Source: Actinophytocola xanthii (GTDB taxonomy: Bacteria > Actinomycetota > Actinomycetes > Mycobacteriales > Pseudonocardiaceae). Taken from it: DNA of 64,000 nt. Positions 1-64,000 of the stretch are shown here, in pieces (within the stretch, counting starts at the first letter, position 1; each line of letters starts with the position of its first letter). A model generated the notes under the pieces. That model did no database searches. It was given only the letters and a program-made list of their open reading frames with translations, and was not told the origin of the DNA. The DNA lies in contig NZ_MSIE01000016.1 of assembly GCF_001921205.1 (NCBI RefSeq), positions 1 through 64,000 of the forward strand. Direction: 5' to 3'. The position numbers and the translations under genes were made by a program.

Positions 1-41
1 ACCAGCCAACGCCTCACCAAATAAGTTCAGGAACAGGCTCT

Positions 42-76
42 GAGGGAACGGGGTGCCGCCCTCTCCCCGTTCCCTC
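42..76 (-). terminator. Rho-independent-type hairpin after the ABC exporter genes
   Basis: A perfect 12-bp inverted repeat (42-53 against 65-76, arms GAGGGAACGGGG and CCCCGTTCCCTC) with an 11-nt loop lies just past the stop codon of the leftward ABC gene. There is no T-tract, as is usual for actinobacterial hairpin terminators. What lies left of it is outside the window. Confidence 0.75.
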
Positions 77-86
77 GGTCGACCAC

Positions 87-1946
87 TTAGCTCGTCGCCG
101 CGGCGAACTGGGCGTTGTACAGCCGGCGGTAGGCGCCCTCGCGTTCCAGCAGCTGGTCGTGTGTGCCCTGTTCGACGATCCGGCCCTCCTCCATCACCAG
201 GATCAGGTCCGCGTCCCTGATCGTCGACAGCCGGTGGGCGATGACGAAGCTCGTCCGCGAGGAGCGGAGTGCGGCCATCGCGTGCTGGACCAGCGACTCG
301 GTCCGGGTGTCGACAGAGCTGGTGGCCTCGTCGAGGATCAGCAGGGACGGGCTCGCCAGGAACGCCCTGGCGATCGTCAGCAGCTGCTTCTGGCCGGCGC
401 TGACGTTCGTCCCCTCCTCGTCGATCACCGTGTCGTAGCCGTCGGGCAGGGACCGCACGAACGGGTCGACGAACGTCGCCCTCGCCGCGGCGAGGATCTC
501 CTCCTCGGTGGCCTCGGGGCGGCCGTAGGCGATGTTGTCCCGGATCGTCCCGCCGAACAGCCAGGTGTCCTGGAGCACCATCCCCACCTGGGAACGCAGG
601 TCCTCGCGGCGCATCGAGCGGACGTCGACGCCGTCCAGCGTGATCCGGCCCCCGTCGAGCTCGTAGAACCGCAGGATCAGGTTGACCAGCGTCGTCTTGC
701 CGGCGCCGGTCGGGCCGACGATCGCGACCGTCTGGCCGGGCTCGGCCACCAGCGACAGGTCCTCGATCAGCGGCTGGTCCTCCCGGTAGGAGAAGCTCAC
801 GTGCTCGAACTCGACCCGGCCGCGGCGCTGGGCGGCCACCGCCGCCTCCCGCGGGTCGGGCTCCTGCTCCTCGGCGTCCAGCAGCTCGAACACCCGCTCG
901 GCCGACGCCACCCCGGACTGCATCAGGTTCGCCATCGACGCCACCTGGGTCAGCGGCTGGGTGAACTGCCGCGAGTACTGGATGAACGCCTGCACCTCAC
1001 CCAGCGTCATCGTCCCCGACGTGATCCTCAGGCCGCCGACCACGGCGACCACGACGTAGCTCAGGTTCGACAGGAACATCATCGCCGGCATGATCAGGCC
1101 GGAGATGAACTGCGCGCCGTGCGCCGACTCGAACAGCTCGTCGTTGCGGCGCCGGAACTCCGCCTCCGACTCCCGCTGCCGGCCGAACACCGTGACCAGC
1201 TGGTGGCCGGTGAACGCCTCCTCGATGTGCGCGTTGAGCGCGCCGGTCTGCCGCCACTGCGCGACGAACTTCTTCTGCGCCCGCTTACCGATGACCCCCG
1301 TGACCACCACCGACAGCGGGATCACCGCCAGCGCGATCAGCGCCAGCAGCGGCGAGATCGTCAGCATCATCACGACCACGCCCACCACGGTCAGCAACGA
1401 GGTGAGCAGCTGGCTCAACGTCTGCTGCAGGGTGGTCGAGATGTTGTCGATGTCGTTGGTCACCCGGGACAGCAGCTCCCCGCGCGGCTGGCGGTCGAAG
1501 TAGCGCAGCGGCAGCCGGTGCAGCTTGGCCTCGACGTCCTCGCGCAGCCGGTACACCACGCGCTGCACCACGTCGTTGAGCAGCCGCCCCTGGACCCAAC
1601 CGAACAACGACGACGCCAGGTACAGCCCCAGTACCCAGGTCAGCACGCCGGCCAGCGCCGAGAAGTCGATACCCGCGCCGGGGACGTCCCGCATCCGCGC
1701 GAGCACGCCGCCGAAGATGATGTCCGTGGCGTGCCCGAGCACCTTGGGACCCGCCACGGCAAACGCCACGCTGGCCACGCAGAGCAGGACGACCACGGCG
1801 AGCGCGACCCGCTCCGGGTGCAACCGCGCGGCAAGGCGCTTGGCCGACGGCCCGAAGTTCTTCGGCTTCTCCACCGGCATGCCCATCCCGGGCATTCCCC
1901 GCCCGCCGACGGGGGGCCGCGGACGGGCCTGGGTTGTCGTGCTCAT
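87..1946 (-). CDS. ABC exporter half-transporter, catalytically complete subunit (619 aa)
   Basis: Type IV ABC exporter: an N-terminal six-helix transmembrane domain (about residues 45-345) followed by a nucleotide-binding domain with Walker A GPTGAGKT, signature VSAGQ, Walker B LLILDEATS with the catalytic Glu, and H-loop IAHRLST. The first 40 residues are a Pro/Gly/Met-rich cytoplasmic extension. The ATG at 1946 is preceded by a strong GGGGAGG ribosome site. It lies 133 bases downstream of a second half-transporter whose ATPase site is degenerate, so the two should form a heterodimer with one consensus site, as in TM287/288 or BmrCD. The substrate cannot be read from sequence; drugs or peptides are typical. 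The signature Ser-Ala-Gly in place of Ser-Gly-Gly is itself typical of such heterodimers. Confidence 0.93.
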   Translation of the reverse strand: MSTTTQARPRPPVGGRGMPGMGMPVEKPKNFGPSAKRLAARLHPERVALAVVVLLCVASVAFAVAGPKVLGHATDIIFGGVLARMRDVPGAGIDFSALAGVLTWVLGLYLASSLFGWVQGRLLNDVVQRVVYRLREDVEAKLHRLPLRYFDRQPRGELLSRVTNDIDNISTTLQQTLSQLLTSLLTVVGVVVMMLTISPLLALIALAVIPLSVVVTGVIGKRAQKKFVAQWRQTGALNAHIEEAFTGHQLVTVFGRQRESEAEFRRRNDELFESAHGAQFISGLIMPAMMFLSNLSYVVVAVVGGLRITSGTMTLGEVQAFIQYSRQFTQPLTQVASMANLMQSGVASAERVFELLDAEEQEPDPREAAVAAQRRGRVEFEHVSFSYREDQPLIEDLSLVAEPGQTVAIVGPTGAGKTTLVNLILRFYELDGGRITLDGVDVRSMRREDLRSQVGMVLQDTWLFGGTIRDNIAYGRPEATEEEILAAARATFVDPFVRSLPDGYDTVIDEEGTNVSAGQKQLLTIARAFLASPSLLILDEATSSVDTRTESLVQHAMAALRSSRTSFVIAHRLSTIRDADLILVMEEGRIVEQGTHDQLLEREGAYRRLYNAQFAAATS

Positions 1947-2079
1947 GACAGTTCCGCCTCCCCGGATTCTTCCCTGTTGGTGGGCTTGGGTAGGAAGCGC
2001 TCGGTTTGGGCACGTACTTGCGGCTGGGTTGCGTCACGGTCCCCTGAGCTCACGGTTCTGGAGGTTGACAGAAGGTGTC

Positions 2080-3813
2080 TCATGCGACCTGCTCCGGGGT
2101 GAGCTGGGACTCGACGATCTCGACGTAGGTCGGACACGTGTCGAGCAGTTGGCGGTGGGTTCCGATGCCGACGACCGAGCCGTTGTCCAGCACGACGATC
2201 TGGTCGGCGTCGAGGATGGTCGTGATCCGCTGGGCGACGACGAGCACCGCGGCGTCGCGGGTGTGCGGGCGCAGCGCCGCCCTCAGCTGCGCGTCGGTCT
2301 CGACGTCGAGCGCGGAGAAGGCGTCGTCGAACAGGTAGATCTCCGGCCGGCGGACCAGCGCGCGGGCGATCGCGAGCCGCTGCCGCTGGCCGCCGGAGAC
2401 ATTGGTGCCGCCCTGCGCGATCGCGGCGTCCAGCCCGTCGGGCATCCGCTCGACGAAGTCCCTGGCCTGTGCGATCTCCAGCGCCTGCCACAGCTCCTCG
2501 TCGGTGGCGTCCGGGTTGCCGTAGCGCAGGTTGCTCGCGACGGTCCCGGTGAACAGGTATGCCCGCTGCGGCACCAGGCCGATCCGGGTGCGCAGCACCT
2601 CCTCGTCGAGCTCCCGGACGTCGACGCCGTCGACCAGGACGCTGCCGTCGGTGGCGTCGATGAGCCGCGGGATCAGCGAGAGCAGCGTCGACTTGCCGGC
2701 ACCGGTGCTGCCGATGATCGCCGTGGTCTGGCCGGCGCCGGCCCGGAAGGAGATGTCGCGCAGGACGGGGCTCGCGGCGCCGGGATACCGGAACTCGACA
2801 CCGCGCAGCTCGACCTCAGCCCGCCGGGCCAGCTCGCGCACCGGCTCCAGCGGCGGCCGGACCGAGGACTCGGTGTCCAGCACCTCGTTGATCCGCTCGG
2901 CGCAGACGGCGGCACGCGGGATCATCATCGAGATGAACGTCGCCATCATCACCGACATGAGGATCTGCAGCAGGTAGTTGAGGAACGCGGTCAGCGCCCC
3001 GACCTGCATCTCGCCCGCCTCGACGCGGTAGGCGCCGAACCAGAGAACGGCGATGCCGGAGCCGTTCAGGATGAGCATCACCGTCGGGAAGACCATCGCC
3101 TGGAGCCGGCCGACCCGCAGGGCTGTGTCGGTGAGCGCCGCGTTGGCGTCGGCGAACCGGCGGGTCTCGGCCCGCTCCCGGACGAACGCGCGGACCACGC
3201 GGATACCGGACAGCTGCTCGCGCAGCACCCGGTTCACCACGTCGATCCGGTCCTGCATGGCGCGGAACTGCGGCACCATCCGCCGGATGATCAGTCCGAT
3301 GCAGACGATCAGCAGCGGCACGCAGACCAGCAGCAGCCAGGACAGCCCGACGTCCTCCTGCAACGCCATCACCACCCCGGCGACGCACATGATCGGCGCG
3401 GTGACGAACATCGTGCAGAGCATGGCCACCAACAGCTGCACCTGCTGGACGTCGTTGGTACTGCGCGTGATCAGCGACGGCGGCCCGAACCCGGCGACCT
3501 CCCGCGCCGAGAACCGCCCGACCCGGTGGAAGACCGCGGCCCGCACGTCCCGCCCGAACGCCATCGCGACGCGGGCTCCGAAGTAGACGGCGATGACCGA
3601 GCAGACGATCTGCACGAGCGTGACGACGAGCATCCACCCGCCGGTCGAGACGATGTAGTCGGTGTCCCCGGTCGCGATCCCCCGGTCGATGATGTCGGCG
3701 TTGAGGCTGGGCAGGTAGAGCGAGGCGATCGTCCCGACCAGCTGCAGCACGAGCACGGCGGCGAGCTCCCGCCGGTAGGGCCGCAGGTGGGTACGGAGCA
3801 GACGGCTCAGCAA
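2080..3813 (-). CDS. ABC exporter half-transporter with degenerate ATPase site (577 aa)
   Basis: Transmembrane domain (about residues 15-300) plus nucleotide-binding domain: Walker A GSTGAGKS at 368-375 and canonical signature VSGGQ at 472-476. The Walker B region reads IYLFDDAFS, with Asp in place of the catalytic Glu, and the H-loop reads VAQRITT, with Gln in place of His. These are the hallmarks of the non-catalytic partner in heterodimeric exporters, so this protein probably needs the downstream 619-aa subunit. It is the first gene of a leftward operon divergent from a TetR regulator, which is the likely repressor. Efflux of a toxic compound or antibiotic is the usual role, inferred only from the arrangement. 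Confidence 0.93.
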   Translation of the reverse strand: MLSRLLRTHLRPYRRELAAVLVLQLVGTIASLYLPSLNADIIDRGIATGDTDYIVSTGGWMLVVTLVQIVCSVIAVYFGARVAMAFGRDVRAAVFHRVGRFSAREVAGFGPPSLITRSTNDVQQVQLLVAMLCTMFVTAPIMCVAGVVMALQEDVGLSWLLLVCVPLLIVCIGLIIRRMVPQFRAMQDRIDVVNRVLREQLSGIRVVRAFVRERAETRRFADANAALTDTALRVGRLQAMVFPTVMLILNGSGIAVLWFGAYRVEAGEMQVGALTAFLNYLLQILMSVMMATFISMMIPRAAVCAERINEVLDTESSVRPPLEPVRELARRAEVELRGVEFRYPGAASPVLRDISFRAGAGQTTAIIGSTGAGKSTLLSLIPRLIDATDGSVLVDGVDVRELDEEVLRTRIGLVPQRAYLFTGTVASNLRYGNPDATDEELWQALEIAQARDFVERMPDGLDAAIAQGGTNVSGGQRQRLAIARALVRRPEIYLFDDAFSALDVETDAQLRAALRPHTRDAAVLVVAQRITTILDADQIVVLDNGSVVGIGTHRQLLDTCPTYVEIVESQLTPEQVA

Positions 3814-3832
3814 GGATCCCCCTACAGAAGAA

Positions 3833-3887
3833 ACGATGCGTATCTTGTGAGAGCCACGGTAGGCTAGTCACATAAGAAACGCAACGT
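3833..3887. promoter_or_regulatory. Candidate TetR operator in the divergent exporter/regulator promoter region
   Basis: Between the divergent exporter and TetR genes, the motif ACGATGCGTATCTT (3833-3846) recurs in inverted orientation as AAGAAACGCAACGT (3874-3887), matching at 12 of 14 positions. The two copies flank the region where both promoters must lie, as expected of an autoregulated TetR/efflux pair. No binding data; inference from symmetry and position. Confidence 0.4.
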
Positions 3888-3905
3888 ACTTTAAAGGGGG
3901 CAGGG

Positions 3906-4502
3906 TTGGGTGAGTCCAAGCCCCGACGTCGCGGTGAGCAGCTGGAGCGGGCGATCCTCGAGGCGGCCTGGGAGGAGCTCAACGAGGTGGGCTACGCGGG
4001 GGTGACCATCGAGGCGGTCGCCGCGCGGGCCGGCACGAGCAAGCCGGTGATCTACCGGCGCTGGGCGAACCGGGCGGAGCTGGTGCTGGCCGCGTGGGGG
4101 CGGCAGAGCCCCATGCGCCCCGACTTCAAGGACACCGGGACGCTCCGCGGCGACCTGATGGCGTTGTTCGGCGCGATCGCCCACCGAGCGGACCGAATGA
4201 TGGGCTCGATGATCGCCGGCGTGATGGGCGAGACGTTCCGCCATCCCGAGATGGCCGCCTTGCTGCAGGAACGCCTCAAGTCCCCGCCGATGGTGCAGGT
4301 CATCCAGAAGATCATCGACCGCGCGGTGGCCCGCGGCGAGCTGGCACCGGTCACCGTCTCCCCCCGGGCGGGCCGGGTCCCCCTCGACCTCATCCGCAAC
4401 GAGTCCATGCTCTGCCGCACCCCGGTCCCCGACTCCACCATCGCCGAGCTCGTCGACGAGGTCTACCTCCCCCTGCTTCGCGGCCTCCAGCCGAACAACT
4501 AG
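3906..4502 (+). CDS. TetR/AcrR family transcriptional regulator (198 aa)
   Basis: N-terminal TetR helix-turn-helix (about residues 13-58, with GVTIEAVAARAGTSKPVIYR as the recognition part) followed by an all-helical ligand-binding domain of the TetR_C type. The start is a TTG at 3906; the upstream run TTTAAAGGGGGCAGGG supplies a purine-rich ribosome site. It is divergent from the heterodimeric ABC exporter, so repression of that exporter and of itself, relieved by a pump substrate, is the likely role. The gene is convergent with the next one, leaving 25 bases between them. Confidence 0.9.
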   Translation: MGESKPRRRGEQLERAILEAAWEELNEVGYAGVTIEAVAARAGTSKPVIYRRWANRAELVLAAWGRQSPMRPDFKDTGTLRGDLMALFGAIAHRADRMMGSMIAGVMGETFRHPEMAALLQERLKSPPMVQVIQKIIDRAVARGELAPVTVSPRAGRVPLDLIRNESMLCRTPVPDSTIAELVDEVYLPLLRGLQPNN

Positions 4503-4527
4503 CGCCTGTCACGTGATGGTGGTGCGA

Positions 4528-7191
4528 TCAGAACCAGGCCGTCTCGTCGGAGTCGGCTTCGAGGTTCGCCAGGCGTTCGCGTACCTCCGCGCTGGCCGGG
4601 CTCCCCGACGTGGCGAGCAGCTCCACGGCCCGCCGGTAGGCGTCGCGCGCGGACTCCGCCTCCCCCGCCGTGCGGTGCAGCTCCGCGGTGACCCACCAGA
4701 TGTCCGCGGCACCCAGTACCGAGCCGACGGCCCGCATCAGGGCTGACGCAGCCTGGAGGAGGGGCAGCGCGCTCCCGGTGCGACCGGTCATGGCCTCGGC
4801 CCTGGCGAGCACGGTGTAGCACCGGGCGAGGTTGTAAGGATCGGGAACGTCCAGACCCCCCAGGTAGGCGCTCGCCGTCCGGGCGTGCCGCACGGCGTCC
4901 TCGGGGCGGCCGGCCGCGATCGACGCCCGCGCGAGGCTGACCAGCACCAAGCCGACGTTGCGGGACTGGTCGAGCGTTCGGTAAAGCGCCAACGCGCGGC
5001 CGAAGCGGTCGATGGCCAGGTCGACCCGACCCTGTTCGAGGTGGACGAAGCCGGTCCGTTCGATCGAGCTCGCGACCCGGACGGGGCGACCGAGCTCCTC
5101 CCAGAACCGGGCCGCACCGGCCATGTGCTCCAGCGCCTCGCCGTAACGGCGGACCGCGTTGAGCGCGAGCCCCAGCCGGTCCTCCGACTCGGCCTCCATC
5201 TCCCGGTCCCCACACCGGCGTGCGGCATCGAGTGCGAGCTCGTCGACCGCCAGCCAGTCCTGGTGGTGCCCGCAGGTCAGGAAGAGACCCCACATGGCGT
5301 CGGCAATCCGCCAGGCCACCGCCGGGGTCCCGACGACCGCCTGTCGAGCGACGGCGTGGAGAACCCGCCGTTCCCGCACCAGCCACCGCAGGGCGGCGAG
5401 GTGATCGGCGAACACCGGCGGTTCGAGTGGAACGTGCTCGACCCGCGGCCGGGTGCGGCGCCGGTGGGGGGTGAGCACCGCGTCGGCGGCAGCCGCCGTG
5501 TACAGGTACCAGTCCGCCAACCGCCGTGTCGCGAGGTGGCGCTCCACGTGCGACTCCTCCGTCTCGGCCCGCTCTCGAGCATGCAGCAGGACCAGGTCGA
5601 GCAACCGGAAGCGCCCGGTCTGCCGCTCCTGCAGGAGGTCCGCGCCCAGCAACTCTTCGAGGCGCTCCTCCGCTTCGGCCGCCCGGGACTGGATGAGCGC
5701 GGCCGCCGCCTCGGCGTCGAAGTCCGGGCCCGGGTGGAGACCGAGAAGCCGGTACAGGCGTGCGGCCCCTGGTGAGAGCTCCCTGTAGGCCCGATCGAAC
5801 ACGGCTCGCACCGACGGTTCGGCGCCGAGGGCGAGCCGGTCCAACCTCCGCCTCTCGTCGAGCAGGTCGGCCACTGCCTGCTGAACGGTCCACTGCCGAC
5901 GGTGGGCGAGCCTCCCGGCGGCGACGACGAGGGCGACGGGGAGGCCGCCGCACAGCTCCACCAGGCGCGCCAAGGCATCAGGCTCGGCGGCGACGCGTGA
6001 CCGACCGACCAGAACGGACATCAGGTGGACGCCGGTTTCGGCGGACAGGGGTCCGAGCTCGATCAGCTGTGCGCCCTCCACGGTCAACGCGTCCAGTCTC
6101 GAGCTGCCGGTGACGACGGTCGTGGTCGTCGATGGCGAGGGCAACAACGCACGTACCTGCCCGAGTGAACCAGCGTGGTCCAGCACGACCAGAATCCTCC
6201 GTCCGGAGGTCACCGTGCGGAACAGGTCGGCCTGCTCGGCGGGATCGGCCGGAAGGGTGACGTCCGGCACGCCGAGTGCTCGCAGGAACCGGCGCAGGAC
6301 CTGTCCGGGAGGAACGGGTGCGAGTGGACCACCCAGGTCCGCGTACAGGCAGCCGTCGACGAACCGGTCCTTCGCCCGGTTCGCCCACCGTACGGCCAGA
6401 GCGCTCTTGCCCACTCCTGGCGGCCCGACGACGAGGACGAGGCCAGGTGCTGCCCGGTCGAGAGCGTCCAGCTCGCGCTCGCGGCCGGCGAAGACGCCGA
6501 GCGACGGCGGAACCTGATGTGGACAGTCCTGTTCGGACTCACGCGCACCCGCCGTCGGCGCCGGAGGAGGTACCACGCCGGACGGCCGGTACATCCACGC
6601 TCGGATCCTGGCTTTCTTGGCCTCCAACGACACGGGGTGGTAGTCGACCGGGTCGAGGTTGCGGTACCGGTGCCTGACGGTCCCCTCGTAGATCGTGTCG
6701 GAGACGACGACGGCCAGGTCGACCGGCGACTCGCGGAGGGAGGCACGAAGCTCGTCGGCGTCTGCCATACGGCAGGCCGTGATCAGGTCGGTCCCGGACA
6801 GGCCGTACCGGTCGGTGGACACCTCGCCCGCGTGGACAGCCAACCGCAGGCGGAACCGCTCACCGACCCGCGCGCTCCGGTTGTGCTCGGCCAGGGCCGC
6901 CGAAAGGCACGAGAGCAGCGGGTCCAGCAGTAAGACCTTGGGTACCAATGGTGATACGAGCACGATCGCGCCGTCGCCGCGGTCCTCGTGGTGACACGAC
7001 TGCCAGGGGATGCCCGCACCGGCGAGGCTCTCGTGGAGCAGGGCGTAGAAACGCTCGCGAAGGACGGTTCTGGAGCTGTCGTCGCGATGCCGGTCCGAGA
7101 AGCCCTCGATGTCGAGGACCAGCATCGACCGGTGTGTGGGGAAGACCTCTGTCCGATGGCTCGGCTCGGCGGACGACGGGCTGGTGCGCAT
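4528..7191 (-). CDS. Nucleotide-cyclase-like domain / STAND-type ATPase / TPR signalling protein (887 aa)
   Basis: Three parts can be seen. Residues 23-200 resemble a class III nucleotide cyclase (DIEGFS at 27-32, RGDG near 71-74, HAGEVSTDRYG near 120), but the usual Val-Asn-x-Ala-Ala-Arg motif is replaced by LITACRM, so the catalytic Asn is missing and activity is doubtful. Residues 230-550 are an NB-ARC/AP-ATPase-like STAND module, with Walker A GPPGVGKS at 256-263 and Walker B ILVVLDHA. The rest is helical tetratricopeptide-type repeats. The chosen ATG (7191) follows the upstream stop by one base (TGACATG) and has GGGGA before it; an ATG at 7203 is also possible. The arrangement suits a ligand- or infection-sensing switch. 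Function not established. Confidence 0.8.
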   Translation of the reverse strand: MRTSPSSAEPSHRTEVFPTHRSMLVLDIEGFSDRHRDDSSRTVLRERFYALLHESLAGAGIPWQSCHHEDRGDGAIVLVSPLVPKVLLLDPLLSCLSAALAEHNRSARVGERFRLRLAVHAGEVSTDRYGLSGTDLITACRMADADELRASLRESPVDLAVVVSDTIYEGTVRHRYRNLDPVDYHPVSLEAKKARIRAWMYRPSGVVPPPAPTAGARESEQDCPHQVPPSLGVFAGRERELDALDRAAPGLVLVVGPPGVGKSALAVRWANRAKDRFVDGCLYADLGGPLAPVPPGQVLRRFLRALGVPDVTLPADPAEQADLFRTVTSGRRILVVLDHAGSLGQVRALLPSPSTTTTVVTGSSRLDALTVEGAQLIELGPLSAETGVHLMSVLVGRSRVAAEPDALARLVELCGGLPVALVVAAGRLAHRRQWTVQQAVADLLDERRRLDRLALGAEPSVRAVFDRAYRELSPGAARLYRLLGLHPGPDFDAEAAAALIQSRAAEAEERLEELLGADLLQERQTGRFRLLDLVLLHARERAETEESHVERHLATRRLADWYLYTAAAADAVLTPHRRRTRPRVEHVPLEPPVFADHLAALRWLVRERRVLHAVARQAVVGTPAVAWRIADAMWGLFLTCGHHQDWLAVDELALDAARRCGDREMEAESEDRLGLALNAVRRYGEALEHMAGAARFWEELGRPVRVASSIERTGFVHLEQGRVDLAIDRFGRALALYRTLDQSRNVGLVLVSLARASIAAGRPEDAVRHARTASAYLGGLDVPDPYNLARCYTVLARAEAMTGRTGSALPLLQAASALMRAVGSVLGAADIWWVTAELHRTAGEAESARDAYRRAVELLATSGSPASAEVRERLANLEADSDETAWF

Positions 7192-7192
7192 G

Positions 7193-8422
7193 TCAGTCCC
7201 CATCCACGAGCCGAGGAACCGGAACCTGGGGCCAGGCAGTGGCTTCCTCCGGTTCGGGCAGCTCCAGCAACCGGTACAGGCACTGGCGGAGGACCTCGGC
7301 GGACTGGCCGCGCATCGCCGCGACTCGCCGGCGCGCGACCCGCCACTGCGCGGGCTGTGCGTGGACGGCCGCCTGGAGCTGCGTGAGGAGCGGCACGTCG
7401 GCCACGAGCCGTGGGCTCACCGCCGCCAGCTCGGCCACCACCGAGGAACTGTCCACGTCGGTCCCGCCGAACGGGCTGAACAGCACGGGCACGCGAGTCG
7501 CGGCCGCATACGCCGCGAGCGAACCGTGGTCGGCGACCAGCAGATCCGCGGCGGCGACGAGCCCACGCCAGTCCTCACCGACGTCGATGAGGTCCACGCC
7601 GACGGCACGGACCTCGCGCATCCAGTTCCGGACCTGACGGGTGCCGTGCTCGGCCCAGACCGCGGGGTGGAGCGTCGCGATCACCCGGTGGTTCGCCGGC
7701 AGCTCCGCCGTCAGCCGCAGCAGCACGTCGCGCTGGGTGGCGATCAGCGAGTGCCGTCCCCACGTCGAGGCGACGGCGACCAGTACCTGAGCGGGCCGGA
7801 CACCCAGGCCGGTGCGGTAGTGCTCGCGCCGGGAGGCGGATGCCAGCAGCCGGTCGAGGCACGGATCGCCGGTGACCAGTGCGTAGGGCACGGACTCCGG
7901 GCACTGCCGGGCAAGGGTCGTGATGTGGTCGGGGTGGGGTACCACCAGGGCGTCGAAGATCGGTCCGCCGACGGCGTCGAGGAGCGACTCCCGGTCCAGG
8001 CCGTAGACCGGGCGGGCGTCGGCGTCGCCGGGCCAGGCCCAGGCGGGCCAGAGCTTGGTGAAACCAGCGCCGTGCGGGGCGGAGAACCGCTTCTTGGCGG
8101 GCACCTCGCCCATCCGGTGGAGGCTCGCGGACACCGTGAGGTCGAACGATCCCTGCACCGCCTCCTGCCAGGGCAGCGTCCGAACCTCGAGCTCGGCCAG
8201 GCACTTCCCGACGCCGTCGCCGAGCCGGTCCGGCACCTGGGTGTACAGGATCTGTAGCCGCGGGTCGCCCTCGACGAGCATGACGTGGTCTTCCAGGCGC
8301 ATCAGGCTGGTGATCGTGTGGACCCCGACGAGCACGGTGCGCTGGTAGGTCCAGGTGGCCCACCGGCGGGCCGTGCTGTCACGTTGTCCGGTGGCATCAG
8401 GGCTCGGCTCTCCACTTTGCAT
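7193..8422 (-). CDS. GT-B-like protein related to CDP-glycerol glycerophosphotransferases, function unknown (409 aa)
   Basis: The protein has the look of a two-domain GT-B fold: an N-terminal half with VLVGVHTITSL and a PHGAG motif near residue 118, and a C-terminal half with VIATLHPAVW, LIDVGED and ADLLVADHGSLAAYAAATRV, which resembles the donor-binding region of TagF/TagB-type polymerases and sugar-nucleotide 2-epimerases. No membrane segment is evident. The ATG at 8422 was chosen because AAAGAGGA sits 8 bases upstream; the open frame continues further without a ribosome site. Its stop is one base from the start of the cyclase-like/STAND gene, so the two are translationally coupled. Substrate unknown; a signalling or conflict role with its partner is only an inference. 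Confidence 0.7.
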   Translation of the reverse strand: MQSGEPSPDATGQRDSTARRWATWTYQRTVLVGVHTITSLMRLEDHVMLVEGDPRLQILYTQVPDRLGDGVGKCLAELEVRTLPWQEAVQGSFDLTVSASLHRMGEVPAKKRFSAPHGAGFTKLWPAWAWPGDADARPVYGLDRESLLDAVGGPIFDALVVPHPDHITTLARQCPESVPYALVTGDPCLDRLLASASRREHYRTGLGVRPAQVLVAVASTWGRHSLIATQRDVLLRLTAELPANHRVIATLHPAVWAEHGTRQVRNWMREVRAVGVDLIDVGEDWRGLVAAADLLVADHGSLAAYAAATRVPVLFSPFGGTDVDSSSVVAELAAVSPRLVADVPLLTQLQAAVHAQPAQWRVARRRVAAMRGQSAEVLRQCLYRLLELPEPEEATAWPQVPVPRLVDGD

Positions 8423-8459
8423 GATCGAAGTCCTCTTTCCGGACAGGCAGCAGCAGACG

Positions 8460-8619
8460 AAATTTCTCAGATTTCTCCGATCCGGGTACGATAGGCCCCA
8501 AGATCTGCAATGCATCGTAATTCGCTGTTGTCACCAGGGACAACGATCTATCGCCGACAATATTCTGATGCCGCCGACAGATCGGATCAGATCTGCGCCG
8601 CCTTCAACCTGAGAAATTT
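8460..8619. repeat. Nested inverted repeats in the 223-bp gap between the GT-B-like gene and the ROK gene
   Basis: An 11-nt perfect inverted repeat (AAATTTCTCAG at 8460-8470, CTGAGAAATTT at 8609-8619) encloses a second one (TCCGATC at 8476-8482, GATCGGA at 8580-8586). Inside are a tandem 9-mer (TTTCTCAGA TTTCTCCGA, 8463-8480), a direct repeat AGATCTGC (8501 and 8589) and a palindrome GTTGTC/GACAAC (8527-8544). The stretch is much more AT-rich than its surroundings. It lies upstream of the leftward GT-B-like gene and probably holds its promoter and operators. Confidence 0.45.
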
Positions 8620-8645
8620 CTTGGTTGTTTCTCCCGGCGCTTACT

Positions 8646-9869
8646 TCACTTTTTCCGCGCCGAGGCTTCAACTTCAAGCCCGAACGCGAGTGCACCCCGC
8701 GCTCCGGCCCCTGCGCCCAGTTCGGAGGCGACCACCGTGGTCGGCTCGTTCTCCACGCGAAACACTCCGGGAACGGTGTGTCGACGCATGGACTCGCGAA
8801 GGACGTCGAGCAGAAGATCAGCTGCCCCACCCAACTCGCCGCCCACCACCACGGTCTCCGGGTCCCACAGGGTGCACACGGTGGCCAGCGCGAGGCCGAT
8901 CGTTCGTGCGGCGTCCTCCAGTACGCGACGGCACACCGGATCGCCGCTCTTGGCCCGCTCGACCACACGGTCCAGGGTCGTGGGCAGATCAAGTCGGTAG
9001 CCGGAGTAGGCCTGCCTGACCTGTTCGAGAATTCGCGCGCCTCCGGCAACTGTTTCCAGGCATCCCCGGTTGCCGCACCGACACACCCGACCCTCGGCCT
9101 CCATCGTCAGATGGCCGATCTCGCCCGCGATGCCGTGCCGTCCGCGGAAAATGAGCCCTCTTACGACGAGACCTGCACCGATCCCGGTCGACGCCTTGAC
9201 GTACAGCATCGTCTCGTGGTTTCGACCCGCGCCGTAGACGTATTCTCCGTATGCCGCCAGGTTGGCCTCGTTGTCCACGATCACGGGCGTGTCCGGAAAC
9301 TCGTCATACAAGAATAGCCGCAGGTCACCGCCGACATCCCAGCCGAGAGAGGACGAGACCTGGGTCAACCTGGCCGTCCGGGGGTCGACGGCGGCGGGGA
9401 TCCCGACACCGACGGAGACGATGAGATCGTTGCTCATGCCGATCCGAGCAACCAAATCCTTGGCCAGCCGAGCGGCCTCACGAAAACGCAACGCGACAGG
9501 CTGGTCAGGACCGAAATCAGCGGTCTCGTACTCCAGTGCGACGGCGTCCAGGCGACGGACCCCGATCGTCACCCGACTGTGATCGACCTCTATTCCGACG
9601 GCCACGCCACGGACGTCGCCGAGGTGGACTCGCTTCCCCCGCTCGCCCTCCCCCGTCTCGACCCGAAACACCCCTTCCTGCTGTAGCTCGGCAACGGCGG
9701 TCGAGACGGTGGCAGGCGACAGACGGGTGTCCTTCGCGATGCCGACCTGCGTCCTCGGGCTGATCATCACCGACCGAATGATCTTTCGACGGTTGATGTC
9801 CTTGGCAGTGTCCGAAGTACCACGCAGAAGGGCTCTGGCGTCGAGCGGAGCCCCAGTTCGATCAGTCAT
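8646..9869 (-). CDS. ROK family transcriptional regulator (407 aa)
   Basis: N-terminal winged helix-turn-helix (about residues 20-80, TQVGIAKDTRLSPATVSTAV) followed by a ROK sugar-kinase-like domain: DNEANLAAYGEY, the glycine-rich GIGAGLVVRG, and the zinc-binding CRCGNRGCLE motif near residue 265. This is the NagC/XylR class of sugar-responsive repressors. The ATG at 9869 has only a weak ribosome site; the frame stays open further upstream but without family similarity. It is divergent from the lasso peptide genes and upstream of the leftward GT-B-like gene, so it could regulate either, or an unlinked sugar regulon. Effector unknown. Confidence 0.88.
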   Translation of the reverse strand: MTDRTGAPLDARALLRGTSDTAKDINRRKIIRSVMISPRTQVGIAKDTRLSPATVSTAVAELQQEGVFRVETGEGERGKRVHLGDVRGVAVGIEVDHSRVTIGVRRLDAVALEYETADFGPDQPVALRFREAARLAKDLVARIGMSNDLIVSVGVGIPAAVDPRTARLTQVSSSLGWDVGGDLRLFLYDEFPDTPVIVDNEANLAAYGEYVYGAGRNHETMLYVKASTGIGAGLVVRGLIFRGRHGIAGEIGHLTMEAEGRVCRCGNRGCLETVAGGARILEQVRQAYSGYRLDLPTTLDRVVERAKSGDPVCRRVLEDAARTIGLALATVCTLWDPETVVVGGELGGAADLLLDVLRESMRRHTVPGVFRVENEPTTVVASELGAGAGARGALAFGLEVEASARKK

Positions 9870-10410
9870 TACTGCCACGCCCCAGTCTTCAGCATGAACA
9901 GCCGCAGTCGCCAGATTTAAGGGTAGCCGCAACGAGCCCTCACGGAGGCGTGTTCGCATGCCGCTCCGGCAACGATCAGACACACACCGCAACGGCCGCG
10001 AGCGCGACGGCGAAGAACCCGCCGGGCTCGAGCCGCCCGGCGGCCCTGGAGCGGTCGACGGCCTCGGGCAACACGTACGCTCCCCAACTTGTCGCGAATA
10101 CGGCAGCACATCGCGCCGAGCATCCCGGCGATGCCATCCAGAACGATAAATCTTACGGCTCCTCCAGCAACCAGCACGAGGAACTCGGCGGCACCGGCCG
10201 GCTTCAGAGCAGCAATCGAACCAGATTCCACGACAGTGGTAGCGATGACCGTACGTCGACATGACAGCGCCCAGATTCCGTGACAAGATCCCTTGCAGTA
10301 GGTGAAAGCGGCAAGCAGTGCCAAGCGATCATTACCCTCTGTTCCGAGCACGCCCACTCTCGGTGGGTTCGATTCGCACCGATCGAGGCACGAGACACAC
10401 CCGATAGGCG
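9870..10410. other. Long non-coding interval between the ROK regulator and the lasso peptide genes
   Basis: About 540 bases of lower-GC DNA with no convincing gene: the open frames here lack ribosome sites, typical codon bias and recognisable domains. It must contain the ROK promoter, and at its right end the promoter of the lasso genes. The drop in GC compared with neighbours is consistent with acquired or decaying DNA, but that is an impression rather than a measurement. Confidence 0.5.
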
Positions 10411-10439
10411 CTTACCTCCACCGAAAAGTGCCCTACACT
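10411..10439 (+). promoter_or_regulatory. Candidate promoter for the lasso peptide genes (leaderless)
   Basis: A TACACT hexamer (10434-10439) fits the actinobacterial -10 pattern TAnnnT; a weak -35-like CTTACC (10411-10416) sits 17 bases upstream. Transcription would begin near 10446-10448, on the GTG proposed as precursor start, giving a leaderless mRNA. This would explain why that GTG has no ribosome site. Confidence 0.4.
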
Positions 10440-10447
10440 GGTCGCCC

Positions 10448-10636
10448 GTGTCTCTACTCAATCGCCTTTGCGCGCTTGTTTCCGCCTGTGATTCCGCACT
10501 CCTCAGGAGACCTGGGAAAACCGCCTTCGGGAGCGAATACTCCCCCCCATCAGTGGAGGACGAAGGCAAGTCGGAAGACGTCGTACGAGGTAGCGCAAGT
10601 GGCTCCTCGGACGCGAACGGCCAGAGCTACCACTAG
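10448..10636 (+). CDS. Candidate lasso peptide precursor (62 aa; 47-aa leader, 15-aa core)
   Basis: The small frame ends 5 bases before the lasso cyclase. Its leader ends YSPPSVEDEGKSEDVVR, which keeps the spacing of the lasso leader signature Tyr-x2-Pro-x-Leu-x3-Gly-x7 before the core (compare lariatin): Tyr-17, Pro-14, Val-12 for Leu and Gly-8 all fall where expected. The predicted core is GSASGSSDANGQSYH: Gly1 can be joined to Asp8, an allowed 8-residue ring, leaving a 7-residue tail ending in His. Two usual features are missing: the Thr at -2 is Val, and the leader aromatic at -6 is Ser. The only in-frame start close by is GTG 10448, without a ribosome site but right at the predicted transcription start. 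The first part of the leader has poor coding bias, so the true start is uncertain. The role assignment rests on motif spacing plus position. Confidence 0.55.
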   Translation: MSLLNRLCALVSACDSALLRRPGKTAFGSEYSPPSVEDEGKSEDVVRGSASGSSDANGQSYH

Positions 10637-10641
10637 CGACC

Positions 10642-12234
10642 ATGAAATCAGAGAAATCACCCACTGCGCAAGGATTAATCTCGGCCACCGGAAGCTGGGA
10701 GCAGTCCCGCCGACCCGGCCCTACCTCGGCGATGACCCCCACGGAAAGGACATCTTTGCTGGTCATGACAGGATCAGGTGCTGACGCGCTGAGCGCCGCA
10801 GGTGCGCCGGAGCGGCCGGCCGGGACGCGCGGCGGCGACTGCTGGACCTCGCTCGTCGGGAACGCCGTCTGTCCCGGCGCAGGTGACGCGCTCGGTACCG
10901 GAAATCGGTGCGGGGAGATTAGTCGCGCCGCAGGGAATACCGTGCCGACAGAGCGTACACACGATCTTCGGGATAGCCTCGCCTACGGAACACCCATCCC
11001 GCGCGGCGACTGGACCATTGCCGCGACACGCCTCCGACGGGCACTGCTCCACTCGACACAGCGACGCCGCTCTGAAACGTCAATCCTGAGCGCCGACTTC
11101 AGCGGCGGAATCGATTCGTCCTCACTCGCGTTCCTGGCAGCGAACGGGAGAGAGAACGTTCACTGCCTGACGTCCCGCTCGTTCGGCAATCCCGATCACG
11201 ACGACGTCCGGTGTGCGTCGCGATTCGTCCGGCTCCGGCGCGAACTGACCCATCTGGTCGTTCCGGAAAGCGAGGAGCAACTCCCGTTCGCGGACCGGCA
11301 GGCGAGCGTGGACCAGCCCTGTGCCGCGCCATTCTTCGTCGGGCCGACAAAAGCCCGGCTGGCCATGGCCCGCGAACTCGGCAGCACCGGCCACCTGGTC
11401 GGAGAAGGCGGAGACGTGCTGTTCTCACCACCCCCGATCTATCTCGCGGATCTCGCCCGAAACGGACAATTCCCGATGTTGTGGCGGCACTGCCTCGCCT
11501 GGGCACGGCTACGCACCCGCTCCCCCCATCAGCTGTTCCGACGGGCGATGACGGTCGGCGTCCGTGGCTGGCGAGGCGAACTCCGCACCCTCGCCTCGCG
11601 GATCGAGACGGGCCGGCCCGCGGGCCGGGAGTCCTGGGAGGACGACTGGATCGCGTACTGGCCCCGCCCCCAGGCGGACTGGCTGACCGTGCGCGCCCGC
11701 CACGCCCTCGCCGGGCAGCTCCGCGAGGCCGCCCGGCGGGGAGACCCGGCACAGGACTCCGCCTGCGCGGACGTGGTGACCCGTGCCTGGCTCCGGCACC
11801 AGTCGCGGACAATGGACGTGGTCCGACACCTGGGCGCGGAGTTGGGTATCGAGGTCCACGCCCCGTTCCTGGACCCGGACGTGGTGCGGGCCGCCTTGTC
11901 CGTACCGGCCCACCTGCGGGCCGACCCCACAGCACCCAAACGCCTCCTCCGCTGCGCGCTCACCGGCCTGGTGCCCGACTGCGTCCTGTCCCGCCGAACC
12001 AAGGGCGACTACAGCGGTGACGCCTACCGAGGAGTCCGGGCGGCGGCGCCGTGGCTGCGGCGGCTGCTGGCCGACCCGGCCGTCGCCGACCACGGGATGA
12101 TCGAACCCGCGCCGGTGCGTGCCGTGCTCGAGGCCGCGATCGAGGGCCGGCCCGTCCCCTGGGGTCCCTTCACCCAGCTGCTCGCGTTGGAGGTCTGGCT
12201 TCGGGGGACGCGAACAGCGGTGGCCCCGCCGTGA
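10642..12234 (+). CDS. Lasso peptide macrolactam synthetase (asparagine synthase-like C protein), atypical N-terminus (530 aa)
   Basis: The C-terminal 380 residues are a clear asparagine synthase-type ATP-dependent ligase of the lasso cyclase kind: PP-loop SGGIDSS at 154-160, GEGGDVLF, HAPFLDPDVVRAAL and RRTKGDYSGDAYRG, the last two typical of lasso C proteins. It would adenylate the Asp side chain of the core and close the ring on Gly1. Normal lasso cyclases carry an N-terminal glutamine-amidotransferase-like domain of roughly 200 residues; here only about 150 low-complexity residues precede the PP-loop and none resemble it. The ATG at 10642 lacks a ribosome site but is 5 bases after the precursor stop; a TTG at 10756 with GGAAAGGA upstream is an alternative. 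Either the N-domain has decayed or the locus uses a shortened cyclase. Confidence 0.85.
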   Translation: MKSEKSPTAQGLISATGSWEQSRRPGPTSAMTPTERTSLLVMTGSGADALSAAGAPERPAGTRGGDCWTSLVGNAVCPGAGDALGTGNRCGEISRAAGNTVPTERTHDLRDSLAYGTPIPRGDWTIAATRLRRALLHSTQRRRSETSILSADFSGGIDSSSLAFLAANGRENVHCLTSRSFGNPDHDDVRCASRFVRLRRELTHLVVPESEEQLPFADRQASVDQPCAAPFFVGPTKARLAMARELGSTGHLVGEGGDVLFSPPPIYLADLARNGQFPMLWRHCLAWARLRTRSPHQLFRRAMTVGVRGWRGELRTLASRIETGRPAGRESWEDDWIAYWPRPQADWLTVRARHALAGQLREAARRGDPAQDSACADVVTRAWLRHQSRTMDVVRHLGAELGIEVHAPFLDPDVVRAALSVPAHLRADPTAPKRLLRCALTGLVPDCVLSRRTKGDYSGDAYRGVRAAAPWLRRLLADPAVADHGMIEPAPVRAVLEAAIEGRPVPWGPFTQLLALEVWLRGTRTAVAPP

Positions 12235-12941
12235 CCGGCTTCGCGGTACCCGAGCGCGCCCGGATGGGGCGGGACGAGTCCGGTCGGCTCGTGGTGCTCA
12301 ACCGGGCAACCGGCCGCTGGCACATCATCAACCGGACCGGGGCCGAGGTCGTCGACCGGCTCGTCGACGGCGTCGACATCGACCGGGTGGCGGCACTGCT
12401 GGCGCAACGTCACACCGGCGTCAGCGTCGAGCAGGTCCGGGAGGACGTGGTCCGGCTCGTCGACGGTCTCGTTCGCCGCGGTCTGCTCGAGCTGCGACCC
12501 GAACGCGGGACCTCCGCCGTCCTGATGAGCCTGCCCGGTTACGAGGAGGCCGCCCCCACCGCCACCCACCGCATCGCCGCGGTGGTGGCGCTCCCCGTCG
12601 CGCTGGTTCTGCTCCGGCTGCCGTTCCGGGCCCAGGTCCGCGCGGTCGCGGTCGGCAAGAGCCTGCTGGGCGCCCGCGACGCGGACGACCTCGACGTGCG
12701 GCGGTGCCTGTCGGCCGTGCGCTGGGCCGGCACCCACTACCCAGGCCGGTTCGCCTGCCTCGAACAGTCGCTCACCGCCGTACTCACGGCAGCACTGCTC
12801 CGGCGACGAGCCGACTGGTGTTTCGGGTTCTCGAGCGATCCGACCACCATGCACGCCTGGGTGGAGGCGGGAGGACACCCGGTCACCGGAGTCCTCGACG
12901 CCCCGCTCGAGAAGACGTATCGCAAGGTGTACGCCGTCTGA
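12231..12941 (+). CDS. Fused lasso peptide RRE (B1) and leader peptidase (B2) (236 aa)
   Basis: Residues 1-90 form a PqqD-like RiPP recognition element (RLVVLNRATGRWHIINRTG and the following helices), which binds the leader peptide. Residues 100-236 are the transglutaminase-like lasso leader peptidase: Cys176 in RFACLEQSL, His208 in MHAWVE, and a likely third residue Asp223. B1 and B2 are separate genes in most actinobacterial lasso clusters, so this is a fusion. The GTG start overlaps the cyclase stop by 4 bases (GTGA), making translation coupled. No dedicated lasso ABC exporter gene follows: the next gene is an opposite-strand cutC 6 bases away. Confidence 0.9.
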   Translation: MTGFAVPERARMGRDESGRLVVLNRATGRWHIINRTGAEVVDRLVDGVDIDRVAALLAQRHTGVSVEQVREDVVRLVDGLVRRGLLELRPERGTSAVLMSLPGYEEAAPTATHRIAAVVALPVALVLLRLPFRAQVRAVAVGKSLLGARDADDLDVRRCLSAVRWAGTHYPGRFACLEQSLTAVLTAALLRRRADWCFGFSSDPTTMHAWVEAGGHPVTGVLDAPLEKTYRKVYAV

Positions 12942-12947
12942 CGCCGC

Positions 12948-13679
12948 TCAGGCGCTCAGCGCCACCGCGCGGAGCGCGGCGATGCCGCCGATGTCGGTGT
13001 CGAAGCGGTCGAAGCCCTCGGGCACACCCATCGCGGTAAACAGCGGATCGGCCGCACCACGCACCGGGATCCGCACGGCGGCGTGCAGGTCGCGCACCCC
13101 GGTCCTGGCCAGTACCTCTCCGGCGTTGCCAGCCCGGACGCCGCCGCAGGCCATCACCTGGACCCGGCCGGCCGCGCGGTCGTTGAGCTCCCTGATCAGG
13201 TCCGCGCCGTCGAGCGCGAACCGGGCGCGCCCGGAGGTCAACACGCGGGTGAAGCCCAGCTCGACCACCCGGTCGAGCGCTCGCACCGAGTTCGCGGACA
13301 CGTCGATGGCCCGGTGGAAGGTGGTCTCGAGGTCACCGGCCGTCTCGAGGAGGTCCGCGCAGGCGTCGTCCACACCGCCGCCGGCGTTGAGCACCCCGAA
13401 GACCACCCCGGCGGCGCCGAGCTCCCGCGCCAGCGCGATGTCCCGACGCATCACGGCGACCTCGTTGGCCGTGTAGCGGAAGTCGCCGGGGCGCGGCCGC
13501 ACCAGTACGTGCACCTCCGTACGGCCGGCGCTGGCCACCGCCTGCTCGATCAGGCCGGCGCTCGGTGTCAGCCCGCCGTCCCCGAGTGCGGCGCACAGCT
13601 CGATCCGCTCCACGCCACCCCTGGCCGCCACAGCCACCCCACCGACCGATTCGACACCGATCTCCACCCGCACCGTCAC
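12948..13679 (-). CDS. cutC: CutC family copper homeostasis protein (243 aa)
   Basis: A TIM-barrel CutC protein over its whole length: VEIGVESVGGVAVAARGG, RIELCAALGDGGLTPS, VHVLVRPRPGDFRYTANE, FHRAIDVSAN, RVLTSGR and VMACGGVRAGNAG are family signatures. The GTG at 13679 gives the usual family length; the frame runs on upstream without similarity. The name comes from E. coli copper tolerance, but the biochemical role of CutC proteins is still unclear. It converges on the lasso genes and shares no operon with a neighbour. Confidence 0.9.
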   Translation of the reverse strand: MTVRVEIGVESVGGVAVAARGGVERIELCAALGDGGLTPSAGLIEQAVASAGRTEVHVLVRPRPGDFRYTANEVAVMRRDIALARELGAAGVVFGVLNAGGGVDDACADLLETAGDLETTFHRAIDVSANSVRALDRVVELGFTRVLTSGRARFALDGADLIRELNDRAAGRVQVMACGGVRAGNAGEVLARTGVRDLHAAVRIPVRGAADPLFTAMGVPEGFDRFDTDIGGIAALRAVALSA

Positions 13680-13935
13680 CCGAGCGAGTATTCCGGGCGG
13701 CGAGCAACCGCCCCCATCCGGGAGCAGCGGATCTGTACGGGATGTGGACGCGGCGGTGGTACCTCCGGACCGGCGGTTGTGACCTTGGTCACGACGGCCC
13801 GCACCGGTCGCGGCATCCAGGCCGTGAACCGCCCCCGCGCGGAACAACAACCGCCGTCACCCGTACGGTTGGTATCCGCGTCTCGAAACCTGAGCACGGT
13901 AACGTGCCCTTATCACGTTCGATATCGTTGGGGGA

Positions 13936-14033
13936 CGGGTCGAGAGGCGCTGCAACGGACCACGGGTCCGCCACGCTCGACCCGGTATGTAGTACGGCTG
14001 TAAGGGCGCCTCCCATGATGTGACTCTGGGAGG
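13936..14033 (+). promoter_or_regulatory. S-adenosylhomocysteine (SAH) riboswitch controlling metH translation
   Basis: The element has the SAH riboswitch architecture. P1: CGGGTCGAG (13936-13944) with CTCGACCCG (13976-13984), 9 bp perfect. Internal hairpin: CGGAC (13956-13960) with GTCCG (13966-13970). Pseudoknot: AGGCGC (13945-13950) with GCGCCT (14006-14011). The junction GCGCTGCAACGGAC matches the conserved family core. The pseudoknot 3' strand overlaps an anti-Shine-Dalgarno CCTCCCA (14009-14015) that can pair with TGGGAGG (14027-14033) just before the metH ATG. SAH binding should favour the pseudoknot and free the ribosome site, an ON switch matching MetH's role in consuming homocysteine derived from SAH. 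Confidence 0.88.
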
Positions 14034-14039
14034 TACCGC

Positions 14040-17635
<3,596 letters not shown>

Positions 17636-17651
<16 letters not shown>

Positions 17652-18442
17652 CCCGCGCCGGGACCCCAGTGCGGTGGCCGCCGAAGCCGCGGCGGCAGGT
17701 GGGTAGCCGTGTCACCGGTCGCGCTGTTCACCTGCATCTGGGTGAGGAACAACGCCGTCGAGAGGGTGGTTCCGGCGAGGTTGGCGCCGCGCAGGTCGGC
17801 GCCGAGGAGGTCGGCACCGCTCAGGTCGGCGCGGGTCAGGTCGGCGCCGATCAGGTAGGCGCCGCGGAGGTCGGCTCGGCGCAGGTCGGCGCCCCGCAGG
17901 TCGCGGCCGACGAGGTCGGCGCCGCGGTGGCGCGGACCTCGGCCGCGTAGGGCGGCGCTGACCCGGGAAAGCAGCTCGGCAACCTGCCCGCGGTGGGGTG
18001 CCACGTCGGCGGCGGCGAGCCGCTCGGGGGGTTGGCGTGCGATGCGCTCGGTCTCGGCTCGGGCGGTGGTGAGTTCACTGTGGAACGACTTGGGGGCGCG
18101 GCGGGCTGCTTCGGTGAGGTACCAGAGGATCTCGTGCAGGTCGCGGAGGACGTCGAACGCGGCGAACATGGCGCCAGCGACATCCGGTGTAGAGCGCCAG
18201 TCGCGGCCGGGGAACACCTCCTGCGTGATGCGCTGGCCCGCACCGAAGCAGTCGTAGGCGGTGCAGCCAGCGAAACCCTTGGCGCGCAAGGAATCGTGAA
18301 TGCCACAGCGGTTGTCGCTCAGCAGGTTCAGGCACGGCTGCCCGGCCGGCTTGGAGACCGCGAAGTCCGTGGACGCGGCGAACGCCGGCGCCACACAGCA
18401 CAGGCCGACGCACTTACCGCAGTCGGCTCGCAGCTCGGTCAT
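17636..18442 (-). CDS. Pentapeptide-repeat protein with N-terminal cysteine cluster (268 aa)
   Basis: The N-terminal third is Cys-rich: CGKCVGLCC at residues 8-16, then further Cys and His in [14 protein letters not shown] and [10 protein letters not shown]. This resembles the metal-binding YkgJ type of CxxC zinc or iron-sulfur domain. Residues about 170-235 are a run of roughly a dozen pentapeptide repeats of the A(D/N)LxG form ([20 protein letters not shown]), which fold as a right-handed quadrilateral beta-helix. The ATG at 18442 starts the conserved cysteine domain. It converges on metH, sharing 16 bases at the 3' ends. Function unknown; a DNA-mimic role as in MfpA/Qnr is possible but nothing here supports it specifically. 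Confidence 0.85.
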
Positions 18443-18476
18443 TCGTCCACAATAGCCGCCAGGGACGACCAGCCGC

Positions 18477-20732
18477 TCAGAAGTTCGCGCACTGCCCAGC
18501 GGTCGGGCCGGTGACCTCGTTCGACACCTCCAGGTCGACTGGCGCCGGCGCGTTGCCGACACACGCGAGCGGGCCGCGTACGGCCAGACCGGCGAGGACC
18601 GGAGCACGCTCCCCCGTGCGATTGCCGGACAGCACCACCGGACCGTGCACAGTCCCGCCGACGAACGTCACGTCCCGCCTGGTGGCGGTGACCGTCAGCC
18701 GCCCGACAACCGTGCTGTTCAGCAGCTCCACAGCGTCCGCCCCGGTCGCCGTCAGCGGGCCGGACACCGTCGAGCGGGTGGCGACCAGGCCCGCACCACG
18801 GCGCACGGTCACCGGGCCGGTCACCGTCGCCCGGTCCAGACAGGTGACCCCGTTCACCAGGACGAGTGGGCCGGCTACCCGGCCGCTCACCGTGCGCGTG
18901 CACGTCGGCGGCGGCGGGATCAGCGTCACCGCGAACTCCTCGGCCGGGCCGATGTTGCCGCTCGGGTCGATCGCGCGGTGCTCGATGGTGTGCCGGCCGT
19001 AGTCGGGTGTCGGGTCGTCCCACGGGGACAGCCGCGGCCTGCCGAGCTTGCCGTACACGAGGTCGTCGATGTTCGTACCGCTCGGCGTGAACAGGAACGG
19101 TGCGTCCGGGTCGGTCGGCCAGCCGAAGTAGTTGTACCAGCCGTCGCCGTCGGTGCGGAACTCCCGCACCAGGTACCCGGGGGTGTCGTCGACGCCGGTG
19201 AGCGCCATGGTGAACGGTCCGTTGACGATGTGCTCCCGCCCGCGGCGGAGCAGCGGCTCGGACAGCGAGTAGGACGTGTCCGGGACCGAGGCGTCGATCC
19301 GCCAGGAGAGCGTGTGGCCGCCGGTGGCGGCGGTGAGCGTGTGCGAGCCGGTCAGCCGCAGCGGCTCCAGGTCGACCGCGCGGTCGTTGCCGGATGGCCG
19401 AAGCGGCCTGCCGTCCAGCACCCAGCGCACCCGGTGTCTGCGGTCGGTCGGGTGGGTGGTCTCCACGTACACCACGTCGGTCGCGCCAACCGGGTCCGTC
19501 GTCGGCGTCGACAGCGTGAACGCGGCCGGCGCCTGCTCCAGGGGCGTTGTCACCGCGGTGTCGACCGTCCAGGTCCGGCTCTGGGTCAGCGCCGCCGACG
19601 ACCGGACGGCCGGGTCGCGCACGAACGGGGTCGGGTCGACGACGGTCGCCCTGAGCCTGTGCACCCCCGGCGGAATGTCCAGTGTGGACAAGTCGAGGGC
19701 GCGTGCGCGGGTGCGCAGCCGCCGGCCGTCGAGGGTCCAGGTGAGATCGAGCTGGTGGCTGACCGGGTACATCGTCTCGACCCACACCACCCGGTCCGCG
19801 CCGATCGGCTCGGCCGTTGGCGTGCTGTCCTGCAGGATCCGGGTCTTGGCCGAGATCCGCTCGGTCATCCGCTCACGCGAGACCTGGTCGAAGTAGTAGC
19901 CCAGCGAGCGCATCATCGAGTGGGCGCTCGGCTTCCAGACCCCGCTGCCGGAGTAGAGCCCGCCCTCGTGCCGGCCGATCACGCCACCGGACTCGGACCT
20001 CTCGCCCAGCCACCGCCACCACTTCCGGCGTTGGCTGATCATCTGCGCCCTGGTCAGCAGGGTGTGGTGGACCGAGTCGGGTTCGCCGCCGGTGTAGGGC
20101 AGGCCATGCACACCGCGCTGGTAGTAGTCGTACTCGTCGTCCAGACCACCGAGGGAGTGACCGAGCTCGTGCGGCGTGATCAACGCGGACAGGGCGTTGC
20201 CGCCCGAGGCGGTGGCGTTGGTGCCGCCGGCGCCGCCGTAGGTGTCGCTGTTGCCCAGCGCCAGCAGCTGACGGTTGGCGGGCGAGGTGCCGGGGACCAG
20301 ATCGGCGTACCGGTTGGCGGCCGTCCCGTCCACGGTGAGCAGCCGCTGCACGCTCGAGGGGTCGCAGCCGCCCCAGAAACCCATGTCCAGCGGGGTGTTC
20401 CGGCTCGGCGCGTCCAGACCGGGATCGCAGTCCACCCCGGACTCGGCGGACTCGATCTCGACCGCGTACACGTTCAGGTAGCTGCGGTAGGACTTGAACG
20501 GCTCGAGCGTCCACAGCACGTTGAGGTGTTTGTCGACGTTGGCGCGGAACTCCGGCAGCTCCGCCGCCGTGTACCCGTCGCCCAGGAACACCAGGTTGAA
20601 CCGCTGGGCCGGGTCGCCGGTCACCTGGACCGGCACGACCCGCGCGTCGCCGGTCGCCGCCCACGCGGTGGCGGGCAGGCCCGCCGTCGTGGCCGCCACG
20701 ACAGCGGCGGCCACGACGGCAGTGCGTCTCAC
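18477..20732 (-). CDS. Secreted M64-type (IgA peptidase) zinc metallopeptidase (751 aa)
   Basis: A signal peptide (about residues 1-26, [18 protein letters not shown] and an AWA-A site) precedes an M64 peptidase domain: [11 protein letters not shown] near 49 and zinc site [14 protein letters not shown] at 188-201, where HExxH and the following Asp/Glu supply ligands and catalytic Glu. Residues 330-600 look like beta-sandwich accessory domains repeated three times around a (W/V)DGR(R/P)LR motif, followed by a beta-rich repetitive tail that may form a helix (VTGPVTV, VSGPLTA, VVGRLTV). The GTG start overlaps the upstream M6 stop by 4 bases (GTGA), so both secreted proteases are co-translated. 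Role: extracellular proteolysis. Confidence 0.88.
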
Positions 20733-22849
20733 TGCTCGACCACGGTGCAGGTGGCCGTGGACGACCTCGACGGGTCGCTCTCGGAGGTGGCGGTGAGCGT
20801 CACCTTCGCCGACGCCGGACCCGCGCCGGTCCTCAGCGCGTGCACCGGGACCTGCACGTAGCGGCCGAACTCGGCGCTGGTGAGCGAGTTGGGCAGGTTG
20901 ACCGCCCAGCCTCGACCGTCCACGGTGGCCGACAACCGGTAGACGTCGGAGTTGAGGTACCGCCGCACGTCCTCCGGATGCTCCCCGGCCGCCGGGGTGC
21001 CCGCGCCGGCGTTGGCGAGCTGGAACCGGCAGGTCGCGAGCCCGGCACCGTTGGGGACGGCGATCGTCGGCAGCACCCGTGCTCCGCGGCGCTGCGGCCC
21101 CGCACCGTCCAGCGATCGGACGGCAACGGTGTAGGTCAGCTCCCCGTCGGCGTCGCGCCGGAGGTTGAGCACGTAGAAGTGCAGCCGGTTGGCCTCGTCG
21201 ACGTACTCGTACTCGCTGCCGGAGTCGTTGCCGGCGTGGAACAACGCGTCGGACAGCTGCCGGTAGTCGCCGATGGTGATCGGAACCTCGGTGCCGTCCG
21301 GCAGCACGTAGTCGGTCATCCCGATGTCCTGCGGGTTGGCGTCGATGACCCACTCGAACGGCGCCCGGTCCTCGTTCTTGGTCTTGGCCAGCAGCACGCC
21401 GGCGTCGGGTGTGAACGAGTCCGCACCCATCCGGTCCACGACCTCGAGCGTGTAGTTCTGGTAGCCGCCGCCGTCGCAGAACGGGTCGGTCGTCGGGTCG
21501 CAGGCCGGGCTCAGGTCCCCGGCGTCGAGCACGATGTTGATGCCGGAGAGCTCGGCCGGTCCGGGTTGGACGACCCGCGCGGTCACGGTCGCGACGACCA
21601 GTCCCGAGTCGGCGAGCGCGTCTCGGGACAGCCGCAGGACGTTGCGCTCGTCGACCATCCCCAGCTTGATCTTGTTGCGCAGCATGTGCTGGGCGCCCAT
21701 CGAGGAGCCGGCGGTCGCCGGGATCACCCAGCGGCTGTGCGGGCCGCCGGGCCCGTTGAACGTCCCGCGGGAGAGCATCTCCCAGATCCCCGAGTACGCC
21801 CGCCGGGGCGGGGTCCCGAACGGGTTGTTGTAGTTGTCGCCGATCCCCAGGATGTGGCTCAGCTCGTGGGCGTAGGTGCTCATGCCCGAGCTCTCCGCCT
21901 GGGTCGAGGAGCCGCCGCCGGCGTTGGGCCAGATGGTCGAGCCGGACGCCCAGGACGTCCAGTCGACGTACCGGGTGTCGACCCAGTTGGGCAGGGCCGG
22001 GTCCGGCGGGCCGAACTCGTCGGTGACGTCCTCCTTGTTCGGGAACTTCATCATCCCGAACTCCTGCCAGGTGGAGGACTCGTCCTGGCCGGCCGAGAGG
22101 AAGAAGACGAAGTCGAACCCGGCCGGCACCTCCGGACCCTCCGCGGCGAGCCACGCGGCGCGGCCGTCGGTGCGGATGTTGCGGTCGCACCGGTCGCCGC
22201 TCGGGCAGCCGTTGCCGTCCTGGAACTCCATCGCGTACTCGTGGGACTTGCCCGGCAGCTGGTAGGGGCCGAACGCGGTCAGGTCGACGCCGTACCGGCC
22301 GCCGGAGTCCTCCATCCACCACTCGTGGATGGTGTGCCCGCGGTTCAGCGTGCCGGGAACGTTGAGGAAGTCGTGGTAGAAGTCGGCCACCTCGGCGCGC
22401 GGGATGTCGTGGGCCTCCGCGCTCGGGTTGCCGAACACCGTGGAGCCCTGCGGTTGGGTCACCGCGAACGGCAGGTTGGGGTAGTCCAGGAGGACGAGCG
22501 CACCTCTGAAGTCCCGTACCGACCCGTCGGTCTCCGGGTCGGCCCAGTTGGTGTTGGGCGGCTTGCGGTAGTCCGCCCACGTCATGTGGTCCGGGTTCTG
22601 CCAGTCCTGCGGGTCCAGCGGGGCGGGGAACCCGGCCTGGACCGCGCGCCTGGCCTCGGGGGGTGTGCCGCCGGGGCGGGACTCCTGCCACGGCTGGCGC
22701 TGCGGCCAGTGGTCGTACTGCCAGGGGTGCTCCGGTGGCGCCGGGGTGTCGGCGGGCGCGGCGGAAGCGGGGCTGACCGCGAGCCCGGCGACCAGCGCCG
22801 TGGCCGAGAACAGCGCCGCCACCAGCAGGGAGTGGCGAGTCACGAACAT
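20729..22849 (-). CDS. Secreted M6-type zinc metalloprotease (706 aa)
   Basis: Signal peptide at residues 1-31 (cleavage near ASA-AP). The M6 (immune inhibitor A-like) catalytic domain holds AHELSHILGIGDNYNN, the HExxH site at 328-332, and further family segments such as VLLDYPNLPF and YHDFLNVPGTLNRGHTIHEWWM. The C-terminal 200 residues are a beta-rich domain that could bind substrate or cell surface, ending with an internal-repeat-like region containing a Cys pair. Its stop overlaps the start of the M64 peptidase gene, so the pair is one operon. The ATG at 22849 is divergent from an esterase gene with a very short shared promoter region. Confidence 0.9.
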   Translation of the reverse strand: MFVTRHSLLVAALFSATALVAGLAVSPASAAPADTPAPPEHPWQYDHWPQRQPWQESRPGGTPPEARRAVQAGFPAPLDPQDWQNPDHMTWADYRKPPNTNWADPETDGSVRDFRGALVLLDYPNLPFAVTQPQGSTVFGNPSAEAHDIPRAEVADFYHDFLNVPGTLNRGHTIHEWWMEDSGGRYGVDLTAFGPYQLPGKSHEYAMEFQDGNGCPSGDRCDRNIRTDGRAAWLAAEGPEVPAGFDFVFFLSAGQDESSTWQEFGMMKFPNKEDVTDEFGPPDPALPNWVDTRYVDWTSWASGSTIWPNAGGGSSTQAESSGMSTYAHELSHILGIGDNYNNPFGTPPRRAYSGIWEMLSRGTFNGPGGPHSRWVIPATAGSSMGAQHMLRNKIKLGMVDERNVLRLSRDALADSGLVVATVTARVVQPGPAELSGINIVLDAGDLSPACDPTTDPFCDGGGYQNYTLEVVDRMGADSFTPDAGVLLAKTKNEDRAPFEWVIDANPQDIGMTDYVLPDGTEVPITIGDYRQLSDALFHAGNDSGSEYEYVDEANRLHFYVLNLRRDADGELTYTVAVRSLDGAGPQRRGARVLPTIAVPNGAGLATCRFQLANAGAGTPAAGEHPEDVRRYLNSDVYRLSATVDGRGWAVNLPNSLTSAEFGRYVQVPVHALRTGAGPASAKVTLTATSESDPSRSSTATCTVVEQ

Positions 22850-22914
22850 CGACGCTAGCTCCGGTGACCAGCTCGGACAAGCGGCCGATCGGTGTGCGTG
22901 TGAGACTCACCGGC

Positions 22915-24249
22915 GTGACACAGGTGAGGACGGCGGCCGGGGTCGTCCGCGGGAGCGTCGCCGACGGAGTGCACTCGTTCCGGGGAATTCCCTACGCGGC
23001 GGAGCCGTCCGGCCCGCTGCGGTTCGCCGCTCCGGCGCCGCCGGTGCCCTGGTCGGGGATCAGGGACGCACTCGAGTTCGGCCCGGCGCCGCCCCAGCCC
23101 GCGCCGGCGCCCGGCCTCGCACCGGCCTGGCGGCCCGAGGACGGCCTGGACTGCCTCACCGCGAATGTGTGGACGCCGGCACCGGGCGGGTCCGGTCTGC
23201 CGGTCATGGTCTGGCTCCACGGCGGACGCTGGACGATCGGCTCCGCCGCCATGCCGCAGTACGACGGCTCGCTGCTCGCGGCCGCCGGGGTCGTCGTGGT
23301 GACGCTGAACTACCGGCTCGGGTTCGAGGGCTTCGGCCACCTGCCGGGCGCACCGGACAACCGAGGGCTGCTCGACCAGCTCGCGGCGCTGTCCTGGGTC
23401 CGGGAGAACATGGCCGGGTTCGGCGGGAACCCCGACAACGTCACCGTCCTCGGCCACTCGGCGGGCGCGGCGTCGGCAGTGCTGCTGATGCGCGGCGGGC
23501 TGGCGCGGCGGGTCGTCGCGCAGAGCGTTCCGTCGGGCTGCCTGACCGTGCAGGAGGCGGCGCGGGTCACCGACGAACTCGCCGCGGCCGCGGGCGTGCC
23601 GCCATCGCTGTCCGGCTTCGCCGGGCTGGAGCCGGTGGTGGACCTTCCCGGCAGGTTCGGCCCGGTACTGGACGGCACCGTGGTCACCGGGGAGCCGTGG
23701 ACGGCGGTGGCGCCGGAGGTGGACCTGGTGTGCGGGTTCACCCACGAGGAGTTCCGCGGCTTCGACGCGGCACGCACCGGCGACGTCGAGGGTGCGGCAG
23801 CGGTGTTCGGCCTCCCGCCGTCGGCGGCGGAGCTGTACCAGGCGACCGAGGACCCGTTCATGACGCTGATGTCCGACGCCCTGGTCCGGATGCCGACCAC
23901 CCGCGTCGCGGCCGCGCATGCCGCGGCGGGCGGGCGGACCTGGCTCTACGACTTCACCTGGCGCGGACCGCTCGGCGCGGCGCACGGGGTGGACGTGCCG
24001 TTCACCTTCGGCGTCCTCACCGGCCGGTACGCGGAGCGGCTGCTCGGCCCGGCCGGTGCGACCGAGTCCGCGGCAGCCCTCTCGGCCGCGCTGCGCACCG
24101 CGTGGACGTCGTTCGCCGCGACCGGCGACCCAGGCTGGCCGCGCTACGAGCCCTCGGCGCACTGGACCCGGCTCTGGGACGACCCGGTGCTCGACGTGCC
24201 CTACCCGCTGGCGGACTCGGCACAACTCTGGGACGTCGAGCAGCCGTAG
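22915..24249 (+). CDS. Type-B carboxylesterase (444 aa)
   Basis: Alpha/beta-hydrolase of the COesterase family: N-terminal TAAGVVRGSVADGVHSFRGI, oxyanion region VMVWLHGGRW, nucleophile elbow GHSAGAAS (Ser in GxSxG), and a C-terminal catalytic His in GAAHGVDVPFTFG. At about 444 residues it is slightly shorter than the usual 480-520. The frame opens at GTG 22864, but that leaves only 14 bases to the divergent protease start; GTG 22915 begins the conserved domain and leaves room for two promoters, so it is preferred. No signal peptide. Hydrolysis of carboxylic esters; natural substrate unknown. Confidence 0.88.
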   Translation: MTQVRTAAGVVRGSVADGVHSFRGIPYAAEPSGPLRFAAPAPPVPWSGIRDALEFGPAPPQPAPAPGLAPAWRPEDGLDCLTANVWTPAPGGSGLPVMVWLHGGRWTIGSAAMPQYDGSLLAAAGVVVVTLNYRLGFEGFGHLPGAPDNRGLLDQLAALSWVRENMAGFGGNPDNVTVLGHSAGAASAVLLMRGGLARRVVAQSVPSGCLTVQEAARVTDELAAAAGVPPSLSGFAGLEPVVDLPGRFGPVLDGTVVTGEPWTAVAPEVDLVCGFTHEEFRGFDAARTGDVEGAAAVFGLPPSAAELYQATEDPFMTLMSDALVRMPTTRVAAAHAAAGGRTWLYDFTWRGPLGAAHGVDVPFTFGVLTGRYAERLLGPAGATESAAALSAALRTAWTSFAATGDPGWPRYEPSAHWTRLWDDPVLDVPYPLADSAQLWDVEQP

Positions 24250-24259
24250 CATGCCCAGC

Positions 24260-25840
24260 TCAGGGCAGCGTGTCCAGGTGCGGGCCGACGGTGTTGGCGA
24301 AGGCGCCGCCGTTCGTGACGTCCCAGTTGATCGACCAGGTCATCGCGCCCCGGATGCCGGGGTAGGTCCGGGGTGGACGGAACGAGCCGCACCTCGTTCC
24401 CCTGGCCAGACAGTCCAGCGCGTCGTTCACCACCGACGGCGCGACGACGCCGCCGCCGGCCGCGCCGGGCCCGGCCGGGAGACCGAGGGCAACCTGGTCT
24501 GGCCGCAACCCGTTCTCCAGCTGGATGCACGCCAGCGCGGTGAGGAAGTTGACCGTGCCCTGGGTGTAGGCCTGCGCCTGGTCGCAGCCGAGCATCGAGC
24601 CGGAGTTGTAGAACTGGGTGTGCACGACGGTGAGGATGTCCCGGACAGACAGTGCGAGCGCGAAGTACGAGCCGCTGGTGGACTGCATGTCGATGGTCTG
24701 CGGGGCCATCGTGATGATCAGGCTCGGGCCGACCTGGTCGCGCAGCGCACGCAGGGCCTGGGCCATGTAGGTCGGGTTGAGACCGTTCTCCAAGTCGATG
24801 TCGACGCCGTCGAACCCGTACTCCGCCATGATCGACCGCACGCTGGCGGCGAAGTTCGCCGCGGCGGTCGCGTCGGCGACGACCACCCGGCCCGCCTCCC
24901 CGCCCACGGACAGGATCACCTTCTTGCCGCGCGACTTCAACGCGGCCACGTCGGCCTTGAACTGGGCGTCGGTGTAGCCGCCGAGGGCGGTCGACAACTC
25001 GGGGTCGACGCCGAAGTCCACCTGTCCCTGGGTGCTGGTCGCCTCCGCGAAGGCCACGGCCACCAGGTCGTACTCGCTCGGAACGGCGGAGAGCCGAAGC
25101 TCGGCGGCCGGGTTGACGAAGTTGTGCCAGTAGCCGGTGAGGAAGTGCCTCGGCAGGTCCGCCTGGGGGCAGCCGGCGGTGGTGGCGGTGACCGCGCCGC
25201 TGCGCGGTGACTCGCCGACGCTGTTGTACGCGGCGACGGTGTACGTGCGGCTGGCACACGCGGGCAGCCCGGAGATGGTGACCGAGCTGGCGGTGACCGA
25301 AGCGCGCTGGGTGTCGCCCTCGTAGACCCGGTAGCCGGTGACCGTGCCTGGCGCGGCGGTCCAGGCGAGGGTGACCGACGAGGTGGTGGCGGCGGTGACC
25401 CGCGGCGCGCCGGGGGCGCCGGGCACGCCCGGCCCCGGGTCGCCGCCGCCGGCGCAGGGCAGACCGTTGACCCGGCACCCGGTCGGCGTGCCCGGCCCGG
25501 TGCCGAGCAGCCCGAAGCTCACGCTGGCGCCAGGCGCGAGGACGCCGTTGTACTCCCGGTTGGTGAACGTGTGGTGGTTGCCGGACGAGGTGAGCAGCGC
25601 GTCCCAGTAGCTGCCGACGCCCGTCCCGGCCGGCAGGTCGAACTCCACCCGCCAGCCGTTGACCGTGCTGGTACCCCCGTTGGTGACCGTGAACCGGCCT
25701 TCCCAACCCGACCCCCAGTCGGAGGTGCGGACGAACACGGCGCTCTCCCCCGCCGCGGCGGCCACCGGGGCGGTGGTGCCGGCACAGGCGAGGACGGCCG
25801 CGACGAGGACGGCGACGAGCCGGGCGAGGTGACGCTTCAT
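24260..25840 (-). CDS. Secreted GH18 chitinase with CBM2 and fibronectin III domains (526 aa)
   Basis: Signal peptide (1-30), then a family 2 carbohydrate-binding module (about 32-135: SGWEGRFTVTNGG, NGWRVEFDL), a fibronectin type III domain (about 145-225) and a GH18 catalytic barrel (about 235-526). The active-site signature is GFDGVDIDLENG (DxxDxDxE), with SVGGE upstream as the other GH18 hallmark. This is the classic domain order of streptomycete chitinases, degrading chitin outside the cell. The ATG at 25840 has GGAGG six bases upstream. A dre operator lies 50 bases upstream of the start, predicting repression by DasR and release by glucosamine-6-phosphate. Confidence 0.95.
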   Translation of the reverse strand: MKRHLARLVAVLVAAVLACAGTTAPVAAAAGESAVFVRTSDWGSGWEGRFTVTNGGTSTVNGWRVEFDLPAGTGVGSYWDALLTSSGNHHTFTNREYNGVLAPGASVSFGLLGTGPGTPTGCRVNGLPCAGGGDPGPGVPGAPGAPRVTAATTSSVTLAWTAAPGTVTGYRVYEGDTQRASVTASSVTISGLPACASRTYTVAAYNSVGESPRSGAVTATTAGCPQADLPRHFLTGYWHNFVNPAAELRLSAVPSEYDLVAVAFAEATSTQGQVDFGVDPELSTALGGYTDAQFKADVAALKSRGKKVILSVGGEAGRVVVADATAAANFAASVRSIMAEYGFDGVDIDLENGLNPTYMAQALRALRDQVGPSLIITMAPQTIDMQSTSGSYFALALSVRDILTVVHTQFYNSGSMLGCDQAQAYTQGTVNFLTALACIQLENGLRPDQVALGLPAGPGAAGGGVVAPSVVNDALDCLARGTRCGSFRPPRTYPGIRGAMTWSINWDVTNGGAFANTVGPHLDTLP

Positions 25841-25889
25841 GACGGCCTCCGATGGCGCGCCGTGAGCAGGGAGGCACGGCACGTCACCT

Positions 25890-25905
25890 AAATGTCTAGA
25901 CCAAT
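25890..25905. promoter_or_regulatory. dre-type DasR operator upstream of the chitinase gene
   Basis: The 16-mer AAATGTCTAGACCAAT matches the DasR-responsive element consensus ACTGGTCTAGACCACT at 12 of 16 positions, including the central GTCTAGACCA. It lies about 50 bases from the chitinase ATG, where dre sites of Streptomyces chitinase promoters occur. Confidence 0.7.
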
Positions 25906-25967
25906 CGGTCGTGGTTGTCCAGAAGGGGACGGGGGAATAGGCGACCGGCTAGGGTGGTTGGAGGCGG

Positions 25968-25985
25968 TAGTTGAACTAACAACTA
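25968..25985. promoter_or_regulatory. Perfect palindrome in front of the luciferase-like monooxygenase gene
   Basis: TAGTTG (25968-25973) and CAACTA (25980-25985) form a 6-bp perfect inverted repeat with a 6-base spacer, about 20 bases before the monooxygenase start. The form is that of a MarR- or similar dimer operator. No such regulator gene is adjacent, so the binding protein would be encoded elsewhere. Confidence 0.45.
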
Positions 25986-26003
25986 TTGAGGGTGATGGCA
26001 GTG

Positions 26004-27092
26004 ATGCAGTTCGGGATCTTCACCGTCGGCGACGTGACCACGGACCCGACGACCGGGGAGACCGTGAGCGAGTACGAGCGGATCAAGGCGATGGTGACGA
26101 TCGCGCTCAAGGCCGAGGAGGTCGGGCTCGACGTGTTCGCCACCGGCGAGCACCACAACCCGCCGTTCGTGCCGTCCTCGCCCACGACGATGCTCGGCTA
26201 CGTCGCCGCGCGCACCGAGCGGCTGGTGCTGTCCACCGCGACGACCCTGATCACCACGAACGATCCGGTCAAGATCGCCGAGGACTACGCCATGCTCCAG
26301 CACCTGGCCGACGGCCGGGTGGACCTGATCATGGGACGGGGCAACACCGGCCCGGTCTACCCGTGGTTCGGCCAGGACATCCGCAACGGCATCCCGCTCG
26401 CGATCGAGAACTACGCCCTGCTGCACCAGCTCTGGCGCGAGGACGTCGTGGACTGGGAGGGCCGGTTCCGCACGCCGCTCCAGGGCTTCACCTCGACCCC
26501 GCGTCCCCTCGACGGCGTGCCGCCGTTCGTCTGGCACGGCTCGATCCGCAGCCCCGAGATCGCCGAGCAGGCGGCCTACTACGGCGACGGCTTCTTCGCC
26601 AACAACATCTTCTGGCCCAAGGAGCACTACATGCGGCTCATCGGGCTGTACCGGCAGCGCTACGCCCACTACGGACACGGAACGCCGGAGCAGGCCATCG
26701 TCGGCCTCGGCGGACAGGTGTTCATGCGGAAGAACTCGCAGGACGCGGTGCGGGAGTTCCGGCCCTACTTCGACAACGCCCCGGTGTACGGGCACGGGCC
26801 GTCGCTCGAGGACTTCATGGCCCAGACCCCGCTCACCGTGGGCAGCCCGCAGCAGGTGATCGACCGGACGCTCGAGTTCCGTCAGTACTTCGGCGACTAC
26901 CAGCGCCAGCTGTTCCTGATGGACCACGCCGGCCTACCGCTCAAGACGGTGCTGGAGCAGCTGGACATCCTCGGCGAGGAGGTCGTCCCGGTGCTGCGCA
27001 AGGAGTTCGCGGTCGGGCGGCCGGCCGAGGTGCCGGACGCTCCGACCCACGCCTCGCTGGTCGAGGCCGCACGGAAGGTTTCCGTCCAATGA
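26004..27092 (+). CDS. LLM class flavin-dependent oxidoreductase (362 aa)
   Basis: A bacterial luciferase-like TIM barrel for most of its length: MQFGIFTVGD, EEVGLDVFATGEHHNPPFV, GRVDLIMGRGNTGPVYPWFG and WHGSIRSPEIAEQAA are the family's flavin and active-site regions. It uses reduced FMN and oxygen, and belongs to the subgroup usually paired with a small FMN reductase. Here that reductase follows with a 4-base overlap (ATGA), forming a two-component monooxygenase. ATG 26004 is preferred because it begins the conserved MQFG and has GAGGG 11 bases upstream; ATG 25995 is possible. Substrate unknown. Confidence 0.9.
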   Translation: MQFGIFTVGDVTTDPTTGETVSEYERIKAMVTIALKAEEVGLDVFATGEHHNPPFVPSSPTTMLGYVAARTERLVLSTATTLITTNDPVKIAEDYAMLQHLADGRVDLIMGRGNTGPVYPWFGQDIRNGIPLAIENYALLHQLWREDVVDWEGRFRTPLQGFTSTPRPLDGVPPFVWHGSIRSPEIAEQAAYYGDGFFANNIFWPKEHYMRLIGLYRQRYAHYGHGTPEQAIVGLGGQVFMRKNSQDAVREFRPYFDNAPVYGHGPSLEDFMAQTPLTVGSPQQVIDRTLEFRQYFGDYQRQLFLMDHAGLPLKTVLEQLDILGEEVVPVLRKEFAVGRPAEVPDAPTHASLVEAARKVSVQ

Positions 27093-27694
27093 GGACCCTA
27101 GTTGTCGTGTCGGCGGGGCTGACCGTTCCGTCCTCTACCAGGCTGCTGGCCGACCGCCTCGCCACGGCGGTCGCCGGCCAGACCGAGGTGCGTGTCGACG
27201 TGGTCGAGCTGCGCGACCTGGCGACCGACATCGCCAACAACCTGGTGACCGGCTTCCCGAGCCCGAGGCTGGCCGCGGCCCTGGAGACGGTCACCCGGGC
27301 CGACGGCCTGGTCGCGGCGACGCCGATCTTCACGGCCTCCTACTCCGGGCTGTTCAAGTCGTTCTTCGACGTGCTCGACCCGGAGGCGTTGACCGGCAAG
27401 CCCGTCCTGGTCGCGGCGACCGGCGGCACCGCCCGCCACTCGCTCGCGCTCGAGCACGCGCTGCGGCCCCTGTTCACCTACCTGCGGGCGGTCGTGGTCC
27501 CGACCGCGGTCTACGCCGCGCCCGAGGACTGGGCCTCGGCGGGCACCGACGACCTGGCGCACCGCATCGCCCGTGCGGCGGGGGAGCTGGCCGAGCTCAT
27601 GGCCGGCCGCCCGCCGGCCGTAGCACCGCAGGCCGAGCAGGTGGTGCCGTTCGCCCAGCAGCTGGCCGCACTGCGCGTGCGGCCCGAGGGCTGA
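27089..27694 (+). CDS. NAD(P)H-dependent FMN reductase (201 aa)
   Basis: Flavodoxin-like FMN reductase: N-terminal VVSAGLTVPSSTRLLADRL phosphate-binding region, the ATPIFTASYSGLFKSFFD flavin loop and AATGGTARH. This matches the CE1759-type reductases that accompany LLM monooxygenases. The ATG overlaps the monooxygenase stop (ATGA), so it should supply reduced FMN to that enzyme. A short C-terminal tail (VVPFAQQLAALRV) is typical of the subgroup. Confidence 0.9.
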   Translation: MRTLVVVSAGLTVPSSTRLLADRLATAVAGQTEVRVDVVELRDLATDIANNLVTGFPSPRLAAALETVTRADGLVAATPIFTASYSGLFKSFFDVLDPEALTGKPVLVAATGGTARHSLALEHALRPLFTYLRAVVVPTAVYAAPEDWASAGTDDLAHRIARAAGELAELMAGRPPAVAPQAEQVVPFAQQLAALRVRPEG

Positions 27695-27707
27695 GCGGCC
27701 GGGCGGG

Positions 27708-28127
27708 TCAGGGCCGGATGCGCCGCGACACCGCGTGGGCGAGGTCGGTGACCAGCCGGGTGAGACGCTCCGACGGCGCGCCGGGCGAGACGTGGCCGCG
27801 CAGGCGCAGCGTCAGCCCGGCCACCTGCCGCCCGTCGTGGCTGAGCACCGGCGCGGAGAACTCGGAGCGCCGCCGCGGCGACACGACCTCGTGCCAGGAG
27901 CCGGTGAGCCGGTAGACGCCGTCGTCCTCGTCCCGCCACACGACGTCCATGTCCTGGAGCGTGCCGAGGATGCGGTGGACCGAGGACTTCGGCAGGCCCG
28001 TCCGGTCGACCAGGCGGGCCAGGCGCATGCCGTTCGGGTTCGCGGAGAGCAGCTCCAGCAGGCGGAAGGCGTTGCGGACCGAACGGCAGGAGGATCCTGC
28101 CTGGGCTACAAGAGGTTCGGCGGTCAT
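27708..28127 (-). CDS. Short IclR-like transcriptional regulator (139 aa)
   Basis: Residues 15-75 are an IclR-type winged helix-turn-helix (SVRNAFRLLELLSANPNGMR, TGLPKSSVHRILGTL). Normally a 170-residue effector domain follows; here only its last part is present (FSAPVLSHDGRQVAGLTLRL and the final helix ending SRRIRP), so about 80-100 central residues are absent. GGAGGT sits 6 bases before ATG 28127, supporting that start. The gene is divergent from the transporter/5-oxoprolinase operon and is its likely local regulator. Short two-part IclR proteins are known in actinobacteria, so this need not be a damaged gene. Confidence 0.8.
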   Translation of the reverse strand: MTAEPLVAQAGSSCRSVRNAFRLLELLSANPNGMRLARLVDRTGLPKSSVHRILGTLQDMDVVWRDEDDGVYRLTGSWHEVVSPRRRSEFSAPVLSHDGRQVAGLTLRLRGHVSPGAPSERLTRLVTDLAHAVSRRIRP

Positions 28128-28234
28128 GGATACCTCCATTCGGGCCGTATGTAGAACGTGAGTATTGCAGGATCGTCCTACGAAATCTAGCCTCATAGGG
28201 GTGATGCCACCCGGCTGATGGGATGTGATCGCCC

Positions 28235-29554
28235 ATGACCTCCGCTCGACCCGCCGTGGAACCCCGCGAACTGCGCCGCGCCTACACCGCGAGCCTGTCC
28301 GGAACCGCACTCGAGTACTACGACTTCGCCGCCTACTCCGTCGCCGCCGCAACGGTCTTCGGCGACATCTTCTTCCCCTCGGGGGACGACCTCGCCGGCA
28401 CGATGGCCGCCTTCTCCACCTACGCCGTCGGATATCTGGCCCGGCCACTGGGCGGGTTCCTGTTCGGCCGGCTCGGTGACGTCATCGGCCGCAAGAAGAT
28501 TCTCGTGTACACGCTGATGCTGGCCGGAATCGCGACCTTCCTCATCGGACTGTTGCCCACCCACGCCGCGATCGGTGGCCTGGCGGCGGTGCTGCTGGTG
28601 ACGCTTCGCTTCGCCCAGGGTGTCGCCGTGGGCGGCGAGTGGGGCGGCGCCGTCCTGCTTTCCAGCGAGTACGGCGATCCGCGCCGGCGCGGGTTCTGGG
28701 CGTCGGCGGCGCAGATCGGTCCGCCCGCCGGAACCCTGCTCGCCAACGGGGTGCTGGCGCTGCTGTCCGGCGTGCTCTCGGAGGACGCGTTCACGTCCTG
28801 GGGCTGGCGGATCGCGTTCCTGCTGTCGGCCGTGCTCGTCCTGTTCGGACTGTGGATCCGGCTGCGGCTCGAGGAGACGCCGGTGTTCCGGGAGATCGCC
28901 GACCGGGGCGAGCGGCCGACCGCCCCGGTGTCCGAGGTCGTCGCCACCGAGCGGCGCGCGCTGCTCGCCGGGATCCTGGTCCGCGTCTGCCCCGACGTCC
29001 TCTACTCCCTGTTCACCGTGTTCACGCTGACCTACATCACCCAGGAGCTGGGCATGTCCCGCAGCCAGGGCTCGACCGCGGTGATGATCGGCTCGGCGTG
29101 CCAGCTGCTGCTGATGCCAGCCTTCGGCGCGCTCTCGGACCGGATGAACCGCCGGCGGCTGTACCTCTACGGCACGATCGCCGCGGCGGTCTGGCCGTTC
29201 GTGTTCTTCCCGATGATCGGCGGCGGTTCCTTCGTCCTGCTGGTGCTCGGGGTCGTCGTCGCGCTGGTGATCCACGCCGTGCTCTACGGACCGCAGGCCG
29301 CGCTGCTCACCGAGCAGTTCTCGCCCCGGCTGCGCTACACCGGCTCCTCGCTCGCCTACACGCTGGCCGGCGTCATCGGCGGCGCTCCCGCTCCGCTGAT
29401 CCTGACCGCGCTGTTGGCCGCTTTCGACAGCTGGTGGATCCTGGCCGCGTACCTGCTGTTCACCGCCGCGCTCACCGGTGTCGGGCTGTGGCTCGCCCGC
29501 GACCCGGTGGTGGACCCCGAGGAGGAGACCGTGGCTGAGGCGGTGACCAGGTGA
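28235..29554 (+). CDS. MFS transporter, metabolite:H+ symporter family (439 aa)
   Basis: Twelve-helix major facilitator of the MHS type: N-terminal GTALEYYDFAAYSVAA, loop 2-3 GRLGDVIGRKKILV, RFAQGVAVGGEWGGAVLL, and RMNRRRLYLYG in the C-half. Close relatives take up organic acids or amino acid derivatives. It is the first gene of an operon with pxpA (4-base GTGA overlap), so import of 5-oxoproline or a related lactam is the likely role. Divergent from the short IclR-like regulator. Confidence 0.9.
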   Translation: MTSARPAVEPRELRRAYTASLSGTALEYYDFAAYSVAAATVFGDIFFPSGDDLAGTMAAFSTYAVGYLARPLGGFLFGRLGDVIGRKKILVYTLMLAGIATFLIGLLPTHAAIGGLAAVLLVTLRFAQGVAVGGEWGGAVLLSSEYGDPRRRGFWASAAQIGPPAGTLLANGVLALLSGVLSEDAFTSWGWRIAFLLSAVLVLFGLWIRLRLEETPVFREIADRGERPTAPVSEVVATERRALLAGILVRVCPDVLYSLFTVFTLTYITQELGMSRSQGSTAVMIGSACQLLLMPAFGALSDRMNRRRLYLYGTIAAAVWPFVFFPMIGGGSFVLLVLGVVVALVIHAVLYGPQAALLTEQFSPRLRYTGSSLAYTLAGVIGGAPAPLILTALLAAFDSWWILAAYLLFTAALTGVGLWLARDPVVDPEEETVAEAVTR

Positions 29555-30309
29555 CCGTGTTGGACCTCAACTGCGACGTGGCCGAGGGCTTCGGCGCCTG
29601 GCGGATCGCCGACGACGACGCCCTGCTGGAGGTGGTCTCCAGCGCCAACATCGCCTGCGGCTTCCACGCCGGTGACCCGGCGACGATGCGCCGGGCGTGT
29701 GCCACGGCGGTGGCGCAGGGGGTGGCGATCGGCGCCCACGTGGGCTACCGGGACCTCGCCGGCTTCGGCCGCCGCCACCTCGACCTCACCCCGACCGAGC
29801 TGACCGACGACGTGCTCTACCAGCTCGGCGCGCTGAGGGCGTTCGCCGAGGCCGAGGGCGGCCGGGTCGGCTACGTCAAGCCGCACGGGGCGCTGTACGG
29901 CGCGATCGGCTCGGACGAGGCGCAGGCCGGCGCCGTTGTCGAGGCGGTGCGCCAGTTCGACGACACGCTGCCGGTGCTCGGCATGCCCGGCTCGCGCTGG
30001 CTCGCGCTGGCCGCGGCCGCCGGGCTGCCGGCGGTGCACGAGGCGTTCCTCGACCGCGGGTACACCCCGCAGGGTCGGCTCGTGTCGCGACGCTCCCCGG
30101 ACGCCCTGCTCAGCGACCCCGAGCTGGTCGCGCGCCGGTGCGTGCGGCTGGCCGAGGCCGGCGAGATCGTGGCGGTGGACGGGACGGTGCTGGCCGTGGA
30201 CGCGCGCTCGGTGTGCGTGCACAGCGACACACCGGGATCGCTCGAGCTGGCCAGGGCGGCCCGGGCCGCACTCACCGGCGCCGGGGTGACCCTGCGGAGC
30301 TTCGTGTGA
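29551..30309 (+). CDS. pxpA: 5-oxoprolinase subunit PxpA (LamB/YcsF family, 252 aa)
   Basis: LamB/YcsF barrel with LDLNCDVAEGFGAW at the N-terminus, NIACGFHAGDP, IGAHVGYRDLAGFGRR, VKPHGALYG and EAFLDRGYTPQGRLVSR, all hallmark segments. With PxpB and PxpC it forms the ATP-dependent prokaryotic 5-oxoprolinase that opens pyroglutamate to glutamate. The GTG start overlaps the transporter stop, and the fused pxpBC gene follows with a 4-base overlap. Confidence 0.95.
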   Translation: MTVLDLNCDVAEGFGAWRIADDDALLEVVSSANIACGFHAGDPATMRRACATAVAQGVAIGAHVGYRDLAGFGRRHLDLTPTELTDDVLYQLGALRAFAEAEGGRVGYVKPHGALYGAIGSDEAQAGAVVEAVRQFDDTLPVLGMPGSRWLALAAAAGLPAVHEAFLDRGYTPQGRLVSRRSPDALLSDPELVARRCVRLAEAGEIVAVDGTVLAVDARSVCVHSDTPGSLELARAARAALTGAGVTLRSFV

Positions 30310-31835
30310 GGATCCTGCCCTGCGGGGACGCGGCACTGCTCGTCGACACCGACGACCCGCTCGGCCTCTACGCCGCGCTCGCGGACCCGCCGCCGGCCGG
30401 GGTCACCGACCTCGTGCCGGCGGCGAGCACGCTGCTGGTCCGCTTCGACCCCGCCGCCGTGTCCCCGGCCGAACTGCGCGACCTGCTGTCCTCGGCGCGT
30501 CCGGTCACCCCGACCGCGCGGGAGGACGACCTCGTCACCGTCCCCGTGCACTACGACGGCGAGGACCTCGAGGAGGTCGCGTCGCGGACCGGGCTCGGGG
30601 TGCCGGAGGTGGTGCGGGTGCACGCCAGCGCCGACTACGTGGTGGCCTTCTCCGGTTTCGCGCCCGGGTTCGGATACCTGACCGGGCTCGACCCCCGGTT
30701 GCGGCTGCCGCGCCGGGACACGCCCAGGGTCCGGGTGCCGGCCGGGGCCGTCGGCATCGCCGGCGAGTTCACCGGCGTGTATCCGCGCGCCTCACCCGGC
30801 GGCTGGCACCTGCTGGGCAGTACGAGCGTCCCGCTGTGGGACCCGGACCGGACGCCGCCCGCCCTGTTGCGGCCCGGTACCCGGGTGCGCTTCGAACCGG
30901 TCGACGTGCTCGAACCGGCACCGGCGGCCACGCCCCCGCCGGCCGCGCCCGCCGAGGGCGGGCTGGAGGTGCTCCAGTGTGGACCGTTGACCACCGTGCA
31001 GGACCTGGGCCGGTTCTCCTACGCCGCGCTGGGTGTCGGCCGGTCGGGGGCGGCGGACGCCCGCGCCGCGGCACTGGCCAACCGCCTGGTCGGCAACGAC
31101 GAGGGCGCGGCCTGCCTCGAGCTGACCTTCGGCGGGGCGACCCTGCTGTTCCGCCAGCCGATGCGGCTCGCGGTGACCGGAGCGCCCTGCCCGTTGACCA
31201 GCGACGGCCGCGGCGAGGCCATGAACTCGCCGTTCACGGTGGCCGCGGGCGCCCGGCTGAGCGTGGGTGCCCCGCAGGCGGGCCTGCGCACCTACGTCGC
31301 GGTGCGCGGCGGGGTGGACGTGCCCGCCGTACTCGGGTCGCGTTCCACCGACGTGCTCGCCGGCCTCGGCCCACCCGTCCTGTCCCCGGGAACGGTGCTG
31401 CCCATCGGCACCGCGCGGGTGGGGCCACCGCCGGCGGTGGAGGTGGCCCCGGTGTCGGCTCCCGAGAGCGGGGACCTCGTCGTGCGCGTGCTCCCCGGCC
31501 CGCGCGACGACTGGTTCACCGAGGATGCCCTGCGCACGCTCACCGGGAGCCGCTACGAGGTGACCGCGGACAGCAACCGCGTCGGGCTGCGGCTGGCTGG
31601 GCCGGCCCTGGACCGGGCTCGGGAGGGGGAGCTGCCCAGCGAGGGCATGGTGGCCGGCTCGGTCCAGGTGCCGCCCTCCGGCCAGCCGGTGCTGTTCCTC
31701 GCCGACCACCCGATCACCGGGGGCTACCCGGTCATCGCGGTCCTGCGCTCCGCCGACCTGCCGGTGATCGCGCAGGCCAGGCCTGGCCAGGGCATCCGGT
31801 TCCGGCTCGATCAGCGGGTGTCGGCCGCCTGGTAG
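30306..31835 (+). CDS. pxpBC: Fused 5-oxoprolinase subunits PxpB-PxpC (KipI-KipA, 509 aa)
   Basis: Residues 1-200 are the PxpB/KipI part (RILPCGDAALLVD, FSGFAPGFGYLTGLD, GGWHLLGST). A Pro/Ala linker near 205-220 leads to the PxpC/KipA part (LEVLQCGPLTTVQDLGR, RSGAADARAAALANRLVGN, GSRSTDVLAGLG, EGMVAGSVQVPPSGQPVLFL, HPITGGYPVIA). The two are separate in E. coli and B. subtilis; fusion is common in actinobacteria. It completes the 5-oxoprolinase begun by pxpA. The GTG start overlaps the pxpA stop by 4 bases. Its last 25 bases overlap the end of the convergent GntR gene. Confidence 0.95.
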   Translation: MRILPCGDAALLVDTDDPLGLYAALADPPPAGVTDLVPAASTLLVRFDPAAVSPAELRDLLSSARPVTPTAREDDLVTVPVHYDGEDLEEVASRTGLGVPEVVRVHASADYVVAFSGFAPGFGYLTGLDPRLRLPRRDTPRVRVPAGAVGIAGEFTGVYPRASPGGWHLLGSTSVPLWDPDRTPPALLRPGTRVRFEPVDVLEPAPAATPPPAAPAEGGLEVLQCGPLTTVQDLGRFSYAALGVGRSGAADARAAALANRLVGNDEGAACLELTFGGATLLFRQPMRLAVTGAPCPLTSDGRGEAMNSPFTVAAGARLSVGAPQAGLRTYVAVRGGVDVPAVLGSRSTDVLAGLGPPVLSPGTVLPIGTARVGPPPAVEVAPVSAPESGDLVVRVLPGPRDDWFTEDALRTLTGSRYEVTADSNRVGLRLAGPALDRAREGELPSEGMVAGSVQVPPSGQPVLFLADHPITGGYPVIAVLRSADLPVIAQARPGQGIRFRLDQRVSAAW

Positions 31836-32494
31836 GCCTCGATCAGCTGGTGCTCGGAGTCGTCGAGGTACTTGTGCAGCAGGCGCTCCGCACCCGGACC
31901 GTCGCCGGTCTCGATGACCGAGAGGATCTCGCGGTTGCGCTCGAGGAAGGGCTCGTGCAGCCGGCGCCGGTCCGGCATCGAGTGGAAGTGCAGCCGCAGC
32001 TCGGCGAGCACACCTCGCATCAGCTCGTTCATTCGCGGGCTCCCGGCCAGGGCCGTGATGGCCTGGTGGAACACCATGTTCGCGGTGCCCAGCCCGCGCC
32101 AGTCCTCGGCCAGCACCGCCGCCTCGGCCTGGTGGATGGCCGACGCCAGGTCGCTGACGTCGGGAGGGTCGACGAGGTAGCGGACGGCCCCGCACTCGAG
32201 CAGCTTGCGCACGCGGTACAGGTCGACGAGGTCCTCGACGGTCGCCTGGCGGACGAACACCCCACGGTTGAGCTCGTGGACGAGCAGCCGCTCGTGCGTG
32301 AGCAGGCGAAACGCCTCACGGACGGTGTTGCGGGAGACCTTCAGCGCGCTGCCGATGGAGTCCTCGGCCAGGCGCTCGCCGGGGGTGAAGAAGCCCTCGG
32401 TGATCCGGGCGCGGAGGATGTCCGCCAACCGCTCGACGGTGCTGGTCCGTCCCAGCAGACCCCGGTCTGCCGACAGCCCCACGTCCGGGTCCAC
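31811..32494 (-). CDS. GntR family regulator, FadR/FCD subfamily (227 aa)
   Basis: N-terminal GntR winged helix (about residues 17-82: LRARITEGFFTPGERLAED, VSRNTVREAFRLLTHERL) and C-terminal all-helical FCD ligand-binding domain (about 90-215) with metal-binding histidines in NMVFHQAI and in HFHSMP. Such regulators respond to organic acids. GTG 32494 with GGGAG upstream begins the protein; the frame is open further up but lies in repeats and a hairpin. It converges on pxpBC with a 25-base overlap and may control that operon or the genes across the long divergent interval. Confidence 0.88.
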   Translation of the reverse strand: MDPDVGLSADRGLLGRTSTVERLADILRARITEGFFTPGERLAEDSIGSALKVSRNTVREAFRLLTHERLLVHELNRGVFVRQATVEDLVDLYRVRKLLECGAVRYLVDPPDVSDLASAIHQAEAAVLAEDWRGLGTANMVFHQAITALAGSPRMNELMRGVLAELRLHFHSMPDRRRLHEPFLERNREILSVIETGDGPGAERLLHKYLDDSEHQLIEAYQAADTR

Positions 32495-32974
32495 AGCGCT
32501 CCCAACCCTCTCTGACCTGCGATATCCAGTACTCGATTGTATCGCCTGAGCGCGACCGCCCGGCCCCAACGCACCGCTGCCCGCCGCGGGGGATCCCCCC
32601 GCGGCGGGGGCGGCGATCGAACCTCCTGCCCGCGGGACCGGGCACGTTACCACTATTTGTCCAGTATATGACCTCTCGAAACAACTGGTCATTCGCTGGC
32701 CGAAATGGACAGTTGCGGGACCGGGACCCACTACTTTCCGGTAAGGACTAGACAAAGTCCGGTCCCCCTTGGCAAGGTGCGCCCACACGAAAACGTCGCT
32801 GACTTTCGTCACACGGCTCCACTCGTCAGACGGGGTCCATTCCCGAGCAGCACAGGAGACTTCGGCGCCGGCCGACGGCCGGGCGGGGACGTCCCGCTGG
32901 CCGGCGCCGATCCCTGCGGGCGACGGAGTGTCCTAACAGGACTGGGCCGGCCGCCCGCGCAGGGAGGAAGTGAG
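32495..32974. other. Divergent non-coding interval of 480 bases between GntR and the SPFH-like gene
   Basis: No supported gene. It contains two related sites TATCCAGTA (32523-32531) and TGTCCAGTATATGAC (near 32658-32672) that may be GntR operators, a TACAAT -10 candidate for the leftward GntR gene (near 32535-32540), a very strong hairpin (listed separately), and a long leader for the rightward gene. An open frame starting upstream at 32705 has atypical codon use and no ribosome site. Confidence 0.5.
32581..32609. repeat. Perfect 13-bp hairpin with three-base loop
   Basis: CCCGCCGCGGGGG (32581-32593) and CCCCCGCGGCGGG (32597-32609) pair completely around ATC. No gene ends here on either strand: it sits about 90 bases upstream of the leftward GntR start. 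It would be an exceptionally stable structure in a transcript. It may insulate the two divergent promoters or block read-through. Confidence 0.6.
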
Positions 32975-33469
32975 ATGCCGACGATCACCTACGACCCCAT
33001 CCTCGACACCGCCGCGCCGCCCCGGTCACCCGTACGCCCCTGGCCGGGTACCGCGCTCGTGCTGGTCACGGTGACCGGTTTACCGCTCGTGGTGCTCTAC
33101 GGCGAACGGGTCCGGGTCGCCGAGTACCGACACGCGCACCTGGTCGACGTGGCCGGTCACGAGCTGCGGATGGCGGCTCGGCTGCCCACCCGCGACCCGG
33201 GTCTCGCCTTTGCCGCCACGATCGGGTTCAGCTGCCAGGTGACCAACCCCGTGATGGTCGCCACCAGCGGGATCCGCGACACCGCCGCCGCGCTGCGGCC
33301 CCGGCTTGTGAAGATCCTGCGGCAGACGGCGCGGCACTACGAGAAGGCCGACGCCGCCGTCGCCGAACTGGCGCTCAACTGCGCGCTCGACCGCTACTAC
33401 GGCAACTCCGCGATGCGGCTCGGCGAGTTCACCGTCACCCTCGACGGCGTGGAGCGAGCGCCGCGGTAG
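32975..33469 (+). CDS. SPFH/band-7-like small protein (164 aa)
   Basis: The middle and C-terminal parts resemble an SPFH (band 7) fold: LPLVVLYGERVRVAEYRHAH, then FSCQVTNPVMVATSGIRDT, ALRPRLVKILRQTARHYE and ELALNCALDRY, followed by a final strand LGEFTVTLDG. There is no clear transmembrane anchor, unlike flotillins. The ATG at 32975 has GGGAGG a few bases upstream. The product is probably a soluble scaffold or regulator. Neighbours are small uncharacterised genes, so context gives no firm role. Confidence 0.6.
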   Translation: MPTITYDPILDTAAPPRSPVRPWPGTALVLVTVTGLPLVVLYGERVRVAEYRHAHLVDVAGHELRMAARLPTRDPGLAFAATIGFSCQVTNPVMVATSGIRDTAAALRPRLVKILRQTARHYEKADAAVAELALNCALDRYYGNSAMRLGEFTVTLDGVERAPR

Positions 33470-33512
33470 CACCCGGACAGGCACCCTCACCGGCCTGACC
33501 GGCGTCAGCGCC

Positions 33513-33677
33513 TCAGTGCTCGGCCGCCTCCGCCCGGACCTCCACCTCCGCGCCTCCCCCGGTCCCGCCGACCCCGTCCTGGGAGCGACCGAGCAGCATA
33601 CCGCCGGCCAGGGCCGCGATCACGATGATCCAGAAGACGAACCGAAGCGCCGTCGAAAACGAGACCAGAACCTGCAT
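33513..33677 (-). CDS. Small single-pass membrane protein (54 aa)
   Basis: The frame encodes a 54-residue protein starting MQVLVSFSTALRFVFW, with a hydrophobic helix over residues 10-30 (VFWIIVIAALAGGMLLG) and a Gly-rich, then acidic tail ending AEAAEH. AAAGGGAA lies 5 bases before the ATG at 33677, and third positions are G/C rich. It lies between the SPFH-like gene and a divergent hypothetical gene. Function unknown; its small size and tail suggest a membrane-bound accessory subunit. Confidence 0.65.
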   Translation of the reverse strand: MQVLVSFSTALRFVFWIIVIAALAGGMLLGRSQDGVGGTGGGAEVEVRAEAAEH

Positions 33678-33876
33678 GTTGATTCCCTTTCGGACAATTC
33701 ATCCAGCATTGCCGATATCCATCGTCAGAGCCCAGGTACGGTGCGACAACGGGTTTCCTGTTTCCGCCCGAATCCGGAAACGGAGACTGACGTCACTCGG
33801 GCGGCGGCTGGACACCCGGCGGGTGGTTCACCACGATCGTCCCGGGGGCCGGGGACACTGTGGGGAGATGTTCGAA

Positions 33877-34851
33877 ATGACCGTCGACGTTCCAGATCTG
33901 GTTGCCGAGCTGAAAGTGCTCCGGAAGGGACGCGGGATTCAGGCACCGCATATCGTGGACCGCGTGGGGCCGGCGATCAGGGCGATCTGCGGGATTGACG
34001 AGAACGACGACGCGGCCTCGGTACGGCAGAAGGTGATCGCGCGGCTGACCGCCCTGTCCGCGCACCTCTCCCCGGACCTGCAGATCTGCGTGCGGGCGGC
34101 GTTCGGCCTCGACGACGAGCTGCACACGCAGTTCTACAAGGACCGGCTCCGGTGGGCGGAGGGCGAGCTGGAACGCAACACCCGGACGGTGCGGCGACGG
34201 ATCGACGACGCGATCGTGCGGCTGGCCGAGCTCGCCGTGCACCGCCTCACCCCCGGCACCCAGGTCCGGCGTCCGCCGCCGGACGGCCGCTGGCACAACG
34301 CCGAGATCCGCCAGTCGCTCGCCCTCGACCAGGCCAGCCCGGACGCCCTGGAGCTGCGCAGGATCGTCGCCGACGAGGACGGCGTGGACGAGCTGGACCT
34401 CGCCCTGACCCTCACCTCGCTCGGCCGCGAGACCCGGGCCGCGCCGAGCGACGCCGGGATCGACGTGATCTACGGCGGCCGGCTGCGGCAGCTGCGGATG
34501 GAGTCGACCGACCGCATCGGGTACCGGCTGGTCCTCCCGCACCCGCTGCGGCTCGGCGAGGAGCACGAGTTCGCCCTGCGCCTGCGGGCGCTCGCCGAGC
34601 GGGAGATGGAGCCGCACCTGGTGTGCGTGCCCAAGCACCGCTGCGACTACTGCGAGGTGCGGGTTCGCTTCCCCGAGGACCGGCTGCCGGCCCGGGTGGA
34701 GCGGCTCACCGGCGTCTTCCAGCGCGACATCGCCGACCCCCATCACACCGCCGAACAGCTGCAGCTCGACCCGATCGGCGAGGTCCGAACGCGGTTCTCC
34801 CACCTCACCCCGGGTCTCGCCTACGGGATCCGGTGGTCACCGCTGCGGTGA
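33877..34851 (+). CDS. Conserved actinobacterial protein of unknown function (324 aa)
   Basis: The N-terminal 75 residues (LKVLRKGRGIQAPHIVDRVGP, RAICGI, RQKVIARLTALSAHL) form a helical segment that I recall as recurrent in actinobacterial hypothetical proteins; it may be helix-turn-helix-like. A coiled middle (WAEGELERNTRTVRRRIDDA) follows, then a beta-rich C-terminal half (YGGRLRQLRMESTDRIGYRL, HLVCVPKHRCDYCEVRVRF) with Cys pair CDYC. GGGGAG lies 9 bases before ATG 33877; ATG 33868 is possible but too close to it. The next gene (Imm1-like) begins 68 bases later. No function is assigned. Confidence 0.65.
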   Translation: MTVDVPDLVAELKVLRKGRGIQAPHIVDRVGPAIRAICGIDENDDAASVRQKVIARLTALSAHLSPDLQICVRAAFGLDDELHTQFYKDRLRWAEGELERNTRTVRRRIDDAIVRLAELAVHRLTPGTQVRRPPPDGRWHNAEIRQSLALDQASPDALELRRIVADEDGVDELDLALTLTSLGRETRAAPSDAGIDVIYGGRLRQLRMESTDRIGYRLVLPHPLRLGEEHEFALRLRALAEREMEPHLVCVPKHRCDYCEVRVRFPEDRLPARVERLTGVFQRDIADPHHTAEQLQLDPIGEVRTRFSHLTPGLAYGIRWSPLR

Positions 34852-34919
34852 GCCGGAAAGCACACCGAGCCCGGCGCCCCCGCCTGCCAGACTGGACAGG
34901 GAAACCGGGGAGGCCGCCG

Positions 34920-35429
34920 ATGACCGGACCGCAGGAGGGGCTGCACCGCACCGAGCTCGCCGCGCCGGGCGGACGCAGGCTCGAGGCGACCGGCGTGTTC
35001 CACCTGCGTGGCGCCATGTACACGGTGGCGTTCGACACCCGGGAGGCACTGGCCACCTTCCTCGACCACTATCTGGCCAACGCCGACGACGGGAAGGCCG
35101 CACGGCTGCACCTGACCCCGGGGGGAACCGGTCTGCCCGCCGCGAACCTGCGGTTCCAGCTGAACCTCGCCCATCAGGTCGCCGCGGCGGTGCTGATCGC
35201 GATGGACGCCGACGGCCGGAGCCACTCGTGGATGACCCGGGGCGACCACGCGCGGCCCGGAATCGTACTCGCCCACGACACCTGGCACCCCGAGGAAACC
35301 GCGTTCCCGCCGACCTCCTACATCACGGTCGCGCAGCTCCGAACGGTTCTCGAGCAGTGGTCGTTCGGCGAGACACTGCCGCCGCCCGCGGTCGACTGGA
35401 TCTCGGTCCGAGATGTCGGTTGGTTCTGA
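34920..35429 (+). CDS. Imm1-like immunity protein (169 aa)
   Basis: The protein matches the Imm1 immunity fold found in actinobacterial polymorphic-toxin loci: AARLHLTPGGTGLPAANLRF, QLNLAHQVAAAVL, SHSWMTRGD, HDTWHPEETAFPPTSYITV and WSFGETLPPPAVDW are characteristic blocks. Such proteins neutralise a cognate secreted toxin, often a nucleic-acid-acting enzyme. No toxin gene is next to it, so it appears to be an orphan. GGGGAGG sits 6 bases before the ATG at 34920. Confidence 0.75.
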   Translation: MTGPQEGLHRTELAAPGGRRLEATGVFHLRGAMYTVAFDTREALATFLDHYLANADDGKAARLHLTPGGTGLPAANLRFQLNLAHQVAAAVLIAMDADGRSHSWMTRGDHARPGIVLAHDTWHPEETAFPPTSYITVAQLRTVLEQWSFGETLPPPAVDWISVRDVGWF

Positions 35430-35459
35430 ACTATCATTTCGAAGAATTCGCAAAAGCCT

Positions 35460-35488
35460 CTGACGGCCCCCATTTCCGTCACTATTAT
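35460..35488 (+). promoter_or_regulatory. Promoter of a leaderless GntR gene
   Basis: TATTAT (35483-35488) is a good -10 element and CTGACG (35460-35465) a fair -35 at 17 bases spacing. Transcription would start at or next to the ATG at 35497, and no ribosome site is present, so the gene should be read from a leaderless mRNA. Confidence 0.55.
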
Positions 35489-35496
35489 CTTGGTGC

Positions 35497-36261
35497 ATGA
35501 GCGCCCAGCCCGACGAGAGTTCGACGGTCCGGTCGCTCGACGCCGAGCCGTCGGCGGGCCGCCTGGAGATCCTGCGCGTGCTCGGCCGGCCGGCCACCTC
35601 GGACAGTGTCGTCGACCAGATCCTGGTCTCCGTGGGCACGGCGATCGTGGAGGGACGACTGCGCCCGGGCGACGACCTGAACTCGGTGGAACTCGCCAGG
35701 ACGTTCCGCAGCAGCAGAACCCCGGTGCGGGAGGCGCTGCTCACGCTGGAGCGGGAAGGGCTGGTCGAGATCGCCGCGCACCGGCGCCCGCGCGTCCGCG
35801 GACTGCTGCTCGGCGAGGTCCGGGAGATCTACGAGCTGCGCGCCACCCTGTACGGGTTGGTCAGCCGGCGAATCGTGGAGAAGGCGGCGGACTCCGACAT
35901 CGAGGTGCTCCGGACCTGCCAGCGGGAGATGGACCGCGCAGCGGATGCGGGAGATGTCGACAGGTACTTCTGGCTCACCGTCGGCCTGCGCAACAACGAG
36001 GCGGTCATCGCGGGGAACGCGACGGTCGGCCGGGTACTCGACGGCGTCGGCGTGCGGACGCTCCAACTGCGCCACCTCGGCCTGTCTCCACCCGGACGGC
36101 TGCGCACCTCGGCGGCTGACCACGCGCGACTGTTGCGGGCCTACGAGGAACGCGACGCCGGACTGGCCTCGGCGCTGAGCGAGACGATCGTCCGCCGCGG
36201 CCTGCTGGCCGTCGAGTCCGTTGGCTGGACCGGGGACCGCTCGCCGCGCACCTCGCCATAG
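35497..36261 (+). CDS. GntR family regulator, FCD subfamily (254 aa)
   Basis: A short disordered N-terminus precedes a GntR winged helix (about residues 35-105: GTAIVEGRLRPGDDLNSVEL, FRSSRTPVREALLTLEREGL) and an FCD effector domain (about 110-245). The usual metal-binding histidines are only partly retained: RYFWLTVGLRNNEAVI stands where many homologues have a His, so ligand binding may be metal-free. It stands alone between an Imm1-like gene and a membrane-protein pair, hence no obvious target. Leaderless promoter. Confidence 0.85.
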   Translation: MSAQPDESSTVRSLDAEPSAGRLEILRVLGRPATSDSVVDQILVSVGTAIVEGRLRPGDDLNSVELARTFRSSRTPVREALLTLEREGLVEIAAHRRPRVRGLLLGEVREIYELRATLYGLVSRRIVEKAADSDIEVLRTCQREMDRAADAGDVDRYFWLTVGLRNNEAVIAGNATVGRVLDGVGVRTLQLRHLGLSPPGRLRTSAADHARLLRAYEERDAGLASALSETIVRRGLLAVESVGWTGDRSPRTSP

Positions 36262-36319
36262 GATCATCGGCGCGGGTCCCGGTAGCCTCTACTACGGCTC
36301 GTCGTAGAGGGGGTAGTGG

Positions 36320-36700
36320 ATGAACGAGGTGGTGGCGACCACGCTCACGGTCGTCGCGCTCGTCGTGGCGGTGTGGGCGGCAGTGCTGATGCTCGCCGGC
36401 AAGCCCGTTCTGGTGAACAAGTGGCACGGTCTCGTCGCGCTCGGCGGTGTCGCGCTGCTCGAGCTCGGCCTGCTCGGCCAGGCCGTCGGCGGCATCGTCG
36501 CCATGATCGCCACCGACCGCGAGCTCGACGGGTTCTCGTTCGTCGGCTATCTGGTCGGGCCGGTGCTGATCCTCCCGTTGGCCGCGTTCTGGGCGCTGGC
36601 CGAGCGAACCCGCTGGGGCCCGGGCGTGCTCGTGGTCGGCTGTCTCGCCGTGCCGGTGATGATCGTCCGACTGCGCCAGGTCTGGGAAGCCCATGGCTGA
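36320..36700 (+). CDS. Four-helix integral membrane protein of unknown function (126 aa)
   Basis: Four hydrophobic helices (about residues 5-25, 38-62, 73-95 and 102-120) and short loops, beginning MNEVVATTLTVVALVVAV. A site GAGGGGGTAGTGG lies before the ATG. The final 8 bases overlap the start of the next membrane protein gene, so the two probably form one transcript. The pair is of a kind often found together in actinobacteria, with no known role. Confidence 0.75.
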   Translation: MNEVVATTLTVVALVVAVWAAVLMLAGKPVLVNKWHGLVALGGVALLELGLLGQAVGGIVAMIATDRELDGFSFVGYLVGPVLILPLAAFWALAERTRWGPGVLVVGCLAVPVMIVRLRQVWEAHG

Positions 36701-37145
36701 GTCCCCACCCGAGTCCCGTCCCGACGCCGTGTCCGCACGCGGGGACGACGACCTCGCCGCGCGCACCCGCTCCGGGCCCGGCCGGCTCCTCATCGCCGTC
36801 TACGCCGTGTTCGCGCTGGCGGCGACGGCGCGCTCGGCCGTCCAGATCGGCACCCGGTTCGACGAAGCACCGCTCGCCTACCTGCTCTCCGCGTTCGCCG
36901 CCGTGGTCTACGTGCTGGCCACGGCCTGCCTCGCCAGGGGCAGCCGGACCTCCAGGACCGTCGCCGCGGTGTCGATCCTGGTCGAGCTGGTCGGGGTGCT
37001 GGCCGTCGGCACGCTCAGCCTGCTCGACCCGGCGGCCTTCCCGGACGCGACGGTCTGGTCGGAGTACGGGCGGGGCTACCTGTTCATCCCCGCGGTTCTG
37101 CCGCTGCTCGGCCTGTGGTGGCTGCGGCGCAGCGCGACGCGGTAA
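36693..37145 (+). CDS. Membrane protein with acidic N-terminal tail (150 aa)
   Basis: A 30-residue polar cytoplasmic tail is followed by four predicted membrane helices (about 33-50, 62-80, 90-108 and 125-143). The loop FDEAPLAYLLSAFAAVVYV is characteristic of an uncharacterised actinobacterial family. It overlaps the upstream membrane gene by 8 bases, implying co-expression and possibly a heteromeric membrane complex. Confidence 0.75.
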   Translation: MAESPPESRPDAVSARGDDDLAARTRSGPGRLLIAVYAVFALAATARSAVQIGTRFDEAPLAYLLSAFAAVVYVLATACLARGSRTSRTVAAVSILVELVGVLAVGTLSLLDPAAFPDATVWSEYGRGYLFIPAVLPLLGLWWLRRSATR

Positions 37146-37185
37146 GTCGCTGGCGTGCCGGGGCGACGTTGGACACACTCCCGGC

Positions 37186-37572
37186 ATGCACACGATCACC
37201 GAGTCCCACGGGCACCGGGTGCTCACCGTCGCCGACGACGTCGCGCTGGGCGGTGAGGACGAGGCCGTCGACCTGATCGGCCTCGCCTTCGGCGAGCAGG
37301 CCGACGTCGTCGCGGTCCCGGCCGAGCTCGTGGACGAGCGGTTCTACGAGCTGCGAACGCGGGTCGCCGGGGACGTGGTGCGCAAGTTCGCCGCCTACCA
37401 GATCCGGCTCGTGGTCCTCGGCGACCTCACCGGGCGGCTCGCCGCCAGTGACTCGCTGCGTGCGTTCGTGTACGAAGCCAACAGGGGTAGGGACATCTGG
37501 TTTCTCGCCGATCGCACCGAGCTGGACGAACGGCTGCGCACCGCCCGGGAAACTCTGGGACGATCGCGGTAG
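37186..37572 (+). CDS. DUF4180 domain protein (128 aa)
   Basis: The whole protein matches the DUF4180 pattern: LIGLAFGEQADVVAVPAE, FYELRTRVAGDVVRKFAAY, IRLVVLGDLTG, and SLRAFVYEANRGRDIWFLAD. It is a small alpha/beta cytoplasmic protein of the STAS-like shape. Relatives commonly sit beside regulators. It precedes a small acetyltransferase-fold gene by 20 bases and could share its transcript. Confidence 0.8.
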   Translation: MHTITESHGHRVLTVADDVALGGEDEAVDLIGLAFGEQADVVAVPAELVDERFYELRTRVAGDVVRKFAAYQIRLVVLGDLTGRLAASDSLRAFVYEANRGRDIWFLADRTELDERLRTARETLGRSR

Positions 37573-37592
37573 AGCCCACGAGAAGAGGTGCC

Positions 37593-37904
37593 ATGCCGCA
37601 GGACGCGAGGGTCGAGCACAACCCCGAGAAGTACCGCTACGACCTGTACGTCGGTGACCGGCGCGCCGGTTTCGCCCAGTACCACGACAGCGGGAACCGC
37701 ATCGTGTTCACCCACAGCGAGGTGGACGACGCGTTCTCGGGCCAGGGCCTCGGCAAGGTCCTCGCCGCAGGCGCCCTCGACGACGCCGTCGCCCGCGACA
37801 AGGTGATCGTTCCGCTGTGCCCGTTCATCGCCCGCTACGTCGGGAAGAACCTCGAGAAGTACTCCGCGCACGTGCAGGCACCAGCCGAGTCCGCACAGGA
37901 GTGA
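37593..37904 (+). CDS. Small GNAT-fold N-acetyltransferase (103 aa)
   Basis: A minimal Gcn5-related acetyltransferase of the NAT_SF/YidJ type: RYDLYVGDRRAGFAQY, HSEVDDAFSGQGLGKVLAAG (acetyl-CoA loop), and the final CPFIARYVGKN motif. The substrate is unknown; relatives acetylate small amines or proteins. The stop overlaps the pirin gene start (GTGA), so both are co-translated. Confidence 0.88.
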   Translation: MPQDARVEHNPEKYRYDLYVGDRRAGFAQYHDSGNRIVFTHSEVDDAFSGQGLGKVLAAGALDDAVARDKVIVPLCPFIARYVGKNLEKYSAHVQAPAESAQE

Positions 37905-38851
37905 GCAACCTGGAGACCACTCCGGACCTGACGGTGTGCCGTGCCCCGGCGGACCACCAGGTAGCTGAGTTGTTCGCGCCGCGCGACGTCCCGCTGGGCG
38001 GGATCCGGGGCATCCACGTCGAGCGGATGCTGCCCCAGCGCGAGCTGCCCACGGTGGGTGCGTGGTGCTTCCTGGACTCGTTCGGGCCGCACCGGGAACC
38101 GATGCGGGTGCTCCCACACCCGCATATCGGCCTGCAGACGGTGACCTGGCCGCTGGCCGGCGAGATCCGTCACCGCGACAGCCTCGGCAGCGACGTCGTC
38201 CTGCGGCCGGGGCAGCTGAACCTGATGACCGGCGGACGGGGCGTTGCCCACTCGGAGTTCTCCCCGGACGACGGGACGGTCCTGTCCGGACTGCAGCTGT
38301 GGCTGGCGCTGCCCGCCGACCGGGCGGGCACGGCGCCGGCCTTCGAACAACACCTCGAGCTGCCGCGCTTCGGTCGGGACGGCCTCACCGCGACCGTGTT
38401 CGTCGGATCGCTCGGCGACGCGGTGTCGCCGGCGACCGTGCACACCCCCCTGGTGGGCGCGGACCTGGAGATCTCCGGCGGCGCCGTCGCGAGGATCCCG
38501 CTGCGGCCCGAGTTCGAGCACGCGCTGCTGGCCGTCGAGGGCTCCCCGGTGGTCGCTGGGGTCGAGGTGCCGCGTGGCCGGCTGCTCTACCTCGGCACGG
38601 GTCGCACCGAGCTGCCGGTCCTCGCGCGCGAGCCGGTGCGCGCGGTGCTGCTGGGCGGCGAGCCGTTCCCCGACGAGCTGGTGATGTGGTGGAACTTCGT
38701 CGGCCGCGACCACGAGGAGATCGCCGCCGCGCGGGCCGACTGGGAGGCCGGCGACTCGCGCTTCGGCCTCGTTCCCGGGCACGGCGGCGAGCGCGTTCCC
38801 GCGCCACCGCTGCCCAACGCGCGGCTCACCCCGCGCCGTCGCCAGGGCTGA
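37901..38851 (+). CDS. Pirin family protein (316 aa)
   Basis: Bicupin fold. The N-terminal cupin holds the pirin metal motif PHPHIGLQTVTW and GQLNLMTGGRGVAHSE, giving the iron-binding histidines and glutamate. A C-terminal cupin (PLVGADLEISGGAVARIPLR onward) completes it. Pirins act as quercetin dioxygenases or redox co-regulators; here no specific substrate can be inferred. The GTG start overlaps the acetyltransferase stop. A strong hairpin terminator follows directly. Confidence 0.92.
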   Translation: MSNLETTPDLTVCRAPADHQVAELFAPRDVPLGGIRGIHVERMLPQRELPTVGAWCFLDSFGPHREPMRVLPHPHIGLQTVTWPLAGEIRHRDSLGSDVVLRPGQLNLMTGGRGVAHSEFSPDDGTVLSGLQLWLALPADRAGTAPAFEQHLELPRFGRDGLTATVFVGSLGDAVSPATVHTPLVGADLEISGGAVARIPLRPEFEHALLAVEGSPVVAGVEVPRGRLLYLGTGRTELPVLAREPVRAVLLGGEPFPDELVMWWNFVGRDHEEIAAARADWEAGDSRFGLVPGHGGERVPAPPLPNARLTPRRRQG

Positions 38852-38881
38852 GCCGGACCGGGGACGCGGGTCCGGTCCGGC
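38852..38881. terminator. Bidirectional hairpin between convergent pirin and dehydrogenase genes
   Basis: GCCGGACCGG (38852-38861) and CCGGTCCGGC (38872-38881) form a 10-bp perfect stem with a 10-base loop, one base past the pirin stop and 11 bases past the end of the convergent dehydrogenase. It can terminate both transcripts. Confidence 0.75.
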
Positions 38882-38892
38882 CGCTCGATCGC

Positions 38893-39858
38893 TCAGGGCG
38901 TGATGACGCGGATGGGCTCACCGGCGAGGTAGGCCGCGATGTCCTCGACGATCCCGCGGTAGAACACGTCGAAGGTCCGCGCGCTGACATAGCCGAGGTG
39001 CGGGGTGAGCACGGTGTTCGGCAGGTCCCGCAACGGGTGGTCGGGCGGCAGCGGCTCGGTGTCGTACACGTCGAGACCCAGCCCGGCCAGCCGGCCGGAG
39101 CGGACCGCCTCGATCAGCGCGACCTCGTCGACCAGCGGACCCCGCGAGGTGTTCACCAGGTACGCGCTCGGCCGCATCATCGCGAGCTCGGCCGCCCCGA
39201 TCAGGCCGTGCGTGCGCTCGCTCAGGCGCAGGTGGAGGGTCACCACGTCCGAGGCGGACAGCAGCTCCTCCTTGCCGACCAGCTCGACCCCGACCTCCGC
39301 CGCCCGCTCCGCGGTGAGGTTCTGGCTCCAGGCCACCACCCGCATGCCGAAGGCCGCACCCACCGCGGCCACCTTCGACCCGATCCGGCCGAGGCCGACC
39401 ACGCCCAGCGTCGCGTCGGCGAGATCGCCACCCAGCGCCGCCGCGCCGCGGCCGGTCTGCCACCCGTCGATCCGGAACGCCTGCTCCTGCACCGGGATCC
39501 GTCGCACGACGGCCAGGATCAGCGCCCAGGTCAGCTCGACCGTCGAGGTGCCGACCGTGGGCGTGCCGCAGACGGTGACACCCCGCTCGGCGGCCGCGGC
39601 GACGTCGATCGCGGCGTTCCCCATGCCGGTCGTCACCAGTAGCCGCAGCCTCGGCAGCCGCTCGAGCACCGATCGCGGTAGTCGCGTGCGCTCCCGCATG
39701 GCCACGACAATCTCGAATGGCTCCAGGCGGGCGACCAGTGCGTCCTCGTCGCCGATGTGCTCGTGGATCGGCACCACGCTCACCTCAGCCGGCAGCTCGG
39801 ACCAGTACGGGTAGGACAGGGCGACGTGCTGGTAGTCGTCGAGGATGGCTACGTTCAC
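38893..39858 (-). CDS. D-2-hydroxyacid dehydrogenase family protein (321 aa)
   Basis: A two-domain NAD-dependent dehydrogenase: Rossmann motif LGVVGLGRIGSKVA near residue 150, catalytic Arg in NTSRGPLVDE, Glu in DVYDTEPLPPDHPL and His in TPHLGYVS. It reduces 2-keto acids or oxidises D-2-hydroxyacids; D-3-phosphoglycerate dehydrogenase-like proteins of this length lack the ACT domain. GTG 39858 begins VNVAILDDYQ. It is divergent from a quinone reductase, with 43 bases between starts. Confidence 0.92.
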   Translation of the reverse strand: MNVAILDDYQHVALSYPYWSELPAEVSVVPIHEHIGDEDALVARLEPFEIVVAMRERTRLPRSVLERLPRLRLLVTTGMGNAAIDVAAAAERGVTVCGTPTVGTSTVELTWALILAVVRRIPVQEQAFRIDGWQTGRGAAALGGDLADATLGVVGLGRIGSKVAAVGAAFGMRVVAWSQNLTAERAAEVGVELVGKEELLSASDVVTLHLRLSERTHGLIGAAELAMMRPSAYLVNTSRGPLVDEVALIEAVRSGRLAGLGLDVYDTEPLPPDHPLRDLPNTVLTPHLGYVSARTFDVFYRGIVEDIAAYLAGEPIRVITP

Positions 39859-39901
39859 GCCGCGACAGTACGGCGGCGCCGGAGGGGCAGCGGAGGTGGC
39901 C

Positions 39902-40861
39902 ATGCGGGCCTGGCGGGTGCACGAGCTCGGCGAGCCGGACGACGTGCTCACGCTCGAGGACGGCGTGCCCGAACCGGAGCCGGCACCGGACGAGGTGGCC
40001 GTCGAAGTGGACGCCGCCGCGCTGAACTTCAGCGACGTGCTGCTCTGTCGCGGGCGCTACCGGGAGAAGCCTCCGCTGCCCTTCGTGCCCGGCTTCGAGG
40101 TCGCGGGCCGGGTCGCCGGGACCGACCGGCGGGTGGCCGGGCTGTGCCGGTTCCCGGCCGGCGGTCTTGCCGAGCGGACCGTCCTGGCCGCACCACTGCC
40201 GGTGCCCGACACGATGAGCGCGACGACCGCGGCCGCGATGCTGGTCACCTACCTGACCTCGCACCTCGCGCTGCACCGTCGGGCCGGTCTGCGGGCGGGC
40301 GAGACGGTGCTCGTGCACGCCGGCGCCGGTGGGGTCGGCAGCGCGGCGATCCAGCTGGCGAAGGCCGCCGGTGCCAGGGTCGTCGCGACGGCCGGCGGCC
40401 CGGAGAAGGTGGCTCTGTGCCGCCACCTCGGGGCGGACGTGGCCATCGACTACCGCACCGAGGACTTCGTCGCACCGGTCAAGGACCTCACCGGCGGCCG
40501 GGGCGCGGACGTGGTCGTCGACCCCGTGGGCGGGGAGACGTTCGACCGCTCGCGGCGCGCGGTGGCGTTCGAGGGCCGCATCGTGGTGGCCGGGTTCGGT
40601 GGCGGCAAACCCGCGGAGCTGCCCACCAACCACGCGCTGGTGAAGAACTACACGGTGCTCGGGCTCAACCTCGGGCTCTACCGGACGCGGGCTCCCTGGG
40701 TACTCACCGAGGCCCACGCGGCGCTGGCCGAGCTGTACGCGCGGGGGGCGGTGGCACCGCTGGTCTCCGAGGTGCTGGCGATGGACGAGGTTCCCGACGG
40801 CCTGCGCCGCCTGCACGCCCGGGGCACGGTGGGCAAGCTGGTGGTGTCGGTCACGAGCTGA
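39902..40861 (+). CDS. NADPH:quinone oxidoreductase family protein (319 aa)
   Basis: Zinc-free MDR superfamily enzyme: catalytic-domain ALNFSDVLLCRGRY and PFVPGFEVAGRV, nucleotide-binding VLVHAGAGGVGSAAIQLAKA, and the conserved GADVVVDPVGGE. It matches the QorA type that reduces quinones or enones. The ATG at 39902 is preceded by GGAGGT. It stands between a divergent dehydrogenase and a small stress-type membrane gene and is probably monocistronic. Confidence 0.92.
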   Translation: MRAWRVHELGEPDDVLTLEDGVPEPEPAPDEVAVEVDAAALNFSDVLLCRGRYREKPPLPFVPGFEVAGRVAGTDRRVAGLCRFPAGGLAERTVLAAPLPVPDTMSATTAAAMLVTYLTSHLALHRRAGLRAGETVLVHAGAGGVGSAAIQLAKAAGARVVATAGGPEKVALCRHLGADVAIDYRTEDFVAPVKDLTGGRGADVVVDPVGGETFDRSRRAVAFEGRIVVAGFGGGKPAELPTNHALVKNYTVLGLNLGLYRTRAPWVLTEAHAALAELYARGAVAPLVSEVLAMDEVPDGLRRLHARGTVGKLVVSVTS

Positions 40862-40954
40862 GAAGTGGCTGTGAACTGCGGGTCCGCGGGCACAGCGGTG
40901 GCTCCCGCCGCGTTGTACCGGGCAGGAGACAACACCTCAGGAGGTGAGTCCGAC

Positions 40955-41458
40955 ATGACGACAGCCTTCACGCCGGCGCCGTCGACGATGAACCTGCCGA
41001 CCTTGCCGGAGGGCTGGCCGATTGGTTCCTACGACACCTACGAGGAGGCCCAGCGCGCCGTCGACCATCTGGCGGACAGCAAGTTCCCGGTGCAGGACGT
41101 GACGATCGTCGGTGTCGACCCGATGGTCGTCGAGCGGGTCGCGGCCCGGCTGACCTGGGGCCGCGTGCTCGGCGCCGGGGCGGCGTCGGGAGCCTGGCTC
41201 GGTCTGTTCGTCGGCCTGCTGCTGAGCCTGTTCACCCCGGGCGCCGGACTGGCGCCGATCCTCATCGGCCTCGCGTCCGGTGTGGTCTTCGGCGTCGCCT
41301 CGTCCGCGATGCGCTACGGGGCGACCCGCGGGCAGCGGGACTTCGTCTCGCACAGCCAGCTCGTCGCCCGTCGCTACGACGTGCTGACCAAGCCGCGGCA
41401 CGCCGAGCAGGGCCGTGACCTGCTGGCCGCGCTGGCGATGCGCCCCGCGGTGCGCTGA
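40955..41458 (+). CDS. General stress protein 17M-like membrane protein (167 aa)
   Basis: N-terminal half is a GSP17M-type domain ([33 protein letters not shown]), followed by two membrane helices with Gly-rich turns ([19 protein letters not shown] is near residue 80; [17 protein letters not shown] near 110) and a basic C-terminus with VARRYDVL. Such proteins are induced by osmotic or heat stress in Bacillus and are widespread in actinobacteria. AGGAGGTGA gives an excellent ribosome site. A long hairpin terminator follows 58 bases downstream. Confidence 0.85.
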
Positions 41459-41515
41459 CCGCTCCGCTCGGGCGGGTGTGACCACTCGCCCGGAACCGGA
41501 TCCTCCCCCGGCGAC

Positions 41516-41551
41516 CTCGGCGCCGAGCCCTCTTCCGGGCTCGGCGCCGAG
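41516..41551 (+). terminator. Strong hairpin terminator after the stress protein gene
   Basis: CTCGGCGCCGAGCCC (41516-41530) and GGGCTCGGCGCCGAG (41537-41551) are exact complements with a TCTTCC loop. It isolates the stress protein gene from the following dre-controlled glucanase. Confidence 0.85.
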
Positions 41552-41615
41552 CCGTGTCCGGGGTGCGCCGCAACGCCGGAACCGGTTCCGAAAACTTCCA
41601 CCCAACTCTTGTGCC

Positions 41616-41631
41616 TCTGGTCTAGACCATG
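41616..41631. promoter_or_regulatory. dre-type DasR operator upstream of the GH16 gene
   Basis: The 16-mer TCTGGTCTAGACCATG contains a perfect 12-bp palindrome TGGTCTAGACCA (41618-41629) and matches the dre consensus ACTGGTCTAGACCACT at 13 of 16 positions. It lies 53 bases before the GH16 start. A second inverted repeat TTTGTTG/CAACAAA (41638-41658) lies between them. Confidence 0.75.
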
Positions 41632-41683
41632 ACATTCTTTGTTGCCTGGGACAACAAATCTCTACCCGTCGGTGGTGACAAAG

Positions 41684-42940
41684 ATGTCCACACGCCCCTG
41701 CTCCCGACTCCGCTCCACCGCCCTGCTGACCGCCCTGGCCGCGGCCGTCCTCGCGACACCGGTCGCCAACGGTGCCGCGTCCGCCGCTCCCGCTCCCGCC
41801 CCGGACGTCGGGGTCGCCGCGGTGACCTTCGCCGACGAGTTCAACGCGCCGGCCGGCACCCCCGTCGATGGCTCCAAGTGGGTCATGGAGACCGGCGACA
41901 ACGTCAACAACCACGAGCGGCAGTACTACACGAACTCGACCAGCAACGCCGTGCACGACGGCCAGGGCAACCTGGTGATCACCGCCCGGCGGGAGAACCC
42001 GAACAACTACCAGTGCTGGTACGGCCGGTGCGAGTACACCTCCGCGCGGCTCAACACCTCCGGCCGGTTCACCCAGACCTACGGCACCTTCGAGGCCCGC
42101 ATCAAGATGTCCCGCGGGCAGGGCATGTGGCCGGCGTTCTGGATGCTGGGCAACGACATCGGCAGTGTCGGCTGGCCGCAGAGCGGTGAGATCGACATCA
42201 TGGAGAACGTCGGCTTCGAGCCGAACACCGTGCACGGCACCCTGCACGGGCCCGGCTACTCGGGCTCCGGCGGCATCGGCGCCGGCTACACGATCGGCAG
42301 CCCGTTCGCGAACGCGTTCCACACCTTCCGCGTCGACTGGTCACCCAACCGCATCGTCTGGTCGGTGGACGGCACAGTCTACCAGACCAGGACCCCGGCC
42401 GACCTCGGCGGTCGACAGTGGGTGTTCGACAAGCCGTTCTTCATGATCCTCAACCTCGCGGTGGGCGGCTACTGGCCGGGTGACCCCGACGCCAGTACGC
42501 CGTTCCCGAACACGTTGACCATCGACTACGTCCGCGTCACCAACGACACGGGCGGTGGTGGCGGCGGCGCCATCCGCGGCCTGGGTGGTAAATGCGTCGA
42601 CGTGGCCGGTGCCAGCAGCGCCAACGGAACCCCCGTACAGCTCTACGACTGCAACGGCACCGCGGCCCAGCAGTGGAGCGTGAACGGCGACGGCTCGATC
42701 CGCGCCCTGGGCAAGTGCCTGGACGTGACCTCGGGCTCGACCGCGAACGGGGCGAAGATCCAGCTCTGGGACTGCAACGGGTCCGGGGCCCAACGCTGGG
42801 CGGTGAGCGGGGCGAGGGACATCGTCAACATCGCCGCGAACCGCTGCCTGGACGTGACCGACAACAGCTCCGCCAACGGCGCCCGGCTCCAGATCTGGGA
42901 CTGCACCGGTGCCGGCAACCAGAAGTGGACGGTGGGCTGA
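41684..42940 (+). CDS. Secreted GH16 endo-beta-glucanase with ricin-type lectin domain (418 aa)
   Basis: A signal peptide (1-35) leads to a GH16 jelly-roll domain (about 45-275) with the catalytic EIDIME signature at 169-174 (nucleophile and acid/base Glu) and MWPAFWMLG upstream. A Gly-rich linker connects it to a ricin B-type CBM13 trefoil (about 285-418) carrying three Q-x-W repeats (QQWSVN, QRWAVS, QKWTVG) and CLDVTSGSTANGA. The likely activity is endo-1,3-beta-glucanase or laminarinase acting on fungal walls, in line with control by the dre site shared with the chitinase. The ATG at 41684 has GGTGGTGA before it. Confidence 0.93.
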   Translation: MSTRPCSRLRSTALLTALAAAVLATPVANGAASAAPAPAPDVGVAAVTFADEFNAPAGTPVDGSKWVMETGDNVNNHERQYYTNSTSNAVHDGQGNLVITARRENPNNYQCWYGRCEYTSARLNTSGRFTQTYGTFEARIKMSRGQGMWPAFWMLGNDIGSVGWPQSGEIDIMENVGFEPNTVHGTLHGPGYSGSGGIGAGYTIGSPFANAFHTFRVDWSPNRIVWSVDGTVYQTRTPADLGGRQWVFDKPFFMILNLAVGGYWPGDPDASTPFPNTLTIDYVRVTNDTGGGGGGAIRGLGGKCVDVAGASSANGTPVQLYDCNGTAAQQWSVNGDGSIRALGKCLDVTSGSTANGAKIQLWDCNGSGAQRWAVSGARDIVNIAANRCLDVTDNSSANGARLQIWDCTGAGNQKWTVG

Positions 42941-42950
42941 GCGACCGGAA

Positions 42951-42985
42951 CTGCCCGGGTCCCGCCGGCCGCGGGACCCGGGCAG
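42951..42985 (+). terminator. Hairpin terminator after the GH16 gene
   Basis: CTGCCCGGGTCCCG (42951-42964) and CGGGACCCGGGCAG (42972-42985) form a perfect 14-bp stem with a seven-base loop, ten bases past the glucanase stop. It separates the GH16 gene from the ManD-like gene starting at 43002. Confidence 0.85.
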
Positions 42986-43001
42986 TAGGTTTGTCCGCGT
43001 G

Positions 43002-50784
<7,783 letters not shown>

Positions 50785-50856
50785 GGCAGCAGTCTAAGGA
50801 GCCGACTCGGTCATCCGACCGATACGGCGGGCGAGCCGGTGTTGCAGGCTGGCCCG

Positions 50857-52026
50857 GTGTCCGTCCCCCGCGCCGAGCCGGCCTCGATCCTGACCCTGCC
50901 GATGGTGGCCCTGCAGCTGGCCGCCTTCGGCGCGATGTGCGGGTTCTACCTGCTGCTGTCGGTGGTGCCGCTGTACGCGGCGGAGTCCGGCGGCGGCGGG
51001 TTGGGCGCCGGCCTCGTCACCGGCGTGATGATGCTGGCCACCGTCCTGCTGGAACTGGCCGTGCCGTTGCTGCTGGCCCGGCTGGGCTACCGCGTGGTGA
51101 CGAGCCTTGGCCTGGTCCTGCTGGGGCTGCCAGCGCTCGCGCTGGTACCCCAGGGCTCCGGGGAGGCGGTGCGGGCGCTGGTGCTGGCCGTGAGCCTGGT
51201 CCGGGGCGCCGGGCTCGGGATCGTCGTGGTGGTCGGCAGCGCGCTCGCCGCCGAGCTGCTGCCACCACAGCGGCGTGCGGAGGGTCTGGCGCTCTACGGC
51301 GTGGTGGTCGGCATACCGGCGGTGGTGGCCATGCCGGCGGGGATCTGGCTGAGCGAGCACGTCGGCTACGCCCCGGTGTTCCTCGCCGCGGCCGCGGCGG
51401 CGCTGCTGCCGCTGGCCGTGGTGCCCGTGCTGCCGGCCAGGACGGGCGACATCGGTCGGGGCTCGGTGCTCCGGGCGTTCCGGATCGGTGGGCTCGCTCG
51501 GCCGACGATCGTGTTCACCGCGGTCACCTTCGCCGCCGGGGTGTTCGCGACGTTCCTTCCGCTGGCCGCGCCGGCTGGCAGCCGGGAGCTGGCGGCGATC
51601 GCGCTGCTGGTCCAGGCGGTGGCCATGTCGTTGGGACGCCTCGCTTCCGGCCGTTTCGGCGACCGGCACGGTTCCGGGCCGCTGCTCGTGCCCGGGGTGG
51701 TCGCGGCCACCAGCGGCGCCGCCCTGGTGATCTGGGTGGACGCTCCGGTCGCGACGGTCGCCGGGATGGCGTTGTTCGGCGTCGGTTTCGGGGTAGCGCA
51801 GAACGTGACCCTGGCAATCATGTTCGACCGCGTGGAGAGAGCGGACTACGGCGGCACCAGCGCGCTGTGGAACCTGGCCTACGACACGGGTTTTGGCCTC
51901 GGCGCGATCGGTTTCGGCCTGGTGGTTGGCCCGTTCGGCTTCGTGACCGGGTTCGCGCTGACCGCCGTCGTGCTGTCCACCGCCCTTGTTCCCGCGATCC
52001 TCGACAGGAGAATGGAAGAGAGATGA
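50857..52026 (+). CDS. MFS transporter (389 aa)
   Basis: A 12-helix facilitator: MVALQLAAFGAMCGFYLLLSV opens the first helix, AAELLPPQRRAEGLALYG and LASGRFGDRHGS mark loops, and the C-half ends ILDRRMEER. Family signs point to drug or metabolite efflux. The GTG at 50857 is the first good start and no stop intervenes; divergent from the frameshifted LuxR gene, which may have controlled it. The stop overlaps the following M20 peptidase start (ATGA). Confidence 0.88.
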   Translation: MSVPRAEPASILTLPMVALQLAAFGAMCGFYLLLSVVPLYAAESGGGGLGAGLVTGVMMLATVLLELAVPLLLARLGYRVVTSLGLVLLGLPALALVPQGSGEAVRALVLAVSLVRGAGLGIVVVVGSALAAELLPPQRRAEGLALYGVVVGIPAVVAMPAGIWLSEHVGYAPVFLAAAAAALLPLAVVPVLPARTGDIGRGSVLRAFRIGGLARPTIVFTAVTFAAGVFATFLPLAAPAGSRELAAIALLVQAVAMSLGRLASGRFGDRHGSGPLLVPGVVAATSGAALVIWVDAPVATVAGMALFGVGFGVAQNVTLAIMFDRVERADYGGTSALWNLAYDTGFGLGAIGFGLVVGPFGFVTGFALTAVVLSTALVPAILDRRMEER

Positions 52027-53369
52027 CCACGATCAACCAAACGGCGGCGCGGGCCGCACTCGACGCCCTGCTGCGGCTTCCGTCGGTCAGCGCGGATCCG
52101 GCCGCCGACCTGCGCCCGGCGGCCGAGCTGACCGCCGACCTGTTCCGCGGCGCGGGTATGCCCGAGGTCGAGATCATCGACGACCTCCCCGGCGGGCAGC
52201 CCGTGGTGTTGGCGAAGAGCCCGGCACCGCCGGGGCAGCCCACCGTGCTGCTGTACGCCCACTACGACGTCCAGCCGGCGGGCGATCCCGGCGAGTGGAC
52301 CACCCCGCCGTTCGAACCGTCCGAACGCGACGGCCGGCTCTACGGCCGAGGCACGGCGGACGACAAGTGCGGTGTCGCCGCGCACCTGGCCGCCGTGCTC
52401 GCGTACGGCGGCAGGCCGCCCGTCGGTGTCACTGTGCTGATCGAGGGCGAGGAGGAGGTGTCCTCTCCCACCCTCGGCACCCTGCTGGCGAGGTACCGTG
52501 ACCGGCTGGCGGCGGACGTGATCGTGCTGGCCGACTCGGAGAACCTGGAGCTGGGTACACCCGCGTTCACCACCTCGTTGCGCGGCAACGCGTCCTGCGT
52601 CGTGTCGGTGCGGACGTTGGCCACCGGGGTCCACTCGGGAACGTTCGGTGGACCGGCACCCGACGCGCTCACTACGCTGTGCCGGCTGCTGGCGACCCTG
52701 CACGACGAGCACGGGGACGTCGCGGTGGCCGGCCTCGGCCGGGACACCGCACCGGACTACGACTACCCGGCGTCGAGGTACCGCGCGGAGGCCGGTGTGT
52801 TGGACGGAGTTTCACTGCTCGGCAAGGGAACCCTCGCCGAGCGGCTGTGGACCCGGCCCACCGCGAACGTGCTGGCCATCGACGCCCCGACCGTGGCGGA
52901 GGCGTCGAACACGCTCGTGCCGGTTGCGCGGGCGAAGGTGGGGCTTCGGGTCGCGCCGGGCGACGACGCGGCCCGCGCCGCGACGGCCCTCGTCGAGCAC
53001 CTGACCCGGCACGCGCCGTGGGGCGCGGAGGTCACGGTGAGCTCGGTGGAGATGTCGCAACCGCACCGGGTCGAGCCGTCGGGCTGGCAGTACGAGGCGG
53101 CCAGGCGGGCGTACCGGAAGGCCTACGGCCGGGACGTCGTGCATGTCGGCGCCGGCGGGAGTATCCCGTTCACGGCCGAGTTCGCGAAGGCGTTCCCGGC
53201 GGCGGCGATCCTGATCACCAGCGCCGGCGCGGACAACGAGTCGCGGGCCCACGGCGTGGACGAGAGCCTGCCACTGGCCGAGTTCGAGCGGGCGTGCCTG
53301 GCCGAGGCACTGCTGCTGACCGAGCTGGCCCACCCGTCACCCACCGACACAGCGGGACCGTCCAGCTAG
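52023..53369 (+). CDS. M20 family metallopeptidase/dipeptidase (448 aa)
   Basis: Zinc-dependent M20 peptidase with LLYAHYDVQP (metal His and catalytic Asp), GRGTADDKCGVA (bridging Asp), LIEGEEEVSSP (general-base Glu and ligand), ADSENLELGTPA, and the dimerisation domain with GVHSGTFGGPAPDALTTL; C-terminal HGVDESLPLAEFERA supplies the last His. This is the carnosinase-like dipeptidase type. Overlap with the transporter gene suggests import or export of a peptide and its hydrolysis. Confidence 0.93.
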   Translation: MTTINQTAARAALDALLRLPSVSADPAADLRPAAELTADLFRGAGMPEVEIIDDLPGGQPVVLAKSPAPPGQPTVLLYAHYDVQPAGDPGEWTTPPFEPSERDGRLYGRGTADDKCGVAAHLAAVLAYGGRPPVGVTVLIEGEEEVSSPTLGTLLARYRDRLAADVIVLADSENLELGTPAFTTSLRGNASCVVSVRTLATGVHSGTFGGPAPDALTTLCRLLATLHDEHGDVAVAGLGRDTAPDYDYPASRYRAEAGVLDGVSLLGKGTLAERLWTRPTANVLAIDAPTVAEASNTLVPVARAKVGLRVAPGDDAARAATALVEHLTRHAPWGAEVTVSSVEMSQPHRVEPSGWQYEAARRAYRKAYGRDVVHVGAGGSIPFTAEFAKAFPAAAILITSAGADNESRAHGVDESLPLAEFERACLAEALLLTELAHPSPTDTAGPSS

Positions 53370-53572
53370 GACGAGCACCCCACCGGCCGAACGAGGTTCC
53401 CCGATGGGGTCAGGGGAGACCGCCGCGCTCCACGCAGACGATCACCTGCCCGGTGTTCTGCGTGCCTGTGGACCTCGGTCCGCTCACTCCTTCGAGCGAC
53501 TGGGCGGAACAATATCGGCGGTGCTAGCTTCGCTGCGTCAGCACTTCTCCGCCCGTGAGATCGGACGTGACC

Positions 53573-54619
53573 ATGAGCGCTCCCGAGGTGCCGGCGCTGG
53601 CCGCGGCGCGGGAGACGCTGGTGTGGAGCCTGGCGCTCGTCGACCCGGCCCTGCGCGCGGCGGTCGACACCCTCCCGGCCTCCACCCGGCACATCGGTGG
53701 CTACCACCTCGGCTGGTGGGACGAGCGCGGCGTCCCGGAGCCGACCCCCGCCGGCACGGCGGTGCGCCCGGCGCTGGTGCTGCTGAGCGCGGTGGTGGCC
53801 GGCGGCTCGGCGCGCGAGGCGGTGCCGGCCGCGGTGGCCGTGGAGTTGGTGCACTACTTCTCCCTGCTGCGTGAGGACACCACCGGCACCCGGGCCAGCG
53901 GGAACCGCCCGCCGGTCTGGCGCCTGTTCGGCAGCGGCCCGGTGGTCCTGGCCGGTGACGCCCTGGTCGCGTTGGCCTGCGAGGTGGTGGCCGACAGCGG
54001 GCACCCGTCGGCGCACGAGGGGGCACGGGTGCTGTCGGAGACCGTGCGGCACCTGGTGGAGGGTCGGGCTCCGGTGGACCTGCCGACGCAGGGACCGGTG
54101 GGAGCGATACCCGGGCTGGGCGCGGAGGCGCCCGAGGGGTACGAGACGACGGCGGCTCACCGCACCGCCGCGCTCATCGGCTGTGCCTGCGCCCTCGGCG
54201 CGCTCTTCGGCGGCGCTGACCGCCGGGGCGTCGAACGGATGCGCACCTTCGGCGAGTGCCTCGGCCTCGCCTTCCAGCACGTGGAGGACCTGCTCGGGAT
54301 CTGGGGCGATCCCTCGGTCACCGGTCAGCCGCCCCATACCCACCTGCGTGACCGCCGACGGTCCCTGCCCGTGGTGCACGCGCTCACGTCGGGCACCCCC
54401 GCGGCGCGGGACCTGGCGGCGCTCTACGCGACGTCCGAACCGCTCGACGACGCCCAGCTGGGTCACGCGGCGGCCCTGGTCGCCAGGGCCGGGGGCCGGG
54501 CGTGGAGCCAGGCGATGGCCGACAAGCTGCTGCACCGCGCGCTGGTCCAGCTCGAGCCCGGCGGTGCCAGCACCGAGTTGGCGGGGCTCGCCAGGCTGGT
54601 CACCCGCGGCGCGCGGTAG
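53573..54619 (+). CDS. Polyprenyl-synthetase homologue lacking canonical aspartate motifs (348 aa)
   Basis: Overall similarity to isoprenyl diphosphate synthases is clear (RPALVLLSAVVAGG, AVAVELVHYFSLL, VVLAGDALVALACEVV, FGECLGLAFQ). But the first Asp-rich motif, normally DDxxD, reads REDTTG, and the second reads EDLLGIWGD where DDLLGIWGD is usual; TGKP is TGQP and the Lys-Lys of the final motif is RRS. Magnesium-diphosphate binding should therefore be weakened or changed. It may have become a cyclase-like or non-catalytic protein. The ATG at 53573 precedes MSAPEVPALA. A small leftward gene follows at 54628. Confidence 0.75.
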   Translation: MSAPEVPALAAARETLVWSLALVDPALRAAVDTLPASTRHIGGYHLGWWDERGVPEPTPAGTAVRPALVLLSAVVAGGSAREAVPAAVAVELVHYFSLLREDTTGTRASGNRPPVWRLFGSGPVVLAGDALVALACEVVADSGHPSAHEGARVLSETVRHLVEGRAPVDLPTQGPVGAIPGLGAEAPEGYETTAAHRTAALIGCACALGALFGGADRRGVERMRTFGECLGLAFQHVEDLLGIWGDPSVTGQPPHTHLRDRRRSLPVVHALTSGTPAARDLAALYATSEPLDDAQLGHAAALVARAGGRAWSQAMADKLLHRALVQLEPGGASTELAGLARLVTRGAR

Positions 54620-54627
54620 AGCCGCCC

Positions 54628-54810
54628 TCAGGAGGCCCGCCGGTGACGGGCCGGGCAGTCCCGCGCCCAGCGGCGGTGGACGCGACAGGTCATCCGGTCG
54701 AGCGGCTCCAACCAACCGGTGTCCTCGGCGTGGTCCTCGGCCAGCAGGGCGTCGGCCAGCGTGCGCGGGAACAGCGGCAGCGCCGGGGTGATCTGGGGCG
54801 AACGGTTCAT
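54628..54810 (-). CDS. Small hypothetical protein (60 aa)
   Basis: A 60-residue frame with AAAGGA nine bases before the ATG at 54810. The sequence contains LPLFPRTLADALLAEDHAED and a basic C-terminal half with CRVHRRWARDC (Cys pair). Codon use is typical of the genome, and the frame ends just past the convergent polyprenyl synthase homologue. No function is known; expression with that homologue is not implied because strands differ. Confidence 0.5.
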   Translation of the reverse strand: MNRSPQITPALPLFPRTLADALLAEDHAEDTGWLEPLDRMTCRVHRRWARDCPARHRRAS

Positions 54811-54883
54811 CGGAGGGTCCTTTCCGTCGTGCTCTCGCCCCTACGTCGAACAAGCACCGCCCGGATCGACACCTCGGGCGAAC

Positions 54884-56068
54884 TCAGCCCACGACGAGCC
54901 GGTCGATCGCACCCGGGGCGAGCACGGCCTCCGCGGCCAGGCCCGCCATGCCGACCAGCTGCGCGCGTTCGGCCAGGACCGCGGGCCCGACGTCGAGTCC
55001 GCGCGCGGCGACCTCGTGCGCCTGGTGGCCCAGCGTCTCGGCCAGCCCGGCCAGGAACGGCGGCAGGGCTCCGATCTCGCCGCCGACCCGAACCAGGTTC
55101 GGGTTGAGGATCGTCACCACGGTGGCCAGTACGGTGCCGAGCAACCGTCCGGCCTCGGTGGCGAGCGACACCGCGTGGGCCTCGCCAGCGACCACCCGAC
55201 GGACGACGTCGGGCAGCGCCCGCACGCCGTCGCCGCGCAGCCGGCGGACCAGCGCGGTGCCGCTGGCCAGCGCCGCGATGCAGCCCCGCCGGCCGCAGCC
55301 GCAGCGCTCGTCCCGGTCCTCGATCCGGATGTGCCCGATCTCCCCCGCACAGCCGGTCGCGCCCCGGTGCGGGCGGCCGGCGATGACCACGCCGGCGCCG
55401 ATGCCGGAGCCGACCGCCACGCCGAGCACCGTCGAGCTCGGCCGTCCGGCGGCGAGGTACTCCCCGTAGGCGAGCGCGTTGGCGTCGTTCTCCAGCTCCA
55501 CACCGACCGACAGGCCGTCGGCGAACATGTCCCGCAGCGGCTGGTCCCGCCAGGCGGCCATGGTCGGCGGCATGATCGAGACACCGGTCTCCTGGTCGAT
55601 CTGGCCGGGGACGGCGATACCGGCCGCCGCGAGGTCACCCGCGCGGCCCAGGGCGTCGAGCTGGCGGCGGGCCGTGTCGAGCATCCAGGGCAGGACGTGG
55701 TCCGGGGAGTGTCCGAGCGGCACCCGGTCGCTCTGCTCGGCGAGCACCGTGCCCCGCAGGTCGGCCACGCCCACGCTGACCAGGCTCGCGCCGATGCTGC
55801 CGACCACGGCCACCCGGCTGGACTGGTCGGCGGCGAGCAGCTGGGCCGGCCGTCCGCCGCTGGAGGCGCGGTGCCCGACCGGGGCGACCAACCGGTGGCG
55901 GGCGAGCGTGTCGAGGCGTTCCACCAGGGTTGCCCGCGACAGGCCGAGGTGTTCCTGGAGTTGCTGGCGGGTCAACGGGCCACGAGCCCGTAACACCGCG
56001 ACAACATTGCCCGGTGAGGCCGTACTCCCGAGGCCGATTCGCCGGTTGACGTCGTCCACACCGTCCAC
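54884..56068 (-). CDS. ROK family transcriptional regulator (394 aa)
   Basis: N-terminal winged helix (about residues 20-75, TRQQLQEHLGLSRATLVERL) and ROK domain with GIAVPGQIDQETG, ENDANALAYGEYLA, GSGIGAGVVIAG, AGEIGHI and zinc motif CGCGRRGCIAAL. It is divergent from a glucosylglycerate hydrolase gene with about 85 bases between them, so a sugar-responsive switch on that gene is likely. GTG 56068 is used; an in-frame GTG nine bases in is possible. Confidence 0.9.
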   Translation of the reverse strand: MDGVDDVNRRIGLGSTASPGNVVAVLRARGPLTRQQLQEHLGLSRATLVERLDTLARHRLVAPVGHRASSGGRPAQLLAADQSSRVAVVGSIGASLVSVGVADLRGTVLAEQSDRVPLGHSPDHVLPWMLDTARRQLDALGRAGDLAAAGIAVPGQIDQETGVSIMPPTMAAWRDQPLRDMFADGLSVGVELENDANALAYGEYLAAGRPSSTVLGVAVGSGIGAGVVIAGRPHRGATGCAGEIGHIRIEDRDERCGCGRRGCIAALASGTALVRRLRGDGVRALPDVVRRVVAGEAHAVSLATEAGRLLGTVLATVVTILNPNLVRVGGEIGALPPFLAGLAETLGHQAHEVAARGLDVGPAVLAERAQLVGMAGLAAEAVLAPGAIDRLVVG

Positions 56069-56152
56069 CTAGATTGGTAAGCCATCACTTCTGTTCAGAT
56101 ATTAGACATAAGTGGCGCGACCAACAGTGTGACACCCCGGAGAGGCGGACCT

Positions 56153-57493
56153 GTGAGAACCGCGGCGGCCCCTCGCCCTCGGCTCGGCTCGGTGCAGCTC
56201 GCCGCCTGCGCGGCGTGGACGCTGGGCGGCAACGACAACGGCTCGATGATCACCGCGGCCCCGCGGCTCTACCCGCACATGTGGAGCTGGGACACGGCCT
56301 TCATCTCGATCGGGCTGGCCCACCTCAACGTCGACCGGGCAGTGCGTGAGCTGGAGACGCTGCTCGCCGCGCAGTGGCGCAACGGGATGCTGCCGCACAT
56401 CGTGTTCTCCGAGGGTGGCGGGTACTTCCCCGGACCGGAGCGTTGGGGCGCCGCCGAGCTGAACTCCGACGCCCCCGACGCGCCCCGCACCTCGGGGATC
56501 TGCCAGCCGCCGGTGCACGCCATCGCCCTGCGGCGGATCGTCGACATCGGCGCCGGGGCGGCGTCCACGGCCCGCCTGCTGGCCGAGGGCTGGCCCAAGC
56601 TGTACCGCTGGCACGAGTGGCTGGTGCGCCACCGCGACCCGCACGGGACCGGCATGCTCGGCATCGTGCACGGCTGGGAGTCCGGGATGGACAACTCGCC
56701 GCGCTGGGACGACCCGTACTCGGCGGTGGTGCCGGGCCAGGACCTGCCGCCCTACGTCCGCCTGGACCGCCGGGTCGCCTCGGCGGCCGAGCGGCCCAGC
56801 GATCTGGAGTACGACCGCTACCTCTGGCTGATCGAGGAGATGCGCAAGGTCCGCTACGACGCCGCGCAGGTCGTGCGCACCTCGAGCTTCCTGGTCGGCG
56901 ACGTGTTCGTGACGGCCGTCTTCGCGCTGGCGAGCGAGGTCCTGGCCACGCTTGGTAAGGAGAGCGGCCAGCCGGCGTGGCAGGTCAGGCAGCTGCGTGG
57001 CTGGGCGCACCGGTCCCGCCGGGCGGTCGTGGCCGCCTACTCGCCGCAGACCGGCCTCGCCCGCGACTACGACCGCCGAGCCAACCGCTGGCTGACGACC
57101 AGGACCATCGCCGGTTTCGCCCCGCTGCTGTGCGGCGGCCTGGACGCCGAGGACGAGGCGGCCATGCTCGCGCGCATCCTCGGGCCGGACTGGGCGGGGC
57201 ATCCCGACCTGTTCGCCGCGATCCCGCCGTCGGTGTCGCCGAACGACCCGGGCTTCCGGCCGCGGGAGTACTGGCGCGGTCCGGTGTGGCCGGTGATCGC
57301 CTGGCTGTTCGGCTGGGCGTTCGAGCAGCGCGGCTGGACCGACGAGGCGAGCCGGCTGCGGGCCGAGTGCCTGCGGCTGACCGGGGACGGCGCCTTCGGC
57401 GAGTACTACCACCCGCTGACCGGCGAGCCCCTGGGCAGCAGGCACCAGTCCTGGACGGCGACCGTCGTGCTCGACTGGCTGCACTCGAGCTGA
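56153..57493 (+). CDS. GH63 glucosylglycerate hydrolase-type glycosidase (446 aa)
   Basis: An (alpha/alpha)6-barrel hydrolase with YPHMWSWDTAFISIG, RNGMLPHIVFS, HGWESGMDNSPRWDDP, the acid-residue region GFRPREYWRGPVWPVIAW and GEYYHPLTGEPLG. Length and blocks agree with mycobacterial GgH, which hydrolyses glucosylglycerate and relatives such as mannosylglycerate, releasing compatible-solute sugar. GTG 56153 is preferred: GGAGAGG lies 8 bases upstream; GTG 56129 lacks a site. The divergent ROK regulator suggests sugar control. Exact substrate not proven. Confidence 0.85.
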   Translation: MRTAAAPRPRLGSVQLAACAAWTLGGNDNGSMITAAPRLYPHMWSWDTAFISIGLAHLNVDRAVRELETLLAAQWRNGMLPHIVFSEGGGYFPGPERWGAAELNSDAPDAPRTSGICQPPVHAIALRRIVDIGAGAASTARLLAEGWPKLYRWHEWLVRHRDPHGTGMLGIVHGWESGMDNSPRWDDPYSAVVPGQDLPPYVRLDRRVASAAERPSDLEYDRYLWLIEEMRKVRYDAAQVVRTSSFLVGDVFVTAVFALASEVLATLGKESGQPAWQVRQLRGWAHRSRRAVVAAYSPQTGLARDYDRRANRWLTTRTIAGFAPLLCGGLDAEDEAAMLARILGPDWAGHPDLFAAIPPSVSPNDPGFRPREYWRGPVWPVIAWLFGWAFEQRGWTDEASRLRAECLRLTGDGAFGEYYHPLTGEPLGSRHQSWTATVVLDWLHSS

Positions 57494-57503
57494 GCGGGCA
57501 GCC

Positions 57504-58463
57504 TCAGGCGGTGGCGGGCAGGCCGAACCGCTCGAACAGCCGGTGGTCGAAGAACGAGACCACCCGGTCGAACACCGCGCCGCTCGTCCCGTCCACCACG
57601 CTGAACACCTGCAGGCAGAACCGCTGGCCGTGGAGGTAGAGGCCAAGCGCGGGCGCGTGGTTGGCCCGCGCTGCCACCAGGCGGAAGTCCCCCGGGCCGC
57701 CCGGGCACTGGCCGGCCAGGTGGCGGTGGACGGCGTCGCGGCCGCGGAACCAGGTCGCGAACGGCGGCATCTCCCAGACCGCGTCCTCGGCCAGCAACGC
57801 CACGATCCCGTCCACGTCCTTGCGCTCGAACGCCTCGACGTAGCGTTGCAGCAGGACGCGGGTGTCCGCCGCGCTCGGCTCGGTGACCGAGTCCGGTGTC
57901 GGGGAGACCTGCTCGAGCTGGGCGCGGGCGCGCTGCAGGGCGCTGTTCACGGCCGCGGTCGTGGTGTCGAGCAGGTCCGCGACCTCGGCCGCGCGCCAGG
58001 CCAGCACATCCCGCAGGATCAGCACGGCCCGCTGGCGAGGCGGCAGGTGCTGGAGTGCCGCGATGAACGCCAGCCGGGTGCTCTCCCGCGCCGTGACGAT
58101 CGTGGCCGGGTCCTCGTCGGTCGGCAGCGGCTCGAGCCACGCTGTGCCCTGCCGCTCCTCGAGCGGCTGGCCGGCCTGTTCACTCGGCCCGCCGAGACCG
58201 CTGGGCAGCGGCCGACGCCCCCGGCTCTCCAGCGCGGTCAGGCAGGCACTTGTGGCGATCCGGTAGAGCCACGTACGCAACGAGGACCGGCCCTCGAACC
58301 GGTCGAAGGCGCGCCACGCCCGCAGATAGCTCTCCTGGACGAGGTCCTCCGCGTCATGCAGCGAGCCCAGCATGCGGTAGCAGTGCGCGAGCAGCTCACG
58401 ACGGTACGGATCGACCCTCGCCACGAAGTCGCTCTCGCTCACGGCCCGGCCGGCAACGGTCAC
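57504..58463 (-). CDS. ECF sigma factor with C-terminal SnoaL-like domain (319 aa)
   Basis: Sigma region 2 (HCYRMLGSLHDAEDLVQESY, RAFDRFEGRSSLRTWLYRIA) and region 4 (LPPRQRAVLILRDVLAWRA, TTAAVNSALQRAR) are followed by a NTF2/SnoaL-like domain (about 195-315) with YVEAFERKDVDGIVALLAED. This is the SigX5/SigG type in which the C-terminal domain, not an anti-sigma, tunes activity. GAGGAGGG precedes GTG 58463. No anti-sigma gene is adjacent. It ends 10 bases from the convergent glycosidase. Confidence 0.92.
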   Translation of the reverse strand: MTVAGRAVSESDFVARVDPYRRELLAHCYRMLGSLHDAEDLVQESYLRAWRAFDRFEGRSSLRTWLYRIATSACLTALESRGRRPLPSGLGGPSEQAGQPLEERQGTAWLEPLPTDEDPATIVTARESTRLAFIAALQHLPPRQRAVLILRDVLAWRAAEVADLLDTTTAAVNSALQRARAQLEQVSPTPDSVTEPSAADTRVLLQRYVEAFERKDVDGIVALLAEDAVWEMPPFATWFRGRDAVHRHLAGQCPGGPGDFRLVAARANHAPALGLYLHGQRFCLQVFSVVDGTSGAVFDRVVSFFDHRLFERFGLPATA

Positions 58464-58494
58464 CGCGCCCTCCTCTCGGCGTCCGAAGGAGACA

Positions 58495-59259
58495 CTAATA
58501 CGTGACGTGCTTGCCGCCGTCGAGGATCACCGCCTCGCCGGTGACCTGGTCCATGGCGAGCAGGCCAAGTACGGCCTGGGCCACGTGTTCTGGTTCGGAG
58601 GTTCGTCGCAGCGGTACGGTTTCGCGCTCCGCCCGCGCCCACTCCGCGAAGCCCTCCTCGCCGCGCAGGTCGGTCTGCCAGCGGGTGGCGACGGTGCCCG
58701 GCGCCACGGAGTTCACCCGGACCTCGGGGGCGAGCGCGACCGCGAGGTTGCGGGTCAGCTGGAGCAGTGCCGCCTTGCTGACCCCGTAGGCGATCGACGA
58801 CCCGCCGGCACGGTACGCCGAGATCGACGCGATGTTCACCACCGCCCCGCGCGCGTCCCGCAGGTCGGCTGCGAACGCGCGCACCACCCGGAACGGGCCG
58901 AGCACGTTCACGTCGAGCACGTGCGCGAACGCCTCGTCGGTGAGGCCGTCGAGGTCCTCATGGGCAACGCGGAAGGTTGTCGCGGCGTTGTTCACCAGCA
59001 CGTCCACCCGGCCGAACCGTTCCAGGACACGCCGGGCCATGGCCCGCACCTGCTCGTCGTCCCCGACATCGGCGCGTTCGGCCACCGCCTCGCAGCCCGA
59101 CGCGGTCAGCTCGCCCGCGGTCGCCTCGGCGTCCTCGGCGGAGCGGGAGTAGTTCACCACCACGCCGCGCGCGCCGGCCCGCGCCAGCGCCAGCGCCGTG
59201 GCGCGGCCGATCCCGGTGCCGCCGCCGGTCACGACGGCGACCGTGTCCCGCAGGTCCAT
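58495..59259 (-). CDS. Short-chain dehydrogenase/reductase (254 aa)
   Basis: Classical SDR: TGGGTGIGRATALAL, NNAAT, SISAYRAGGSSIAYGVSKAA (Ser, Tyr and Lys catalytic), RVNSVAPGTVATRW and the C-terminal GGKHVTY. It resembles 3-oxoacyl-ACP reductase-type polyol dehydrogenases. It is the last gene of the IclR-linked operon and directly follows the mannitol dehydrogenase gene, with no base between stop and start. Confidence 0.9.
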   Translation of the reverse strand: MDLRDTVAVVTGGGTGIGRATALALARAGARGVVVNYSRSAEDAEATAGELTASGCEAVAERADVGDDEQVRAMARRVLERFGRVDVLVNNAATTFRVAHEDLDGLTDEAFAHVLDVNVLGPFRVVRAFAADLRDARGAVVNIASISAYRAGGSSIAYGVSKAALLQLTRNLAVALAPEVRVNSVAPGTVATRWQTDLRGEEGFAEWARAERETVPLRRTSEPEHVAQAVLGLLAMDQVTGEAVILDGGKHVTY

Positions 59260-60609
59260 CTAGCTCCTCTCCTCGGACACCCGCCGCAGGGTCTGCTCGA
59301 CGCCGTCCCGGTCCAGGCGCCTGGCCGCGTCGGCCAGCAGCGTGGTGAAGACCGGGCTGCCGGCGAGCTCGGACGGCAGGAACTCCAGTGTGGACAGCTG
59401 GTTGTGCCGGAGGTAGCCGGCCAGGGCCAGGCAGATCAGGCGCGGCTCGCGGCCGGCGGCGAGCAGCTCGGCGGCCGGCTCGAGCAGCCGCTGGGGCAGC
59501 TTGCGCGGGCCGTCCGCCCCGATCTGCGCCAACCGGTGGCTGATCCTGGGGTTGGCCAGCCGGGTGAGCAGGGTGTCGATCTCGGACTCCCCCACCTCGA
59601 CGCCGAACCGGAGCAGCGACGGACCGGTCTCCTCGCGCACGAGACGGGTCGCGAAGGCGGCGAACTCCTCGCGGGCGACCGCCTCGGCGGTGCTGGCGAG
59701 CCCGGCGAGCATGCCAAGGTAGGCGAGCGCGGAGTGGGTTCCGTTCAGCAGCCTCAGCTTCGCTGCCTGTCGGGGCGCGATGTCGGCCACGAGCTCGGCG
59801 CCGGCGCGCTCCCAGGACGGGCGCCCGGCGGCGAAGTCGTCCTCGATCACCCACTGCCGGTAGGGCTCGCCGACGACCGCGGCCAGGTCGACGAGCCCGA
59901 GCCGTTCCTCGACCCGGTCGAGATCCTCCGCGGTGGTGGCCGGCACGATCTGGTCGACGACCGTGGACGGGAAGGCCACGCTGGCCTCGACCCAGTCGAC
60001 GAGCTCGTGCTCGCCGCGCAGCTGGCAGAACTCGCGCACCAGGCCGCGTACGAGCCGGCCGTTGAACGGCAGGTTGTCGCACGAGAGCACGGTCTGCCCG
60101 GCACCACCGGCGCGCCTGCGCGCGGCCAGCCCGCGGACCAGCTGGCCGACCACCGTCCGCGGCGGGCGCCCGGCGAGGTCGGCCGCCACGTCCGGGTCGT
60201 CCACGCGCAGCCGCCCGGTCGCCGGGTCGTGCCGGTAGCCCGCCTCGGTGACCGTGATCGTCACGACCTCCACCTCGGACAGTCGGCTGGTGAGCAGCTC
60301 CGGCTCGGCCGGGGCGAGCAGCACCTCGCGGATGCTGTCCACGACCTCGGTCCGCTCACCGCTCGCGTCCCGCTCAACGACCGTGAACAGCCCGTCCTGT
60401 GCGGCGAGCGCGTCGCGGACGGTCGGGTTGCGTTGCCCGACGGCACAGATCGCCCAGTCGCCTGGCACCGCCGCCATGGCACGGCGGGTCAGCACCGCCT
60501 GGTGGGCGCGGTGGAAGGCGCCGAGTCCTAGGTGGACGATGCCCACCCCCGGGCGGGCACCGCCGACACCGGCGGTGGCCGCGGAGAGCCGGGGGCGGGA
60601 CGAGCTCAC
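59260..60609 (-). CDS. Mannitol dehydrogenase/fructuronate reductase family protein (449 aa)
   Basis: Polyol-specific long-chain dehydrogenase: GIVHLGLGAFHRAHQA at the N-terminus, VVSCDNLP-like LSCDNLPFNG, FPSTVVDQIVP, QWVIEDDF and active-site KLRLLNGTHSALAYLG (Lys, Asn and His). These oxidise mannitol, arabinitol or reduce fructuronate. GTG 60609 overlaps the upstream transporter stop (GTGA). The operon (SDR, this enzyme, transporter, Ldh-family protein) fits uptake and oxidation of a sugar acid or polyol. Confidence 0.93.
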   Translation of the reverse strand: MSSSRPRLSAATAGVGGARPGVGIVHLGLGAFHRAHQAVLTRRAMAAVPGDWAICAVGQRNPTVRDALAAQDGLFTVVERDASGERTEVVDSIREVLLAPAEPELLTSRLSEVEVVTITVTEAGYRHDPATGRLRVDDPDVAADLAGRPPRTVVGQLVRGLAARRRAGGAGQTVLSCDNLPFNGRLVRGLVREFCQLRGEHELVDWVEASVAFPSTVVDQIVPATTAEDLDRVEERLGLVDLAAVVGEPYRQWVIEDDFAAGRPSWERAGAELVADIAPRQAAKLRLLNGTHSALAYLGMLAGLASTAEAVAREEFAAFATRLVREETGPSLLRFGVEVGESEIDTLLTRLANPRISHRLAQIGADGPRKLPQRLLEPAAELLAAGREPRLICLALAGYLRHNQLSTLEFLPSELAGSPVFTTLLADAARRLDRDGVEQTLRRVSEERS

Positions 60610-61970
60610 CGGTCCGCCGTGGAGGCCCGCACCGAGGCCTCGTGGCCCGTGACGTCGACAGCGGCGATGTCCACGTCCTTGCTCTCCTTCGACAACCAGA
60701 ACGCCACGAACGATATCGCTGCCGTCACGATGATCCAGATCGACACCAGCCATCCCCGGCCGTCGGCCTGCGCGACCAGCGAAGCCGCGATGAGCGGGGA
60801 GAACCCACCGAGCGCGGCGCCGATCTCGCGGGAGGCGGCGAACCCGGTGTACCGGACCCGGGCACCGAACAGCTCGGCGTAGAACGCGGGCTGCACGGCG
60901 ATCATCGGGGCGAAGCCGACCGTGGTGGCGATGATCAGCGCGATCCAGATGAGCACCGGCTCACGGGTGTCGAGCAGCAGGAAGAACGGGAAGGCCCAGG
61001 CCGCGGTGAACACCACGCTGAACAGGTTGAGCGGTCGCCGTCCTATCCGGTCCGACAACCGCCCGTAGACCGGCTGCAACGCGATCACCAGCACGCTGAA
61101 CATGATCACGCCCGCGAGCCCGACCCACCGTTCCAGCTCCAGAGTCTTGGTGATGTAGGTGAGGCTGTAGGTGGCGTAGATGTAGACAACGGCGGTGTCG
61201 CAGATGTGCGCGCCGATCCCGATCAGGAAGTTGCGGGGGTAGCGCTTCAGGGCGTCCATCACGGGCAGCGAGACGGTGGTCTGCTTCTGGGACATCCGGC
61301 GGAAGACCGGCGACTCGGCCACCCGCAGGCGGACGTAGAGCGCGACCGCGATCAGCAGGAAGCTGAACCAGAACGGGATCCGCCAGGCCCAGGCGAGCAC
61401 TGTCTCCTCGCCGAGCGACTCGACGAGCAGGAAGACGACGGTGCCGGTGAGGAGTCCGATCTGGACGCCGGTCTGGGCGAAGGAGGTGAAGAACCCGCGC
61501 CGCTTGGGCGGCGCGTGCTCGGCAAGCAGGGTGGAGGCACCGCCGAACTCCGCGCCGGCGCCGAGGCCCTGGCACATCCGCAGCAGGGTGAGCATGATCG
61601 GCGCGGCGATGCCGATCGACTCGTAGGTCGGCAGGAGTCCGATCAGGCCGGTCGAGATGCCCATGACCAGGGTCGTGAGGACCAGTGTCGAGCGACGGCC
61701 GATCTTGTCGCCGAGGTGTCCGAAGAGGAACCCGCCGAGCGGCCGGACGGCGAACCCGACGCCGAAGGTCGCGAACCCCACGATGGTCCCGACCGCCGGG
61801 TCGTCGGTGACGAAGAAGAGCTGGTTGAACACGAGCGTCACGGCGAAGCCGTAGATGAAGAAGTCGTACCACTCCAGTGCTGTCCCGACCACGGACGCGC
61901 TGACCACCCGTCTCAGCTCGGCTGGGGTGGTGTCCTGGACGGTTCCGGCGTCGTTGACGGCTCCGGTCAT
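60606..61970 (-). CDS. MFS transporter, metabolite:H+ symporter family (454 aa)
   Basis: MHS symporter like the one at 28235: SVVGTALEWYDFFIYGFAV, HLGDKIGRRSTLVLTT, RMCQGLGAGAEFGGASTLLAE and GRLSDRIGRRPLNLF. It has 12 helices; the cytoplasmic C-terminal tail is about 25 residues. GAGGAGG precedes ATG 61970, which overlaps the stop of the Ldh-family gene. Likely imports the organic acid or polyol handled by its operon partners. Confidence 0.92.
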   Translation of the reverse strand: MTGAVNDAGTVQDTTPAELRRVVSASVVGTALEWYDFFIYGFAVTLVFNQLFFVTDDPAVGTIVGFATFGVGFAVRPLGGFLFGHLGDKIGRRSTLVLTTLVMGISTGLIGLLPTYESIGIAAPIMLTLLRMCQGLGAGAEFGGASTLLAEHAPPKRRGFFTSFAQTGVQIGLLTGTVVFLLVESLGEETVLAWAWRIPFWFSFLLIAVALYVRLRVAESPVFRRMSQKQTTVSLPVMDALKRYPRNFLIGIGAHICDTAVVYIYATYSLTYITKTLELERWVGLAGVIMFSVLVIALQPVYGRLSDRIGRRPLNLFSVVFTAAWAFPFFLLLDTREPVLIWIALIIATTVGFAPMIAVQPAFYAELFGARVRYTGFAASREIGAALGGFSPLIAASLVAQADGRGWLVSIWIIVTAAISFVAFWLSKESKDVDIAAVDVTGHEASVRASTADR

Positions 61971-62998
61971 GGTCGCTCCTCCTCTGAGTTCGACAATGCC
62001 CCCGGCAGGGCGGTGAGCTCCTGCCAGGTGGTCTCGGGGATGGGGATGCCGTCGCGCTCCCGCTCGCGGCGGACGCGCTCCTCGAGCTCGCCGGGGACGA
62101 GGACCTCCTCGTGCCCCTCGGCGAGCGGGGTCTCGTTGAGCCGCCGGCAGAACTGCTCGGTCTGCTCGCGGAACCGCGCTGGGGGCAGGAACGCGGCGAT
62201 GTCGAAGGCCATCAGCACGGTGCCGAAGCCGCCGCGGTACTCGGGCATGCTGCCGATCCCGGTGCCCGAGAGCAGCCCGCCCACGATCTCGATGAGGACG
62301 GACAGGCCGTAGCCCTTGTGCCCGCCGAAGGGCAGCAGCACCCCGCCCGCGTAGAAGGCACCCGGGTCCGTGGAGGACCGGCCGGCCGCGTCGAGGACGA
62401 GCCCTTCGGCCACCGGCTCCCCCCGGTCCCTGGCCACCGCGAGCTTGCCCTCCGCGACGCCCGAGGTGGCCCAGTCCATCACCACCGGCGCCCCCTGCTC
62501 CCTGGGCACCGCCCAGGCCAGCGGGTTCGTGCCGAGCCGGCGCTCGCGGCCGCCGAAGGGAGCGACCGTGGCGTCGGCGTTGCCGAACGCGACGGCGACC
62601 AGGTCGTGCTCGGCCAGTGCGCTCACGTACTCGCCGAGCCGCCCGACGTGGTTGCAGTCCCGGATCGCGGCGACCGCCGAGCCCCGGGTTCCGGCGAGCC
62701 CGGTCAGCTCGCGCACCGCGTGGCTCGCCGCGATCTGCCCGAAGGCCCGCCGTCCGTGCACGACGACGGCGCCAGGACGGGTCGCCTCGGTCCTCGGCTC
62801 GGCGCGGGGGTCGATCCGGCCCCCGCGCACGTCCTCGAGGTAGGGCCCGAGCCTTCGCACCCCGTGCGAGTCGTGGCCGAGGAGGTTGGACTCGACCAGC
62901 GACCCGGCGACGATCTCGGCGTCCGCCTCGCTCGCCCCGGCGGCCACGAGGACCCGGACGGCCAGCGACCGCAGCTCCACGGCCGACACTCTTCTCAT
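61967..62998 (-). CDS. Ldh family (malate/L-lactate/ureidoglycolate) oxidoreductase (343 aa)
   Basis: Type-2 malate/lactate dehydrogenase family: ESNLLGHDSHGVRRLGPYLE (catalytic His), SRxAxxx-type VAFGNADATVAPFGG, RLGTNPLAWAVP, MDWATSGVAEGKL and LPFGGHKGYGLSVLIEIVGG. It oxidises 2-hydroxy acids with NAD(P). ATG 62998 is the best start from family length; the operator repeats directly abut it, leaving no ribosome site, so GTG 63007 or leaderless initiation is possible. First gene of the transport-catabolism operon. Confidence 0.9.
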   Translation of the reverse strand: MRRVSAVELRSLAVRVLVAAGASEADAEIVAGSLVESNLLGHDSHGVRRLGPYLEDVRGGRIDPRAEPRTEATRPGAVVVHGRRAFGQIAASHAVRELTGLAGTRGSAVAAIRDCNHVGRLGEYVSALAEHDLVAVAFGNADATVAPFGGRERRLGTNPLAWAVPREQGAPVVMDWATSGVAEGKLAVARDRGEPVAEGLVLDAAGRSSTDPGAFYAGGVLLPFGGHKGYGLSVLIEIVGGLLSGTGIGSMPEYRGGFGTVLMAFDIAAFLPPARFREQTEQFCRRLNETPLAEGHEEVLVPGELEERVRRERERDGIPIPETTWQELTALPGALSNSEEERP

Positions 62999-63031
62999 GC
63001 GTTCCACCTGACGGAATAGCGTTCCATCTGA
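62999..63031. promoter_or_regulatory. Two operator-like direct repeats abutting the Ldh gene start
   Basis: GCGTTCCACCTGA (62999-63011) and GCGTTCCATCTGA (63019-63031) match at 12 of 13 bases and lie exactly 20 bases apart, two helical turns. Between them GGAATAGCGTTCC is an inverted repeat. The IclR gene is 70 bases upstream on the same strand, so this is its probable operator. Confidence 0.6.
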
Positions 63032-63101
63032 TTGCGGGCATCTTGCCACGAAACTCCGACCCTGTGAAGCCGGTCACAGATCGCTTGGGTGCGGCGGACC
63101 C

Positions 63102-63842
63102 TCAGTAGGCGCCGAGGGCGAGCGAGACCTCGCTCGCCGCCGCGCGGACCAGCGCGGGCAGCTCGTCGGCTGCGGTGGTCAGGTCGACCAGGGAGGCCGC
63201 GGACACCGCGCCGAGCACCTCGCCGGTGTGGTCGAACACGGCGGCCCCCACGGCGTGCACGCCGGCCTCGTTCTCCTCGTGGTCCTCCGCGTAGCCGCGT
63301 TCCCGCACCCTGCGCAGGTCACCGAGCAAAGCCTCCTCGTCGGTGAGCGTGTGCGGGGTGCGCTGGGGCAGGCCCGTGCGGCCCACGACCGCGCGGACCT
63401 CGGCGTCCGACATCGCGGCCAGGATGGCCTTGCCGATCGAGGTGCAGTGCAGCCGCAGGCTCATGCCGACGCGCGAGGCCAGGTGGTAGGGCTTGGCGCC
63501 TTCGACCTTCGCCACGTAGACCGCCTCGTCGCCGGACAGCAGTGCCAGGTGCACGGTCCACCCCGTCCGCTCCTGGAGATCGCTCAGGATCGGGCGGACC
63601 TGGTCGGCGATGTCCAGGCGCTGCAGGAACCGACCGGCCAGACTGAGAATCCGCGGGCCGCCGACGTAGCTGCCCCGGCCGTCGGTGCGCGCGAAGCCGT
63701 GCCGCACCAGCGTCTGCAGGATCCGGTGGACAGTGGGCTTGGGGAGCCGGCAGGCGGCGGCGAGGTCGGCGATGCGGTCGTGCTCGGCGAGCGCCTCGAG
63801 GACGCTGAGCGTCTTGTCCGCGGCCGACAGCGCCTCACCCAT
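63102..63842 (-). CDS. IclR family transcriptional regulator (246 aa)
   Basis: Winged helix (about residues 5-65: ADKTLSVLEALAEHDRIAD, RLPKPTVHRILQTLVRHG) and a full IclR effector domain (LSDLQERTGWTVHLALLSGDEAVYVAKVEG, HCTSIGKAILAAM, GYAEDHEENEAGVHAVGAAVFD). It is the likely regulator of the operon that starts 104 bases downstream. ATG 63842 begins the conserved part. Divergent from a cysteine desulfurase-like gene with 46 bases between starts. Confidence 0.92.
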   Translation of the reverse strand: MGEALSAADKTLSVLEALAEHDRIADLAAACRLPKPTVHRILQTLVRHGFARTDGRGSYVGGPRILSLAGRFLQRLDIADQVRPILSDLQERTGWTVHLALLSGDEAVYVAKVEGAKPYHLASRVGMSLRLHCTSIGKAILAAMSDAEVRAVVGRTGLPQRTPHTLTDEEALLGDLRRVRERGYAEDHEENEAGVHAVGAAVFDHTGEVLGAVSAASLVDLTTAADELPALVRAAASEVSLALGAY

Positions 63843-63888
63843 AACCCCTAATGTAGGTGAGGAGCGATCACCGGCGGTGGAGGCGAGC

Positions 63889-64000
63889 ATGAGCTACGAC
63901 GTGGCCGAGGTCCGGGCCCGGTTCCCGGCACTGGCCGAGGGGGCCGCGCACTTCGACGGCCCGGGTGGCTCCCAGACGCCGGACGCGGTGGCCGAGGCGG
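63889..64000 (+). CDS. Cysteine desulfurase-like PLP enzyme, partial (first 37 codons)
   Basis: Only the N-terminus is inside the window: MSYDVAEVRARFPAL then HFDGPGGSQTPDAVAE, the opening of class V aminotransferases of the cysteine desulfurase-like group. GGAGG lies 5 bases before the ATG. The rest runs off the right edge. Confidence 0.75.
   Translation, partial: MSYDVAEVRARFPALAEGAAHFDGPGGSQTPDAVAEA

Follow-up and report, generated by a model that had tools for sequence, protein, structure and literature searches.

A hydrophilic lasso peptide locus in Actinophytocola xanthii: a probably decaying member of an actinobacterial family that carries a ROK regulator

The stretch of DNA analysed here (64,000 nucleotides, positions 1 to 64,000 of contig NZ_MSIE01000016.1 of Actinophytocola xanthii, hereafter the window) contains, by gene content, a genuine gene set for a small hydrophilic lasso peptide. 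The locus is probably a decaying member of an already known kind, in a family that occurs in soil actinobacteria. The reading that we favour, with moderate confidence, is that of a conserved lasso family whose operators are switched by a ROK regulator and whose peptide is made by the action of a fused B protein and a cyclase, the window copy being one that is probably in decay. The cassette that joins the ROK gene to the lasso genes is the more interesting object of the two. The main elements of the locus are arranged as follows.

4528..7203, minus strand: STAND-type NB-ARC/TPR protein, overlapping the end of the GT gene (Pfam NB-ARC, TPR).
7193..8515, minus strand: GT-B-fold protein (GT), nearest fold TagF (AF2 and Foldseek).
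8602..8614, no strand: possible degraded second operator in the ROK–GT gap, 3 mismatches, position as in relatives.
8646..9869, minus strand: ROK-family regulator, transcribed divergently from the lasso genes, with a winged-helix-like N-terminus (Pfam ROK).
9887..9899, no strand: possible degraded putative ROK operator CTTCAGCATGAAC, 3 mismatches to CTTCRANTYGAAG.
10448..10636, plus strand: frame of the lasso precursor, 62 aa when counted from GTG 10448 as the candidate start (profile of relatives).
10642..12234, plus strand: Asn-synthase-like lasso cyclase, 530 aa (PF00733, part match to NF033561, AF2).
10642..10980, plus strand: eroded remnant of the N-terminal (glutaminase-like) domain of the cyclase (N-domain profile, GC3–GC2).
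12231..12941, plus strand: fused RRE (PqqD-like) and transglutaminase-like leader peptidase B1-B2, 236 aa (Pfam, NCBIfam).

According to the original prediction, 10448-12941 encodes a precursor, a lasso cyclase and an RRE-peptidase fusion, and all three are present there. The SGGIDSS, HAPFLD and RRTKGDYS motifs can be read directly in the 10642-12234 frame, with SGG at position 11101; the cyclase and B genes share the GTGA overlap at 12231-12234, and Cys176 and His208 are found at the claimed sites of the 236-residue B protein. The three identities are supported by Pfam, by NCBIfam and by a precursor profile (see below). The cyclase has the asparagine-synthetase-like catalytic domain that marks a lasso cluster (Asn_synthase, PF00733, 3.3e-36), and the B protein has the accompanying RRE (PqqD, PF05402, 1e-10) and transglutaminase-like leader peptidase (Transglut_core3, PF13471, 1.5e-18), and scores above the cut-off of the NCBIfam model lasso_biosyn_B2 (NF033537). 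The prediction was nevertheless too narrow in extent, leaving unmentioned three conserved neighbours (ROK, GT-B and STAND), and it passed over the signs of erosion in the cyclase N-terminus, the precursor start and the operator.

For comparison, the best 80 of 436 relatives of the cyclase were kept as loci. Fifteen of these (L035-L048 and L111), the nearest to the window among the 80, are referred to as the close relatives. Precursors were taken by a YxxP pattern upstream and were obtained in at least 54 of the 80 loci; the precursor of L076 was seen although the pattern missed it.

The open frame 10280-10636 ends in the leader segment YSPPSVEDEGKSEDVVR followed by the core GSASGSSDANGQSYH, which is encoded at 10589-10633; the leader motif YxxPxV...G spans positions -17 to -8. 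Lasso precursors are characterised by a YxxP leader, a small residue at core position 1 and Asp or Glu at positions 7-9, and the window precursor has all three. Scans of Pfam and NCBIfam gave no family match for the precursor itself. A leader-plus-core profile of the 15 close relatives was run against the window's stop-to-stop frames, 1009 in number and trimmed to their last 60 residues: the precursor frame was found at E=3.5e-10 and the runner-up at 1.6, and a profile built from 54 loci gave 3.4e-9 and 2.8, respectively, for the same 1009 frames. It is thus highly improbable that the precursor frame arose by chance and that the cyclase serves a different peptide, despite a missing ribosome site and a weak codon signature; the frame also lies directly upstream of the cyclase, as do the homologous precursors in 15/15 close relatives, the arrangement whose absence the prediction had named as its own refutation.

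The cores of the close relatives all begin with Gly1 (15/15), and 14/15 have Asp8, the exception being L036 with Glu8-Asp9. This supports the predicted 8-residue ring closed on Asp8. The core GSASGSSDASGQSFN of Lentzea albida and L. waywayandensis is identical to that of the window at 12/15 positions, and on the strength of the match to L. albida the window core can be placed in a Pseudonocardiaceae family of Ser/Gly-rich Asp8 cores. The implication that the core is exceptional is not supported, as close cores occur in Lentzea, Actinokineospora, Actinophytocola and others. The calculated [M+H]+ of the core minus water is 1406.557.

The gene order is conserved together with the core. A B homologue adjoins the cyclase in all 15 close relatives (36-48% identity), and a ROK gene is found in all 15 in the same divergent position as in the window (49-64% identity). 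Across the best 80 of 436 relatives, tblastn detects a ROK homologue in 40 loci: besides the 15 divergent ones, it lies upstream of the cyclase and co-directional with it in 22 and elsewhere in three (L058, L095, L106), so that ROK adjoins the lasso genes in 37/80. The window ROK protein matches PF00480 at 4.1e-51, with helix-turn-helix models matching below their cut-offs only; it was counted as a regulator, having a ROK domain with an N-terminal helix-turn-helix.

A tree was built from the catalytic domains of 46 out of 81 cyclases (the window, L035-L079 except L060, and L111). It places the window cyclase among 16 rows that form one clade, supported at 100/99, its nearest row being L039 of Actinokineospora auranticolor (53% identity). 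The sister group consists of 18 rows, eight from Streptomyces and the rest from Amycolatopsis, Saccharothrix, Actinomadura and more. Cores of the GSSSSGNADANSQYYW type were recovered by pattern in 14/18 of these rows, to which L076 is added; none was obtained from L058, L062 or L066. An upstream ROK homologue is present in 16/18 sister-group loci, including L055 of Streptomyces fildesensis. Across the bacterial family, a cyclase match at E<=1e-30 was found in 50 of the 297 genomes searched, and within the genus Actinophytocola the B protein occurs in 2/6 genomes, one of them the genome of the window. A second lasso system elsewhere in this genome was considered and rejected, only weak matches of 27-30% identity being found, and DNA comparison revealed no plasmid relatives.

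The gaps between ROK and precursor contain a palindrome, CTTCRANTYGAAG, which was first seen by reading these gaps and was then counted at up to one mismatch. It is present upstream of ROK in 14/15 close loci (all but L036) and in the ROK–GT gap of 10/11 close loci that have a GT gene (all but L047), against an expectation of 0.07 per 15 kb from first-order Markov resamples. Three extra sites occur elsewhere in the close loci (L038, L040, L044). Since the pattern was derived from the sites upstream of ROK, those in the ROK–GT gap provide independent support. Further independent support comes from the loci with a co-directional ROK, which are outside the set from which the pattern was derived: here 12/22 have the palindrome either in the 250 bases that precede ROK or in the stretch from ROK to the cyclase, and 10/22 have it in neither place. 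Among loci with no ROK match it is found anywhere in 5/40, including L065, where it is upstream of the precursor. The placing of these sites suggests that the ROK protein binds the palindrome. In the window, neither the ROK–precursor gap nor the ROK–GT gap contains a site with one mismatch or fewer; the best sites in both (9887..9899 and 8602..8614) have three mismatches and are not by themselves above chance, the window containing 45 sites at up to three mismatches. A one-mismatch site at 8666 falls inside the coding end of ROK.

The GT protein scores 0.0043 against Glyphos_transf, below the cut-off. Its AF2 model (mean pLDDT 83) has TagF as the top Foldseek match (2.3e-11, TM 0.54), followed by other GT-B enzymes; TagF is a wall teichoic acid polymerase of the CDP-glycerol type. 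Homologues are present in 11/15 close loci, seven at 59-63% and four at 29-34% identity, and none was found in L042, L043, L048 or L111. This frequency and the predicted GT-B/TagF-like fold raise the question of whether the protein decorates the serine-rich peptide to give a glyco- or glycerophospho-lasso product, for which there are precedents in the excerpted text of two reviews, PMC13352647, which notes that other lasso peptides are glycosylated at serine, and PMC8498205, which includes the phosphoglycosylated lasso peptide pseudomycoidin. We regard such decoration as unlikely: the Lentzea loci L042 and L111, whose cores are nearest to that of the window, have no GT homologue, and the enzyme could act on the cell wall or on another product.

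The STAND protein matches the AfsR and HaaT models far below their cut-offs. A homologous part is present in 14/15 close loci, the exception being L037 (a short contig). In five of them a near full-length homologue (48-51% identity) lies on the far side of B; the others have partial homologues, comprising the ATPase/TPR part in four, the N-terminal 200 residues only in four and a fragment at the locus edge in one.

Other neighbours were considered and set aside. The ABC pair at 90-3813, a candidate lasso exporter, consists of real ABC genes, but homologues (E<=1e-10) are found in 6/80 loci and in 1/15 close loci, namely L047, where they are over 1 kb away on the far side of B; for the neighbouring TetR and CutC genes the count is 0/80. 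As regards tailoring genes, ten flanking proteins from L041, L042, L050, L055 and L056 were mixed, with none common to these loci. They include a Clp protease, an AMP-binding enzyme, an aldo/keto reductase, a stress protein and others, one having no match.

Taken as a mechanism, the ROK protein of the intact relatives would most likely bind the palindromes that precede the ROK and GT genes, and would come off them once it has bound a sugar. Leader capture, through YxxPxV, would then fall to the RRE half of B and cleavage directly before Gly1 to its Cys/His peptidase half, after which the cyclase would activate Asp8 and join it to Gly1, giving an 8-residue ring and a 7-residue tail, which may become threaded. 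In the strain studied here, part of the cyclase N-domain, the precursor start signal and the operators would have worn away, with the core, the catalytic domain and the B, ROK and GT frames remaining open.

Signs of erosion are seen in the cyclase. Its best NCBIfam model, NF033561, is matched at profile positions 188-559 of 561 only, with 239.4 bits, short of the 300-bit cut-off; of five relatives tested, L035, L041, L045 and L056 are above the cut-off and L042, at 299.2, is short by 0.8 bits. A profile of the N-domain built from 23 relatives recognises in the window only its positions 105-187 of 188 (the last 83), and solely in the cyclase frame. The first half of the N-terminal domain is missing from the window cyclase, which over its first ~120 residues does not look like a normal cyclase, whereas alignment shows that the 15 close relatives retain the domain. 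A frameshift was rejected as the cause, as no other frame in 10300-11200 matches the N-domain profile. The distance from the precursor stop to SGG is 464 nt in the window versus 514-669 nt in the 15 relatives. In an AF2 model of the window cyclase alone (17-row alignment), residues 1-66 and 86-121 have pLDDT <50 and are modelled as disordered, and residues ~124-526 are mostly well folded.

For 10642-10980 the GC3–GC2 difference is -0.01, compared with +0.14 to +0.40 in the 15 relatives, and for the last 50 precursor codons it is +0.10, compared with +0.14 to +0.42; the codon-position signal of the cyclase N-part and of the precursor is the lowest among the 16. GC3 of ROK is 0.75 versus 0.79-0.96 in relatives. 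The codon signature is normal in B and in the catalytic domain of the cyclase. Some columns of the cyclase alignment do not vary among the window and 14 relatives; at columns otherwise invariant, the window cyclase has six private changes, the most among the 16, and its ROK has 14, second to L047 with 20. No end branch in the clade is longer than that of the window (0.71, with L047 just below at 0.69), although this could stem from missing sister genomes. Finally, the precursor has no start with a ribosome-site-like sequence, which is present in 15/15 relatives; the candidate start at 10448 is a bare GTG.

The window copy is without parts that its relatives keep and may no longer work; given the wear in the N-terminus of the cyclase, in the start of the precursor and in the operator, it is doubtful that a functional product is made. 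On balance we consider decay reasonably probable. Several observations count against it. All frames are open, with no stops or frameshifts, and the core retains the exact family pattern, which neutral decay would in time spoil. The numbers of private changes in B (five, as in L037, with nine in L047) and GT (two, with six in L045 and 12 in L047) are unremarkable, and L047, on its branch of 0.69, has more such changes than the window in ROK, B and GT alike and yet an intact N-domain. A less likely reading is that the cluster is divergent and fully working, with a leaderless start at GTG 10448 and a cyclase that is active although its N-terminal domain is incomplete. Such a start would be permitted by the TACACT hexamer at 10434-10439, which is eight bases 5' of that GTG, and the V in place of T at position -2 is also seen in relatives (L065); against this, the N-part of the cyclase lacks the codon-position signature, is predicted to be disordered and is kept as a domain in every close relative.

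The window copy is of interest chiefly because it is probably an instance of natural erosion and because it can show whether the cyclase needs its N-domain. To our knowledge, what turns lasso clusters on is mostly unknown. A ROK regulator and a repeated palindrome in many loci offer a testable handle, in the form of a releasing sugar, for waking silent clusters, and the ROK-linked loci point to a hydrophilic lasso family. A more far-reaching picture, which we put forward only as a speculation with low odds of being right, is that a ROK sugar sensor, acting at CTTCRANTYGAAG operators, directly controls a lasso family that is widespread in actinobacteria and in one clade coupled to the TagF-like transferase. 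The very hydrophilic peptide would in that case serve at the cell surface or as a signal, gated by sugar, and would not be an antibiotic of the usual kind; the window cyclase, if active, would then show the complete N-terminal domain to be dispensable.

The nearest named type is albusnodin, as the best model of the window cyclase, NF033561, describes the albusnodin/ikarugamycin family macrolactam cyclase. The excerpted text of PMC9266682 gives the albusnodin genes as albA, albB and albC plus albT, which suggests that albusnodin also has a single B gene. Its acetyltransferase acts on Lys10 (PMC9266682 and PMC8498205, both in excerpt). In the window core, position 10 is Asn rather than an acetylated Lys, and no acetyltransferase was found when 13 proteins encoded at 90 to 19982 of the window, those of the lasso genes included, were scanned with Pfam; the window thus has neither the acetyltransferase gene nor the Lys10 of the albusnodin type. 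The ROK and GT partners, in turn, are a feature of the window locus.

A second related system is the predicted lasso peptide of Streptomyces fildesensis So13.3, with ring GSSSSGNAD and no product isolated, according to the excerpt of PMC6522549, which does not mention ROK for it. It belongs to the sister group with GSSSSGNADANSQYYW-like cores and likewise has ROK upstream, but differs from the window in its nine-residue ring, its aromatic tail and a ROK gene co-directional with the cyclase. The closest counterparts are loci on unannotated contigs of L. albida (L042), L. waywayandensis (L111), Actinokineospora auranticolor (L039) and Actinophytocola xinjiangensis (L041), which share the core pattern, divergent ROK and fused B with the window and differ from it in having a full cyclase N-domain, starts with ribosome sites and palindromes with 0-1 mismatches; the two Lentzea loci differ also in having no GT. 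The excerpt of PMC9120177 names citrulassin, achromosin and low-similarity clusters in Lentzea, the window core type not being among those named.

In the literature searched, which did not extend to the supplementary tables of surveys, no description of a link between ROK and lasso genes was found, and window-type cores may well appear in the supplements of lasso-mining surveys. Searches of the same literature with core fragments gave a match in PMC6522549 alone, and no paper was found on DANSQYYW or on a lasso cyclase together with a glutaminase or N-terminal domain. In the one paper of this literature where ROK, lasso peptide and precursor co-occur, rok is a disrupted gene of Bacillus subtilis.

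The tails of three related cores, ANGQQN, DSGQED and GNNQED in the precursors of loci L037, L038 and L040, respectively, contain no aromatic residue. Such tails would not fit easily with a thread kept in place by a bulky plug. Near-identical GSSSSGNADANSQYYW-type cores are found in the sister group (loci L049-L088; Streptomyces, Saccharothrix, Amycolatopsis and others), where the ROK regulator gene lies upstream, in the same direction. The genome of Actinophytocola xinjiangensis encodes a second related cyclase (L058) besides that of L041; no YxxP precursor was found upstream of it with the search patterns used, and its ROK homologue is located about 5 kb downstream.

The start of the window carries the following genes:

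90-3813, two ABC half-transporter genes
3906-4502, TetR gene, adjoining the ABC half-transporter genes
4528-7203, STAND NB-ARC/TPR protein

There is no sign that the ABC half-transporter genes belong to the lasso set, since homologues occur in only 6 of the 80 best-matching related loci (of 436 relatives). The N-terminal part of the STAND protein (about 200 residues) has a match in a separate stretch adjoining the ROK gene at four Lentzea loci (L042, L043, L048 and L111); the matching protein of L042, from Lentzea albida, gave no hit to any family in a Pfam scan.
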